Positions 1 through 64,000 of a stretch of 64,000 nt of DNA are shown piece by piece (the first letter of the stretch is position 1; each line of letters starts with the position of its first letter). A model generated the notes under the pieces. It did no database searches. It was not told the DNA's origin and worked only from the letters and a program-made list of their open reading frames with translations. Made by a program: the position numbers and the translations under genes. Source of the DNA: Luzula sylvatica (lineage: Eukaryota > Streptophyta > Magnoliopsida > Poales > Juncaceae); assembly GCA_946800325.1 (NCBI GenBank), contig OX326956.1, positions 38,719,082 through 38,783,081 of the forward strand. Direction: 5' to 3'.

Positions 1-600
1 TAATATTAATATTATGATTAATATTAATTATTATTATGAAAATATGATGATGATTATTATAAGTATCATTATTACGATTATTATGATTATTATGATTATT
101 ATTGTTTATTATTATGATTATTGTATGATTTTCATTATTATTATTATGAGGCTTCTAGCGAAAATGTAGAATCGATATGTTTAATATTAATTATTATTAT
201 GAAAATATTATGATGATTATTATAAGTATCATTATTATGATTATTATGATTATTATTATTATGATTGTTTATTATTATGATTATTGTATGATTTTCATTA
301 TTATTATTATGAGGCTTCTAGCGAAAATGTAGAATCGATATGTTTCATATTAATTATTATTATGAAAATATGATGATGATTATTATAAGTATTATTATGA
401 TTATTATTGTTTATTATTATGATTTTCATTATTATTATTACGAGGCTTCTAGCGAAAATGTAGAATCGATATGTTTAATATTATATTATGATTAATATTA
501 ATTATTATTATGAAAATATGATGATGATTATGATAAGTATTATTATTATGATTATTGTATGATTTTCATTATTATTATTATTTTCATTATTTTTCTGATA
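1..600. repeat. AT-rich imperfect tandem repeat
   Basis: The stretch is built almost wholly from TAT/ATT trinucleotide runs. A 35-bp GC-richer marker that includes GAGGCTTCTAGCG recurs at about 149, 311 and 441, so the higher-order unit is about 130-162 bp with three clear copies and a decayed fourth. No coding signal was seen. It is probably a minisatellite inside a transposable element. Confidence 0.75.
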
Positions 601-614
601 ATTATTAATATTCT

Positions 615-1205
615 GTGATTTTCAGTGGGGGTATTGATTTTCAGTGGCGGTACCGCCGGTGAAAGGTACATTTTCAGTGGGGGTACTAATTTTCAGTGGC
701 GGTACCGCCGGTGAAAGGTAAATTTTCAGTGGGGGTATTAAATTTCAGTGGCGGTACCGCCGGTAAAACAAAGCGTTCAGGAGAAGTTTTAGCTTTTCAA
801 TGGCGGTACCGCCGGTGAAAGTATTCAGTGGGGGTAAATATTTTCAATGGCGGTACCGCCGGTGAAAGTTAAATAATCAGCTGGGGTTGCTTGTTTCAAA
901 GACGGTACCGCCGGTAAAAGAAGTGTTGTGTAAATATTTTAGCTTTCAAGGGCGGTACCGCCGGTGAAAGTAAATTTTTCAGTGGGGGTGGTTTTTTTCA
1001 ATGGCGGTACCGCCGGTGAAAGAAAGTCTTTGGAGAGGTTTTGGTTTTCAAGGGCGGTACCGCCGGTGAAAGTTGGACTTTCAGTGGGGGTATATATTTT
1101 CAACGTCGGTACCGCCGGTGAAAGTATACTTTCAGTGGGGGTATGAGTTTTCAAGGGCGGTACCGCCACTGAAAATATTATTAGTGGGGGTACCCCCGGT
1201 AATAA
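615..1205. repeat. 52-bp-period array of GGCGGTACCGCC palindromes
   Basis: Eleven copies of the 12-bp palindrome GGCGGTACCGCC lie at 646, 698, 750, 802, 849, 901, 951, 1003, 1053, 1105 and 1156. Nine are perfect; 901 and 1105 each have one change (GACGG, GTCGG). Spacing is 47-52 bp. Most are preceded by TTTTCA and followed by GGTGAAAG, and many are separated by a TTCAGTGGGGGTA motif. The spacers vary while the palindromes are kept. Open frames across it are by-products of the repeat. Confidence 0.9.
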
Positions 1206-1244
1206 TATTTCCCCGCCGGTGATAGTGCTGTTTCTAGTAGTGTG

Positions 1245-1352
1245 TTATCGGCTGTGTTGCACAGATACATCGATACGGCGAGACGTATCAGATACGAGGA
1301 TACGATATTTTAACATATGATTTAGGATACGATACGGATACGGTGATACACA
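1245..1352. mobile_element. fragment of hAT-like element with GATACG subterminal repeats
   Basis: It contains TGTTGCACAGATAC followed by many GATACGG/CGTATC motifs. The same sequence type occurs at 45405-45895 and in the complete small element at 61883-62025, which has an 8-bp target duplication. Here only one end is recognisable. Confidence 0.4.
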
Positions 1353-1461
1353 ATTAAACTACTCAAAAGCATCATTATTGGATGGATAAATCTTTTGCCT
1401 GAAATTAGGATAAAAAAGAAAAGAAAATTGAATAGGAGTACGAGGGGCATATTTTTAAAGG

Positions 1462-1693
1462 AAAATGTTGGGCATACCCACACATCTCTCCCTACATCCT
1501 TGATGACGTGAATATGATTTAACATCTTAAAATTTAACATTTTAATTCATGATTTAACATCTTAATTATATGTTCAATCATAAATTAAAATGTTAAAACA
1601 AGTTTATGTGTGTTAATTTTGAAAGTGTTAAATTATATCAACGTCATCAAGAATGTAGGGGGAGAGTACTAGGGGTGTACATCACTACTCTAT
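1462..1693. mobile_element. MITE-like element (family shared with 48398-48650)
   Basis: It starts GAAAATGTTGGGCATACCC and ends GTGTACATCACTACTC. The body contains repeated TTAACAT/ATGTTAA motifs. A second copy with the same ends lies inside HIPP copy A4 at about 48398-48650. Flanking TTTTAAAG-like sequence on both sides may be a target duplication. No ORF. The superfamily is uncertain because the terminal inverted repeats are weak. Confidence 0.5.
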
Positions 1694-2275
1694 TTTAAAA
1701 GAAATGTGGATAAATTATTGATATTACACAATTAATATAAAATTATTTAATTGAATTCCAATATTAGTATTAGTATTAGTATCCATTACAATATTCATTT
1801 CAATACAATTATTTGATTGAATTCCAATATTAATATCGATTACAATATTCATTTCAATAACTTGGATAATAAAAATTAAAAAAAGACAAAAATAAAAAGA
1901 AAAATAAAATAAAGCACATAATAAACAAGGAAAAGGGCCAAAATAAAGCAAAGAGAAAATACCTGAAAAATAACAAAAAAAAGAACCAAAACTTAACAAA
2001 AAGAAAACAGAGGAAAAACAACAAAATAGAAAAATAAACATACCCAGTATCATCCAGACCATCATTTTTTTCATCATGGACATCATACTCATAATCATCA
2101 TCATTATCATCTCATCACCATCATCATGATCGTATCACAATCATACTCATCATCATCTCATCACCACCAGCATGATCCTATCACGATCATACTCATCGTA
2201 GTACATTTTCATCTTATTACTATCATACTCATCGTCCATCATAACCATTACTCATCGTAGTACATTTTCATAAAA

Positions 2276-2762
2276 AACTAGATATTTAAACAATAGTTCT
2301 CTATCAATATATTTTCTAGGTGTTTATTTATTATTGTTAATTTTATTATTATCTGATGTTAGTTTTTCATGAAATAATAAATGAAATATTAAAATTATAT
2401 AAACACAATATGTAATAATTTTATTTTTTTTGAAATGTTTACGAATTTTCTTAAAATTAATAAAAAATAATATTTTTTTCTTAATTATTACATATGAAAA
2501 TAGAAGGTATTTTGTTCAATTTTTTTTAATATCATCCATGGGGGTATTTGGAAATAAAAGTTTGGTAAAGAATTTTTTTGGAGTTTACAAAAAGATAAGG
2601 ATTTTTTACAATATCCAAAAAAGTTAGGAGGTTAAAAATATACCAAAACACAGAAGTGAGAACTATCAGACAAAAAAAACGTACAATCCAATTACATATC
2701 AGGAAAAAGTAAATCATGACACACTCAAAGACTTCCGCGCAATTGCACGGGAAAAAAACTAG
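2276..2762 (+). mobile_element. Helitron-like fragment with 3' hairpin and CTAG end
   Basis: The 3' end has a hairpin (CCGCGCAATTGCACGG, 2735-2750), an A-rich spacer and CTAG (2759-2762) followed by host T, the standard plant Helitron 3' architecture. The 480 bp before it are recognisably related, in opposite orientation, to the Helitron at 16909-18833. The 5' terminus was not identified. Confidence 0.6.
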
Positions 2763-3280
2763 TTAATCATAATTCAGCAAAAAATAGTTTGTGTGTATGT
2801 ACGAACATACTATTTTTTCTCCTCCGCCATGGACAGAGGCGATTTGAAAACTCTTCGCTTATTCGACCGCCATCGCCAAGAAAGGAGAGCCAATCTTCGG
2901 GTATACTGCGACCATCGCCAATTACTTCTCTTTCTCTCTCCTCTCCAATTTTTTTTTGTCGCCATCACCATGGATAGGGTCGAGTACATCTCTGTTCGCG
3001 TATTTTGTCGCCATACCCCGGAAAACAATGATTACTTCTGACCTCGCCTCGCCATGACCTTGCTATGACCTAGCCCCATGCATGGCACTTCACTTCTTCT
3101 CTTTGAAATGGTTCCCACGAAGGATAAGAATGAGGAGGGTATAGAAGGAGACGGAAAGTAAATAGACATATAGTTAATCATACCGTCCCGTTTATTTTTT
3201 ATATATTTTTTAGCACGAATCTTAAAACGGTCCGAGGGTAAATAACTCTCAAGTCATAAGTACCAAAAGGCTGGTACTTA
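2763..3280. other. no confident gene; two short MDR-coding frames
   Basis: It contains GC-richer text with two similar ATGGAYAGRG motifs (2828, 2969) that looks like captured exon or 5' UTR sequence. No protein family is recognisable. Confidence 0.3.
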
Positions 3281-3846
3281 ATTAAGGTTTTGCTTGGTTT
3301 GGGATAACGAAATGGAAGAAAAGGAAAGGGAAGGTAATAAAATTCTCAAGGGTAAAAAAATTATCCTATCCATGCTTGGTTTGGAGAGAGTGGAAGGAGG
3401 GATAAATGGAGATGGTATAATTATATGTAGATGATGGCTAAGATACTCAATTAAGTATTACGGGTTTGATACTTGGGATTTTTTTACCATTAGATTTGTA
3501 TTTTTTTAATGATATATATATTCATCATTAATGATTGTCATATCAGTTTATGCCAATGTTTTAAATTGCGATATAGCGATCCATTGCGTTTGAACTATAA
3601 TTTACATATGATGACCGACATTGCACGATATTGCGGCGATATTTAGTTGTTTGCGGTATTGCGTTTTTGAAATATTTATTGTGATTTGTGCTATGGCGGC
3701 GCAATTGCACCGCTATTTAAATCACTCGTTTATGCTAATCATTAAATGCACAAATCTCAAAGCAAATCTAATGGTAAAAAAAATCTTAAGTATCAAACTC
3801 ATGATACTTAATTAAATATCTTAGACAATCCTCTTATATGTATTAT
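3281..3846. mobile_element. left part of MITE-like repeat with CTTGGTTTGG termini
   Basis: It begins GCTTGGTTTGGGATAACG. The inverse motif CCCAAACCAAGCAAG lies in the right part at about 13165. A further truncated copy is at 23030-23765. Here the element is interrupted at 3846/3847 by foreign DNA, and its sequence resumes after 12955. Non-coding. It could be PIF/Harbinger- or hAT-derived; the family is not certain. Confidence 0.55.
3372..3846 (+). repeat. direct duplication, left copy (about 475 bp)
   Basis: This stretch is repeated in the same orientation at 12479-12955. By eye I found only about four differences: G/C near 3378, T/C near 3480, A/G near 3590 and one A in a homopolymer. The copies bracket the whole 3847-12478 insertion. 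The intact continuation of the repeat follows the right copy only. Confidence 0.85.
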
Positions 3847-4112
3847 TGGGGCAGCCAAAACTGACCCAACAAGACCTCAAAACCGTCCCTATAACGTTTT
3901 GGGTCGGTGAGGCGACCCTAAAATGGTGTCCCTAAAAGCTGCGTTCCTGTCAGGGGCGGGCCGACCCTATAACGTTTTTGGGGCGGTATTTAATGGGGCG
4001 GGCCGACCCTATAACCATCAGTCAATTCACAGCAGAAATAGTACTGTCAGTACTGACGCGTCAGCTAATGGGGATGGCCGACCCTAATAGTATTTATTAA
4101 TATTTTTTTAAT
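3847..4112. other. GC-rich segment with repeated GGGCGGGCCGACCCTATA
   Basis: The motif GGCCGACCCTA(A/T) occurs three times, near 3959, 4002 and 4076, with related GGCGACCCTAAAA at 3912. It is unlike both the MITE to the left and the gypsy element to the right. It may be the end of another transposon or filler DNA. No ORF. Confidence 0.35.
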
Positions 4113-4113
4113 T

Positions 4114-4174
<61 letters not shown>
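4113..4174. repeat. (AT)n microsatellite
   Basis: About 60 bp of uninterrupted AT dinucleotides ending in ACACAC. 4175-4416 is AT-rich with repeated ACAAATTACAAAT and holds no gene. Confidence 0.95.
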
Positions 4175-4181
<7 letters not shown>

Positions 4182-4416
4182 ATACATATTTTTTTAAATC
4201 CATGATACAAAATACACAAACATATACTTTCCTACAATACAAATTACAAATACAAAATCAAATTACAAATTACAAACACACATCAATAGCAAAAAGTATA
4301 TCAATAACAAATTACATATATTTTCCGACGATACAAATTACAAATACAAAATCAAATTACAAATTATAAATTACCACCTCCCTCCATGGCCCCTCAGTAG
4401 CCAACCACCATCCTCA

Positions 4417-6069
4417 TCATCTTTCAATTAACCCATCTATTGGCTTTGGGAGACGACTCGGGAAAGGTGGCTTGACTTGAGTCGATTCGGGTTCTAACTC
4501 TTGAGTTGGTAACGTCGCGGCTTGAGTCGGACTCTTCTTCGGTACCGGTACCTCGAGCTCCTTTTCTTCTTGTACTTCCTTGCTCTTCGAACTTTCGCCC
4601 ACCTCTTTACCGCTTCGGAGCGATATTGCGTTCACATGCCTTTGCTCGGAAGGAGCCAAAGATTGAGATTGGAGTCGAGATGTACCTTGGGATTCGATTA
4701 CGTTTACTCGAGTGGCAATTTGATTGATTTGAGTCTCCAAGTTGCCCACATGGCGATTCGTGTTCGAAACCTCTTGCCTTACACTTGAGATCTCTTGCTT
4801 CAATTCTTGCTTAAATTCTTGCTTCATCGTTTCCATGTTTTTATTGACTCCCCCGATTTCTTGTTTGATTATAGAGGTTATAGCGTCCATCATTGTCTTC
4901 ATATCGAACTCTTGTCCTTGTACCGGTTTCGGTATCGGTTGTGAAGCGTTCGGGTGTTGGTATGTGGCCGGCTTTGTAAACGGTTGGCGATACGGATCGG
5001 GTTGAGCGTTGTTCGTGTTTGACCATGAGAAGTTCGGGTGATTGCGAAGGTTGGGATTGTACGAGTTTGAGGTGTCGAATTTCTTGTAAACGGCATTTGC
5101 ATCTTCGATCACACTTGGGCACTCATCGGTGTGGTGAGTATTCGCGAGGCAAACCCCACATTTTTTCGTTTCCTCCTTGCCCAATGCCTTCATGATGATC
5201 TCGAGCTTGTCGTTAAGCATGTCGACATTGAGGTCGCTACACGCATTAACTCGGCATTCAACATTCCTTCTTGATTGAGAATTGGTTGCCATTACTTCGA
5301 GTAGCTTCTTAATCTCTTCGAGATCCTTGTTCGCGATACTTCCCCCCGCGGATGCGTTGAGGAATTGACTCTCGGAGTATCCTAGCCCTTGTATAAATTG
5401 CTCGTATAGGTAATGGATTGCGACATTGTGGCTTGGACATTCCTCCATCAAACGATTGAATCGATCGTAATACTCGTGGAGAGCTTCGTTTGGCTTTTGC
5501 GTGATTGCTAGAAGTTCTCGCCTAATTGCCGCCAATCTCGAATGCGAGTAGTATTTCTCCTTGAAACGCCTAGCCACTTCATTGAAATCGAGGGGTCCTC
5601 GTAGGTTGTAGAACCAATCTTTCGGCCCTTCACCTAGCGAATAAGGAAAAATAAGAAGTAGAATATCGTTAAATGCTTCATAATTTGCATAGATGTTTAG
5701 TTGAATTTTAAAATCTTTCAAATGCTTGTGTGGGTTTTCGGTTGCTTTGCCATGAAAGATGGGTAAAGAGCCAATGATGCTCGGATCGGCTTTAAAGTTC
5801 GGTATATTTGGCCTAATAAAATTGTAATTATCTTCTATGATATTTGGGGCCACTAATTCCTTTAATGTTTTAGGTCTTGGAATCCTAGTTTCATTATCCA
5901 TATTTGAATTTAAATGAGTAGAGAAAGAAGAAAAAGTTTGAGTTTGAAGTTGAGGTTCGTCTTGATCTTCTTGAATCGGTTCCTTGCTCTTCTTAGAGCT
6001 CTTGTTCCTTCTTTCGATTTCCTTGACAAATGGAAGTAATTCGCCTTTTCGTGATCTTGTGTTGTGCAT
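4417..6069 (-). CDS. gag: Athila-type retrotransposon Gag, C-terminally truncated
   Basis: This encodes the capsid/nucleocapsid polyprotein of the element. I chose the ATG at 6069, giving MHNTRSRKGE as in many plant gypsy Gags; an in-frame GTG lies 18 bp upstream. The retrotransposon_gag core follows a conserved PHKHLKDF stretch and contains EYYDRFNRLMEECP. A CCHC zinc knuckle (CGVCLANTHHTDEC) comes next, then a Q/E-rich coiled tail. Gag usually runs on into protease, but here the frame ends about ten residues after PPFPSRL, at DGLIER-stop. The tail is therefore junction sequence, not native. The gene lies 112 bp downstream of the PBS, as expected for gag. Confidence 0.9.
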   Translation of the reverse strand: MHNTRSRKGELLPFVKEIERRNKSSKKSKEPIQEDQDEPQLQTQTFSSFSTHLNSNMDNETRIPRPKTLKELVAPNIIEDNYNFIRPNIPNFKADPSIIGSLPIFHGKATENPHKHLKDFKIQLNIYANYEAFNDILLLIFPYSLGEGPKDWFYNLRGPLDFNEVARRFKEKYYSHSRLAAIRRELLAITQKPNEALHEYYDRFNRLMEECPSHNVAIHYLYEQFIQGLGYSESQFLNASAGGSIANKDLEEIKKLLEVMATNSQSRRNVECRVNACSDLNVDMLNDKLEIIMKALGKEETKKCGVCLANTHHTDECPSVIEDANAVYKKFDTSNSYNPNLRNHPNFSWSNTNNAQPDPYRQPFTKPATYQHPNASQPIPKPVQGQEFDMKTMMDAITSIIKQEIGGVNKNMETMKQEFKQELKQEISSVRQEVSNTNRHVGNLETQINQIATRVNVIESQGTSRLQSQSLAPSEQRHVNAISLRSGKEVGESSKSKEVQEEKELEVPVPKKSPTQAATLPTQELEPESTQVKPPFPSRLPKPIDGLIER

Positions 6070-6180
6070 AAAGCTTTCTTCCTTCACCTAGATTGTCACA
6101 AAAGAAACAAAGAAGTGAGTAAACAAATTTATGAATTTAAATCTCAAATTTTGATTTAAAATATTGACTTAAACACCGCT

Positions 6181-6197
6181 CCCCGGCAGCGGCGCCA
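6181..6197 (-). other. primer-binding site
   Basis: On the minus strand TGGCGCCGCTGCCGGGG begins two bases after the LTR end CATCA. This is the familiar Athila/Tat-type PBS, thought to be complementary to the 3' end of tRNA-Asp (family knowledge). Confidence 0.85.
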
Positions 6198-6378
6198 TTT
6201 GATGAGCGGGTTTTTGGCGTGTAATATTATCGTTGTATTCGAAAACCCGATTCAATCAATAAGTGTGAAAATATATGTGTATAGTGAAAAATATGAAAGT
6301 TCGTTCCACGGGGAGCAATTGCGTCAAAATTTGGATCAAAATGGATGAGAAATAACGAAGAAAATTCACAGAAGATAG

Positions 6379-6718
6379 TCCGTTACAACGGAAGTGAGTT
6401 CCGTTACAACGGACTTGAGTGAAAATTCTGGCGCTAAGTGTGAGATGAACGTCCGTTACAACGGATGAAACTCCGTTATAACGCACTAAACTGGTCCGTT
6501 ATAACGAACAGGGGTTGCGTTGCAACGGATTGGTTAATCCGTTACAACGGACCACGTTGTCCGTTACAACGCACTAGTATGAGTGATATTGAATGCTTTT
6601 CCTTGCTGGTCCGTTACAACGGAAGTAAGTTGCGTTACAACGGAGTACCAACAGACTGAAAGTCAGGTACAAACCGAATGGTCCGTTATAACGCAAGTTA
6701 GGTTCCGTTACAACGGAG
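6379..6718. repeat. palindrome cluster CCGTTACAACGG in LTR
   Basis: About a dozen copies of (C/G)CGTT(A/G)(C/T)AACGG-type sites lie in 340 bp, for example at 6381, 6401, 6453, 6539 and 6559. Many are perfect 12-bp palindromes; others end in AACGC or AACGA. The sequences between them are unrelated to one another. Confidence 0.85.
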
Positions 6719-7360
6719 TTTGTTCTGGATTTCGAATTTGTAATTTGAATTGAGGATTGAATTGAAGGTTTGTTTTGGGATTTATTTAATGGAAATTTGA
6801 ACTAAGTTTAAGGCAGTAATTGAGGGCAAAAGATCAAGTAAAAGAACAAGTTTAGAACAAAGATTCGATTCAAGTAAACAAGAAACTAAAGATTCATTAA
6901 TCCGAGAATTCTTTACACAACAAAATCCAATCAAACAACAATTAATCAAGTAATTTGAAAAGGAGTACACCTAGTTGAGAAAGCCTCGAAGTGAAGCTCC
7001 TTGTCTCCTTGCCTCGTACCGAAAGATCCTTGCTCCTTGTCTCGATAGTGATGGATTGTACCGAAGGGATGAAGTTCCCTTGTCTCGGATCGCAATCACT
7101 TCGAAGAAACTTGAATCGAGTCACGGCACTTCTTCTCAATTCCACCGTAGGGAATAGCTCCTTGTCACGGCCCGATCTTCGAAGGATGAGAAGGATTCGT
7201 CGAAGGGATGAGCTCCCTTGTCTCGACTAGTCCTTGAGAGATTTTTCTTGATTGATCTTGAAGTATCTTGAAGGATCTTGATTGTGCTTGGAAAAGAGAG
7301 AGGGAGAGAGAGAGAGTAAAAAGGGTAAAAAGAGCGTCCAAAACTCGTGGCCCTTGTGGT

Positions 7361-7370
7361 CATATTTATA
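7361..7370 (-). promoter_or_regulatory. probable LTR TATA box
   Basis: The minus strand reads TATAAATATG about 410 bp inside the LTR. That is a plausible U3/R promoter for the gypsy element. Confidence 0.5.
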
Positions 7371-7781
7371 GCACTCACGGAGTCTTCTTATTGGCCACGA
7401 GTTGGTGAAGAGGATTGAGGGTAATGAGGTAATTTCCATCAAAGATAGGTGGGCTGGATAAGGGCTAAGGATTGAGTGGTTTTCGTATAAACTTGTGTGT
7501 AAGTTTTCATCATGATGATTGTTTGCCTCCCGTCTCATTTATGTACCGAATATATCGGTGTAATATATCATTTTCACTCCTCTTGATGTGTTGGAGACAA
7601 CTACACTCTCCAAATTCCAAGAAATTCCTTCTAATTCCTGTAATTAAGCAGTAAAACACACTTAGTGAAGAAATATTCATGTTATCTCAAATATGATTAA
7701 TAAAGTATATAGAATTGTTCTTCACAAGGGCTAAAATCCCCAAATTAAGCATTAATTTTGTGCCTTATTTGCCTCACATCA

Positions 7782-7796
7782 AATACCCCCACACTT
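7782..7796 (-). other. polypurine tract
   Basis: The minus strand reads AAGTGTGGGGGTATT immediately before the LTR start TGATG. AAGTGTGGGGGTA is a typical PPT for Athila/Tat-like elements. Confidence 0.85.
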
Positions 7797-8239
7797 AAAT
7801 CCTTGATCGTCCTCGATCAATTAGAGTATAAAAGTCAAACATAATAGAGAATTGCATAAGATTTTGTTGAAGTTATATTGTTGGTTCAAAAACTAATTTT
7901 ATGAATCAAATGGTTCACTCTCCTTTCATCAAGTTCACTAGTTATTTAGAATGATATTGGTCTTTTCATTATTAGATCTCGAAAATACTCGAAATTTCAT
8001 AAGAGTTTTTCATGACACTCGATCTCAAACGGTAAGAGCGACTTAAACGTTTTTACTTCGAATTGCTTAACTCCACAATCTCAAAAGAACTCAATTCGAA
8101 AGCTATTATCGGGCCAAAATTTCCCGTTTTGCTAGATGATCTTAAATGCAAGTTATTCATTTTAAAACACGTTTGGTACAATGGTACAAGGTTCATACCC
8201 GTCTTCGATCAATTTTCCCGCTCATTCGTTTTCTTTTCT

Positions 8240-8445
8240 CTCTTATATGAAGTCTTTAACCGAAAGCCTCACTACACCGAAATGCAATGAGGTTACTCTC
8301 GGTGTTGTCTTTTGACCTTCATTTTTTTTTTTTTTTTTATATGAAGTCTTTAACCGAAAGCCTCACTACACCGAAATGCAATGAGGTTACTCTCGGTGTT
8401 GTCTTTTGACCTTCATTTTTTTTTTTTTTTTTTTTTTTTTTTTCA
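8240..8445. repeat. tandem duplication ending in poly(T)
   Basis: A unit of about 100 bp from ATATGAAGTCTTTAACCG to a T run occurs twice in tandem (about 8246-8338 and 8339-8442) in the non-coding 3' part of the gypsy element. The second T run is longer. 7797-9498 holds no env-like gene. Confidence 0.85.
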
Positions 8446-8920
8446 AGCGAGTATATTTGATCTACTAACGGATCCCCACAAACGGTCATTTCATAGTGCA
8501 ATTGGTCATGTTTTAACTCTAGCAAAACGTACTTTAACGGCCACGCTAAGAACCTTACTCATAAGTCCCATATCAATTACGGTTTCGAAAATCGAGTTAA
8601 AACGTATCGCATGAACCGTGCATTGATCAAGTGTCTCAAACTCGTGAAATTTGAAACAATAGGGCTGGAATCCCCGAATAGATCTCTTCAAAATCATAAC
8701 CAAATCTTTTTAAATATTTTGCAAACTTTCAATTTTGAGAGCGAAATTCCGAGTAAAATGAAATTTTGTTTTAAAAACAACAATTTAGTTCAATTCAGTG
8801 GAGAAAAATCTTTTTATGCATTTTATGCTTGACTTATTTATTATTGATGCTCAGGGTTCAAAAATAATGTTTAATGTTTGAAAATTTCAAGTAAAAGAGA
8901 AAACTTGCCAGAAACTATTC

Positions 8921-9262
8921 CGTTATAACGCAATTTAAAGTCCGTTACAACGGACATTGAGGTCCGTTACAACGTACTAACTGCGTTATAACGGAGCACT
9001 ATTCGTAGCTTAGTTTGAAAATTCTGAGTATGTCCGTTGCAACGGACATTGAGGTCCGTTACAACGCACATAGTTCTGGCAAATTTTGGGAATTTACCGT
9101 TGCAACGCAATTTCCTGTGTTTTTCATGTCCGTTGCAACGCTATTTTCCCTCCGTTATAACGGACATTGAGGTCCGTTACAACGGAGCTCTTGGCGCCAG
9201 TCAAAATTTAAAATTTATGTACAGTCCGTTACAACGGACATTGAGGTCCGTTACAACGGAGT
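8921..9262. repeat. second palindrome cluster CCGTTRYAACGG
   Basis: About fourteen sites of the same type as in the LTR lie upstream of the PPT. Many are joined by the linker ACATTGAGGT, giving repeated units of roughly 30-35 bp with the pattern palindrome-ACATTGAGGT-palindrome. The cluster lies between the pol stop codon and the PPT. Confidence 0.85.
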
Positions 9263-9498
9263 TGCTGGCCAGATCAAAAAATTTCAATTTTTCCCTGATT
9301 TTTAAATTTTTAATTGGGCTCATACAGGTCAAAGATTGTATGTTACCCCCCCACACTTAGAGATTACTTGTCCTCAAGTATACAAAATCGAAAATTCCAA
9401 AAAGAGGGATAATAGAGAGATACAACCTTTGATGCGTGGGCGTGCCTCCCTCGCTAGCGCTCTTGTTTAACGTCTTGAGCTCGACTTGGCTGAGCTCA

Positions 9499-12441
9499 TC
9501 ATTGTGAGGTGTCGTTGGGCTTTAGAGATTGCTCCTCCATCCACCCGGTTTCGAAGTTTGCGTGGTAGTGCTTGAGTCGATGACCGTTCACTTTGAATGA
9601 TTTGCTCGTTCCTTCGCTTCGAATTTCGACAACTCCAAATGTAGTCACATTGGTGACCACAAAGGGGCCGATCCATCGGGATTGAAGTTTTCCGGGGAAA
9701 AGTTTGAGACGAGAGTTGAATAACAACACTCTTTCCCCTTCTTGGAATTCTTTCTTTTGAATCATTCGGTCATGGAACCTCTTTGCTTTTGCCTTGCACG
9801 AGCTCGAATTATCGTAGGCCTCTTGCCGGAATTCGTCTAGCTCGAGTAATTGAAGCTTACGCGCCGATGCGTCCTTCGGGTAGTCGAGGGCCAATTGCTT
9901 GATCGCCCAAAAGGCTTTGTGCTCTAATTCGACCGGGAGATGGCACGCCTTTCCGTACACGAGTTTGAAAGGAGTCATACCTATTGGCGTTTTGAAGGCG
10001 GTACGATACGCCCAAAGTGCGTCGCCTAGTCGAGAACTCCAATCCTTTCGTGTCGGGTTCACCACTTTTTCCAAAATAGATTTTATTTCTCGATTCGAAA
10101 CCTCCGCTTGGCCGTTTGTTTGAGGATGATACGCGGTTGAGGTTCGATGGCTCACATGGTATTTTTCGAGGAGGCTTTGGAGATATCGATTGCAAAAATG
10201 GGATCCTCGATCGCTTATGAGAACTCTTGGTATGCCGAATCGTTGAAAGATATTCTTTTTTAAAAAGTCTACCACCGTTTTTGAATCCGCGTGCCTTGTT
10301 GGTATTGCCTCCACCCATTTGGTAACATAATCTACACACAACAAGATGTAAGTATAGCCAAAAGACGATGGAAACGGGCCCATGAAATCAATGCCCCAAA
10401 CATCGAATGGTTCACACACATAGATTGAATTGAGGGGCATTTGATTTCTACGGCTCAAGTTCCCCGTCTTTTGGCAATTTCCACAACCTTTCACAAAGTT
10501 TGCAACGTCTTTATGCAAGGTTGGCCAATAAAATCCACATTCTTGTACCTTGTGTGTGGTACGTGCAATACCGAAATGTCCACCACATTGTAATGTATGA
10601 CAAAAGGAAAGGATAGATTGTACCTCATTTTGGTGCACACATTTTCGAATTACTTGGTCGGCACAAATGCGGAAAAGGATCGGGTCTTCCCAAACGTAGA
10701 ATCGAGCGTTGCTTTTCATCTTATCGCGTTGTGCCTTGGAGAAGCTCGGGGGAAAATTCTTCGTGACGATGTAGTTTGCAAGGTCGGCGTACCATGGCGC
10801 TTCGACTTGAGCCGCGAGAACGTGTTCCTCGGGGAATTCCTCGCGAATCGGAACAAGATCTTCGATTTTCAATGGAAGCCGACTCAAATGATCCGCCACG
10901 AGATTCTCGCATCCCTTTTTGTCCTTGATCTCTAGGTTGAATTCTTGAAGCAAAAGGATCCATCGAAGCAATCTCGGTTTGCACTCCTTTTTCTTCATCA
11001 AGTGTCTCAACGCGCCGTGGTCCGAGAAGACTATCACTTTCGTACCTAAAAGATAAGAACGAAATTTCTCCAATGCAAACACAATTGCGAGGAGTTCCTT
11101 TTCGGTGGTGGTGTAGTTTCGTTGGGCATTGTCGAGAGACTTGGAGGCGTAGGCGATGACGTGGGGGTCTTTTCCTTCTCTTTGGCCAAGTACCGCCCCC
11201 ACACTTGTGTCGCTTGCGTCACACATTATTTCGAACGGTAGCTCCCAATTTGGCGACTTGATGATTGGTGCGGAGCAAAGCTTCTCTTTCAAATCGTCGA
11301 AGGATCTCTTGCACTTTTCCCCGAACTCGAATTTCTCGTCTTTCTTCAATAGTTGGCACATTGGTTGGGCGGTTTTCGAGAAGTCTTTGATGAAGCGCCT
11401 ATAGAATCCCGCATGGCCGAGAAAGGATCGCACGTCTTTTACCGTCTTTGGATACGGAAGTGTTTTGATTACGTCGATTTTCGCCTTGTCGACTTCCATT
11501 CCTTTCTCCGAGATCAAATGACCTAATACAATTCCATTGCTCACCATGAAGTGGCATTTCTCAAAATTTAAAACAAGGTTAGATTCAATGCACTTCTCGA
11601 GTATTTGGGACAAGTGATCTAGACACGAGTCGAATGAGTCCCCAAATACCGAGAAGTCGTCCATAAAGACCTCAATAAATTTCGAAATGTAATCACTAAA
11701 AATCGAAAGCATACACCTTTGAAAAGTTCCCGGTGCGTTGCAAAGGCCGAATGGCATGCGTCGGTACGCGAAGGTACCAAACGGGCACGTGAATGTGGTC
11801 TTCTCTTGATCTTCGGGTGCGACCGGTATTTGGAAATAGCCCGAAAATCCATCGAGGAAGCAATAGAACGGATTTCCCGCGAGTCTTTCTATCATTTGAT
11901 CGATGAATGGAAGCGGGAAGTGGTCCTTTTTCGTCGCCTTATTGAGCCTTCGGTAATCGATGCAAACTCGCCACCCGTTTTGAACTCGAGTCGGCACTTG
12001 ATCGCCTTCATTGTTCTCAACTATCGTCATCCCCGTCTTCTTCGGCACCACGTGTATGGGCGAGACCCATTTCGAATCGGCGATAGGGTAAATGATCCCC
12101 GCATCTAACAATTTAATCACCTCCTTTTTTACTACTTCCATCATGGGCGGATTGAGCCGCCTTTGTGGTTCTCGCGAAGGCTTAGCATCGTCCTCGAGGA
12201 TAATGCGGTGTGTGCACATGGAGGGACTAATGCCCGGAATGTCCGCGAGTGTCCACCCGAATGCCTTCTTGTTCCGTTTTAGCACTTCAACGAGTTTCTC
12301 TTCTTGTTCCTTTGCTAGACTCGAGGCAATTATCACCGGCAAGGTCTCCGCTTCATCCAAAAATACGTATTTTAGTCCAAAAGGTAGTGATTTTAGATCT
12401 AACCTTGGAGCTTGTTCGGTGGAAGGTGGAGCTCTTTGCAT
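9499..12441 (-). CDS. pol: Athila-type Pol: RT, RNase H, integrase (980 aa)
   Basis: An intact frame without stops, reading open to the junction at 12478. The first visible ATG is at 12441. Residues about 85-345 are reverse transcriptase ([11 protein letters not shown]; catalytic FMDD at 259-262 in the Athila-like context FMDDFSVFG). RNase H follows ([23 protein letters not shown]). Next comes the integrase HHCC zinc finger ([10 protein letters not shown] ... CGNCQKTGN) and the DDE core ([32 protein letters not shown]). The C-terminus has [12 protein letters not shown] integrase sequence. The N-terminus begins just before RT; protease is missing. The frame is unbroken, so it could have been functional recently. 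Confidence 0.93.
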
Positions 12442-12478
12442 CGGGATTTCGAGGTCTCTTAGAAAGAGTGCTTGATCT

Positions 12479-12955
12479 ATGCTTCGTTTGGAGAGAGTGG
12501 AAGGAGGGATAAATGGAGATGGTATAATTATATGTAGATGATGGCTAAGATACTCAATTAAGTATTACGGGTTTGATACTTGGGACTTTTTTACCATTAG
12601 ATTTGTATTTTTTTAATGATATATATATTCATCATTAATGATTGTCATATCAGTTTATGCCAATGTTTTAAATTGCGATATAGCGATCCATTGCGTTTGG
12701 ACTATAATTTACATATGATGACCGACATTGCACGATATTGCGGCGATATTTAGTTGTTTGCGGTATTGCGTTTTTGAAATATTTATTGTGATTTGTGCTA
12801 TGGCGGCGCAATTGCACCGCTATTTAAATCACTCGTTTATGCTAATCATTAAATGCACAAATCTCAAAGCAAATCTAATGGTAAAAAAATCTTAAGTATC
12901 AAACTCATGATACTTAATTAAATATCTTAGACAATCCTCTTATATGTATTATATG
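12479..12955 (+). repeat. direct duplication, right copy
   Basis: Near-identical to 3372-3846 and in the same orientation. It starts exactly where gypsy pol sequence stops. Unlike the left copy, it continues into the rest of the MITE-like repeat. Confidence 0.85.
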
Positions 12956-13330
12956 TATTATATTTATTTTTGAAATAATTTATATAAATATAACAAATTA
13001 ATTTTTAAAATTACGATAACATAAATTTTCAACATCAAAAAAATTTCAAAATATGATATTTTTGAAAATAATTATTTTTTTCTAAACATATTTTGTCATC
13101 ATCTCCATTTGATATATTACTTGAGATGTTCATTTCCCTTCCCTTTCTTTTCTCTTCTCTATTCCCAAACCAAGCAAGAAAATGTATTCTCTTCCCTTCC
13201 CTTCCCTTCCCTTCCCCTCATTTACCCCCCAAACCAAGTAAATCCTAAGGTGGTGTTTGGCAACGAGTAAGTAGAAGATAAAGTACTTTATTATTCTATT
13301 ATTTGCCAAACATAACTTACTTTATCAGGT
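12956..13330. mobile_element. right part of MITE-like repeat
   Basis: It continues the repeat interrupted at 3846: 12956-13330 matches 23380-23768. It contains CCCAAACCAAGCAAG (about 13165), runs of CTTCCC, CCCCAAACCAAGTAAATCC, and a small inner hairpin GTGTTTGGCAA/TTGCCAAACA (13253-13312). Non-coding. Confidence 0.55.
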
Positions 13331-13331
13331 A

Positions 13332-13361
13332 CTAGCGTTTTACCCGTGCAATTGCGCGGGT
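13332..13361 (-). mobile_element. Helitron-type 3' terminus
   Basis: On the minus strand a hairpin (ACCCGCGCAATTGCACGGGT, 13361-13342) is followed by AAAACG, CTAG (13335-13332) and host T. The host flank TTTATCAGGTA is intact and uninterrupted at 23760-23769, which gives an A/T empty site. The body should extend to higher coordinates and thus includes the pseudogene at 13586-14723. I could not find the 5' terminus. Confidence 0.65.
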
Positions 13362-13585
13362 CTCCTTTTTTCTTGTTGTTGTTTTTTAATTTAATTTCGG
13401 TTTTCGTGAACAATTTGAACGATTCTTGATCTTAAATATTTTTATTATTTTATACATCATCGGCAAACATATCGTATTTGTAACAGGCAAGTTGTTTGTT
13501 TTTTGTATTTTTTTTCCATTCAAGTATATATAATGACACTCAAACATATAAAGTTAGTAAAGTGTAAGTAACATCCAAACCATGT

Positions 13586-14723
13586 CTAAATAAATACAAA
13601 ACAATCGTGTGGATCATCCGTTGTGATCAAATCCATCCCACTTGATGAAAAAGAAACTTGTAATGATGCATTAGTTCCTTGATGAACATTAGTTCCTTGC
13701 ATGCGCACCTTCACTGCCACTTTCAACGAAACCTAAATATATGACACAATTAATACAAATGTCACTATTTAAAAAATGAAGCATTATAATAATAGTTATT
13801 ATTAAATTTACATAAACCTGTTTAGAAACATTCGCAATACCACTTGCAATGACATCACATTTCGTTATTCCTCTGAAAATGTTGACTGTAATAGCCTTCT
13901 CTTTATCTGAAGGCAATATCTTACGGGCCTCCACAATCTAACGGAACGCAAAAATGAAAACAAAAATAATTTCATAAATTGAAAATAAGAAATTGAAGAG
14001 AGAGAGGGTAAGACTGTAAACCTTGGCTTTCAGAATCATTACCATCAACATCGAGGAAATTTGCAGGGGTGACCCCATGAAGTTTGATAATATCCATGTT
14101 AGCGATTGCCAAACTCCCGTTAACCATGCATTATATTTCTCCATCCAATCCAATATAATTCAAATCCGCTTTTGATGCAGTAACATGTCTATTTAATACA
14201 ATAATAATCATTATTACATCGTTAATATTAGGGAAATTTACACATTTACCCTTCTAAAAATAAAATTACCCTCTCCAGTCTCAAAATGTTATATTAGTTT
14301 AACAAATCGATATCAAGTTATCGTAAGTTTTGAAAGGATAAATATGATATTATAAATACTTTCTCGGGGGTCATATTGGCAAGATTCATGGAGGGCAAAG
14401 ATGTCTTTTTGCCCAAATGCAGCATTATCGTCAAAATTAAATTTCTCATAAGTAGCAACCAGCTGGTTATCTGCGGTCTCCGCAATAGGATTAATCAACC
14501 AAAACAATTAGATAAATTCTACCATTTTGCAAATATGCCTGAAAAGTGAAGTAAAATACCAAATAAGTATCTCGAGCATCTTACAATCGGTTTTGGAGAG
14601 AAGTTCGTATAATTTCTAGACTTGTTCGATGCAGAATTTTTTATCGGCTCCTTTTGGGGCGATACCTTCCACCACTTTGGCCGCATCTTCTTCAGTAATT
14701 TCCTTGAACGCATCAATTGGAAT
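13586..14723 (-). pseudogene. succinyl-CoA ligase (ADP-forming) beta-subunit gene fragment
   Basis: The mitochondrial TCA-cycle enzyme converts succinyl-CoA to succinate with ATP formation. Five exons of the C-terminal half are readable on the minus strand. 14723-14571: IPIDAFKEITEEDAAKVV. 14495-14360: NPIAETADNQLVATYEKFN. 14183-14022: ADLNYIGLDGEI, then [17 protein letters not shown]. 13937-13818: IVEARKIL ... [10 protein letters not shown]. From 13732: [16 protein letters not shown]. Introns are retained, so this is a DNA-level copy, not a retrocopy. It is dead: in-frame TAG after CIEQV, TAA after GLDGEI, donor GAG|AT instead of GT at 14570, and poor acceptors before the second and third exons. 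The N-terminal half was not found. Orientation matches the Helitron-type terminus at 13332. Confidence 0.85.
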
Positions 14724-14869
14724 CTAAATTTCAATTTCAATTTCAAAAAATAATCAGATGGCCATGACGCGGAAGCGTGTGAAAAGCAGAATTTCTATAG
14801 AATTACCCATTTTAAGATGCTGCAAATGAAGCAAAACAACACGCATATTTCACCGATACTCATCATCGG

Positions 14870-14980
14870 CCCAAACTACTTAATAAACACGCACGACATT
14901 GAGTTCTTCCCAAGTATAGCTCCTAGCCAAATAACGCTGCACATGTTCGTTATAATCAGTCCTTTACGATTTTCATAATT
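14870..14980 (-). other. short exon-like fragment, unidentified
   Basis: The minus strand reads NEHVQRYLARSYTWEELNV and on to VVRVY, then a stop. It looks like degraded coding sequence lying upstream of the succinyl-CoA ligase exons. I do not recognise the family. Confidence 0.25.
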
Positions 14981-15504
14981 ACATCCGATGGGGAAATTTA
15001 GTTTGTTCTCTTTTTATCCTTGAATTTCTCAACCTTCTTAACCTAATCAAAACAAACAGTAATAAATAAAATCTTAAAAAGATAAAAGTGAAATTAAGAT
15101 TATAATGCGAAAGTTGGACTCACAAAATTTTAAACAACATTAGTATTTCCAATTTTATCGGAATATCCACGCAATGATAATGACCTAAAATTTGCAAAAC
15201 AAAAAAAAATGCTTAAAGTTTAAGAATAAAAAAGAAAATTTTAAAAATGCTGAAAAAAAACTTAAAATTTACGGAAAAAAAAAACAAAAACGTTGGAACT
15301 TGCCGAAGAAAACGGGTAAAAACTGAAAATCACGAAATAGTCCTTAAAAATCACTGTAATTAAAATAAAACCCAAATATGTCAAGTATCATAAATGTTTG
15401 GAACGTTTGATAATTTGAACATATGGTTCTTCAAACACAAAGCATAATTCTATTTACCGAGACAAAAGAAACACTAATAATAATAATAATAAATACTAAA
15501 AAAC

Positions 15505-15972
15505 AATAAAAATAAAGCTCAAAATTGGACAGAAATTGGAACAAAACACAAAAGGTGCTGAAATTTGAAAATAACCCTTGCAATTGCTGAAATTTAGCAG
15601 AAACTCTAAAATGATAAAATACCGAACCCTTAATACCCTGAACTGAAAAATGCTAAAAGTTTAAAAATAACCCCTAAAATTGTTGAAATTGAAAATCAAT
15701 CCCTATACACAAAATGTTGAAAATTACCAAAAAAACAATAAAAAAAAGAATCTCAAAATTGGACAGAAATTGCAACAAAACACAAAAGGTGCTGAAATTT
15801 GAAAATAACCCTTGCAATTGCTGAAATTTAGCAGAAACTCTAAAATGATAAAATACCGAACCCTTAATACCCTGAACTGAAAAATGCTAAAAGTTTAAAA
15901 ATAACCCCTAAAATTGTTGAAATTGAAAATTAATCCCTATAGACAAAATGTTGAAAATTACCAAAAAAAAGT
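15505..15972. repeat. 235-bp tandem duplication
   Basis: The sequence from AAAATTGGACAGAAATTG (15521) repeats from 15756 with very few changes. The text is purine-rich with many short GAAAATTG/TGCTGAAA motifs throughout 15180-16020. Non-coding. Confidence 0.85.
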
Positions 15973-16084
15973 CCTCGAAAATGCTCAAAATTCAGGAAGT
16001 CCTTAAAAATTTCATAAATTTGAAATAAAAATCAAATAATGGTGTTGGAAAAAAAATAGTAATAATTAATGATTAAATCGGATG

Positions 16085-16790
16085 TAGCTAATTGAAAATT
16101 TATCACTCTGTATTATCTACTTATTCCTATTTAATTAACCTGACATGGATCGAACGGCTAAAGCGGCAAATACTTATCACCAGCCCATACTTTGCCCCTC
16201 CTAGTGTTGCTATCACTCGGCGCCTACAACACCTGGTGTCACTATGGCCCAGAGGCTGCTCCGACTCACATCACCATTGCCCAGTGCATACTCCACCTTG
16301 CGCTGTTATAGTTTCACGACTCGAGCGTACCGACTGGTCCGCCTCGTGCCAGTACCTGCTCGAACCTCTGTGCAAGAATGAGATTCAAGCGCGACAACTT
16401 TCTTCTAGGGATGGCAATCGAGTCCCAATTAAGCGTCAATCGAGTCCATCTTTCACATCTCCTCGAACCTTGGCTAGGGTTTGCTCCAAGTCCCAATCGA
16501 GTTCATCTTTGAACCTGAAATTTGTCCAAATTATCCAATTATATCCCTGAAAATAACTTCAAAAATGGACAAAAATGGGGAAAAAAAACACACGCACAAA
16601 TGTCGAAAATTTGCATCTTACTGCTGGGCCTCGGCTAGGGTCTGCTCCAGCATCTGAGATGACCTCGGCCAGTGGTTGTTCCGTCATTCAAACCCTACTG
16701 CAGAGCCTCTCATCGAACAATACTTGTCTTTATCTGGTGATTCGTGATTTTCGGCCCAAATCGAGTTTGTTTTTGTGCAAGAAAATTGAT
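16085..16790. other. no gene recognised; GC-richer text with open frame
   Basis: Frames at 16092-16550 and 16575-16871 are open, but their products resemble no family I know. The second frame merely runs into the HIPP tail at 16791. It is probably transposon or captured sequence. Confidence 0.3.
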
Positions 16791-16908
16791 CAATACAATG
16801 TGCATACCCTGGAGAAAAACCCAAATGTGTGTGTCATTTGTGGATACATTGATTATTACATAAGAGGATGAAATATATCAATATATGGTGTACTGTTTTG
16901 TATATAAA
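16791..16908 (+). pseudogene. HIPP: HIPP copy A0, remnant of last exon and 3' flank
   Basis: It encodes QYNVHTLEKNPNVCVIC followed by GYIDYY, the C-terminal tail of the HIPP family seen in copies A2 and A4. The HMA exons are absent. The 3' flank up to TTTTGTATATAAA is collinear with A2 (27118-27170), is interrupted by a Helitron at 16909, and resumes at 18834. The TGTGGA after CVIC lacks the stop present in A4 (TGCTGA), so even this tail would read through. Confidence 0.75.
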
Positions 16909-18833
16909 CTAGCTTTCTTCCCGCGCAATTGCCTGGAGGTCTTCAGTCTGTCATGATTTTATTTTTCTCAATACGTAATTAGATTCTACATTTTTTTTAT
17001 CTGCTTGTACACACATAAAAAAAAATCTATCTTTTTGTAAATTTCAAAAAAACTGATCCTCTACCAAACTTTTATTTCCTAATACTCTTATGAAAGATCT
17101 TAAAAACAAACGGACAAAAATACACTTCTATTTTCAAATTTAATAATTAAAAATATATTTTTATTATTTTTTATTAATTTTATTACTTTTAAGAAAATTC
17201 ATAAACATTTTTAACATGCAGTGATTACAAAAAAAATATAATAATTACAAATTGAGTTTATATAATTTTAATATTTCATTTATTATGTATGAAAAAATAA
17301 CATCGGGTAATAATAAAATAAACAATAATAAATAAACATCTTGAAAATATATTAATAGAAAAATATCGGTTTAAACATCTGGTTTTTTTTATTTTCATTC
17401 TCTTTTTATTTATTTCTTTAATAGTTTCATGATATTTTATTTTTCAAATATTTGGAATGTGTTTTTGTAATATTGTTGTTCATTTTATTATTATTTTATG
17501 TTAGTTTTGCAAAGAAAAAATGCAAAGGTCAAAATGTTAAAATTATGTAAATAAAATATATAATAACTTTTTTAAAATTATTATATGGTACCAAAATTTA
17601 GGACTTTATTAACATTATTAAAAAATAACATGTACATATGTAAATTATTAAATTTGATGACATGGAGGAACCAAATGAGAGAAATTTTCTTAACTTTATA
17701 CATATACAAAATGTAAATTAAAACTAAAAAGGACCAACATATAAATAAAAAGGACCGAAATATAAATTAAAATGTAAAAAAGGACTGAAATGTAAATAAA
17801 AAAGGACCAAAATGTTAATAAAAAAGAACAAAATATAAACTTAAATTAAAAAGGACCAAAATATAAATAAAAGGGACGAAAATGTAAATTCAAAAATGTA
17901 AAAAAGGACCGAAATATAAATAAAAGAGGATCAAAATATAAATAAAAAGGACCAAAATATAAATAAAAAGAACCAAAATATAATTTTAAAATTCAAAAGG
18001 ATCAAAATGTAAATTTAAAAAATATTATTTTTACAAAAAAGCCCCTGATGACGTGGCCTCATGTATGAGCTCCATTTCTTCCAACTTTATACATAAGTAT
18101 TTATTTCTTTAATAGTTTCATGATATTTTATTTTTCAAATATTTGGAATGTGTTTTTGTAATATTATTGTTCGTTTTATTATTATTTTATGTTAGTTTTG
18201 CAAATAAAAAATGCAAAGGTCAAAATGTTAAAATTATGTAAATAAAATATATAATAACTTTTTTAAAATTATTGTATGGTACCAAAATTTAGGACTTTAT
18301 TAACATTATTAAAAAATAACACGTACATATGTAAATTATTAAAATTTGATGACATGGAGCAACCAAATGAGAGAAATTTTCTTAACTTTATACATATACA
18401 AAATGTAAATTAAAACTAAAAAGGATCAACATATAAATAAAAAGTACAGAAATATAAATTAAAATATAAAAAAGGACTGAAATGTAAATAAAAAGGACCA
18501 AAATGTTAATAAAAAGAACCAAAATATAAACTTAAATTAAAAAGGACCAAAATATAAATAAAAAGGACCAAAATGTATATTCAAAAATGTAAAAAAGGAC
18601 CGAAATATAAATAAAAGAGGATCAAAATATAAATAAAAATGACCAAAATGTAAATTTTTAAAGTAAAAAGGACCAAAGTGTAAATAAAAAGGAGCAAAAT
18701 GTAATTTTTAAATTAAAAAGGACCAAAATGTAAATTTAAAAATATTTATTTTACAAAAAAACCCCTGATGACGTGGCCTCATGTATGAGCTCCATAAAAA
18801 AAATTCTTCCAACTTTATACATAAGTATAATAA
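16909..18833 (-). mobile_element. Helitron-like element (1.9 kb)
   Basis: On the minus strand the 3' end is a hairpin around GCAATTGCGCGGG (16936-16920), a spacer, CTAG (16912-16909) and host T. The host sequence on both sides is continuous in HIPP copy A2 at 27158-27185 (TATATAAATAAGAAGATG), a clean empty site between A and T. The opposite end reads TTATTATACTTATG on the minus strand; the usual TC start is not obvious. There is no Rep/helicase ORF, so it is non-autonomous. Confidence 0.7.
17408..18815. repeat. internal 0.69-kb direct repeat with GGACCAAAAT minisatellite
   Basis: 17408-18080 and 18099-18815 are two copies in direct orientation, each starting TTTATTTCTTTAATAG and ending with GACGTGGCCTCATGTATGAG. 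Each holds a run of units of about 18-20 bp of the form AAAAGGACCAAAATRTAAAT. Confidence 0.85.
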
Positions 18834-19013
18834 TAAGAAGATGAAATATATCAATATATGGTGTACTGTTTTGTTTTGTTCAGTTTCTATAAAAAAAATT
18901 GTGCCTTACCATATAAACTAAAATGAAAACTCAATCAATGCTGCAAAATTAATTTATCAAGTAAATTTACAAAACAAAAAATACACCTTATAATTAGTAG
19001 TTAATTAGTTATA

Positions 19014-19060
19014 CTAAGAAAATACTCGCGTTACGCAACGAGCATGTTAAGTATGTTTTT
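19014..19060 (-). mobile_element. degenerate Helitron-like 3' end
   Basis: The minus strand has CGTTGCGTAACGCGAG followed by TATTTTCTTAGT, close to the hairpin-CTAGT layout but with CTTAG. The same feature lies at 27359-27400 downstream of copy A2, so it predates the A-B pair duplication. Confidence 0.35.
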
Positions 19061-20998
19061 CATTATAATATAATATAAACATTTATATGCTAATACTAAT
19101 AATTTCATCTCAAAATAAAATTATTTTTTTAGTTTCTATTAGGTTTTTAAAATTATTTAATCTACTTAGTATTATATGGAATTCTTATAGTTGTAATATT
19201 TTTAAAAATAAATAATAATACTTAAAATTCTATTATATAAATACGTATTTTTTTTTCATTTTACTTTCTTACATAATATCATTACAAATTATTACAAATT
19301 AAAAGTATAGTGAAAGGTACATGTGAATTATGCTAATATGGATATCAAACTAAATAGAAAATTGAAACGAATATATTTGATGGATTTTTAAATTAAAGTT
19401 CTAAAAAAATATTAATATATATTGTATGTTTATAATATTATATATTAATTTATTAGTATTTCCTATATAAATGTTTACATCACTAGACCATAATAATTTG
19501 TGTGCATTTGTTGTTCTAAGAAATCTTAACTCCTAGTTGCACATGTGTGAACATGCCAAGGGTTTCATTGAACTTTAAGAAGAAGTATTAATTAATATTA
19601 ATTTGAACTTAAACCGTTTTGAAAGGTGATAGTAGCTAAGGGTTTCATTGAACTTTAAGAAGAAGTATTAATTAATATTAATTTGAACTTAAACCGTTTT
19701 GAAAGGTGATAGTAGCCAAGGGTTTCATTGAACTTTAAGAAGAAGTATTAATTAATATTAATTTGAACTTAAACCGTTTTGAAAGGTGATAGTACCATCA
19801 ATCCATCATGCCTATAAAGTCCAATTTGGATTACTCTTAAAACATTTCGATCCAACGAGTTATTTTGAGAAATCTTTGTCATGTTTATTAACCTTTGGGT
19901 TTGAAATTAGTTATTAAACATAAAGGTCCAAAATGACCTAATCTTTTCATAGCAAAGTATAGATTGATCATAATCTTTTATGCTGTAAAAAAACTGACAA
20001 GTTGATTTCATCATCTGTGTTACGCAAGTTCTCCACAAGTTGCAATTACTAAGAATCTCTTAATCTCTGTTTAGCGACTTAATTATTGTTCACAAATCAC
20101 AATCACGACTTAATCTATTAATCACATATTACACTATCACATATGACATAACAGAGAGAATGCAACAACAGAATTATGGAGACGCCGACGCGTTCTACTA
20201 TAAATTAAACAAAAAATATAAGAATGATTCCCGTAATATACAGACAAAATACATCGCTATTTGGTAGTAATTATTATAATTATAAAAAAAGAAGTTGTTA
20301 TTGACTCCATCCATCGAAAGGTCTTGGATCGTGATTGATCAGGTGTTATAGTTCTTCTCCATTTTCAACCAAGAATGGCCACTCTCCGAGCATATATTTT
20401 GAACTCATGGAGATTGGAATTTTTAAAACAAGTTTTAAAATATATTTTCAGCTCATTTATAAATTTATACGGATTTGATATTTATCTGTATGATGTATTT
20501 TTAAGTCGAGTTTAACAAAGTTATTTTCATTTCTTATTTATTTTGCCCAATCGATTGTTGATGATCAACTCAAAAAATTTGGCCTGTATAAATTTACTTG
20601 ATTCTTCATATTATATAAAAACAATATTTGTGATACAGTCTATTTTTGTTTTTTGAGATTATATTTTGGAAAAGAGCACTCTTTACTATTGATGAACAAA
20701 ACAAAAAAAACAAAAAAAAAAGAAGAAGAAGGGAAAGCTCCATTTAGGACAGAACAGAGACATTTGAGATCTTCTCCACGAAGGAACCTATTTTTCCAAT
20801 TAAATATTTGTTTTTAATTAAAAGATAATAATAATTGCTTTTGATTGGATGATTGGAAGAGGAGACGAGGACTGACTTCGAAAATTAATCTCGTCATTGT
20901 TTATTTGTTTTTTCAAGAGAGAAGCAAAATTGGTTATTTCCTGATGGTCTTCCAAAAGGAGACTAGGATTGACTTCCAAAAGTAATCGCGTCATTGCT
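19061..20998. other. intergenic/promoter region upstream of HIPP B1
   Basis: AT-rich. 19061-19500 matches 27400-28120, but the latter carries about 455 bp more (27469-27924). 20190-20820 matches 28130-28790, upstream of B3. The part from about 19800 onward also resembles the upstream region of A2 (24750-25150). No ORF was recognised. Confidence 0.6.
19557..19796 (+). repeat. three tandem 80-bp units
   Basis: GGTTTCATTGAACTTTAAG recurs at 19561, 19641 and 19721, exactly 80 bp apart. The units are almost identical, so amplification is recent. It lies upstream of HIPP B1 and is not seen upstream of B3. Confidence 0.95.
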
Positions 20999-21000
20999 AC

Positions 21001-21008
21001 TATAAATA
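21001..21008 (+). promoter_or_regulatory. TATA box of HIPP B1
   Basis: TATAAATA lies 93 bp upstream of the ATG, inside a motif (ACTATAAATACACCT) kept in all four complete copies. Confidence 0.7.
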
Positions 21009-21101
21009 CACCTCCAAAATGAATCCTCCTCACTCATTTCACATTCATTCATTCATTCCTCTTCTCCCAACTTTTAATACACTTCATCAAGCTAAGCAAA
21101 A

Positions 21102-22376
21102 ATGGGCGGCATGAAGGTAACAACTAACACCGAAAGCCAGAAAAAGAATTAAATGCAATATGATTCATTTATTCATTCTTTTTTAATGCAGAAGCTTGTG
21201 TTGAAATTGGATTTACATGATGACAGACAAAAGCCCAAGGCAATGAAAATTGTTTGCAGTTTTGAAGGTACCAACTATACTATATCATGCAAATGTTGTT
21301 ATATGAATTTTCATGATTTTCTTTTTCTCAATTTGGTTTATAAATTAAATATGTAATATACTATACATATAGTGTTATTAATAGGGATGTCAATGGTGTG
21401 GATATTGCCCGAACCGACCCGAACCGTATCCGAAGAAATATCCGGATTCGAAAAAAATATCCGGATCCGAGTGGATCCGGATATGGATCTGGTTGCTAAT
21501 TTTAGGATCCGGAACCGGATTCGATATTCGATTTTGGTGCGGGGACCGGATCCGTGTTCCGGATCCGAGTATTTTTAGGATCCGGATACTCGGAACCAGA
21601 TTCGAGTATCCGGAACCGGATCCGGATACGCATATTATATATTATTTTTATGTATTATATTTGATATTAGTTGAAAATCATATACAAATTAATGATTTGT
21701 GAGTGATTTAAACTCACAATCGTAAAATTACGTTTAAATATAATCATATTTATCGTTCATGTCACAAATTATATATATTCATAGCTAAAAAGTAAGTTAT
21801 GTTATAATAACATAGTATCCGTTTTAATATCCGAAAGAGAACCGTATCCGTATCCGTATCCGACAATATCCGAACCGTATCCGTATCCGTTTATTATCCG
21901 AACCGTATCCGGATCCGGGTAATTCCGTATCCGGATCCGTATCCGAAAAAAAATATGGATATGGATCTGGTATGACCACTATCCGAACCGGATCCGAACC
22001 GTTGACACCCCTAGTTATTAAGGCAAATTAAATTAAATATAGTTTTTATTTTATTAGAAAATATATTATTATTTTAAACAATATTTTATACTTATTTACG
22101 GATTTTTTTTTTATTATTACCATGAAAAAATATTGTTCTTGTTCACACATAAACTCGTGTTTCTCCGGCTTTTTTTTATTTTTTTTTATTTGGATTATGG
22201 ATTTCCAATCTAATTTGCTCAAGTCTGCAGGAATTTATTCCATTTCCTTAAACAAGGAAGACAAAAACCAAATCACAATAATAGGATCGTTCGATGGTAC
22301 CGACATAGTTGTAAAATTGAGAAAAAAGTGGCACACTGAAATGCTCTCATTTGGTCTCGCAAGCGAGCCTCGGTAA
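21102..22376 (+). CDS. HIPP: HIPP39-like HMA protein, copy B1 (78 aa, truncated)
   Basis: Three exons: 21102-21116 (MGGMK), 21192-21267 and 22231-22376. All junctions are GT/AG, and the short first exon plus the phase-1 second intron match the other copies. The product is one HMA fold: KLVLKLDLHDDRQKPKAM (first strand, loop and helix start), then GIYSISLNKEDKNQITI and VKLRKKW. The metal-binding CxxC of classical HMA domains is replaced by DDRQK, as in HIPP39-type members. After GLASEPR a TAA ends the frame where B3 has GAGAAA, so the charged linker and tail are lost. The gene may be expressed as a soluble mini-HMA or be decaying. Intron 2 carries hAT element A. Confidence 0.75.
21382..22013. 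mobile_element. non-autonomous hAT, copy A (632 bp)
   Basis: The ends are TAGGGATGTCAATGG and CCGTTGACACCCCTA. It is flanked by the exact 8-bp duplication GTTATTAA (21374-21381 and 22014-22021). The interior is packed with CCGGATCCG and CCGAACCG motifs near both ends. HIPP B3 keeps the empty site at 29896-29908 (GTGTTGTTAAGG). No transposase. Confidence 0.95.
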
Positions 22377-22465
22377 AAGAAAGAGGAACCCAAAAAAAAA
22401 GACGTTTCAAAAATTAAAGATACGTGTTCCTTCAATACACAATACCAACATTATGGGGGCGTTTG

Positions 22466-22590
22466 ATCTGCAAGAGTTTGGTGGATTTTGAAGGATTTTT
22501 TTATTATCCCGAAAAAAATGATAATAGTAATTTGAAAGATATGTGTTTCTTACGTGTATTGTTTGATGTGTCATAATAATAAGTGTTGGT
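22466..22590 (+). mobile_element. MITE-like sequence starting GGGGGCGTTTGATCTG
   Basis: It replaces the HIPP C-terminal coding region after CAATACCAACATTAT. The same junction and about 120 bp of it occur after B3 (30468-30600). The GGGGGCGTTTG start suggests PIF/Harbinger (Tourist-like); the other end is not resolved. Confidence 0.5.
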
Positions 22591-23029
22591 TAATTCTAAC
22601 CTAGAGGGGGGTAAATTTGGTAATCTACCGTACAATTAATTTAGCTAATTACCTAATTTACTATGCGGAATTAATAATAATTTAAATAAATAAGATGATA
22701 CCGTAAACACTTGAACACAAGATGTTTTTTTAACGATGTTCGGTAAGTGGTTGCTATGTAGCCTTAACTCACCATTTACTCGCTTAATTGACCGACTCAA
22801 TTAATTGCGAGTACCTACGTCTCCGGGAATTCCTTGCGCCTATTTTTGGCTTTCGATTTCTATCGATCTATAGCTTAGGCTCTTTACAAGTAGTTGCACT
22901 AGCCTATTACACTTTTCACTAATCGAGCTACAACGTGATCGGTCACGTGAGTGGGAAACGATTAGTGGAGGATATTGAAAGTAGATCAATGATCTAAAGA
23001 GGGTTTCTCAAGCTATCAATGGATATAGA
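22591..23029. other. LTR-like fragment, uncertain
   Basis: It begins near TGTTGGTTAATTCTAACC and is more GC-rich than its surroundings, without coding potential. It resembles LTR/leader sequence but has no partner in the window. It ends abruptly at the MITE-like copy at 23030. Confidence 0.3.
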
Positions 23030-23768
23030 TAATTTGTATTTTTTTAATGATATATATATTCATCATTAATGATTCTCATATCAGTTTATGCCAATGTTTT
23101 AAATTGTGATATAGCGATCCATTGCGCTTGAACTATAATTTACATATGATGACCGACATTGCACGATATTGCGGTGATATTTAGTTGTTTGCGGTATTGC
23201 GTTTTTGAAATATTTATTGTGATTTGTGCTATGGCGGCGCAATTGCACCGCTATTTAAATCACTCGTTTATGCTAATCATTAAATGCACAAATCTCAAAG
23301 CAAATCTAATGGTAAAAAAATCTTAAGTATCAAACTCATAATACTTAATTAAATATCTTAGACAATCCTCTTATATGTATTATATGTATTATATTTATTT
23401 TTGAAATAATTTATATAAATATAACAAATTAATTTTTTAAATTACGATAACATAAATTTTCAACATCAAAAAAATTTCAAAATATGATATTTTTGAAAAT
23501 AATTATTTTTTTCTAAACATATTTTGTCATCATCTCCATTTGATATATTACTTGAGATGTTCATTTCCCTTCCCTTCCCTTTCTCTTCTCTATTCCCAAA
23601 CCAAGCAAGAAAATGTATTCTCTTCCCTTCCCTTCCCTTCCCTTTCCTTTCCCTCATTTACCCCCCAAACCAAGTAAATCCTAAGGTGGTGTTTGGCAAC
23701 GAGATAAGTAGAAGATAAACTACTTTATTATTCTATTCTTTGCCAAACATAACGTACTTTATCAGGTA
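23030..23768. mobile_element. third copy of the 3281/12479 MITE-like repeat, truncated
   Basis: It matches 12600-13330 with scattered substitutions and lacks the first 0.2-0.3 kb. It proves that the sequence after 12955 is the native continuation of the repeat. It also shows uninterrupted flank (TTTATCAGGTATAAGAAGG) where the Helitron-type end at 13332 inserted. Confidence 0.7.
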
Positions 23769-24239
23769 TAAGAAGGAATAGAGGGTACAAGACTATCACT
23801 GATTTGAGCAGTGATAAGGACCAAGGTATTCCTTGTGTTACACTTTTCGGTTCTTCCAAAAATAACCCTTCCTATGTGCATACTCATCTCCTCACCACTA
23901 GCATCACCATGTTTTTGTCTTTAATTTGAGATCTCAATTGTGGAGGTTTTTTTGAAGTATTAACTAACTAGATGAAACACTACTACCATAATACCTAAAA
24001 AAATACAAATGTTAAATTTACTTTAAAAAAATATTATGTATGGTATTCATCCACCTCTTTACAAACTCATTATTTAATCTAGATGTAAATTTGAATTGAT
24101 TATATATAAATAAATAAATTAATCTATAATATGTAATTAAAATTAAATGAAAACATAATGTACTAATGGGGCATTTGTAATTAATTGTACATTTGTTTAA
24201 ATATTTTTACTTTTTCTGAAAAGGGTATTTCGGTAATTG
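23769..24239. other. no feature recognised
   Basis: AT-rich with no clear repeat, ORF or terminus. Confidence 0.4.
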
Positions 24240-24725
24240 ATTACAAATATTTAAACGGTCGCCTCGTTTTCTTCAGGGGTTAGAATCGAGCAGGAGGAGG
24301 AAGCTTCGAAACCCTAGCCCCTAAAGCGGTCGCCGCGCCGTTCGCCTCGCAAGTAACTCCTGGAGCTGGGTCGAGGAAGGAGTGAGAGAGGAGGGGGTGG
24401 AGGCGGCGGTTAGGGTTTGCCTCCACCCCAAAATCGCCGAGTTTAGGCTCTTCGCGGAGCTCCAAAGGGTCCAGCCACCGAAAAAAGGCGCGGAGTTGGA
24501 GTCTCGCCGTCGCCCGTCGCGGAGTTCGGCGTTGGAGTCTCGCCGTCGCGGAGTCGGAGCTGTCGGCCTCGCCCGTCGCTCTTGGGCTGGTGAGGGGAGG
24601 TGGTGGTGGAGGCTGAGGCGGAGGCAGAGGAAGCTAGGGTTTGCCTCCGCCTCATAGTCGCCCTTTTCGCCCTTTTCCTTTCCCGCTCAGAAGCACGAGG
24701 AAAATATCCCTTTTTCAATTTTCTT
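24240..24725 (+). other. GC-rich exon- or 5' UTR-like island
   Basis: It is sharply GC-richer than its neighbours and contains AAACCCTAGCC and repeated AGGGTTTGCCTCC motifs (24412, 24640), which are typical of plant 5' leaders. Frames are open on both strands but match nothing I know. It may be a captured gene fragment. It ends where HIPP A2 upstream sequence begins. Confidence 0.35.
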
Positions 24726-25342
24726 TAGCCGGTTCATGTTAAACATCAAGGTCCAAAGACCAAAATGACCTAACTTTTAAAATATTTCAATCCGGCGAGT
24801 TATTTTGAGAAATCTTTTGTCATACTTCTAAACCTTTGAATTTGAAATTAGGTATTAAACATCAAGGTCCAAAGACCAAAATGATCACCTAACTTTTTCA
24901 TACCAAAAAATTACATTCGGTCAAATCATCGTAATTCCAATCAAAATCATACGATTGAAAAAAGATAACTTTTTTGCTGCAAAATGCCTTCTGGCAAGTC
25001 TCCCCACGATGCAATTAACTATAATTACCCCAAGAAGATTGACGTACTAATTACATAAATATCATTATCTCTGTTTAGCGAGTTAATTATCGTTCACAAT
25101 CACGACCCGTTGCACAGATTACACCATCACAGCACCAGAATGCAGCAGGAGAATTTGATGGATGCAACCTCTTTAATGGAAAAAAGATAATTCAGGATGA
25201 CCCTTTTAATTCAGGATAAGGAACCTGGCTTTTAATTTTTTTTCTTTTTGCCAATTCAATATGTGCTTTTAGTTTAAAGTTCAAACGAAAATTTATTTGC
25301 TTTTAGTTCAAACGAAAAATATTTGTTTTTTCCTCCTGTTAC

Positions 25343-25350
25343 TATAAATA
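25343..25350 (+). promoter_or_regulatory. TATA box of HIPP A2
   Basis: TATAAATA in ACTATAAATACACCT, 101 bp upstream of the ATG. The upstream region 24740-25330 shares long blocks with the scattered promoter of A4. Confidence 0.7.
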
Positions 25351-25451
25351 CACCTCGAAATTGAATCCCACTCACTCATTCCTCTTCTCTTCCTTTGTCT
25401 CTCTCAGTACCCTCCAAGCTTTTAGTCCACATCATCAAGCAAAGGAAAAAA

Positions 25452-26714
25452 ATGTCCAACATGAAGGTAACAATTATTTTTATTTTTTGTTTATAAAAGG
25501 AAACATAACATAATGCAAATAGTTACCAACAAAACATAATATTTTGAATTTTCTTTATAATTTAAACATAATATAAATATCGAAAACATACGAGTGTTCT
25601 TTTCATGAAAAAAAACTAAAAATCAAATCAAATTAAATAGGATTATATGGTAATTGGTATACCAAGTTCTCAACTCCAAACATGGATCAAATCTACATCG
25701 TTCAAACTAATATCATATTTTTTGTATCAATGAATTAATCATAATTTTTTACGGTGTCTTTCTCTCGACATATTTGTTTTTCTCTTTTGTCGCCTTTTTT
25801 TTTTTTTTTTTTTTTTGAGTTTTCTTTTGTCGCCTTAATGCTTCATTGTTTATTCTTTTTGAATGCAGAAGCTTGTGTTGAAATTGGATTTACGTGATGA
25901 CAGACAAAAGTCCAAGGCAATGATAGTTATTTCCAGATTTGAAGGTACCAACTATATTATTATTCTTAATGATAGTTGTTAGGGTCGTTTTATATCATGA
26001 AAATGTTGTTACTTGGATTTTTAGGAATTATTTTAATTATATAAATGTTATTATATAAAAAAAAATACTGTTTGCTATAATTATTACTATATTATTATTT
26101 CTGAAGTATTTTCTTTGTTAATATAACTATATTTTTTTAGCTAAAAATATAATTATTAATTATAATTATATGTATTTATTATATAAATTAAATACCTACG
26201 TATAATGTTATTAAGAAAAATTTTAATTAAATATAGTTATTATTTTATTATAAAATATATTATAATTAAAAAAAATATTTTGTATTTATTTACGGATTAG
26301 TTTCTGAATTAGTTCATAAATAAATATAATAAAATTTCTACATTATTATCAGGAATTTTTGTAATTTATCATGCAAAAATATATTACCATGAAAAATATG
26401 TTGTCCTTGTTCACATATGAACGTGCGTTTCTCGAGCCTTTATTTCTTTTATTTGGACTATCGGTTCTAATTTAATGTGCACAATATTCGCAGGAATTTA
26501 TTCAATTTCCTTAGACGAGGAAGACAAAAATAAAATCACAATAACAGGATCATTTGACGCAACCGATATAGTTGGAAAGTTGAGAAAAAAATGGCACACT
26601 GAAATGCTCTCATTTGGTCTCGCAAGCGAGTCCGAGAAAAAGAAAGAGGAACCCGAGAAAGAGGGTGATTTGAAAAATAAAGACGTGATTGGAGGGATTG
26701 AGGCTTATATATGA
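25452..26714 (+). CDS. HIPP: HIPP39-like HMA protein, copy A2 (103 aa, frameshifted tail)
   Basis: Exons are 25452-25466 (MSNMK), 25869-25944 and 26494-26714. The HMA fold is complete: KLVLKLDLRDDRQKSKAM, GIYSISLDEEDKNKITITG, VGKLRKKWHTEM. An E/K-rich linker follows (EKKKEEPEKEGDLKNKD). After GGIEAY a 2-bp AT insertion relative to A4 (GCTTATATATG against GCTTGTATG) shifts the frame and ends at TGA. The old tail YHPYMSTPYQYNVHT through NPNVCVIC is still present out of frame to about 26793, but it also lacks a stop after CVIC. The product would therefore not be prenylated. A 5' UTR and TATA box are intact. Confidence 0.8.
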
Positions 26715-26810
26715 CCTATCATCCTTACATGAGTACACCATACCAATACAATGTGCATACCCGGGAGGAAAACCCTAATGTGTGTGTCATTTGTGGATAC
26801 ATTGATTATT

Positions 26811-27108
26811 TTTTTTTTAAGGAGGTTTGACAATGTATCGATACCTCGAATATATTATATCAAAGAAATGAAACGAAAGAGAGTCCTAAGCCAAGAATCG
26901 TGGCCATTATAAGTTTTTTTTGAAGAGAATCATAAGCCAAGAATCGTGGTCATTATAAGTTTTTTTTGAAGAGAATCATAAGCCAAGAATCGTGACCATT
27001 ATAGGTTTTTTTTATATTGATGCCGTCGGGATTCGAACCCACAACCTCTACAACATGATGGTTTATTGTGATGAGCACTCAACCATCTAGGCTATGGACC
27101 ATTGACAT
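26811..27108 (-). mobile_element. tRNA-derived SINE (298 bp) with 15-bp target duplication
   Basis: The minus strand has an A-box-like TAGCCTAGATGGTTGAGTG near its 5' end and a perfect B box GGTTCGAATCC about 50 bp later, so the head is tRNA-related. The body has three tandem units of about 50 bp (CATAAGCCAAGAATCGTGG, 26880-27010), each followed by a short T run on the plus strand. The tail is A-rich (plus-strand T run at 26809-26818). It is flanked by GATACATTGATTATT at 26796-26810 and 27109-27123. Copy A0 keeps the empty site at 16833-16860. Confidence 0.85.
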
Positions 27109-27129
27109 GATACATTGATTATTACATAA

Positions 27130-27220
27130 GAATATGAAATATATCAATATATGGTGTACTGTTTTGTATATAAATAAGAAGATGAAATATATCGATATAT
27201 GGTGTACTGTTTTGTTTTGT
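27130..27220 (+). repeat. short tandem duplication in HIPP 3' flank
   Basis: The roughly 45-bp sequence around ATGAAATATATCRATATATGG occurs twice. The second unit abuts the insertion point of the Helitron found at 16909 in the A0 locus. Confidence 0.8.
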
Positions 27221-28780
27221 TCAGTTTCTATAAAAAAAATTGTGCCTTACCATATAAACTAAAATGAAAACTCAATCAATGCTGCAAAATTAATTTATCA
27301 AGTAAATTTACAAAACAAAAAATACACCTTATAATTAGTAGTTAATTAGTTATACTAAGAAAATACTCGCGCTACGAAACGAACATGTTAAGTATGTTTT
27401 TCATTATAATATAAAATAAACATTTATATGCTGATACTAATAATATCATCTCAAAATAAAATTATTTGAGCTCATAAGTCTATGATTATTTATATATTTT
27501 ACAATTATTTTACATTGTGATATCAAAATAACTCAATTTTTTTTTATCAAATAATAATACCGGTATTATTGTCATTGTATAATAATATATGAGATATAAC
27601 ACAATTTTACGAAAAAAAATATAACATCGAATATTATATCATTGTTGTTCACAATATTTTATACAATATCAAATATAAAAATAGTAAATCGTAAGACGTA
27701 GTAACACATCATTCATTAAATAATTTTTTATTGATTGAAAATGTAATGAAAATTATAAATAATATCAAACTTAACAGTGAAACTAATTTAATAAATGATA
27801 TCAAAATTTAATTTAGCATAAACATAAATATAAATATTTAAATTATAAAAATCACTTTTAAAAATAATAATATTTTTGTATATGTGTTTATAAGTTTAAG
27901 AAGTTATTTAGATAAATAAACTACTTTTTTAGTTTCTATTAGGTTTTTAAAATTATTTAATCTAGTTAGTATTATATGAAATTCTTATAGTTGTAATATT
28001 TTAAAAAATAAATAATAATACTTAAAATTCTATTATATAAATACGTATTTTTTTTTTTGCATGTTACTTTCTTACGTAATATCGTTACAAATTAAAATTA
28101 TAGTAAACGCTACATGTGAATTATCGAGACACCGACGCGTTCTCCTATAAATTAAACAAAAAAGATAAGAATGATTCCCGTATATGCAGACAAAATATAT
28201 CGCTGTATGGTAGTAATTAACTAATTATAATTATAAAAAAAAGAAGTTGCTATGGACTCCATCCATCGAAAGGTCTTGGATCGTGATTGATCATGTGTTA
28301 CATTTCTTCTCCATTTTCGACCAAGAATGGCCACTCTCCAAGCATATATTTTGAACTCATGGAGATTGGAATTTTTAAAACAAGTTTTTAAAATATATTT
28401 TCAGCCCATTTATAAATTTATACGGATTTGATATTTATCTGTATGATGTATTTTTAAGTGGAGTTTAACAAAGTTATTTTCATTTCTTATTTATTTTGCC
28501 CAATCGATTGTTGATGATCAACTCAAAAAATTTGGCCTGTATAATTTACTTGATTCTTCAAATTATCTAAAAAATAATATTTGTGATATAGTCTATTTTT
28601 GTTTTTTGAGATTATATTTTGGGAAAGAGAACTCTTTACTATTGATGAACAAAAAAAAAAGAAAAGAAGGGAAGGATCCATTTGGGACAGAACAGAGAAC
28701 ATTTGAGATTTTCTCCACTAGGGAACCTGGCTGCTAAATCTATTTTTTATTTTCCAATTAAATATTTGCTTTTAATTAAA
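27221..28780. other. intergenic region upstream of HIPP B3
   Basis: It is collinear with 18860-20820 apart from about 455 bp present only here (27469-27924), absence of the 80-bp triplicate, and a missing stretch corresponding to 19310-20180. No gene. Confidence 0.6.
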
Positions 28781-29446
28781 GGGAAATTCCTAAAAAAAAC
28801 CCTAACTTTTTTGGGATTCCTCATAAACCCCCTAACTTTTTTATTATTTGAAAAAAAAACCCTACAAACGTTAACTTTAACATTTCATCCAATTTTTAAT
28901 TTTTTGGACAAAAATACCCTTCTTGATTTTAATTTATAAATTCTTTTATTCAATATAAATTAATAAATACATAAATAAATTAAATATTTCATGATAAATA
29001 TTTCACGTTATTATAATAAAATAATTTATGATAATATTTTACAACCCATTATTTTTATTTTACTATATATATATATAAGAAAAATTATTATTATTAAATA
29101 AATACTATTTCACACATTGCATTTTTTATTTTTACATTAAATAATTTTATATAAAACTCATATAATAAATTACAGAATAATATAATAAATATGACGATAT
29201 AATATTATGAAATATTATATTGTAAAATATTATTTATTTATTAGTTTATAGAATAAATTCAAATTATAAATTGTGAGGGTATTTTGGTCCAAAAAAGAAT
29301 AATTAGGATGAAAAATAAAAAATAACACTATTAGGGAGTTTTTCAAGAATTAAACTTAATTTATAGGGGATTTTTCAAAAAAATCTAAAAGTTAGGGGTT
29401 TTTTGAGAAATGCCAAAAAAATTAGGGGGTTTTAGAAGAATTCCCC
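28781..29446. mobile_element. MULE-like MITE (666 bp) with 9-bp target duplication
   Basis: The inverted ends are GGGAAATTCCTAAAAAAAAC and GTTTTAGAAGAATTCCCC. It is flanked by the exact 9-bp duplication TTAATTAAA (28772-28780, 29447-29455). HIPP B1 keeps the empty site near 20815-20822 (TTTTAATTAAAAGATAAT). No ORF. The size of the duplication points to Mutator-like elements. Confidence 0.9.
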
Positions 29447-29525
29447 TTAATTAAAAGATAATAATAATAATAATTGCGAAAAGGAGACTAGGATTGACTT
29501 CCAAAAGTAATCGCGTCATTGCTCC

Positions 29526-29533
29526 TATAAATA
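29526..29533 (+). promoter_or_regulatory. TATA box of HIPP B3
   Basis: TATAAATA in CCTATAAATACACCT, 94 bp upstream of the ATG. Confidence 0.7.
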
Positions 29534-29627
29534 CACCTTCAAAATGAATCCTACTCACTCATTTCACATTCATTCATTCATTCCTCTTCTCCAAACTTTT
29601 AATACACTTCATCAAGCTAAAGCAAAA

Positions 29628-30479
29628 ATGGCCGGCATGAAGGTAACAACTAACACTGAAAGACAGAAAAAGAATTAGTTGCAATATGATTCATTTATTC
29701 ATTCTTTAATGCAGAAGCTTGTGTTGAAATTGGATTTACCTGATGACAGACAAAAGTCCAAGGCAATGATAATCGTTTGCAGTTTTGAAGGTACCAACAA
29801 TATTATATCATGCAAATGTTGTTATATGGATTTTCATGATTTTCTTTTTCTCAATTTGTTTTATAAATTAAATATGTACTATACTATACATATAGTGTTG
29901 TTAAGGAAAATTAAATTAAATATAGTTTTTATTTTATTAGAAAATATATTATTATTTTAAACAATATTTTATACTTATTTACGGATTATTTTTTTTCTCA
30001 ATTTGATCATAAAAAAATATGACAAAAATTATATATTATGTTTTATGTTATTTATCAATAATGAATATTTCAGTAATTCATCATGGGAAAAATATATTAC
30101 CATGAAAAAATATTGTCCTTGTTCACACATAAACTCGTGTTTCTCCGGCTTTTATTTTTTTTATTTTATTTGGATTATGGATTTCCAATCTAATTTGCTC
30201 AAATCTGCAGGAATTCATTCCATTTCCTTAAACAAGGAAGACAAAAACCAAATCACAATAATAGGATCGTTCGATGCTACCGACATAGTTGTAAAATTGA
30301 GAAAAAAGTGGCCCACTGAAATGCTCTCATTTGGTCTCGCAAGCGAGCCTGAGAAAAAGAAAGAGAAACCCAAAAAAGAAGAAGATTCAAAAAACAAAGA
30401 CAGCAAGGGGGTGATTGAGACTTATAAGGCGTATCTTCCTTACATGAGTACACAATACCAACATTATGGGGGCGTTTGA
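29628..30479 (+). CDS. HIPP: HIPP39-like HMA protein, copy B3 (119 aa, tail replaced)
   Basis: Exons are 29628-29642 (MAGMK), 29715-29790 and 30211-30479. The HMA domain spans roughly residues 6-75 (KLVLKLDLPDDRQKSKAM ... VVKLRKKWPTEM), again without CxxC. The linker is very charged (EKKKEKPKKEEDSKNKD). The last residues are YMSTQYQHYGGV: the sequence departs from the family after QHY, because MITE-like DNA (GGGGGCGTTTG) begins there, and the MITE supplies GGV-stop. The NPNxCVIC tail is absent, so the protein lacks a prenylation site. Otherwise the frame, splice sites and TATA box are intact. Confidence 0.85.
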
Positions 30480-30600
30480 TCTGCAAGAGTTTGGTGGATT
30501 TTGAAGGATTTTTTTATTATCCCGAAAAAGATGATAATAGAAATTTGAAAAATATGTGTTTCTTAGGTGCATTGTTTGATGTGTCAGAATAATAAGTAGT
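30468..30600 (+). mobile_element. MITE-like sequence terminating HIPP B3
   Basis: Same sequence and junction as at 22466-22590, so the insertion happened before the A-B pair was duplicated. It contributes the last three codons of B3. 30601-30984 is AT-rich with short microsatellites (TTATTG)n and no gene. Confidence 0.6.
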
Positions 30601-30992
30601 GGAGAGTGCAAATTATTGTTTGATGTTAAAAAAAAATTAAAAGTGATTGAATATGAATTTTGTTTGGATTATATATATAATTTTATTTTTTTAACAATAA
30701 TTATTGTTATTGTTATTGTTATTATTATTGGTGGTGGTGTTGTTATTAGTTAATAGGGAGAATTTCTCCTATATTCCTATTAAACACCTAAATTACATAT
30801 TTATCCTTCTTAATTTATTAATATCATATTTATTCATATTAAACACAATTAATATCAAATTTATCCTTGTTTAAACTTACCTAATATCAAATTTATCCAT
30901 TTTGTTAACTAAACGTTAAATTAAACAGAATTTGAAATTTGCAAATTAATTAAATTGAAAAATTTCATGTTATTGACTAAAATGCCCATACC

Positions 30993-31591
30993 TAGGGGTG
31001 TCAACGGTTCGGATCCGGTTCGGATAGTGGTCATACCAGATCCATATCCATATTGTCGGATCCGGATACGGTTCGGATAATAAACGGATACGGATACGGT
31101 TCGGATATTGTCGGATACGGATACGGATATGGTTCTGTTTCGGATATTAAAACGGATACTATGTTATCATAACGTAACTTACTTTTTAGCTATAAATATA
31201 TATAATTTGTGACATGAACGATAAATATGATTATATTTAAACATAATTTTACGATTGTGAGTTAAATCACTTACAAATCATTAATTTGTATATGATTTTT
31301 CAACTAATATCAAATATAATACATAAAATAATATATAATATGAGTATTCGGATCCGGTTTCGGATACTCGAATCTAGTTTCGAGTATCCGGATCCTAAAA
31401 ATACCCGGATCCGGAACACGGATCCGGTTCCCGCACCAAAACCGAATATCGAATCCGGTTCCGGATCTTAAAATTAGCAACCAGATCCATATCCGGATCC
31501 ACTCGGATTCGGATATTTTTTTCGAATCCGGATATTTTTTCGGATACGGTTCGGGTCGGTTCGGACAATATCCACGCCATTGACATCCCTA
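30993..31591. mobile_element. non-autonomous hAT, copy B (599 bp)
   Basis: The ends are TAGGGGTGTCAACGG and GCCATTGACATCCCTA, with exact 8-bp duplication CCCATACC at 30985-30992 and 31592-31599. The interior has the same CCGGATCCG/CGGATACGG motif crowd as copies A, C and D. Relative to A the body is inverted. Confidence 0.95.
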
Positions 31592-31599
31592 CCCATACC

Positions 31600-32370
31600 C
31601 CTTTCATAACCCATGCCCCCACTAATTCAGAATCAGAAATCCTCATAAACCGGGAAAATCCTCTTACGATCTTACAACCAAGTCTAGCGAATCCTCTGGG
31701 GACGAGCGAGGGCGATTCGGTGACTGGCGACTGGATTTTCTTTGGTGAAGGGCGATCGACTTTTCTCCAGCGAAAGGTGATTTGATTTTCTCTGGTGAAA
31801 GACAAATGGATTATGGTAAAAGATGCAGTCACAAATATATATATTCTTGCTGATTTTCTATCAATTATGTGATTTTTTGTTACTTGGGGATGGATTGCGG
31901 TCAATTACGACTGGTTAATTATCAGAATTTGGTTAAGTGAGACTATATTATGGCCAATTCCGACCAATTAGTGCTAATTGTGGACAAAATAAAATGGGAT
32001 ATGATTAATTATGACTTAACTATGATCAATTATGGATACATTATGTTGTTTTAGGGTTAATTGAGTTGTATTAGATGTGCATTTGAGATTGGCGAAAAGT
32101 TTAGGGTCAAAACTGTAAAAAAAAGTCATTATCGGGTCTGAAATTTTTTGGTAGGTCTTGTGGTATTGTTATATTTTGTTTGCTGAGTTTTATACTGAAA
32201 TGAATTCATATATCTCATCGGAGAGGTTTAAATGATGAATACTTAAAAAAAGATTTGATGAATTTTAGATCCAATTGTTTTAAATTTTCATTACAAATTA
32301 TAATTTTCTGCAAAATACTTTTTATTTAGAGATAAATTGTTTGGGTATGGCTCGATTTTATTAAGAATGC
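31600..32370. other. no confident gene; leader-like text at 31640-31810
   Basis: 31640-31810 is GC-richer with repeated TTTTCTYYRGYGAA motifs and resembles a plant 5' leader. No family is recognised. Confidence 0.3.
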
Positions 32371-32371
32371 T

Positions 32372-32650
32372 TACTTTTCAGAGGCCATGGCGATCTTCTG
32401 AAGTTAATATCGTTCCTCTTCAGTAAAATCCAATGCGACCTAGAGAACATCAAACAAATTTATTAATTCAGATTATAAGATTCAGATTAATTGACGTAAA
32501 ATCATACAAAATAGCAAAAACAGGAATAGTAGTGAAAGATGATTGAATTACTTACTTGGCGAGGAGCTCGCGTTCCCTGTTACCATTGCCAAAAAAAGGG
32601 CTATCAGACTTTAATCTTCTTCGCGATGAGATCCATAGAGGAAACCCTAA
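32372..32650 (-). other. possible exon pair of an unidentified gene
   Basis: On the minus strand, sequence near 32648-32566 can be read as FGNGNRERELLAK before a GTAAGT donor. After CTCTAG at about 32443 it reads VALDFTEEERY-stop-LQKIAMASEK. The two peptides together look like real conserved protein, but the in-frame stop suggests decay. The frame across the splice needs the AAG|TAAGT reading, which is non-canonical. I do not recognise the family. Confidence 0.25.
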
Positions 32651-32809
32651 ACCGAGCTCTGATACATCTCCCCATGCTTAAAAATTAAAATCATGTTCCT
32701 TGATGCATGCTACTACAACCCCTCTCTTGCAAATCCATCAAACAAGATAAGCCGTAAGCATAACGTACATGGACCTAGAAAGCGAGATCGAGATAGAGGT
32801 ATACATGTA

Positions 32810-34681
32810 GGCAATTTTAATGTAGTAATCATGTTTCGAAATAATATTCCCGAAATAACCAAGTTTTGAACATAATTCCCAAAATGTCTTTTGCGGGGTT
32901 TGGAATTTCGCCGGACGAGGTTTGGAACCTCGCCTTCTTTCCATCCGTCATTAATTGGGGTTAAACAGCAATTAAGGAAAGGTGAGGTTTGGAACCTCGC
33001 CAGGCGATGAACCAAACCTCGCTTTTGTGTTCACTGACACATTTCACACCAAAAATATTTAATCCCCTCCAAAATGCACCTGCCGAATTCTCCATTATTT
33101 GAATTATTATATTTAATTAATGTGATAATTAAAAAATATAATTAAATATTCATTAAAATTTATTCAAATTTAAGAATTCGAACGAATATTAATTATGTAT
33201 TAAGTTAGCCGCTAATATGTAATGGTTACTATTTTAATTAAATATACTAATTAGAACATATAAATATTATGATAAAATGTGAATAATTTTGGTTCGTATA
33301 TTTAATTAAAATGATAAGCAGTACATGTTAGCTGTTAACTTAATACGTAATTAATAATGGTTCGAATTCGTAAATTTGAATAAATTTTACTGAATATTTA
33401 ATTATATATTTTAATTATCAACATAATTGAACGTAATAACTATATAATAGATAATTCGGCAGGTACATTTTGGAGTACAATAATTTTTTTCTTTTTTTTA
33501 ATATCTGACACCACGTGACACGGTTTGAAAAAAATATATAAAAAATTTATTCTACTCCAAAATGTACCCGCCGAATTATCCATTATTTAGTTATTACGTT
33601 CAATTATGTTGATAATTAAGATATATAATTAAATATTCAGTAAAATTTATTAAAATTTACGAATTCGAACAATTATTAATTACGTATTAAGTTAACAGCT
33701 AACATGTACTGCTTATCATTTTAATTAAATATACGAACCGAAATTATCCACATTTTATCATAGTATTTATATGTTTTAATTAGTATATTTAATTAAAATA
33801 ATAACTAGTACATGTTGGCTGTTAACTTAATACAAAATTAATAATTCTTCGAATTCATAAATTGGAATAAATTTTACTGAATATTTAATTATATCTTTTA
33901 ATTAGCACGTAAATTAAATGTAATTGTTTGTAATGGAGGATTCGGCAGGTATATTCTGGGGAGAGTGATTTTTTTTTAAAAAGTTAGTACTGTGACACGT
34001 TTGAAAAAAGAATTTTTTTTTTATTGCACCCAAATTGTACCTGCCGAATCCTCCATTACAAACAATTACATTTAATTTACGGGCTAATTAAAAGATATAA
34101 TTAAATATTCAGTAAAATTTATTCCAATTTATAAATTCGAACCATTATTAATTACGTATTAAGTTAACAGCTAACATGTACTGCTTATCATTTTAATTAA
34201 ATATGCGAACCAAAATTATCCACATTTTATCATAATATTTATATGTTCTAATTAGTATATTTAATTAAAATAGTAACCATTACATATTAGCTACTAACTT
34301 AATACATAATTAATATTCGTTCGAATTCTTAAATTTGAATAAATTTTAATGAATATTTAATTATATTTTTTAATTATCATATTAATTAAATATAATAATT
34401 CAAATAATGGAGAATTCGGCAGGTGCATTTTGGAGGGGATTAAATGTTTTTGGTGTGAAAACACAAAAGCGAGGTTTGGTTCATCGCCTGGCGAGGTTCC
34501 AAACCTCACCTCTCCTTAATTGCTGTTTAACCCCAATTAATGACGGATGGAAAGAAGGCGAGGTTCCAAACCTCGCCCGGCGAAATTCCAAACCCCGCAA
34601 AAGACATTTTGGGAATTATATTCAAAACTTGATTATTTCGGGAATATTATTTCGAAACATGGTTACTACAGTAAAATTTCC
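32810..34681. mobile_element. foldback MULE-like element with three inner palindromes (1,872 bp)
   Basis: The outer ends are GGCAATTTTAATGTAG and CTACAGTAAAATTTCC, flanked by the exact 9-bp duplication ATACATGTA (32801-32809, 34682-34690). The outer arms (about 250 bp) contain CGAGGTTTGGAACCTCG-type small palindromes. Inside are three consecutive palindromes of about 410 bp (about 33065-33475, 33550-33960, 34030-34440). Each starts with a CTGCCGAATTCTCC-type end and closes with its complement. They are separated by A/T-rich spacers with a CACGTGACAC-type motif. No ORF. Confidence 0.9.
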
Positions 34682-34689
34682 ATACATGT

Positions 34690-36589
34690 ATAATCAAGAG
34701 ACTGATCGAGTGGAGAGGGAGAGGGAGAGAGAAGGGTTATGGTGTGAGGGCATAATAGTAATTTTATTTTTCCATTTGTCAAAGTTCAACCGAAGATTGG
34801 ATCAATTTGATAGTATTGGTGTTTACTGTTTAGTAGGGATAAATTTTGTTTAGTACGGATAAATTTGATATTAACAAATTATGAAGAATAAATATGTTAT
34901 TTAGGTGTTTAGTAGGAATATAAAAAAATTGTCCCGTGTTAATATATATGAGGGAGAAATTAAAATACTTAATTAAGTATAAGTATTTTGGTACTTAAGA
35001 GTTGTACCCTCATATTGCTTCAAAATATGTGCTAATTGACGAAATGGTGGAACTAATTCTTCCGTTTATTAATAAGTTCCGTCTCACCCGAACTATCCTT
35101 CTCTTCATTCCTTCGTTGGACTCGACCATACCAGATCGCCTCTCTAGGCTACGGAGAACGCCCCTTCCTTCTTCTAGCGACGAAAACCTTGCATCGGTGA
35201 TGCACACGAGGAAATACTTCTAGCATAAAGGCGAGGAAACCCTACTTGATTTGCGGAAGAGGACTCGCCCCTTCCTTCTATTCAGGTAAATCTTGCTTAA
35301 TCTTAGTTCTAATTTCTAAATTTCATTTCTAATTGATTGACTTCAGTTCTAATTGCTCACAGAGCCATAACGATCAGTTCTTATTCTATTAGTATTAATT
35401 TCAGTTCTAATTTCAGTTCATATACTCTAATTTTGATGCTAATATAACTCTGGCGCTTTTCCCCAAATTTCTTATTTGATTGTAGAAGTTTGTTTTGTCA
35501 ACGATAGACTTTTATACTGTTGGAAATGTTTTCGTGCAGCAAAATTATATAAGACGCCATATACCGTAACCCATCATTTTTCCACAACACCCTTTATATC
35601 CTTAATTAATTATTAATCATTGGAGTAATCAACAAAATGACACTTCATTAATATTTAATTAATATATAATTAAAATATATATACATTAATAATTCTTAAT
35701 TAATATTAATTAATTGTTAATCGGATGTATTTTTGTTAATGATCATGTTCGTGATATTGAGGATGTGGTGGAGAAACAAGGAGGTACGGTATAATTATCC
35801 GTTATACAAAACACACTAGATTTGTTTTGCGAGTAAGTTTAATTATTTTATGCATCGGAAATACTAGAACACACCCTTCTGTTTTTAAAGAAATTTGAAA
35901 TCAAGTGCCCATGAAAGCTAGTCTATTTTTCACATATGCCCCTCTGGCTTGAATTATCCATTTCCCCAATATACTTCTTCCCGATTGATATTAATTGAAG
36001 TTCCTATCGATGATGTAATTCTAATCCTGATTCTCATCTAAAGGAATATAACTTGGACCAAAAACAATCCAATTTTGAGGACCAGTCATGACAAGGTTTT
36101 GTAATTGTTGTAAGTTTTTCAGATATACCCTTGATTTTATGTTCAATATAGCTAATGATTGATATTTTGTTCTTTAGATTATATGATAAGTTGAACATTA
36201 ATAATTTTTTTACTAGGCTGCCCTTATAATAGTATCAAGATGAACTCATTTAAATATCCAATATAAATTTTTCACATAATCGCTTAAATTAATTAAAAAA
36301 AATATCACATCATAATGTCATCTCAGCACTTAACTGATGAAAAAAACACTATTGAACAAAAATAATAGTTAAATTAAAGTTAAGGAGGTAAGTTGCACAT
36401 TTTTGTACATATGCAAAAGTGAATTAATTTTCTATTTGTTTCACTAAAATATGTTTGTTAATCCTGAAAAGTACTTTTTGTGATTAAATAAATAAATTTG
36501 ATTTTAACTTGCAACATTCTAAAAAGATGACATTGCCATCAACATTCTAAAAAGATGACATTCTCACAAAGATGACAATGACATCAACA
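34690..36589. other. no gene recognised
   Basis: AT-rich. 35090-35290 is GC-richer, ends in a CAGGTAAAT donor-like site, and could be a decayed 5' exon. Nothing else was supported. Confidence 0.35.
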
Positions 36590-36819
36590 TCATGCCTATG
36601 AAGTCTAATTTGGATCACTTTCAAAATATTTCAATCCAGCGAGTTATTTTGAGAAATCTTTTATCATGTTTCTAAATTTTTGGATTCGAAATTAGTTATT
36701 AAACAAAAAGGTCCAAACACCAAAACGACCAAATTTTTCATAGAAAAATATATTACATTCAGTCAAATCGTCGTAATTCCAATTTCCAATCAAAATCATA
36801 CGATTGAAAAAAGATAATC
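36590..36819 (+). other. HIPP A4 promoter remnant, part 1
   Basis: It matches the upstream region of A2 (about 24770-24975) and of B1: GCGAGTTATTTTGAGAAATC, then ATCATACGATTGAAAAAAGA. It ends exactly at the LINE target duplication AAAAGATAATC (36809-36819). The next part of the same promoter is found inverted at 38093-39042. Confidence 0.8.
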
Positions 36820-37591
36820 ATTGTTGAGCCTAGCGGACCCCTTCACCGAAGCGGAAATCCAAGGAACCATCATGAACATGAAAAAAGGAAAATCGATGGG
36901 ATCCGAAGAATTCCCAATTGAATTCTATCAAAAATTCTTCAATTTGATAAAACCTAACCTACTAGGCTTATTCGACGAATTTTACAATCATACCTTGAAT
37001 CTCGACACCATCAACAATGCAACCATCTCTCTAATTCCAAAAAAAGAGGATGCCATAGAAAGAAAAGATTATCGGCCAATTAGTGTAATCAACACGATAG
37101 GAAAAATATTCTCAAAGACGCTAGCAACAAGGCTACAACCGAAAATGGAAAACCTAATTCATCGTGACCAAGCCGCCTTCATAAAAAATAGGTCGATCGG
37201 CGAAGTCTTCCTTTCGGTGCGAGAATTGCTTTGTGCGGCACATAAAAGGAAAATTCCGATGATCATGCTCAAAATAGACTTTTTCAAAGCTTTCGACACA
37301 ATTTCGTGGGACTATGCGCAAAACCTTTTAGAGGCCTGCGATTTCCCGTCAAAGTGGGTTACATGGATAAAAGATCTATTTACCTCGGCTTCTTCGAGGA
37401 TTAAAATTAATGAAAATTTAGGGAAAAAATTCAAACACAAGCGAGGTGTAAGACAAGGCGATCCCTTATCTCCGATGCTATTCGATTTGGTGGCCGACTC
37501 GCTTCAAGCTTTTATCCAAAACACGAGCCACCTAATGGCATCACCGGTCAAATTTGCTACTAGGGCGCTACAATATGCCGACGATACTATT
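36820..37591 (+). pseudogene. LINE (L1-type) reverse transcriptase, 5' half
   Basis: Non-LTR retrotransposon ORF2, 5'-truncated: the frame opens without ATG directly after the target duplication, at LLSLADPFTEAEI. RT motifs visible are KGKSMGSEEFPIEFYQ, LIPKKEDAIERKDYRPISV, KIDFFKAFDTISWDY, GVRQGDPLSPMLF and the catalytic QYADDT at the end. Frame is open. The sequence stops dead at GAT-ACT-ATT (37591). The next codons (CTA TTT GTA GAA) are found on the minus strand from 40533. Confidence 0.92.
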
Positions 37592-38092
37592 TTTATTGTA
37601 ATACGTTAGTTGTTATGTATGTATGTTGAGTATATGCGTTGCATTTTTAATTTATGGTTGATTGGTTTTATGGAAAGAATAAAAAAAATTCGATTTTCCC
37701 CAAACAGTCATTTATTAGTTCAAAATTCATTAAAAAAAAAAAAAAAAAAAAAAAAACCACTGCGGATCGCGGGATATGTCCTAGTCAATATAATATTGCT
37801 AAAATATTTTGGAATCAATAAAATAAATTTCGAATTATCTGAAAACTAAATTTTCGAAAAATCGAATGATTTGAAATCAAATTTTACGAAACCCGAATAA
37901 CTCAAAAAATGAAATGATCCGAAAACCAAAACGATCCGAAACCGAAACGACCCGAACCCGAACTACCTGCAATCCGAACGACCGGCAACGCGAACGATCC
38001 ACGACCCGAACAATCCGAACAACCCGATAATCCGAACGGTGCGCAACCCGAAACGACGTGAATCCGGCATGATCCGATTGCCACCTCTAAAT
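37592..38092. mobile_element. hAT-like end fragment and A-run, inside the inversion
   Basis: Near 38089-38075 the minus strand reads TAGAGGTGGCAATCGG, a common hAT terminus, with CCGAAC-type motifs over 37915-38040. A 25-nt A run lies at 37733-37757. The other end was not found and was probably cut by the inversion breakpoint at 37591. Confidence 0.4.
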
Positions 38093-38132
38093 GCATCCCT
38101 CAAATTCTCCTGCTGCATTCTTGTGCTGTGAT

Positions 38133-38869
<737 letters not shown>

Positions 38870-39042
38870 ACCGTGATGGTGCAATCTGTGTAACGGGTCG
38901 TGATTGTGAACGATAATTAACTCGCTAAACAGAGATAATGATATTAATGTAATTAGTACGTCAATCTTCTAGTGGATTTATAATTAATTCATCGTGGGAG
39001 AACTTCCCTTGAAGGCATTTTTGCAGCAAAAGATTATCTTTT

Positions 39043-40536
39043 CTTATTTTTTTCTTTTTTTTTTTGAAAATAAAGAAGCGGAGCTTCTTTTTGATATATT
39101 AATGCAAGTTTAATAGATCGTTTTAATTTTACATAATCATGTAAAAAGAAATATAGTCTAGCGACCAAAAAATAAATAAAAGACATTTCCTAGGTAATAA
39201 ACGTTATTACCAAAACCTAAAAGATTAAGAAGATTGAGAAGCCTTGAGGTAGAGATATGTTTCTCAGCTAGAAGAAGAGTTTCCATTTCTTTGCTTCGTG
39301 GTTGATCCTTGCTATTGTCGAGGCCGGTGGTGTCCTTTGTTGGTTGAAAATCCGGTTGTTTCGCTCTTTCCAAATACCCCAAATCGTGGCTACAAAATAT
39401 GTGTCGAGGATCTCCTTTTCTTCCTTGGACTTGTTAGCTCAGGCGTCAAGCCAAAAATTCGGTATTGTATCTCGGGTCTCGAACGGGAACCCGATGATGG
39501 TCTTAACCCCTTGCCAAACCCTTCTTGCGTAAGGACAATTTACAAGTAGGTGGATTGCCGATTTTCTTCGACATTGTTGCAATTTTTGCAAGTCGTCTCG
39601 TGGGGCCAATTTCTTTTCCTTAAGACGTCTCCCGTTAGAATCCTCTCGTTTAGAGTTAACCACGCGAAGAATCTAGTCTTTATCGGAGCTTTTGTTTTCC
39701 ATATGATGGTATTCCATTTGCTCAACAAGCCGGGGTTTATGAGTAGTTTGTATATTGCGGAGGTGGAGAAGGTGTTCGGTTTGCCCATCCATGATTGTTG
39801 GTTAGTTGACGGCTCGAGATCGTATGCAATTCGGAATTGAGGGAGAAGGGAGAAGAGGTCTTTGACGAAGTAGGAGGAGTGGTTGTTCAATAAATTTTGT
39901 AACTCGGATGCATTCCCGACTCCGTAAATATCTCGTATGGTGGACACCCACATTCCTTGATTATTTTGGCAAATTTTCCATATCCATTTTAGTAATAAAG
40001 CGGTGTTGTGGGTTTCTAGGTTTAGCATCCCTAAACCTCCATTTTCCTTCGGTAAACATACCTTATCCCAATTAATTAGACAATGTCCACCAAGACATTC
40101 TTGATCTCCCTTCCAAAGAAATTTTCTTGTAATTTTATTTATTTCCTTAAATAGCCATTTGGGAAGGCGGAAGCATTGCATGAAATATGTTGGTACCGCA
40201 TTGAGGACCGACTTCGCAAGGACTAATCGGCCCCCTAAAGAGAGACACTTTCCTTTCCATCCAGAGAGTCTTGATTGCATTTTTTTTTATTAGAGGGATG
40301 TAGTCGATTTTCCTTGGTTTTTTGGTGTTTAGGGGCATGCCAAGGTACAATATCGGTAGCGATGTTTTCGTACAATTTAGTAACCTTTCCAGTGTCCCGT
40401 GTAAATCTTCCGGTACCGCTATCGGCACAAAGGCGGTTTTGTCCCAATTAATCGCGAGACCCGAGACCCGTTGGAAGAGGTTTAGAGCGTAGGTTAGTAC
40501 CTTAAGGTTGGTCGGGTGCGCTTCTACAAATAGAAT
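39043..40536 (-). pseudogene. LINE (L1-type) 3' half, with zf-RVT region and poly(A)
   Basis: From 40533 the minus strand continues the RT after the YADDT motif: LFVEAHPTNLKVLTYALNLF, then RVSGLAINWDKT, GWKGKCLSLGGRLVLAKSVL and GGLGMLNLETHNTALLLKWI. The zf-RVT region follows (CKNCNNVEE ... SAIHLLVNCPYARRVW) and the C-terminal signature WGIWKERNNRIFN. Frameshifts near 40250 and 39560 and a stop after WLDA make it dead. The tail (AAAGAAGCTCCGCTTC, then A run) ends at 39043, directly before the second target duplication. It is the other half of the element at 36820-37591. Confidence 0.9.
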
Positions 40537-42300
40537 TATTATTATTAATATATCATACACCCACTATATATAAAATGCACATGAGAAGCTAAAAAAATAA
40601 AAGTAGATTGTAATACATTAGAAAGATATATACTACAATAAAAAATAAATTCTTTTTTTTTGAGAAAAATAAATTAGGTTATTGTTTAAAATTTAGTCTC
40701 GAGAGAATGTATAGATTAATTGATGAATGAATGATGAATGAATTTGACATGTTAGCTTTATGTAAAAATATGATGGATAGATGAAATACACTGATGTTGA
40801 CATGCACGTCTAAGATCATGATGAGATTAAACTAAAAAAAAATAGAGGCAAAAATTAAAAAAGAAGAAGCAATTATTACTTGAATGGCTGACCTCATTGA
40901 TAAAAAATAAAACATGGTAGCATTTTTTTTCTTATTTATGTATCACCAATACGTGGATTGAGAGAACAAAGAGGCATGGGCTCCATTAATTATTCTTACT
41001 TTCAACGTACAAAAAGTAAATCCTAAAAATATAAAGATTGGGAGATATTTTAAATTATTATTATGTTTTGAAAGAAAATAAGACGGTGCTACAATCCCTT
41101 CCTAAAACACTCTCAAAATCATTATTAGAAACTTTGATACGTGAGATCTACATCACTTTATGCAAAAATCATACATGTGAGATTCCTCACATGTCATTTA
41201 TCCATGAATGAAGGTAGGAGGGGAGTGGGAGTGATCATATCATTACTCAAGAAAATAGAAGATCCAAAGAAGTAAGTTTCTTTATTACCCTAAATATCTA
41301 AAAGTAGTTCAAAAATAATTATAGGCAGTATAAAAAAGGTTAATAGATGAAAATAAGAGCTAGCAATAAGTTAATGAATATAAATTAATAATTTATATTA
41401 TTGATCATTAATTACTTAATTAGACCTGTCAACAAGTAGAATGACCGAAAGAATAACAGTGACTCCAAAATTCTCTTTATTTCAAATAAACTATAAGTTC
41501 ATCTATTTCCATTGTACCCGTAAAAAGTAAAATAAAATGATTTTAGTTTATGAATTTCAACTTTTTTTTTTTTTTTGCTTAGGTTAAAAATTAATATAAA
41601 TGGAGAGAACAATGATTGTACCAAAGATCACTCGTTATATTCCAAAGAAATGATAAAGATTCCATGTAACTTGAGAAATTCATTTATTTTAGAAAAAAAA
41701 TGATAAAGATTCCAAAGATCACTTCTTTAGAAATGCTTAATTGAAACAATAATCGTGCAATCAAAATATAATTTTTAAAAAAGATGAAATTATGCAATAG
41801 AATATTAAAAAAATTGCCAAAATCCAATTTAGACGGTGAATATGATCAGTATCAAGTTGGAACATCCACTGAATTTCCGCATTAAAAAAAATTAATTAAA
41901 TTAAATAAAAAAACTTGAGAAAAATGAATAAATAAAATACTGGCCATTGGGGATCTCGGCTCCTTGAAAACTCGAGACATTCCGAACAACATTCCGAACA
42001 AATTCTTGCATTGCTCGAGACAATATCACCAACATTAAGTTAATTTTTTTTTTTTTTTGGACTCCTACTCTTCCATCTCCTTTCTCTCTCAAAAGCCATG
42101 AATCGTTAAGCTCGTCCTCTCCACCATTAAGCCATGAATTCTTACTTCTTTAGAAATGCCTAATGAAAAGAAAACAATAATTTATCAAACGGAGATTAAT
42201 AAAGTCTTGATTGCGCTAAATTATGAAGACATAATTAATAAAATGAAAATAATTGTGAAATTACTCTCTTGCTAGGATTAATAATATACAATGTCTGAGG
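40537..42300. other. no gene recognised
   Basis: AT-rich with no ORF, clear terminus or repeat match. 42060-42130 has a short CT-rich tract. Confidence 0.45.
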
Positions 42301-43350
42301 GGAAATATCACGATCCCGGACTCGCGCAGCGGATATAAAGGGCCGGTCCGGTTCTCAAAATTCAAGATCACGCCATGACTTCGAGGGTACGATGCAAAAA
42401 AAAAGATAGATCTTTACCGACGTGAAATTGATCACGCTCGAAGAGTTGTCGCTTATCCTCCTTTACTCCTTCGGTGTCACGTTGTTGACTAGTCCGTGCG
42501 TCCCATATCGCACGTCTCCCACCGTCTTGACACGATTCCGGTTGTCTCTGTGCGTCCTACGTCCACACGCTTCCACAGCCTTTCCCTCTCTTACTTCTCC
42601 GGTTTGATCACAAACGAAGAGCCACAAGCGTCGCTCCTCTACTCGTATCCATCGTGAGTCGTAGCACCTCGGTTACGGATATATCTGTCTAGACGGTATA
42701 CCGGTAAACTTGCTTGATTGGATTGATTCTCTAAACCGAGAAAAATTATTTTTCTCGTTTCTCTCTATTCGCACCCTTTCACTTTCAGGAAAGATGACTC
42801 TCTATTTCTGAATTAATTAGATTAATTAAACTGATTGGACCTGGTTATAGAGAAAGAAAAACATCATATTTATACAACATAGGATAATGATGGGCAAAAA
42901 TGTATGTATATATACTATACACCTCTTCAAACAGAAAACTGCACACATTCTTTCAGCATTATGTTGAAATGAAAATTTTAAATCGTCCCAACCGACTTCA
43001 AACCTTCACGAAAGTTGTAGATAAACTTATTATCTTTCCAACCCAATTTGGCCTGGCCCAATTAGAGTTCGGATGCGAACGTTACGACGATTTTACTAAC
43101 TATATGTCAAACTGTCGCACCCTTTCGGTATTCCATTAAAATGACACTGATACTTCGTTCAAATGAAATATTTTTTCTACATGAAAGTTCTAGATAATCT
43201 CATTATCTATCTAACCCAATTTGATCCATTTAAATTGGAGTTTTCCACTGAAAGTTATGCAAGTTTTACTAAAACTATTTCTTATGCCTACGAACGCGTA
43301 CGTTCGTTTATCCTTGTGTACACATTTACGGTTGATCCGAAACTGTATTT
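42301..43350 (-). repeat. LTR-like repeat, copy 1 (inverted relative to 50173-51188)
   Basis: The minus strand matches 50173-51188 over about 1 kb with many substitutions. Shared landmarks include AAAGAAATACAGTTTCGGAT, GATAGATAATGAGATTATCT, GTGAAAGGGTGCGAA, GAGTAGAGGAGCGAC and CATGGCGTGATCT. The layout (AT-rich U3-like part, TATA, GC-rich leader) suggests an LTR or TRIM element, but I could not fix termini, PBS or PPT. Confidence 0.6.
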
Positions 43351-43485
43351 CTTTCAATGTCGTGTATTGATTAGCTTAACTGCGAGGCAACACCTGAATT
43401 AAAATAAAAAAGAAAAAGAAAGAACAAAATATTAGTATTTAATAGTGAAAAATAATATAATTTCAATGAGGGTAAATTTTTAAAA

Positions 43486-44583
43486 GGGAAATTTTCAATA
43501 GTAGACCGGATTAAGTTTGGAATATCCGAAATAGCCGACCTAGTTTGGTAATTTGGATCATAACACTCTCGACTTTTGAAAAATCGAGAGCATGAAAAAC
43601 TGTCGACTTTTCAAAAGTCGAGACTTTGTTGATTCCTAATTAATCTGTTAACCCTGCTAAACCTGTCTACTTTTGAAAAGTCGAGTATTCCACTTTCCAA
43701 GACAGCTCCATTACCGACGATCCGTCGTAGATGGTAAGAGTATTACCGACGGCCCGTCGCAGAAAGTTTATTTTTTAATTCATATTAGTATATTGTCTAT
43801 TTGCTATTTTTATCAAGGATTGTTTATATTTAGTTTGAATTTGATTTGTACTAAACTATGATTTGTAAAATGTGTTAAGATATGTATGTTTGTTTATGTC
43901 ATTTTTGTTTCAATAATTATTTTGAACTATGTGTATTTATGTTAGTTGTTGATGATAAAATACGAGATTTGGAGAAAGGTTAAGTGGTCTTCAAAAACGT
44001 TCAACTCATTAGCTTTGAATAAATAGTCGACTTTACATTTTCATTCTGATGTTTTATGTATTTTTTTGTTAGTACTTAATATTTTATTTATTTACATGTT
44101 AGTTAATATAATAATAAATATAGTATTGATTAATATAATATTTTATATGTTAATCAATTATTATAATAAAATGTAAATAAATAAATAATTGATTAAAATG
44201 AGTTATCTAAATAGACATTGTTCAAATTAATGCTCTCTGCTCTCTGCTATCTGCTACGGGCGATAGGTGATGGCGCTATCTGCTACGGACGGTAGGTGAT
44301 GGTGTCTTTTGTGACGGGCCGTCGGTAATACTCTCCCCATCTACGACGGGCCGTCGATAATGGAGTTGTCTCGAAAAGTGGAACGTTCGACTTTTCAAAA
44401 GTCGAGAGGTTTAGCAGCGTTAACAGATTAATTAGGAATCAACAAGGCCTCGACTTTTGAAAAGTCGACAGTTTTTCATGCTCTCGACTTCAAAAGTTGA
44501 GTGCATTAAAATCCAAATTACCAAACTATATTAGCTACTTCGGGTATTCCAAACTTAATCCGATCTACTATTTAAAATTTCCC
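43486..44583. mobile_element. foldback MULE-like element (1,098 bp)
   Basis: The ends are GGGAAATTTTCAATAGTAG and CTACTATTTAAAATTTCCC. The near 9-bp duplication is TTTTTAAAA/TTTGTAAAA (43477-43485, 44584-44592). The arms carry TCGACTTTTCAAAAGTCGA palindromes, several copies with opposite polarity, and GACGGCCCGTCG-type sites. The centre is AT-rich. No ORF. Confidence 0.88.
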
Positions 44584-44592
44584 TTTGTAAAA

Positions 44593-45292
44593 ACATACTC
44601 AATGAAATTTTCATATTCGATGGCTCCATTTTTGCCTCCAGAATTATCGAATTTGGAAACGAGTAACTTTTCATATTCGAGGCTCCATTTTTGTCGTAAC
44701 TTCTAAAACATACATATGCGGCTTGTCGTAGCTTGTTGTAGCTTGAATTATGCCGTTGGCGAACCATACCAATTAAAGAGTACGACCACAGTTTGACAAA
44801 CGCCAAATCAGTGAAAGGTTCCCTTTGAATTTCATGCAGGAGAAATGTCGTCTCTCTCTCTATAATCTGGTTCTGGTCTGTGTATGCCCCTATCGTTCGA
44901 TCCGGTGGCCAACTTGAATTCTGCTTTCGCTCGATCTGTCCCTCACTCTCTCTTTTGTGGTTCCATACTGATACGGTAACAGCATAAGGCTCCCTCCCTT
45001 CCTCTAGAGGCGTGGATCATGTTTCCCAATACTGTAAGAAGGTAGGGTACATGTCTCTTTCTCCATTAAAAAATAAGAAAAAGAAATGTGAATAAAATAT
45101 TCTCTAATCTTTTTTCGGTTGAAAAGTAAAAGAAAAATATAAGTGTGAATAAATGAGTGGTTCGGATTGTTTCACTTTTATCAAACGGTTATTAAGAAAA
45201 AAAATCATGACAATAAATCACGGATGCATCCTCTTTAATAAAAAAATTTAAGTGTGAATACGGTAACAGCATGAGGCTTCCTCCCTCTCTCT
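44593..45292. other. no gene; short duplicated segments
   Basis: ACGGTAACAGCATRAGGCT with the following CT-rich text occurs at 44975 and 45259, and GGATGCATCCTCTTTAAT at 45223 resembles 45292. These look like local duplications around the A4 promoter part 3. Confidence 0.45.
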
Positions 45293-45400
45293 AGATGCAT
45301 CCTCTTTAATGAAAAAAAAAATCAGGATGACTCTTTTAATTTGGCTATAGGTATAATAATTGTAAGAAAAAGAAGTTATTGACTCGAGAAATCTTGTATT
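45293..45400 (+). other. HIPP A4 promoter remnant, part 3
   Basis: GATGCATCCTCTTTAATG and AATCAGGATGACTCTTTTAA match A2 at 25160-25210, then AAGAAGTTATTGACTC matches B1 at 20288. It follows on from part 2, which ends at GGGATGCA, with hAT-like DNA and about 4.7 kb of other sequence now in between. Confidence 0.7.
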
Positions 45401-45404
45401 GTTC

Positions 45405-45895
45405 TCTATGTTGCACGGATACGGATAACGTATCGGATACGATACGGATACAGCGATACGAAAATTTTCAAAAAATCACGGATACGGATACGGTTATATA
45501 ATTACTAGTTTAATATATTTATATTATATATAATTAATAAATAAGTAATAAATTAATAATATTTTTAAATTAAATATCATGACAATAAATAATATCAACC
45601 AAACAATACAAGTATCATAAAACTATCATAAATTTGTTCTGGAAATATTTTAGCACTAAACTAGAAGTATCCTATTATAATTTATTTAAAAATATTATGG
45701 ACCAAAATATATAATGGGCCGAAGTATCATAAATGGAGTATCCCAGCCGTATCATAGACTTATCCCCAGCCGTATTCCCGCCGTATCCGAAAAAAATATA
45801 TTAAAATATTCGAATACACCACGTGTCGTATCCGATACGTATCAGTGTCGTATCGCACCTGTATCCGTATCGGATACGCGTATCTTCAGGATAAA
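45405..45895. mobile_element. hAT-like element with GATACGG motifs, right end not resolved
   Basis: It starts CTATGTTGCACGGATACGG, the same terminus as the complete element at 61883. The interior is AT-rich and the far end has dense CGTATC motifs but no GCAACATAG terminus. It sits between parts 3 and 4 of the HIPP A4 promoter. 45896-46060 contains a duplicated AAGAGAGAAAGAGACAAG-rich segment. Confidence 0.5.
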
Positions 45896-46316
45896 TTGAA
45901 GAGAGAAAGAGAGAAAGAGACAAGATTGAAGAAGATAAATTGAATCTTGTTAAATATCAATAATGGAAGATTAAGAAATATTAAAGAAGATAAATTGAAG
46001 AGAGAAAGAGACAAGATTGAAGACAAAATAAATAGTTTGATTAATATTTTGCTTAGTTACCAAATATAAATGATCATCTATTTATACACATAATAGTTAA
46101 ACAATCATATACATTCACTAACAACCACTAACTATATTTTCAATCATTATTACCCCCATTTAATTATAAATGGAGATCTCCATTAATACTTCTAACAGAA
46201 TATAATAGGCAACATGTAATATTCGGAGTAAATATCAGCCACTCGTCGAATCTTGATCTACGGTCGAAATTCGGACTCAAAATAAGGACTCGAAATAAGA
46301 TCTCAACGGAACCTGC

Positions 46317-46318
<2 letters not shown>

Positions 46319-46348
<30 letters not shown>
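46319..46348. repeat. (TA)n microsatellite
   Basis: About 30 bp of TA directly before HIPP A4 promoter part 4 (46349-46511: AGTTCAAACGAAAGTTATTT, TATA box, 5' UTR). Confidence 0.95.
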
Positions 46349-46352
<4 letters not shown>

Positions 46353-46416
46353 CAAACGAAAGTTATTTGCTTTTAGCGCAAATGAAAATATATTTGTTTT
46401 TTCCTCCTACTGCTAC

Positions 46417-46424
46417 TATAAATA
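46417..46424 (+). promoter_or_regulatory. TATA box of HIPP A4
   Basis: TATAAATA in ACTATAAATACACCT, 95 bp upstream of the ATG. Only about 160 bp of native promoter remain contiguous with it. Confidence 0.7.
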
Positions 46425-46511
46425 CACCTACAAAATGAATCCCACCCACACTCATTTCTCTTCTCTTCCTTTGTCTCTGTAGTACGCATCATCAAGCAAA
46501 GGAAAAAAAAA

Positions 46512-49500
46512 ATGTCCCACTTGAAGGTAACAATTATTTTTCTTTTATATAGAGGAAACATAATAGAATACAAATAGTTAAGAACTTGCATTTTATTATA
46601 ATTTAGGAAATTTTTTAGATGCAACCAAGTTTTTAAACTTTATACCCGAAATAACCAAGTTTTGAACATAATTCTCAAAATGTCTTTTGCGGGGTACCAT
46701 TCAGTGCCTTTTTTAAATTGCGGGGAATCATTCAGCATCGCCAGGCGCTGAATGAATCAGCGCCATTTCACAGATATTTCAAAAAAAAATTTATTCCAAT
46801 CCAAAATGTACCCGCCGAATTCTCCATTATTTATTTATTACGTTCAATTATATTGATAATTAAGATATATAATTAAATATTCAGTAAAATTTATTCAAAT
46901 TTATGAATTTGAATGAATATTAATTATGTATTAAATGAACAGCTAATATGTAATGGTTATTATTTTAATTAAATATACGAATCGAAATTATCCAAATTTT
47001 ATCATAACATTCATATGTTATAATTAGTATATTTAATTAAAATGATAACCAGTACATGTTAGCTGTTAACTTAATCCATAATTAATAATTATTCGAATTC
47101 ATAAATTGGAATAAATTTTACTGAATATTTAATTATATATCATAATTATCGATATAATTGAACGTAATAACTAAATAATGGAGAATTCGGCAGGTACATC
47201 TTGGAGTTGAATAATTTTTTAAAATCTTATTTTCAAACCGTGTGTCAGTGTGTGATATTAAAAAAAAGAAAAAATTAAACCCCTCCAAAGTGTACACGCC
47301 GAATTCTCCATTATTTAGTTATTACGTTCAATTATATTGATAATTAAGATATATAATTAAATATTCAGTAAAATTTATTCAAATTTATGAATTCGAACAA
47401 TTATTAATTATGGATTAAGTTAACAGCTAACATGTACTGGTTATCATTTTAATTAAATATACGAATCGAAATTATCCAAAATTTATTATAACATTCCTAT
47501 GCTATAATTAGTATATTTAATTAAAATGATAACCAGTACATGTTAGCTGTTAACTTAATCCATAATTAATAATTATTCGAATTCATAAATTTGAATAAAT
47601 TTTACTGAATATTTAATTATATATCTTAATTATCAATATAATTGAACGTAATAACTAAATAATGGAGAATTCGGCGGGTACACTTTGGAGGGGTTTAATT
47701 TTTTCTTTTTTTAATATCAGACACTGACACACGGTTTGAAAATAAGATTTAAAAAATTTATTCAACTCCAAGATGTACCTGCCGAATTCTTCATTATTTA
47801 GTTATTACGTTCAATTATATTGATAATTAAGATATATAATTAAATATTCAGTAAAATTTATTCAAATTTATGAATTCGAATAATTATTAATTATGGATTA
47901 AGTTAACAGCTAACATGTACTGGTTATCATTTTAATTAAATATACTAATTATAGCATAGGAATGTTATGATAAAATTTGGATAATTTCGATTCGTATATT
48001 TAATTAAAATAATAACCATTACATATTAGCTGTTAATTTAATACATAATTAATATTCATTCAAATTCATAAATTTGAATAAATTTTACTGAATATTTAAT
48101 TATATATCTTAATTATCAATATAATTGAACGTAATAACTAAATAATGGAGAATTCGGCGGGTACATTTTGGATTGGAATAATTTTTTTTTTATTCATTCA
48201 ACGCCTGGCGATGTTTCCTTCTAACTGACTTAATTACTCGATAAACAAAGGCGCTGAATGGTTCCCCGCAATTTAAAAAAGACGCTGAATGGTACCCCGC
48301 AAAAGACATTTTGAAAATTATGTTCAAAACTTGATTATTTCGGGTATAAAGTTTAAAAATTTGGTTACATCTAAAAAATTTCCTATAATTTAAACATGAA
48401 AAATGTTGGACATACCCACTCTTCTCAAAGAATCTTGATGATGCGAATATGATTTAAGATTTTAAAAATTAACACATTAACTCGTGATTGAACATATTAA
48501 TTGAATGTTCAATCATAAATTAAAATAATTAAATCATAAATTAAAATGTTAAATTATGTATTTATATGTTAATTTTTAAGATGTTAAATCATATCTGCGT
48601 CTTGAGCTCTTGGGGAGGAGAATACTAAGATGATATATACATCACACCTCTTTAAACATAATATAAATATCGAAAATATACGAGTGTTCTTTTGATGAAA
48701 AAAAAATCTAAAAATCAAATCAAATTAAATAGGATTATATGGTATTTGATATACCAAGTTCTCAACTCCAAACATGGATCAAATCTACATCGTTCAAACT
48801 AATATCATATTTTTTTGTATCAATGAATTAATCATAATTTTTTACGGTGTCTTTCTCTCGACATATTTGTTTTTCTCTTCTGTCGACTTTTAATTGCAAT
48901 CCACTGAGAAATGGTTCATTTGTTTAATTACCTTTTAATGCAGAAACTTGTGTTGAAATTGGATTTACGTGATGACAGACAAAAGTCCAAGGCAATGATA
49001 GTTGTTTCCAGTTTTGAAGGTACCAACTATATTATTCTTAATGATAGTTATTAGGGTCGTTTTATATCAAGAAAATGTGGTCACTTGGATTTTTAGGATA
49101 TTTTTTTATCAATATACCCTGTGTATAACATTAGTAATTTGAAATTATTTTTGCATTAAATCGATATTATTTAAATTACAATTAAATGTTCTTATATAAA
49201 AAATACTGTTTGCTATAATTTATTACCATATTCTTGTTTCTGAAGTATTTTTCCTTGTTGATATAATTATATTTTTTAGTTCAAAATACAATTATTAATT
49301 ATAATTATATTTATATTTATTTATTTATTTATTTTATAAATCAAATATGTACTATATTAGTATACATATAGTATTATTAGGACAAAATTAATTAAATATA
49401 GTTCTGATTTTATTAGAACATATATTATAATTTTAAAAATTATTTTGCATTTATTTACGGATTAGTTTCTCAATTAGTTCATAAATAAATATAATAAAAA

Positions 49501-49940
49501 TACTACATAATTATGAATAATGAATATTTTTGTAATTTGTCATGGAAAATATCTTGTTTGTTCACACATAAACTCGCGATTCTCGAGCCTTTGTTTCTTT
49601 TATTCGGACTACCGATTCTAATTTAGTGTGCACAAAATTCGCAGGAATTTATTCCATTTCCTCAGACGAGGAAGACAAAAATAAGATCACAATAACAGGA
49701 TCGTTTGACGCAACCGATATAGTTGGAAGGTTGAGAAAGAAATGGCACACCGAAATGATCTCATTTGGTCTCGCAAGCGAGCCCGAGAAAGAGGAACCCG
49801 AGAAAGAGGGCGATTCGAAAAATAAAGACGAGAATGGAGTGATTGATGCTTGTATGGCTTATCATCCTAGCATGAGTACACCATATCACTACAATGTGCA
49901 TACCATCGAGGAAAACCCAAATATGTGTGTTATTTGCTGA
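46512..49940 (+). CDS. HIPP: HIPP39-like isoprenylated HMA protein, copy A4 (128 aa, intact)
   Basis: Exons are 46512-46526 (MSHLK), 48944-49019 and 49645-49940; all borders are GT/AG. Residues 6-75 form an HMA fold (KLVLKLDLRDDRQKSKAM; GIYSISSDEEDKNKITITG; VGRLRKKWHTEM). The CxxC is replaced by DDRQK, so classical Cu/Zn binding through two cysteines is unlikely. An acidic/lysine linker (EPEKEEPEKEGDSKNKDE) precedes a Tyr/Pro-rich stretch and the terminus EENPNMCVIC-stop. CVIC is a CaaX box, as in HIPP39-type proteins, and predicts farnesylation and membrane attachment. It is the only copy here with this tail. Intron 1 is swollen to 2.4 kb by a foldback element and a MITE; the promoter is scattered upstream to 36.6 kb. 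Confidence 0.9.
46606..48383. mobile_element. foldback MULE-like element with three inner palindromes (1,778 bp)
   Basis: The ends are GGAAATTTTTTAGATG and CATCTAAAAAATTTCC, with exact 9-bp duplication TATAATTTA (46597-46605, 48384-48392). The empty site is kept in intron 1 of HIPP A2 at 25558-25567. Outer arms contain GCGGGGTACCATTCAG and a CATTCAGC-type palindrome region. Inside are three palindromes of about 410 bp (46800-47215, 47280-47695, 47760-48175), the same sequence family as in 32810-34681. No ORF. Confidence 0.93.
48398..48650. mobile_element. MITE-like element in HIPP A4 intron 1
   Basis: Starts GAAAAATGTTGGACATACCC and ends ATACATCACACCTC; same family as 1462-1693. It is flanked by TTTAAACAT on both sides (48389-48397 and about 48651-48659), and A2 has the uninterrupted sequence at 25562-25575. 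It lies only 14 bp from the foldback element. Confidence 0.7.
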
Positions 49941-50172
49941 TACAGTGATTATTATATATTATTGATTAGGGAGATAAATAAGATGATGAAATATATGAAT
50001 ATATGGTGTACTCATTTTTTTGTGTGTGTTCAATTTCTATAGAAGTTTGGTGCGTTACCATATAAATTAAAATGATAACCCAATCAATACTGCAAATTCA
50101 ATTGATCATGTAAATTAAACAAACAAAAAATACATCGTATAATTGGTTGCTGGGAATTAGTTATATACGAGA

Positions 50173-51188
50173 TTCGTGAAAGAAATACAGTTTCGGATCA
50201 ACCGTAAAAGTGTACATAAGGATAAACGAATGTAGTCGTACATTCGTGGCCATAACTTTCAGTGGGAAAATCCAATTAGAATGGTTCAAATTGGGTTAGA
50301 TAGATAATGAGATTATCTACAACCTTCATATAGAAATATATTTCATATGAACGAAGTATAAGTGTCGTTTCTGTGAAATACCGAAAGGGTGCAACAGTAT
50401 GACATACAGTTAGTAAAACAGTCATAACTTTTGCATACGAACTCCAATTGGGCTGGGCCAAATTGGGTTGTGTAGATAATAAGATTATCTACAACTTTCG
50501 TGTTGGTTGATTTTCTGTCAGAGAAATTTATCAATTTCGTCTGGACAGAATACTGAACAGGTTCATACAGTTTTCTGTGTGAAAGGGTGTATATTGGATA
50601 TACATGCCTTTTGGCTAATCCTTATCCTATTTAGGTATAAATAGGATTTTCTCTCTCATCTTCACTAAGGATGGAATTCATCAGTTGAATAATTCTAAGC
50701 AATTGATTATTCTGCCCAATATACACAAGAAAAAGAGCAAATTCAGATTTGATCTTTAGTGAGTGAAAGGGTGCGAAGAGAGAGAAATCGAGAAAGGAGT
50801 TTCTCGAGTAATAGAGAATCGATTAGATCGAGCAAGTTCGCCGGTGCATCGTCTAGGCAGGTGCATCCGCGACCGACGTCTTGCGACTCACGGTGGATAC
50901 AAGTAGAGGAGCGACAATTGTGGCTCTTGGATTGTGATCGACTCAAGGAGTGAGAAGACGGTCAACGAACGGTGAAAGACGCGTGGTATGGGACGCGCGG
51001 ATTGTCACCAACGTGACAGGAGATAGAAGGCGGCGATCAACCCTTCGTGCGTGATCAATTTCACGCTGGTATAGATCTATCCTTCTATTCGCATCGTACC
51101 CTCGAAGTCATGGCGTGATCTCGGGAATCGGGGAATCGGACCGGGCCTTCATTCCGCTGCGCGGGCCCGGGGTCGAGGATATTTCCCT
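50173..51188 (+). repeat. LTR-like repeat, copy 2
   Basis: Inverted partner of 42301-43350. It has a TATA-like GGTATAAATAGG at 50634-50645, followed by a CT-rich stretch and a long GC-rich leader with GTGAAAGGGTGCGAA. This is consistent with a retroelement U3-R-U5/leader. No coding region is attached. It starts about 230 bp after the A4 stop codon. Confidence 0.6.
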
Positions 51189-51433
51189 TCAATTCGGACA
51201 AGAACAATTTTGATGGTCGCAAGAAATTAATTCCTGCAACAATAAAATATATTCCTGTCCCGGGGGATGATTGATTTTTCAAAAAATGGAAGTTAGTTTT
51301 CAGTATTGTATATATTCTTACAGGAGATATGCAATGTTTTTGCATATTAATCTTTTACGCAATTTTTTAATTTTAAATTTGAAGTAATTTTTATAAGTTG
51401 GATGTTAAAACGTCCGTTTATTTTTGTCATTAG

Positions 51434-53041
51434 CAATGTTTTTAAACCCGGACCGATCATCGACCCGTTCGAGCCTCGGGTCACCGGTTTAGTGGTCGGA
51501 CCGGTGGGTCAACCGGTTCAACTGCTGGTTTGAATGAGTTCATAAAATTATCACATCTAACCAATGTTTTTAAACCCGGACCGATCATCGACCCGTTCGA
51601 GCCTCGGGTCACCGGTTTAGTGGTCGGACCGGTGGGTCAACCGGTTCAACTGCTGGTTTGAATGAGTTCATAAAATTATCACATCTAACAACGTAATTTT
51701 TCTCTACGATGTAATTTTGATATTAGAGTTTACTAGTGAAATACTCTATGGTAATATTTGTTATACATCAATTTACAAATAAAAATATAAGATATATCCA
51801 ACAAGCCTCTAAATAAAAAGACATGATGAGATCAAAATGAAAACCTCAGTTCATTATTCAACGGTCCAACAAGCATGTTTTCAGTGCCAACAACATAAAT
51901 TTTTTTAGCATTTCAATTGCATTTCTTCTGCCCGCCTCAACAAATTCTCCTAAAACCCCTCAATTATTCAAACTTAATCAAATTTAACGATCATTACTTC
52001 ATTAATAAACTAGGAAAATAAAATAATTATTACGAGCATTAAGGTCTTCTAGAATCAATTCCATCCATCCAGGAGTAGCTAAGCAACAACAAGAATAGTA
52101 TGAAATTACCAAAAAGCCCCTCAATTATTATAATATTACCAATTAAGGGAGTACCTTTAAGCAATAGAGAGGTAAGATCCTCCTAATTGGATAAAAAATC
52201 CTCACTTAAACTCGAACCGTTCCCATACGGATACGTACCGGTACCATCTTCAAAAAACTAACCCACTCTTTACAATTTCATACTATCATTATCACAAACA
52301 GATCGTGTGTATGTTTGGAGATGCTAAAAAGTTTGGATTTTTACTCACAAGCCAGATTGTGCGAGGATAATTGACTTCATGTTCTCAAATATATTAGAAT
52401 TCTAACATATACTTGTATTATACCAGCATGATATACTCTTTCGAACAGAAAATGAAAACCCAAAAATGAACAAAAACGAAATTATAATTTTTACTTGTGA
52501 TGAAAAAGACATCAACACCAGACGCTAATATACAACAAAAAGTAAGCGACAAATGCCGAATTGAATCAACAAATTAAGAAACATAGATCAATCCTTAAGA
52601 TTGGGCATCCTTCAGCTAGTGCTAGGCATTTAGGGTTTTGGGGAAGAACCATTATGCTACGTCTCAGTGAAGAGCAGAGACGGAGGAGATCCCGTTGTTA
52701 CACGAACTGATGAATCTCTCCATTAGAACGAGAGAGAAGAGATGTCCTGAAGAATAAAATGTCTTGGTTCGAAAGAGGGAAAACGATGAAAAAGAAGAAG
52801 GCATTGGAGAAGATCTGAAAAGAAGAAAAAAATGACAGAGAAAAAAAGAGAACAAGAGAAGTACATGAACCGGTTGTTTAGGATAGAACCGGTCCGATTT
52901 GTTTGACAAAACCGTCCGGTTCAAGTGATTTATAACGGGTTGAATGCATTTCCGATTCAATTATAAAACCGAACCGAAAATCGTTCCGGGTCCGGTTTTT
53001 TTGGTTGGACCGGCCGGTCCGGTCCGGTTTTTAAAACACTG
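51434..53041. mobile_element. hAT element (1,608 bp), non-autonomous
   Basis: The ends are CAATGTTTTTAAACCCGG and CCGGTTTTTAAAACACTG, with exact 8-bp duplication GTCATTAG (51426-51433, 53042-53049). The left 128 bp are tandemly duplicated (51434-51561, 51562-51689), terminus included. The right end has ACCGGCCGGTCCGG palindromes. 52600-52860 is CT/GA-rich. There is no transposase ORF. Confidence 0.93.
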
Positions 53042-53049
53042 GTCATTAG

Positions 53050-55467
53050 TATTGTTTATTATGTAAGCATAAAAGTATTACTAATGGACATGATTACTAT
53101 TCATATTTCACATTTTGCGAGTGTATTATGATATATTTATATATTTGCAAGTTTTTGATATTATAATTTTATTTTTTGAAATAATAACTTTTAAATGTAT
53201 GTTTTCGGAACTGAATGAACAAAAATATTATCCTTTTTTAAAATTTATTTAAACTACCACTCTCTATGAAGTTATTATTATAGTCCAATATCTCATTATC
53301 TTTTGAAAATGGGGTCCAACTTTAAAATTTTAAATTTTGATGTTATATTTTTACAATTTGAATATTTTGAGATATTTTTTTTTATAAATAATGTTCGATT
53401 AAGATGTAAAAGCAAGATTTCTTCGACACCTGGGAAAAATATTGAAACTAATGTTTTTTTTTTGTCAAAATTTTAAAAAAACTTATATCTATGTTAACGA
53501 TTAAATTACATATTTTAAGTAATAAATGGAAATTGTATTAAAAAGCTTCTATTAAATCATGTCAATTTATTTAAAAATATTATATTATTTATGTCATTTT
53601 TTTGTAGTTCATTCCATTTCAAAAACATGCAGTATAAAAATAATACCAAAATCAAATTTTAATTATATCATGGCTAGACCTGCAAATCAGTAAACTGAGA
53701 TACAAAAACAAAGCAAATCATTTTATATTTACATCAAACTAAATTCATCGATGTTTTTTTTATCTACCCATAAATAATTGTGAATATAGCCTTTTAAAAG
53801 AATATCCAAGTTCTTGTTTTATACAAATACCAATACTAACGTAAAGACTCAATTTTTAAATATGATTTTTTTGCTAAACTTTTATGTTTAAATTCATTTT
53901 AAAATTTTAAAATCATAAAATTAGTTTTATCATTAAAAACAACCAACTTCTTGTATAATTTTCCTACATAAACTCAGAGAATTTGAGTTCTGTGTCCAAT
54001 ATAGACTCGGTTTATAGTTTCTGAGCACAATCATTTGACAAAGTGGAGGCCAATACCAACTAGGCGTAAGAGAAACCATGTGTTTGCAATTCTTTACCCT
54101 TGTTGGTAGCCATCCAAATATCATCCATTATTTTGATTCTCCATGAAGATGAACTTTGTGGTCTTGTGTGTGTGGGGATAAATAACAATCCCGTGTTACG
54201 TGCTTCGAGGTGGATTGATGAACTTATATAACGATAGTTATAGGTCAACGTGTAGTTATACATATAAACAAAATTATGAACTTTGAAAATTTATAAATGA
54301 TTTATTCATGAAAATTTGTTCCTAAAATACTCCGTTAAATAGGTGTAGGATTTTTCACATAGTATGTAATATCTTGCATAACATATTAATAAAATATATA
54401 TTCACAAATAAACAAATATGCAAACATATTTATACACGTAATATTATGCATTGTGAAAATTCGAATGAAAATCGTATCCATGTGTTTTAAATATATCAGA
54501 AATAGAATTTTAAAAATAAATTCCAATAAATACCACTTGCATATAATTGAAGTTATATTGAACACGAATAATAAGATTATTGCTCTACTTCATATCAAAA
54601 AAATAAAAATGAATTTTATTTTTTAGTTACTGAAATCTAAATTCGATACCTCATTAGTAATATTATACACAATTTTGTCGAAACTCTCCCGATAGAAAAG
54701 AAGATCCACACTAAATCACCTATAAAAAATACAAAATAATAATGTTTTAATGTCACAAACTTTTAATAAGCGTGAAGTTTATGTTTATTAAATCCCTATA
54801 AATTTTCAAATATATTTCTTAAATTATTATATTATATTTCATTATATTTCTGACACATAAATAAATTATAGGAAAGGATAACTATTACAAACTTAACAAT
54901 ACAACAGCAACATTCCCTTCTGGTTATCTAACAATGATTTGACATGTTAATGTTATGGTATTAATTATATTGAATTTATATTGAATTATCTTGAGATAAC
55001 ATAACAGATAACGTTTTGAAATAACAGGGATTAATTATATTGAATTTATTAACAAGTTAATCTTATGGTATTAACAGTATTATTAGAACAAAAGTTTGAT
55101 ATATATTATCATATTATAGAAAATAATATATTTGGAAAACAAAATAAAATAGAAAACTGTTTAAATAACAAAATTCTACATTTATGTTTTAAGCATTAAA
55201 TAAAGAACGCTCTCATCCATTAAATCCACATTTTTGTCTTTAATAGCCGCGTCCCTCTCGTCATCATTACCAAATAACCAAAATCCATTTTCAAAATCCC
55301 AAACTTTCGTAACCAAATTCAAAATCGAGAATCGAATTCTACCTTCCCCTTATAAGAGGCAAAGACGCCGCTTTTTCTTTTTAATTCAATTTAATTTATT
55401 CAATTGTTCCTTTTAGGATTTCCATTTCTAATTGAGGGTTAAATTCGAAGCTTTTGAATTTGTAATC
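53050..55467. other. AT-rich spacer and RABA1 upstream region
   Basis: I see no gene, repeat family or TE terminus. 53933-54200 has a short open stretch on the minus strand that resembles nothing known. The last few hundred bases should hold the RABA1 promoter; no clear TATA box was assigned. Confidence 0.4.
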
Positions 55468-56310
55468 ATGGCTGGGTACAGAGCGGATGACGATTACGAT
55501 TTTCTGTTTAAGTTGGTGTTGATCGGCGATTCTGGGGTTGGTAAGTCGAATTTGCTCTCCCGTTTCACGAAAAATGAATTCAGCTTGGAATCGAAATCCA
55601 CAATTGGAGTCGAATTCGCCACGAGAAGCCTTAACGTCGATGGAAAGGTGCTTAAGGCTCAGATTTGGGATACAGCTGGTCAAGAAAGGTATTTATATTC
55701 TGATTAATATCAACCATAATCGATTATTTTTTAGGAACTTTTTTGAAGAGAAGTTTACAATTGATCTATATGCCTTTGCAAAAGTTTCAAATTTTAACCA
55801 AATTCAGCTACAAATTATGTTCATTGTCTCTTTTTTATGCAATATTCATCTCGTTTTTCTAAATCCATGTTTAGGTATCGTGCAATCACCAGCGCATACT
55901 ATCGAGGAGCCGTAGGTGCATTGCTCGTATACGACGTGACTCGTGGCGCCACATTCGACAACGCAGAGCGTTGGCTTCGCGAATTGCGCGAACACACAGA
56001 CCCGAATATAATCGTAATGCTGGTAGGCAACAAGGCGGATCTCAGACATTTAATCGCAGTTTCCCCCGAGGACGGTAAGGAATTTGCGGAGAGAGAATCT
56101 CTTTATTTCATCGAGACCTCGGCATTGGAATCGACTAACGTGGAGAAGGCCTTCGAGGAGGTTCTGAGGAGCATTCACGGGGTTGTGAGTAAGCGAGGCG
56201 TCGAGCCTGGCGATTCGAGTGCGAAAGCTTCGGGCCTGAGGAGAGGAGAGAGGATTGACGTGGGCGAGGATGTTTCGGCGTATAAGAAATCTGGTTGTTG
56301 TTCTAGTTAG
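55468..56310 (+). CDS. RABA1: Rab GTPase of the RABA1 (Rab11) subfamily
   Basis: Two exons, 55468-55688 and 55875-56310 (GT/AG intron splitting the Arg codon after GQE), encode 218 aa, the usual length. The start [15 protein letters not shown] is the typical RABA1 N-terminus. Motifs: P-loop GDSGVGKS (20-27), switch I Thr45 in STIGVEF, WDTAGQE (67-73), NKAD (126-129), ETSAL (154-158). The C-terminal GCCSS (CC at 215-216) is a double geranylgeranylation site. RABA1 members act in trans-Golgi/recycling-endosome to plasma-membrane traffic. All catalytic motifs are intact, and the intron position after GQE is standard for plant RABA. It is the best-preserved host gene in the window. Confidence 0.97.
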
Positions 56311-56829
56311 TTATATCGATGATGAATAATATAAGTTTTTACGCCTTAAGCTATAGTTCTTGTCGAGATTGTTTTTCAATATATATAGAGTAAATGATAT
56401 GTTTCGATTACGATTAATTAGACTAGATTTTGGTGGTTGGTTTTGTTTGAAAGGGCGAGTGTATGTCAGATATTACTTTCGTCGAATTTGAAGATATGGA
56501 AGTAACGGTTATAATTTTTGTCGGGTTTGCTGATCAATTTGATTGTAATAGGTTTAAAGGATGATAGTCTTGAATTATATTCCGAGCCAAAAGGAATCTT
56601 CTTCGGCTAATGCTGACGGATGAATACTTGGAGTTGATGCATAATGCGCATCGGTCTTATGGAGTGTTGTGAAAGAGCGACCCAATCGATCGGTAGCTTT
56701 CTAGGAAATAATTGGGAAAAAATCACATGATTGGTAGAGTATATGCGAGTATGTCCTGAATACTTAAAACAATAAATAAAAAAGTTTATAAATAAATTGC
56801 TTACCAAGTCTTTTACCTTAAATAAAGAA
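56311..56829. other. RABA1 3' flank
   Basis: No coding signal. It presumably contains the 3' UTR; no clear polyadenylation signal was assigned. Confidence 0.4.
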
Positions 56830-56935
56830 GGACATTTAAAAAAAAATTCTAACTTTTCTTGATAATTCTAAAAAAATCCTGACTTCTTAAAAACTCCAAA
56901 AAATCACCTCTCCCAAACTTTTCATTTTCATCTCC

Positions 56936-56974
<39 letters not shown>

Positions 56975-57921
56975 ATCATCAAATTATCGTAAAACTAATT
57001 TAATTCAAATGTTATATTTATTTTAATTACCAAATTATCCTTCAAGCAATCTTTCTATTCTTAATAATAATAGTAAATAATAAATAATTTTTGGAAATAA
57101 AATAAAAAATTAAACAATTTAATAATAATAAATAATTTATTATTATTAATAATATGAATATAACAATAATAGTAATAATTTCTGAAAATAATACTAATAT
57201 AAATTTCTAGAAAACTTCTGAAAATAGTAATAATATAAATTTCAGGAAAATAAAAAAAATACATATAAAATAATATTTTGTTCCAAAAAATTCGAAATAA
57301 TTAAAGTGTATAAAAATGTAAATAATCTAATTAATCTAATTAATCAAACTGACTTAACAATATATTAAAAATAGAGTAAAAATGGAGTAATTTAGATTAA
57401 TTAGGTTATTTACTTAGTTTGATTAAAAATTAAGTTATTTCTTTAGTTAGCTTGTTAAGTTAGTTTGATTAATTACATTATTTACTTTTTAATTATTTCT
57501 AATTTTTTTGGAATAAAATATTATTTAATATGTATTTTTATATTTTTCAGAAATTTATATTATTACTGTTTTCAGAAATTTTCTAGAAATTTATATTATT
57601 ATTATTGCCAGAAATTATTACAACTATTATTATTACTATTATTATTAATAATAATAAATTATTTATTATTATTAAATTATAAAAAAAAAATTAGAAATTA
57701 TTTATTATTTACTATTATTGTTAAGAATAAAAAATTGCTTGAAGGGCAATTTGGTAATTAAGGAAAATATAACATTTGAATTAAATTAGTTTAATGGTAA
57801 TTTGATGATAAAGAGTTAAATGAAAATGAAAAGTTTGGGAGAGAGAGTTTTTTGGAGTTTTTACCGGGTTTTTTTGAAATATCAAGAAAAGTTATGTTTT
57901 TTTCGTTGTTGAAAATTTCTC
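56830..57921. mobile_element. foldback MULE-like element (1,092 bp), full-length palindrome
   Basis: The two halves are inverted copies for almost their whole length (for example AACTTTTCTTGATAATTC against its complement at 57880-57896, and AATTTCTAGAAAA motifs near the centre). The ends are GGACATTTAAA and GAAAATTTCTC, with a near 9-bp duplication AATAAAGAA/AATAACGAA (56821-56829, 57922-57930). The left arm carries a 38-nt C run that is absent from the matching place in the right arm. No ORF. Confidence 0.85.
56937..56974. repeat. poly(C) tract, 38 nt
   Basis: 38 consecutive C. The complementary position in the right arm of the palindrome (about 57802-57812) has ordinary sequence (GATAAAGAGTTAAATG). 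It is either a lineage-specific expansion or a sequencing artefact. Confidence 0.9.
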
Positions 57922-58068
57922 AATAACGAAAATGAAATATGCACTGAAATATTTTATTGGAAAAAAAAATATGCATCGTATTACACAGAAACGTAGCGAA
58001 ACATTGGCCAATTAACTTATTGGAAAGTAATTGTAATTTCTTTTCTAAAATGAAACATTTAATCGCGG

Positions 58069-59712
58069 CTAGATGGTTAATCCGGATCCATGAAGCTTCT
58101 CGTTGACAATTTCATCAAGCCTTCGACCCATCTCATGTGTTATATCTTCCTTCCAATTGCCAATTTTCCCTTTCCGAAAAAAAATCGAGTTCTCGAAACT
58201 TAAATTAGCGCCTTTCATCTTCTCAAAACTACACAGCTTAACAATCTTGTCTATAACTCCTCTTTTCTCCTCCTCTTCGGAAAACGGGCACCCGAGAAAC
58301 TTCCCGAGTCTTTTGATATTACCTATCGTATCTCGCATCAGAAGTTCGTACTTCAGAAAAAGAACCTTTCGCGGGTTTTTAAGACTCTCGTTCCAGTACT
58401 CTAGCATGTGGTTCCAAAAAGGCCCAAATGGCGATTGGCGAAACCCCTTCACTGAACGTATCAAATAGCTTGTGTAATGGAGTCATTTGACATCCGACTG
58501 GCCTCAACACGTCGAGAAAATGCCTAAGCGAAACGAAAGCATCCTTCGGGTCATGAGAAAGGTAAACCAAACGGCATTTCGACTCGCTCACCGACTCGGG
58601 CAAGGAAGAGAAAAGCGAATGGACGGCTAAGAGGCGTGGGTCCCGCATCGACTCGAGTCGATCATGATTGTTTTTGTCGTAAATCGTGTAAAGAAAAGGA
58701 AAACAATCGTGAGGGCTTGAGTTGAGCAAGGGGTGGTAGGGATGTCAATGGATCGGGTTCGGACCGGATATAGGCTCATCCATATCCTTACCCATTGTAA
58801 TCGGATAATATCCGTATCCGACCTGTCAAATAACGGGTAATTTTACCCGTCCCGTTTAGTACCCGGGGTTTTCGGATTACTCACGAGAAATTTTACCCAC
58901 ACCTAAACATATAAAAAAAATTAAAATATACTAATGAAAAATATTTTTTTTTTTTCAAATTAAAATCACATCATAAATTCATATAACATAATAATATCAC
59001 AAAATCACAAAATAGACAACAAAATATTTTTAAACATAAATTATGGACCGTGAAATAACAGAAATTGTATAATAAAACTAAAATTGGTAGAAACGTAAAA
59101 TAACAGTAAAAACAAAAATAAATAAACATAAATGTAGGGTATTATTTATTTTTGTTTATTTACTAAACAAATAAAAAAATAAGTTGTACAATAAATAATC
59201 AGTTGAAAACACAGATTAAAAAATATGAAAATATTAATATAACGAGGATTATAAAAAACCGGGTTCGGGTCGGGTATATCCACGGGTCGGGTACGACCAC
59301 ACTCATACCCTATCCGTACCCGAGTCGGGTATTTTTTAATCGGGTAATATCCGACCCGCGGTTAGGCTTAATCAAGTATTGTCCACCCCATTGACATCCC
59401 TAAGGGGTGGTTGTCGAAGGAATAGTTTTCCCGGTTTGTAATGCGGAATATTACTGCTTTTAACCAAGTGGTTTTGGATTTAGGAACGGTGACGAGTATT
59501 ATATCAGAAGAGCACGCTTTGAAGGTGTCTTTGATGGCCAAGCTAACTTTAAGGAGGTGTTCGGGGTACCAATAGTTTTCGTACTTGTAATATGGATTGA
59601 AACCGAGACCTTTGCTTGTTGGAAGCGACGAAGCCACAAGTTCGTATTTAGTGTACAAGGGGTTGAGCTCATTTTCTGCGAGGTTTTCGGTGTTTTGGGA
59701 GGGAGAAGCCAT
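58069..59712 (-). pseudogene. SOT: cytosolic sulfotransferase (SOT), disrupted
   Basis: Family enzymes move sulfate from PAPS to small molecules such as flavonols, brassinosteroids or desulfoglucosinolates. It is intronless, as is common for plant SOTs. The start is MASPSQNTENLAENELNPLY. The PAPS 5'-phosphosulfate loop is PKSKTTW (77-83) instead of PKSGTTW. After NHPL the frame is broken by a hAT (58737-59402). It resumes exactly at LNSSPHDCFPFL, then RDPRLLAVHSLF and VYLSHDPKDAFVSLRHFL, where the usual CR is SH. A 7-bp tandem duplication at 58428-58441 shifts the frame inside GVSPFGPFW. The C-terminus is preserved: RKGKIGNWKEDITHEM, ending GSGLTI. Two frame breaks plus lost PAPS contacts make it non-functional. 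Confidence 0.92.
58737..59402. mobile_element. non-autonomous hAT, copy D (666 bp), inside SOT
   Basis: The ends are TAGGGATGTCAATGG and CCATTGACATCCCTA, with exact 8-bp duplication AGGGGTGG (58729-58736, 59403-59410). Subterminal motifs are GGGTCGGGTA-like rather than the CCGGATCCG of A-C, so it is a related but distinct subfamily. Confidence 0.95.
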
Positions 59713-59979
59713 TGAAATAGCTAGGAGGAAGATTGTTTTTCTTTCATTTTGGTTGGTTTCTGAATTTGCTTACGGAGAGGAGAGGAGAGTAGTATAGTAT
59801 AAACAAGATGGTATTTTCTCCGATTCCAACACAATTATTTTAACGTGACACTAACGTGATTAATTAGCAATCGAATTAATATATTATTAACATATAACAT
59901 ATAATTGACAGTCTAATTTTATTAATTAGTACATTTCAATTAACATACATCTTAATTAATAATTTAATATATGATGATA

Positions 59980-60026
<47 letters not shown>
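59980..60026. repeat. (TA)n microsatellite
   Basis: About 45 bp of TA repeats upstream of the SOT pseudogene. Confidence 0.95.
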
Positions 60027-60029
<3 letters not shown>

Positions 60030-60219
60030 TCATTGATGTCAATCATGATCGAATTCACAATTTTTCACAAGATATGATTTTTTATGTCTCACAGCCAATC
60101 AACTAGGTTATGGATCTATTTGATAGTATATATTATAAAATAGTACTAAAGTTAAATATCACCTCTTTACCACAGCTGGCCACGTTCTTTTTTTACTGTT
60201 CATTTTTACTGTTCCTTTG

Positions 60220-60820
60220 GTAAATAACTCCCCCCTTTTCTTTCCGTTCTTGTCACTTTCACGACCCAAAAAAGAGAACCTAGCTATTGATACCATTGAT
60301 GCCACCAGAAGAAAGCTACCGGCGCCACTGATGCCGCTGCACAAGCTCACGATCTGACGAGAGCCGCCTGAAAGAAGAGAAGAGAAAGAAGAGAAAAGGA
60401 ACGACCGACGAAACGAAACCCTAGACAAACTATCATGCAGGAGAAGCGATTCCCAACTATTAACCTATTGTGCGGGAGAAGGGATTCACGATTCTCTTCC
60501 CTCTCTTCTATAATTTTTTGGCGACTGAAGCTGCCTGAAACCCTAGCCTCGTCTCTCTCCACGACATTCAGCGGCACCCAAAAAATACGCGAGACAAGAA
60601 ACCCTAAGCAACATGAATCGACGATCTGGAGCAAACCCTAGCTGCTCATGGGGCTGCAAGAGAGCTGGGTCAGAGGACATCGAGATCTTTGCAAAGATTG
60701 TGAAAAGAGGGAAATTCCAGATCAATTCAATGCTCTGGTATAAGGTATATTTGTCAAGTCTAGCATGGTTTTTTTTTCTATCTTCTTGCTTTTTGGTTGT
60801 TACTGGTTCGGGTTTATGAA
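60220..60820 (+). other. possible first exon of an unidentified gene
   Basis: GC-richer text with four AAACCCTA motifs (about 60416, 60538, 60599, 60633) that resemble a plant 5' leader. An ATG at 60613 gives MNRRSGANPSCSWGCKRAGS, then FAKIVKRGKFQINSML and WYK before a GTATAT donor-like site (60746). No following exon was found. It may be a captured or dying gene. Confidence 0.3.
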
Positions 60821-61051
60821 TTATCCAAAAATAACCTAGTTCCAAAAATTCGGTAATACCTCCTTTAAACTTTTATTTGTTTAAAACTAATTCAGTTAAG
60901 ATTAACTACCATGTAATTAACCAAAATAAACATGATTATAAATAATTAACAAACTTCGGAAGGCCAGCCAAACAGAAAAAAGTTAATTCCTGTTAGAATA
61001 TATGGAGATCGAGGCCTTGAAATATGTGAACATGATGTCGTCACCCGTAAT

Positions 61052-61696
61052 CAATGTTCCAGAAATCGCTCGACGCTCGCTGGTCGGCAGACGATCATCA
61101 AGCGTCAAGGATGATTAATCGGGATTAATCGGGAATCTCGGCGGATTTTTATTTTTTTATATTTAATATTTAAATTAATTAAACAAAATTACAAATCACA
61201 GTTTTTTTAATAAGTTTTGAATAATTTAATTAACAAAATACACTACGTCACTAAACTAACATAAACTCAAATAATAATAATAATTTATATATATATAAAT
61301 AATATTAAAAATATGAAAAAATTTAGTCCAAATTTATTTTTTTGAATAGTATCTGACAAACGATCGTTTTCATTATTGATGCCTAATTTTTTTGATGTCA
61401 ATGGAGATCCATTGGCAATCCATAACGAAAACGATCGTTATTTTGAATAGTATCCCACAGCCTCTCACAATATATAATTTTTTGTGCTTCACATTCAAAC
61501 AACTAGGTTATGGATGGCAATTTAAAAAAAAAAAAAATACTTCTAAAAATCGGCTCGGCGGTCTTGGCGGACCCTTGGCGGCCGCTTGGCGGATTCCGCC
61601 AAACACAAAACGCCAAGGACTTATCTCGACGGCGGACCATCGAGGAGCGATTAATCGGTGATTAATCGGCCGCCAAGGCCGATTTTCAGAACACTG
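61052..61696. mobile_element. non-autonomous hAT (645 bp)
   Basis: The ends are CAATGTTCCAGAAATCG and CGATTTTCAGAACACTG, with exact 8-bp duplication CCCGTAAT (61044-61051, 61697-61704). Both subterminal regions have GATTAATCGG and GGCGG/CGCCAAG motifs. No ORF. Confidence 0.93.
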
Positions 61697-61882
61697 CCCG
61701 TAATCAATGTGTTGCCTGTGTATTGAACTTTTAAATATCAATGCTTTTTTAATTTGTTCCATCCGGTTATATTTTTACGTTTGTTTGGTCAAGCAAACTT
61801 GTTCGATTTATTTAAGAATCAAATCTAATTGACCGAATTGTTTAAATAAGAAACAATTTAGGTGGGTCCCATTACATTTTAC

Positions 61883-62025
61883 CTATGTTGCGGGATACTT
61901 CAAAAAATCGAATTTATCTGTATTGCCGTATCTATATCGTATCATAAATCATATGTTAAATTGTCGTATCGCCGTATCCGATACGCGAGGCTATATCGCC
62001 GTGTCGACGTATCCGTGCAACACAT
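61883..62025. mobile_element. small hAT MITE (143 bp), GATACG family
   Basis: The ends are CTATGTTGCGGGATAC and GTATCCGTGCAACACAT, with exact 8-bp duplication CATTTTAC (61875-61882, 62026-62033). It is the short complete relative of the fragments at 1245 and 45405. Confidence 0.8.
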
Positions 62026-62033
62026 CATTTTAC

Positions 62034-62712
62034 ATATCAAATTGTAAATCGGGATGATTTAGGTGGTTTATGTTAGTGACTCTAGTATGTCATTTCATTT
62101 TACACAAGATAAATTATATTTATTTGAACAAATTTTTAATTATTATATATTCATTGTTTTTAAAAAATAAAGCATTTTCATTTGTATTTGTAGACATTTG
62201 CGAAATTATTATTTTTATTTTCAATCGTATTGTTTGTTTTATCTTTTAAATTTTTCGACACTCTAACTTGTGAATTTTTAGATTCATTCGAACTTGTTAA
62301 AAAATTACATTATTACTTTTTTTTCAAAATTCATTTATATCTTTGCATCATGAATTATATTTCATTTTTCCCCTCTTTTCTATATTTTGTGGAATAAATA
62401 AATATTAGATTGATAAATTAATGCAAAATCTAATTTATTAGGTTTTGGATTTTACACGTTAAACAGTGTATGTGAGAAACAATGAAAATAATCATGTGTG
62501 TCCATTCGACACATGCTATGCGATGGATTAATTCGGGTCAATAATTTATTTTTAAAATTATAAAATTAGATTTAATTACGAATAGTTGTAAATAATTTTA
62601 TTACAAAGATTAAATACATAAATGACATGTAAGATGATAATTTTCTTTTTCTGATTTTATATAGTAGAATTACTCAAAAAATAAATAACATGATTCACTA
62701 CTATTATTACTA
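62034..62712. other. no feature recognised
   Basis: AT-rich, non-coding. Confidence 0.45.
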
Positions 62713-62741
62713 CTAGAAAAATAACTCGCGCTTCGCTGCGA
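62713..62741 (-). mobile_element. Helitron-type 3' terminus
   Basis: On the minus strand TCGCAGCGAAGCGCGA (hairpin, 62741-62726) is followed by GTTATTTTT, CTAG (62716-62713) and T. This is a common plant Helitron end. Its body should extend to higher coordinates and would include the LINE and LPD fragments below. Confidence 0.6.
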
Positions 62742-62949
62742 ATTTTATGATATAATAATTTAATAAGTTTTATGTAGCCAAACAATACTATTATAAATAG
62801 ATAAAAGTAAAATAAAATTTAAACACACTTCAAAGAAAGATAACCGACATTAACTTTTTTTGAATAATTGAATACCAATGGTATTTTATATCTTGTAAAT
62901 AATGAAAAGTATATTTACATAATAGTATTTAAGTAGAAGAAGTTCTGTT

Positions 62950-63160
62950 GTTGAACTAATCTTGTTCTCTTCCTTGCCGTCGCATTCCAAATCTTTGCTT
63001 CTTCCATCGCCCTCTTAGCCGTAAACTTTGGTGGCCTGCAGACGTTGTTGAATAGCCTTGCATTTCTTTCTCGTCATATGAACCAGGTGATCGATGCCCA
63101 TAGTGTGTCCCATACTGATCGTTGTGTCTTAGGTACTTTCCTTCTGTTGTTCAGGCCTAA
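62950..63160 (-). pseudogene. LINE ORF2 C-terminal fragment
   Basis: The minus strand reads RSVWDTLWASITWFI-stop-REERNARLFN, then KRAMEEAKIWN. This is the W...IW.ERN.R.F signature that follows the zf-RVT region in plant LINEs (compare WGIWKERNNRIFN at 39350). One in-frame TGA. Confidence 0.55.
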
Positions 63161-63357
63161 ACAAACAAAAGAGCCATTAGAGTAAACATTAAATTATCAA
63201 TACAATCAAACCTTGCATAAAGTTTTGAACATTTCAGAGATATATACAAAATATTTGGAAGGACACAAAACTTGCTCCAAATATCCTCAAAAAATAAAAT
63301 TCTGGACAGTAATAATGCATTATATTAAATTCATCAAATTTTGAATCATTTACTTTT

Positions 63358-63926
63358 TTTGCGAAAATGCCAGCATGATAATCGATATTGCGAGGATTAA
63401 TAAGGATTCTCGGAGCTAATTTCCCAATTTCAGGATCAAAACCTTGCTTAATTTATCCGACGCCTCCACAGACGTAACCTGTAATTAGAAATAATGAAGT
63501 AATCTCACATAAGGGGCAATTTTGTAATTTTTCGAAACTACAAAGGCCTTCATGAAAAAATACCTCGCTAACAAGAACAGTGTAAACATCGCTGAATTCG
63601 AGACCCATGTAACCGCTTCCTATGATCGCGATCCAATGAGGGACCCACTCCATTTTCAATGCATGGGCGCTTGTAAATACCGTTTTTCCTTCATTTGATA
63701 ATAAAATATTAATTTTACCAATTATATATACGCAGAGAGAAAGATTTTGTATTCCTGCACGGATCACGATGCAGATCATATAATAGGTTATGCATTGAAT
63801 TTAAGTACCATCAATTTCAATGCCGTTTGGTACAGAAGGATCAGATCCAGTCGCGATTATTATATCCTTCGCAGTAATATCCGTTTAAGGAAATCTAATT
63901 TTCCCATACTTCATTTTTTGTGGCCC
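63358..63926 (-). pseudogene. LPD: plastidial dihydrolipoyl dehydrogenase (E3) gene fragment
   Basis: E3 of the plastid pyruvate dehydrogenase complex: an FAD flavoprotein that reoxidises dihydrolipoamide. Three internal exons can be read on the minus strand. 63926-63809: GPQKMKYGK ... TAKDIIIATGSDPSVPNGIE. 63688-63564: [19 protein letters not shown], then the NAD-binding [14 protein letters not shown]. 63478 to about 63358: [10 protein letters not shown] ... [20 protein letters not shown]. Introns with GT/AG borders are retained, so this is a genomic copy. It is dead: TAA after KIRFP in the first exon, and a 1-bp deletion between ASDKL and GFDPE in the third. Neighbouring exons are not found inside the window. 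Orientation matches the Helitron-type end at 62713. Confidence 0.88.
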
Positions 63927-64000
63927 CTAAAAACAACAAAAAAGTAAATGATCAATTGAGTGCATGCATAATTAATAGAGTTAAATTTGAAATTGAACGT

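Follow-up and report, generated by a model that had tools for sequence, protein, structure and literature searches.

One-LTR circles are usually viewed as a dead end of retrotransposition. Judged by its title, the work of Vaughn and Bennetzen in 2014 reportedly concerns natural insertions that form tandem duplications through patch-mediated break repair. The locus described here resembles that system in the duplication of host sequence at the insertion; its insert, in a comparison by title only, is 8.6 kb long and comprises an almost entire retrotransposon whose order is rotated. Athila elements are reported to yield eccDNA in Arabidopsis (PMC12273906), and PCR on carrot callus revealed retrotransposon circles with a single LTR as well as with two (PMC9324142). 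In the portions of the literature consulted, accounts of plant eccDNA deal mainly with the circles themselves, their return to the genome being a suggestion rather than a demonstrated step, and a partial literature search gave no plant case of a permuted one-LTR insertion or of circle re-entry among the matches listed.

Two further systems are close. For endogenous caulimovirids, it has been proposed that circular viral DNA is taken up as filler at breaks in plant DNA, through end joining or microhomology and independently of an integrase, a mechanism that the review itself terms speculative (PMC10377300); the source at the present locus is, in contrast, an LTR retrotransposon that normally uses its own integrase. 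In Arabidopsis epigenetic mutants, circles of retrotransposons occur alongside chimeric joints and structural variants, but in the accessible part of that study all truncated insertions kept two LTRs and no permuted one-LTR insertion appears (PMC10462705).

Results

In the window, the 64-kb stretch of Luzula sylvatica DNA that was analysed, the tract at 4439-12488 is by its sequence an Athila-like Ty3/gypsy element with a single LTR (Table 1). The minus-strand order pol-PPT-LTR-PBS-gag with one LTR, which an earlier note had proposed, was borne out by the ORFs, Pfam, the LTR and the PBS. The extent given there, 3847-12478, held for the Athila part, with the bounds now moved to 4439-12488, and failed for 3844-4441, which is a CACTA fragment; this identity and the 468-bp direct repeat of host sequence had been overlooked. 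The PPT-LTR and LTR-PBS borders are both intact and the tract is continuous across them. A Pfam scan of the pol ORF (E 0.001) matched RVT_1, RNase H, integrase H2C2 and rve, in the order RT-RNase H-integrase typical of Ty3/gypsy, and found no protease domain. The two outer LTRs of an integrase insertion are absent, the sole LTR being internal, and the LTR of an intact relative matched only this one place in the 64-kb window (blastn, E 1e-10). The insert is bordered by neither a 5-bp TSD nor an LTR terminus, and its ends fall in gag and pol.

Table 1. Features of the locus, in coordinates of the window
Feature	Position	Strand	Basis or remark
Host sequence D, left copy; MITE-like inverted repeat	3379..3846	+	468-column alignment with 12486-12952
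Joint 1, D to CACTA	3844..3846		3-bp microhomology TAT
Filler fragment from inside a CACTA transposon end	3844..4441	+	Genome matches
gag ORF	4417..6087	-	Retrotrans_gag PF03732, 9.1e-13
Joint 2, CACTA to gag	4439..4441		3-bp microhomology ATT
Athila-like tract, permuted order pol-3′UTR-PPT-LTR-PBS-gag	4439..12488	-	8050 bp
PBS	6180..6197	-	17/18 complementary to what we take to be the tRNA-Asp 3′ end
Single LTR, TGATG...CATCA	6200..7781	-	Sole LTR match in window
PPT region GTGTGGGGGTATT, abutting the LTR	7782..7795	-	Sequence
pol ORF	9499..12441	-	RT, RNase H, integrase; without protease
Joint 3, pol to D	12486..12488		3-bp microhomology GTT, part of a longer, imperfect match
Right copy of host sequence D, its link to right flank R preserved	12486..12952	+	
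Older local copy T, part of D plus R	23032..23768	+	97.6% to 12601-13331

An archaeal-type RNase H is a mark of the Tat sister clade; at an E threshold of 0.001, the only RNase H models that matched pol were of the RT_RNaseH type. PBS complementarity to tRNA-Asp is a trait of Calypso and Diaspora. A pattern search of the genome for a tRNA-Asp gene gave eight places, and the two inspected hold no tRNA gene; both resemble a PBS read on the opposite strand. The Athila clade is defined by RT, RH and INT phylogeny, and Athila ORF-1 (PF03078) is reported in 16% of Athila elements (PMC6317226). The Athila/Calypso/Diaspora branch (Ty3/gypsy, OTA superclade) is matched by the PBS close behind the LTR and by the single gag-pro-pol frame of an intact relative, whereas the window copy departs from it in being permuted, with one LTR and no protease. 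The envelope-less Diaspora is matched in that no ORF of at least 150 aa lies between pol and the LTR, but has 128 bp from pol to PPT in the published account, as against about 1.7 kb from the pol stop to the LTR here (PMC1142308).

Two normal copies with two outer LTRs each, as the earlier note had expected, were found in the genome with 5-bp TSDs (CCTCT, CGGTA). Compared with the former, the intact relative at C6:489085-499494, the window tract lacks one contiguous, protease-bearing interval of 773 bp, or 8.8% of the 8.83-kb one-LTR circle. The gap is single, so the two ends of the tract adjoin on the element map, as had been proposed, and the protease missing from the gag/pol junction lies within it: the domain was found in the corresponding segment of this one intact copy, and that segment has no match across the 64 kb at either the nucleotide or the peptide level (E up to 1). 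The possibility that 3847-4416 hides a remnant of the protease or a further partial LTR was rejected, neither being found there. Since gag-pro-pol of the relative is open in one frame across the gap region, the gag and pol ORFs of the window, open as had been stated, are cut pieces of one polyprotein, and the CACTA filler supplies the final ~22 nt and the stop of the gag ORF.

The tract differs from the same relative by 29 substitutions in 8040 aligned sites (0.36%), spread evenly over gag, LTR, 3′UTR (8/1709) and pol. The window LTR differs from the two LTRs of the relative by 8 and 10 substitutions in 1580 sites, and these two from each other at 5/1581. Uniform divergence from one relative suggests that the tract is one piece, rather than two differently related copies joined.

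The insert is bracketed exactly by two direct copies of sequence D, which differ by 2 substitutions and 1 indel over 468 columns; at 3846 the left copy is severed from right flank R. BLAST extends the D match 11 bp leftward (3368, 12475), a chance resemblance of the pol end to host sequence. Elsewhere in the genome, D occurs as partial pieces of 75-92% identity among the best 40 of 2495 candidates, the three local copies excepted. The MITE-like repeat, these partial matches and the continuation of copy T into the right flank lead us to read D as host sequence, and the alternative that the 468-bp repeats are the LTRs of another element was rejected. Copy T is uninterrupted at the insert point and keeps the D-R order unbroken. 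Over the 352 bp shared by all three, the left and right copies of D differ by 1 substitution and 1 indel, the left copy and T by 5 substitutions and 1 indel, and the right copy and T by 6 substitutions; on this count, the duplication around the insert is younger than T. Since T reveals an earlier local duplication of D, the bracketing pair might in principle be older than the insert; however, a pre-existing tandem with its middle replaced is disfavoured, as the two bracketing copies are mutually closest and their ends coincide with the joints of the insert.

The CACTA filler starts ~20 bp inside the CACTACAACA terminus and holds a (TA)n run at about 4117-4175. The left flanks of other CACTA loci (14 seen, of 29) carry CACTACAACA in 13 cases and TACTACAACA in one, and all 13 right ends seen run into common non-gag sequence; only the window passes query position 595 into gag among the matches listed (best 40 of 369 candidates). 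The nearest CACTA copy measured at full length differs at 7/515 sites, the TA run excluded, which exceeds the 2/467 between the D copies.

Each of the three joints has 3 bp of microhomology. Of 20000 trials with random joints in the window, 7.6% reach at least 3 bp, and the chance that all three do so is ~4e-4, assuming independent joints and the window's own base composition.

An LTR flanked on either side by internal sequence was found at 3 of 40 scored candidates (best 40 of 3594), the window included, a count that, with candidates picked by likeness, is not a genome-wide rate. The other two are C3:15112577, with 3′UTR and the last ~125 nt of pol upstream, and C2:25470818, in a satellite array with ~710 bp of 3′UTR upstream; they show that chromosomal head-to-tail arrangements exist in this genome. 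Neither resembles the donor: the former matches the 3′UTR piecewise, with identities of 95.0% and 97.3% when indels are counted, against 8/1709 differences for C6:489085-499494 in that region, and the latter differs at 71/496, 57/499 and 85/496 sites in three bins of gag. By bit score, C3:66705623 is nearest in pol (4471 vs 4489 self), with 5/1581 sites different in gag; its 3′ LTR differs at 24/1580 sites, and upstream of gag it carries an inverted LTR-like sequence of about 86-89% identity, and on this LTR evidence it is not a simple parent. No near-identical donor over the whole tract was identified among the scored loci. A close pair of 3′ LTRs lies on C1, at 34667876 and 34676796.

Discussion

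The host duplication, the CACTA filler, the 3-bp joints and the missing TSD and LTR terminus mark the insert as a product of break repair, and neither as the work of an integrase nor as a tandem pair eroded in place. The most plausible source of the element, which we consider somewhat better than an even prospect, is an opened one-LTR circle taken up together with a scrap of CACTA DNA; the even 0.36% divergence and the adjacency of the tract ends on an 8.83-kb circle make a captured circle the simplest donor. A double-strand break would have occurred in host sequence D/R and been mended by an end-joining or template-switching pathway via short microhomologies. The repair would have taken up the CACTA scrap and the almost complete, circularly permuted Athila-like element, the circle having lost the 773 bp where it was opened, in the gag/pol junction. 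The 468-bp host duplication could reflect fill-in of distant staggered nicks or a final upstream template switch at GTT. The duplication at both ends and the microhomology joints argue for one repair event, and against the independent deletions over which the earlier note had preferred a circle; that preference stands as far as the deletions are concerned, and the circular state of the donor is an interpretation. A circle formed by auto-integration was rejected, since by our own reasoning it would lose LTR-adjacent sequence and both LTR borders are intact (PMC4751563).

A circle leaves no mark distinct from that of a tandem array or an LTR-to-LTR jump. It is conceivable, with a chance well short of even, that the same break repair copied the Athila tract from a chromosomal tandem array, or from a normal copy whose 5′ LTR was left for its 3′ LTR by a jump of repair synthesis. 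The two through-LTR loci are array-like, the few differences between the LTRs of the relative mean that a strand could jump between them, and rice offers documented cases of repair with foreign filler (PMC4423477). However, neither array-like locus looks like the donor, nothing makes a copied tract end 773 bp short of a full unit, and the fillers at rice transposon excisions average 13 bp (range 1-123 bp), against 8 kb here.

That the captured circle was already chimeric, with CACTA sequence in place of the protease and the opening at the pol/CACTA joint, is improbable. In Arabidopsis mutants, a chimeric eccDNA was sequenced that combines a partial retrotransposon with a fragment of a gene (PMC10462705), but an Athila-CACTA circle would have to open again at precisely one or other of its two joints, whereas uptake of filler during repair needs no such coincidence. 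Less credible still is a tandem pair inserted by integrase whose outer parts were later lost by independent deletions: the element order alone fits and array-like loci exist, yet this predicts neither a 468-bp host duplication at the deletion ends nor a CACTA scrap, T preserves the D-R order of the unbroken site, and no further LTR or protease remnant was found. An assembly artefact is equally implausible, for although repeats of >99% identity are present, misjoins are expected within long identical repeats, the joints here are 3-bp matches between unrelated sequences, and the contig is 77 Mb long.

Capture of a circle during break repair, if true, means that rotated copies with open frames and a long host duplication would allow past recapture of eccDNA to be counted. 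That one-LTR circles can re-enter a plant chromosome as an integrase-free repair patch, and that such patches form a recognisable class of insertion, is a proposition we regard as evenly balanced. Its signature is rotated order, one LTR, a small single gap where the circle opened, a long host duplication, microhomology and filler; every joint here is resolved to 3 bp, and programs could look for this signature in any long-read assembly. How often circles are recaptured could then be counted, and integrase-independent copies would be separable from normal insertions, which matters for the dating and annotation of LTR elements. The locus preserves a legible record of one way in which circles may return to genomes.

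Order and content of the element

The genome searched comprised 445 Mb in 37 contigs, the window being C1:38719082-38783081. ORFs, domains and the positions of LTR and PBS confirm the permuted minus-strand order that the earlier note had described for the Athila-like tract. The pol ORF holds RT, RNase H and integrase and the gag ORF Retrotrans_gag (domain scan, E 0.001), while at this threshold no protease domain was detected in either ORF, as had been claimed. The LTR of a relative has only one match within the window, so the single LTR also stands and no third was found.

Features of the insert, its borders and the remaining window
Feature	Position	Strand	Description
Permuted Athila-like tract	12488 to 4439	minus	pol, 3′ untranslated region, PPT, LTR, PBS, gag
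LTR	7781-6200	minus	termini TGATG...CATCA
PBS	6197-6180	minus	
Tandem 94-bp duplication, 3′ UTR	8229-8432		with A/T run; both copies aligned by relatives
Copies of D	3379-3846 and 12486-12952		468 columns, 2 substitutions, 1 indel
51-nt repeat	618-1178		11 copies (at least 60% alike), most with palindrome GGCGGTACCGCC
Similar stretches	18825-22420 and 27166-30400		piecewise likeness 91-97%, distances shifted
One further matching piece	21382-21917 and 31057-31591		inverted
ORFs	36821-37609 and 39540-40280		by eye resembling pieces of LINE reverse transcriptase and its C-terminal part

Intact copies were found at C6:489085-499494 and C6:38496343-38506792, both normal and flanked by a 5-bp TSD (CCTCT and CGGTA, respectively). 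The former, used as reference, has two LTRs differing at 5/1581 sites, and gag, protease and pol follow each other in one open frame. Compared with it a single stretch is missing from the window, C6:492426-493198 (773 bp), which encodes the aspartic protease domain PF13650 (E 4e-5; 24.7 bits, cut-off 24.3), and both window breakpoints are spanned in three more relatives (C3:60.37 Mb, C6:38.50 Mb and C2:25.47 Mb). The missing piece is thus a single contiguous interval, as the earlier note had anticipated, and neither DNA nor peptide searches matched this protease stretch anywhere in the 64 kb. A circle of this reference copy would be 8830 bp and the tract is 8050 bp; the 773 bp lost amount to 8.8%, and the few bases left over are small indels.

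Divergence from the reference is 29/8040 sites (0.36%) without a step along the tract, with 6/1761 in gag and the PBS region, 8/1580 in the LTR (3′ LTR; 10 against the 5′ LTR), 8/1709 in the 3′ UTR and 7/2990 in pol. This evenness is informative since four other copies showed, in the same comparison, near-identical bins beside strongly differing ones (e.g. pol of C3:60.36 and gag of C2:25.47).

Host duplication and microhomology at the joints

The insert is directly adjoined on both sides by copies of the host sequence D, a feature overlooked in the earlier note. In T, an older local copy (23032-23768; 97.6% against 12601-13331), D is still joined to the right flank. Within the 352 bp shared by all three, 1 substitution and 1 indel separate the two copies next to the insert; against T the counts are 5 substitutions and 1 indel for one of them and 6 substitutions for the other. 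The pair around the insert is therefore the younger duplication, each member being closer to the other than to T. T lies about 10 kb from the insertion, which this local duplication of host sequence predates.

A piece of a CACTA element sits between D and gag. Among the matches listed (best 40 of 369 candidates), only the window's own passes position 595 into gag. The left flank in 14 of the 29 other copies (plus-strand alignments only) is CACTACAACA in 13 and TACTACAACA in one, and all 13 right ends seen run on into one common non-gag sequence. The window's piece begins about 20 bp inside the left-hand terminus, and its arrival by CACTA transposition is therefore ruled out.

All three joints share 3 bp: TAT (D/CACTA), ATT (CACTA/gag) and GTT (pol/D), the last inside a longer imperfect match. 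Random joints from the window (n=20000) have at least 3 bp in common in 7.6%, so that three of three are expected by chance at ~4e-4 if joints are independent. Neither an LTR terminus nor a 5-bp TSD, the marks of integrase, was seen at the insert borders. Taken together, the host duplication, the short shared bases and the inserted foreign DNA are what repair of a double-strand break through microhomology and filler uptake leaves behind. The 468-bp duplication of D may have arisen by fill-in of staggered nicks 468 bp apart, or because synthesis finally switched template, leaving pol for the GTT at which D begins; either can account for it.

With a rate of 1.3e-8 per site per year, the 2 substitutions in 467 sites between the D copies correspond to an age of ~165 thousand years (20-595); with 7e-9 the age becomes ~306 thousand years (37-1105). 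This is in keeping with the divergence between the reference LTRs, a time of family activity.

Possible origins of the rotated tract

A tract in this rotated order can come from a one-LTR circle, from a tandem array, or from repair synthesis that jumps from one LTR of a normal copy to the other. The circle is the simplest and probably the true one; one opening with a small loss would suffice, and the ends would be expected as neighbours on the element. Copying from an array or by an LTR-to-LTR jump, which we consider less likely, would leave ends anywhere, and a tract of 91%-100% of one unit would have a chance of ~4 to 5% (hand arithmetic, ad hoc flat prior from zero to two units). The search for tandems that the earlier note had proposed led to loci on C2 and C3, and these count against the circle in that they show head-to-tail chromosomal arrangements of this family to exist; neither fits as donor, both being too different from the tract. 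Two 3′ LTR matches ~8.9 kb apart on C1 may likewise count against the circle.

Internal sequence was present on either side of an LTR in 3 (window included) of the best 40 of 3594 candidates, a count that gives no genome-wide rate because the scored set was picked by likeness. The C2 locus starts upstream within the 3′ UTR and runs on in register as far as a second LTR. That on C3 (15111411-15115172) starts upstream within the end of pol and holds this with 3′ UTR, LTR and start of gag in register; beyond the start of gag, only a pol match and, ~17.8 kb on, a 3′ LTR could be located. The C2 locus is an Athila copy (C2:25470589-25481783) inside a satellite array, with ~710 bp of extra 3′ UTR ahead of the 5′ LTR. 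This copy is a mosaic as well, since a gag 11-17% and a pol start up to 12% diverged from the window stand beside a near-identical LTR and remaining pol. Neither for the CACTA piece nor for the Athila tract was a near-identical donor found among the genome candidates compared, a further point against the circle.

Relation to known systems

Insertions forming tandem duplications in rice have reportedly been treated by Vaughn and Bennetzen in 2014, to go by the title. In rice, breaks repaired at transposon excision sites are documented to contain filler DNA of foreign origin (PMC4423477). The element resembles env-less members of the Athila type such as Diaspora (PMC1142308). Other reports describe eccDNA from Athila elements in Arabidopsis (PMC12273906), single-LTR circles of a carrot element detected by PCR (PMC9324142), and chimeric and truncated circles and insertions in Arabidopsis mutants (PMC10462705); the truncated insertions reported there all kept two LTRs, whereas the window copy has one. 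Conceptually nearest is the uptake of circular caulimovirid DNA to fill breaks, a mechanism that the review describing it terms speculative (PMC10377300). Among the titles listed for the literature covered here, two of the lists being capped, none is of a permuted one-LTR retrotransposon insertion. From this comparison we rate the repair event as of a known type, and the permuted one-LTR insertion with all joints resolved as a new form of it.
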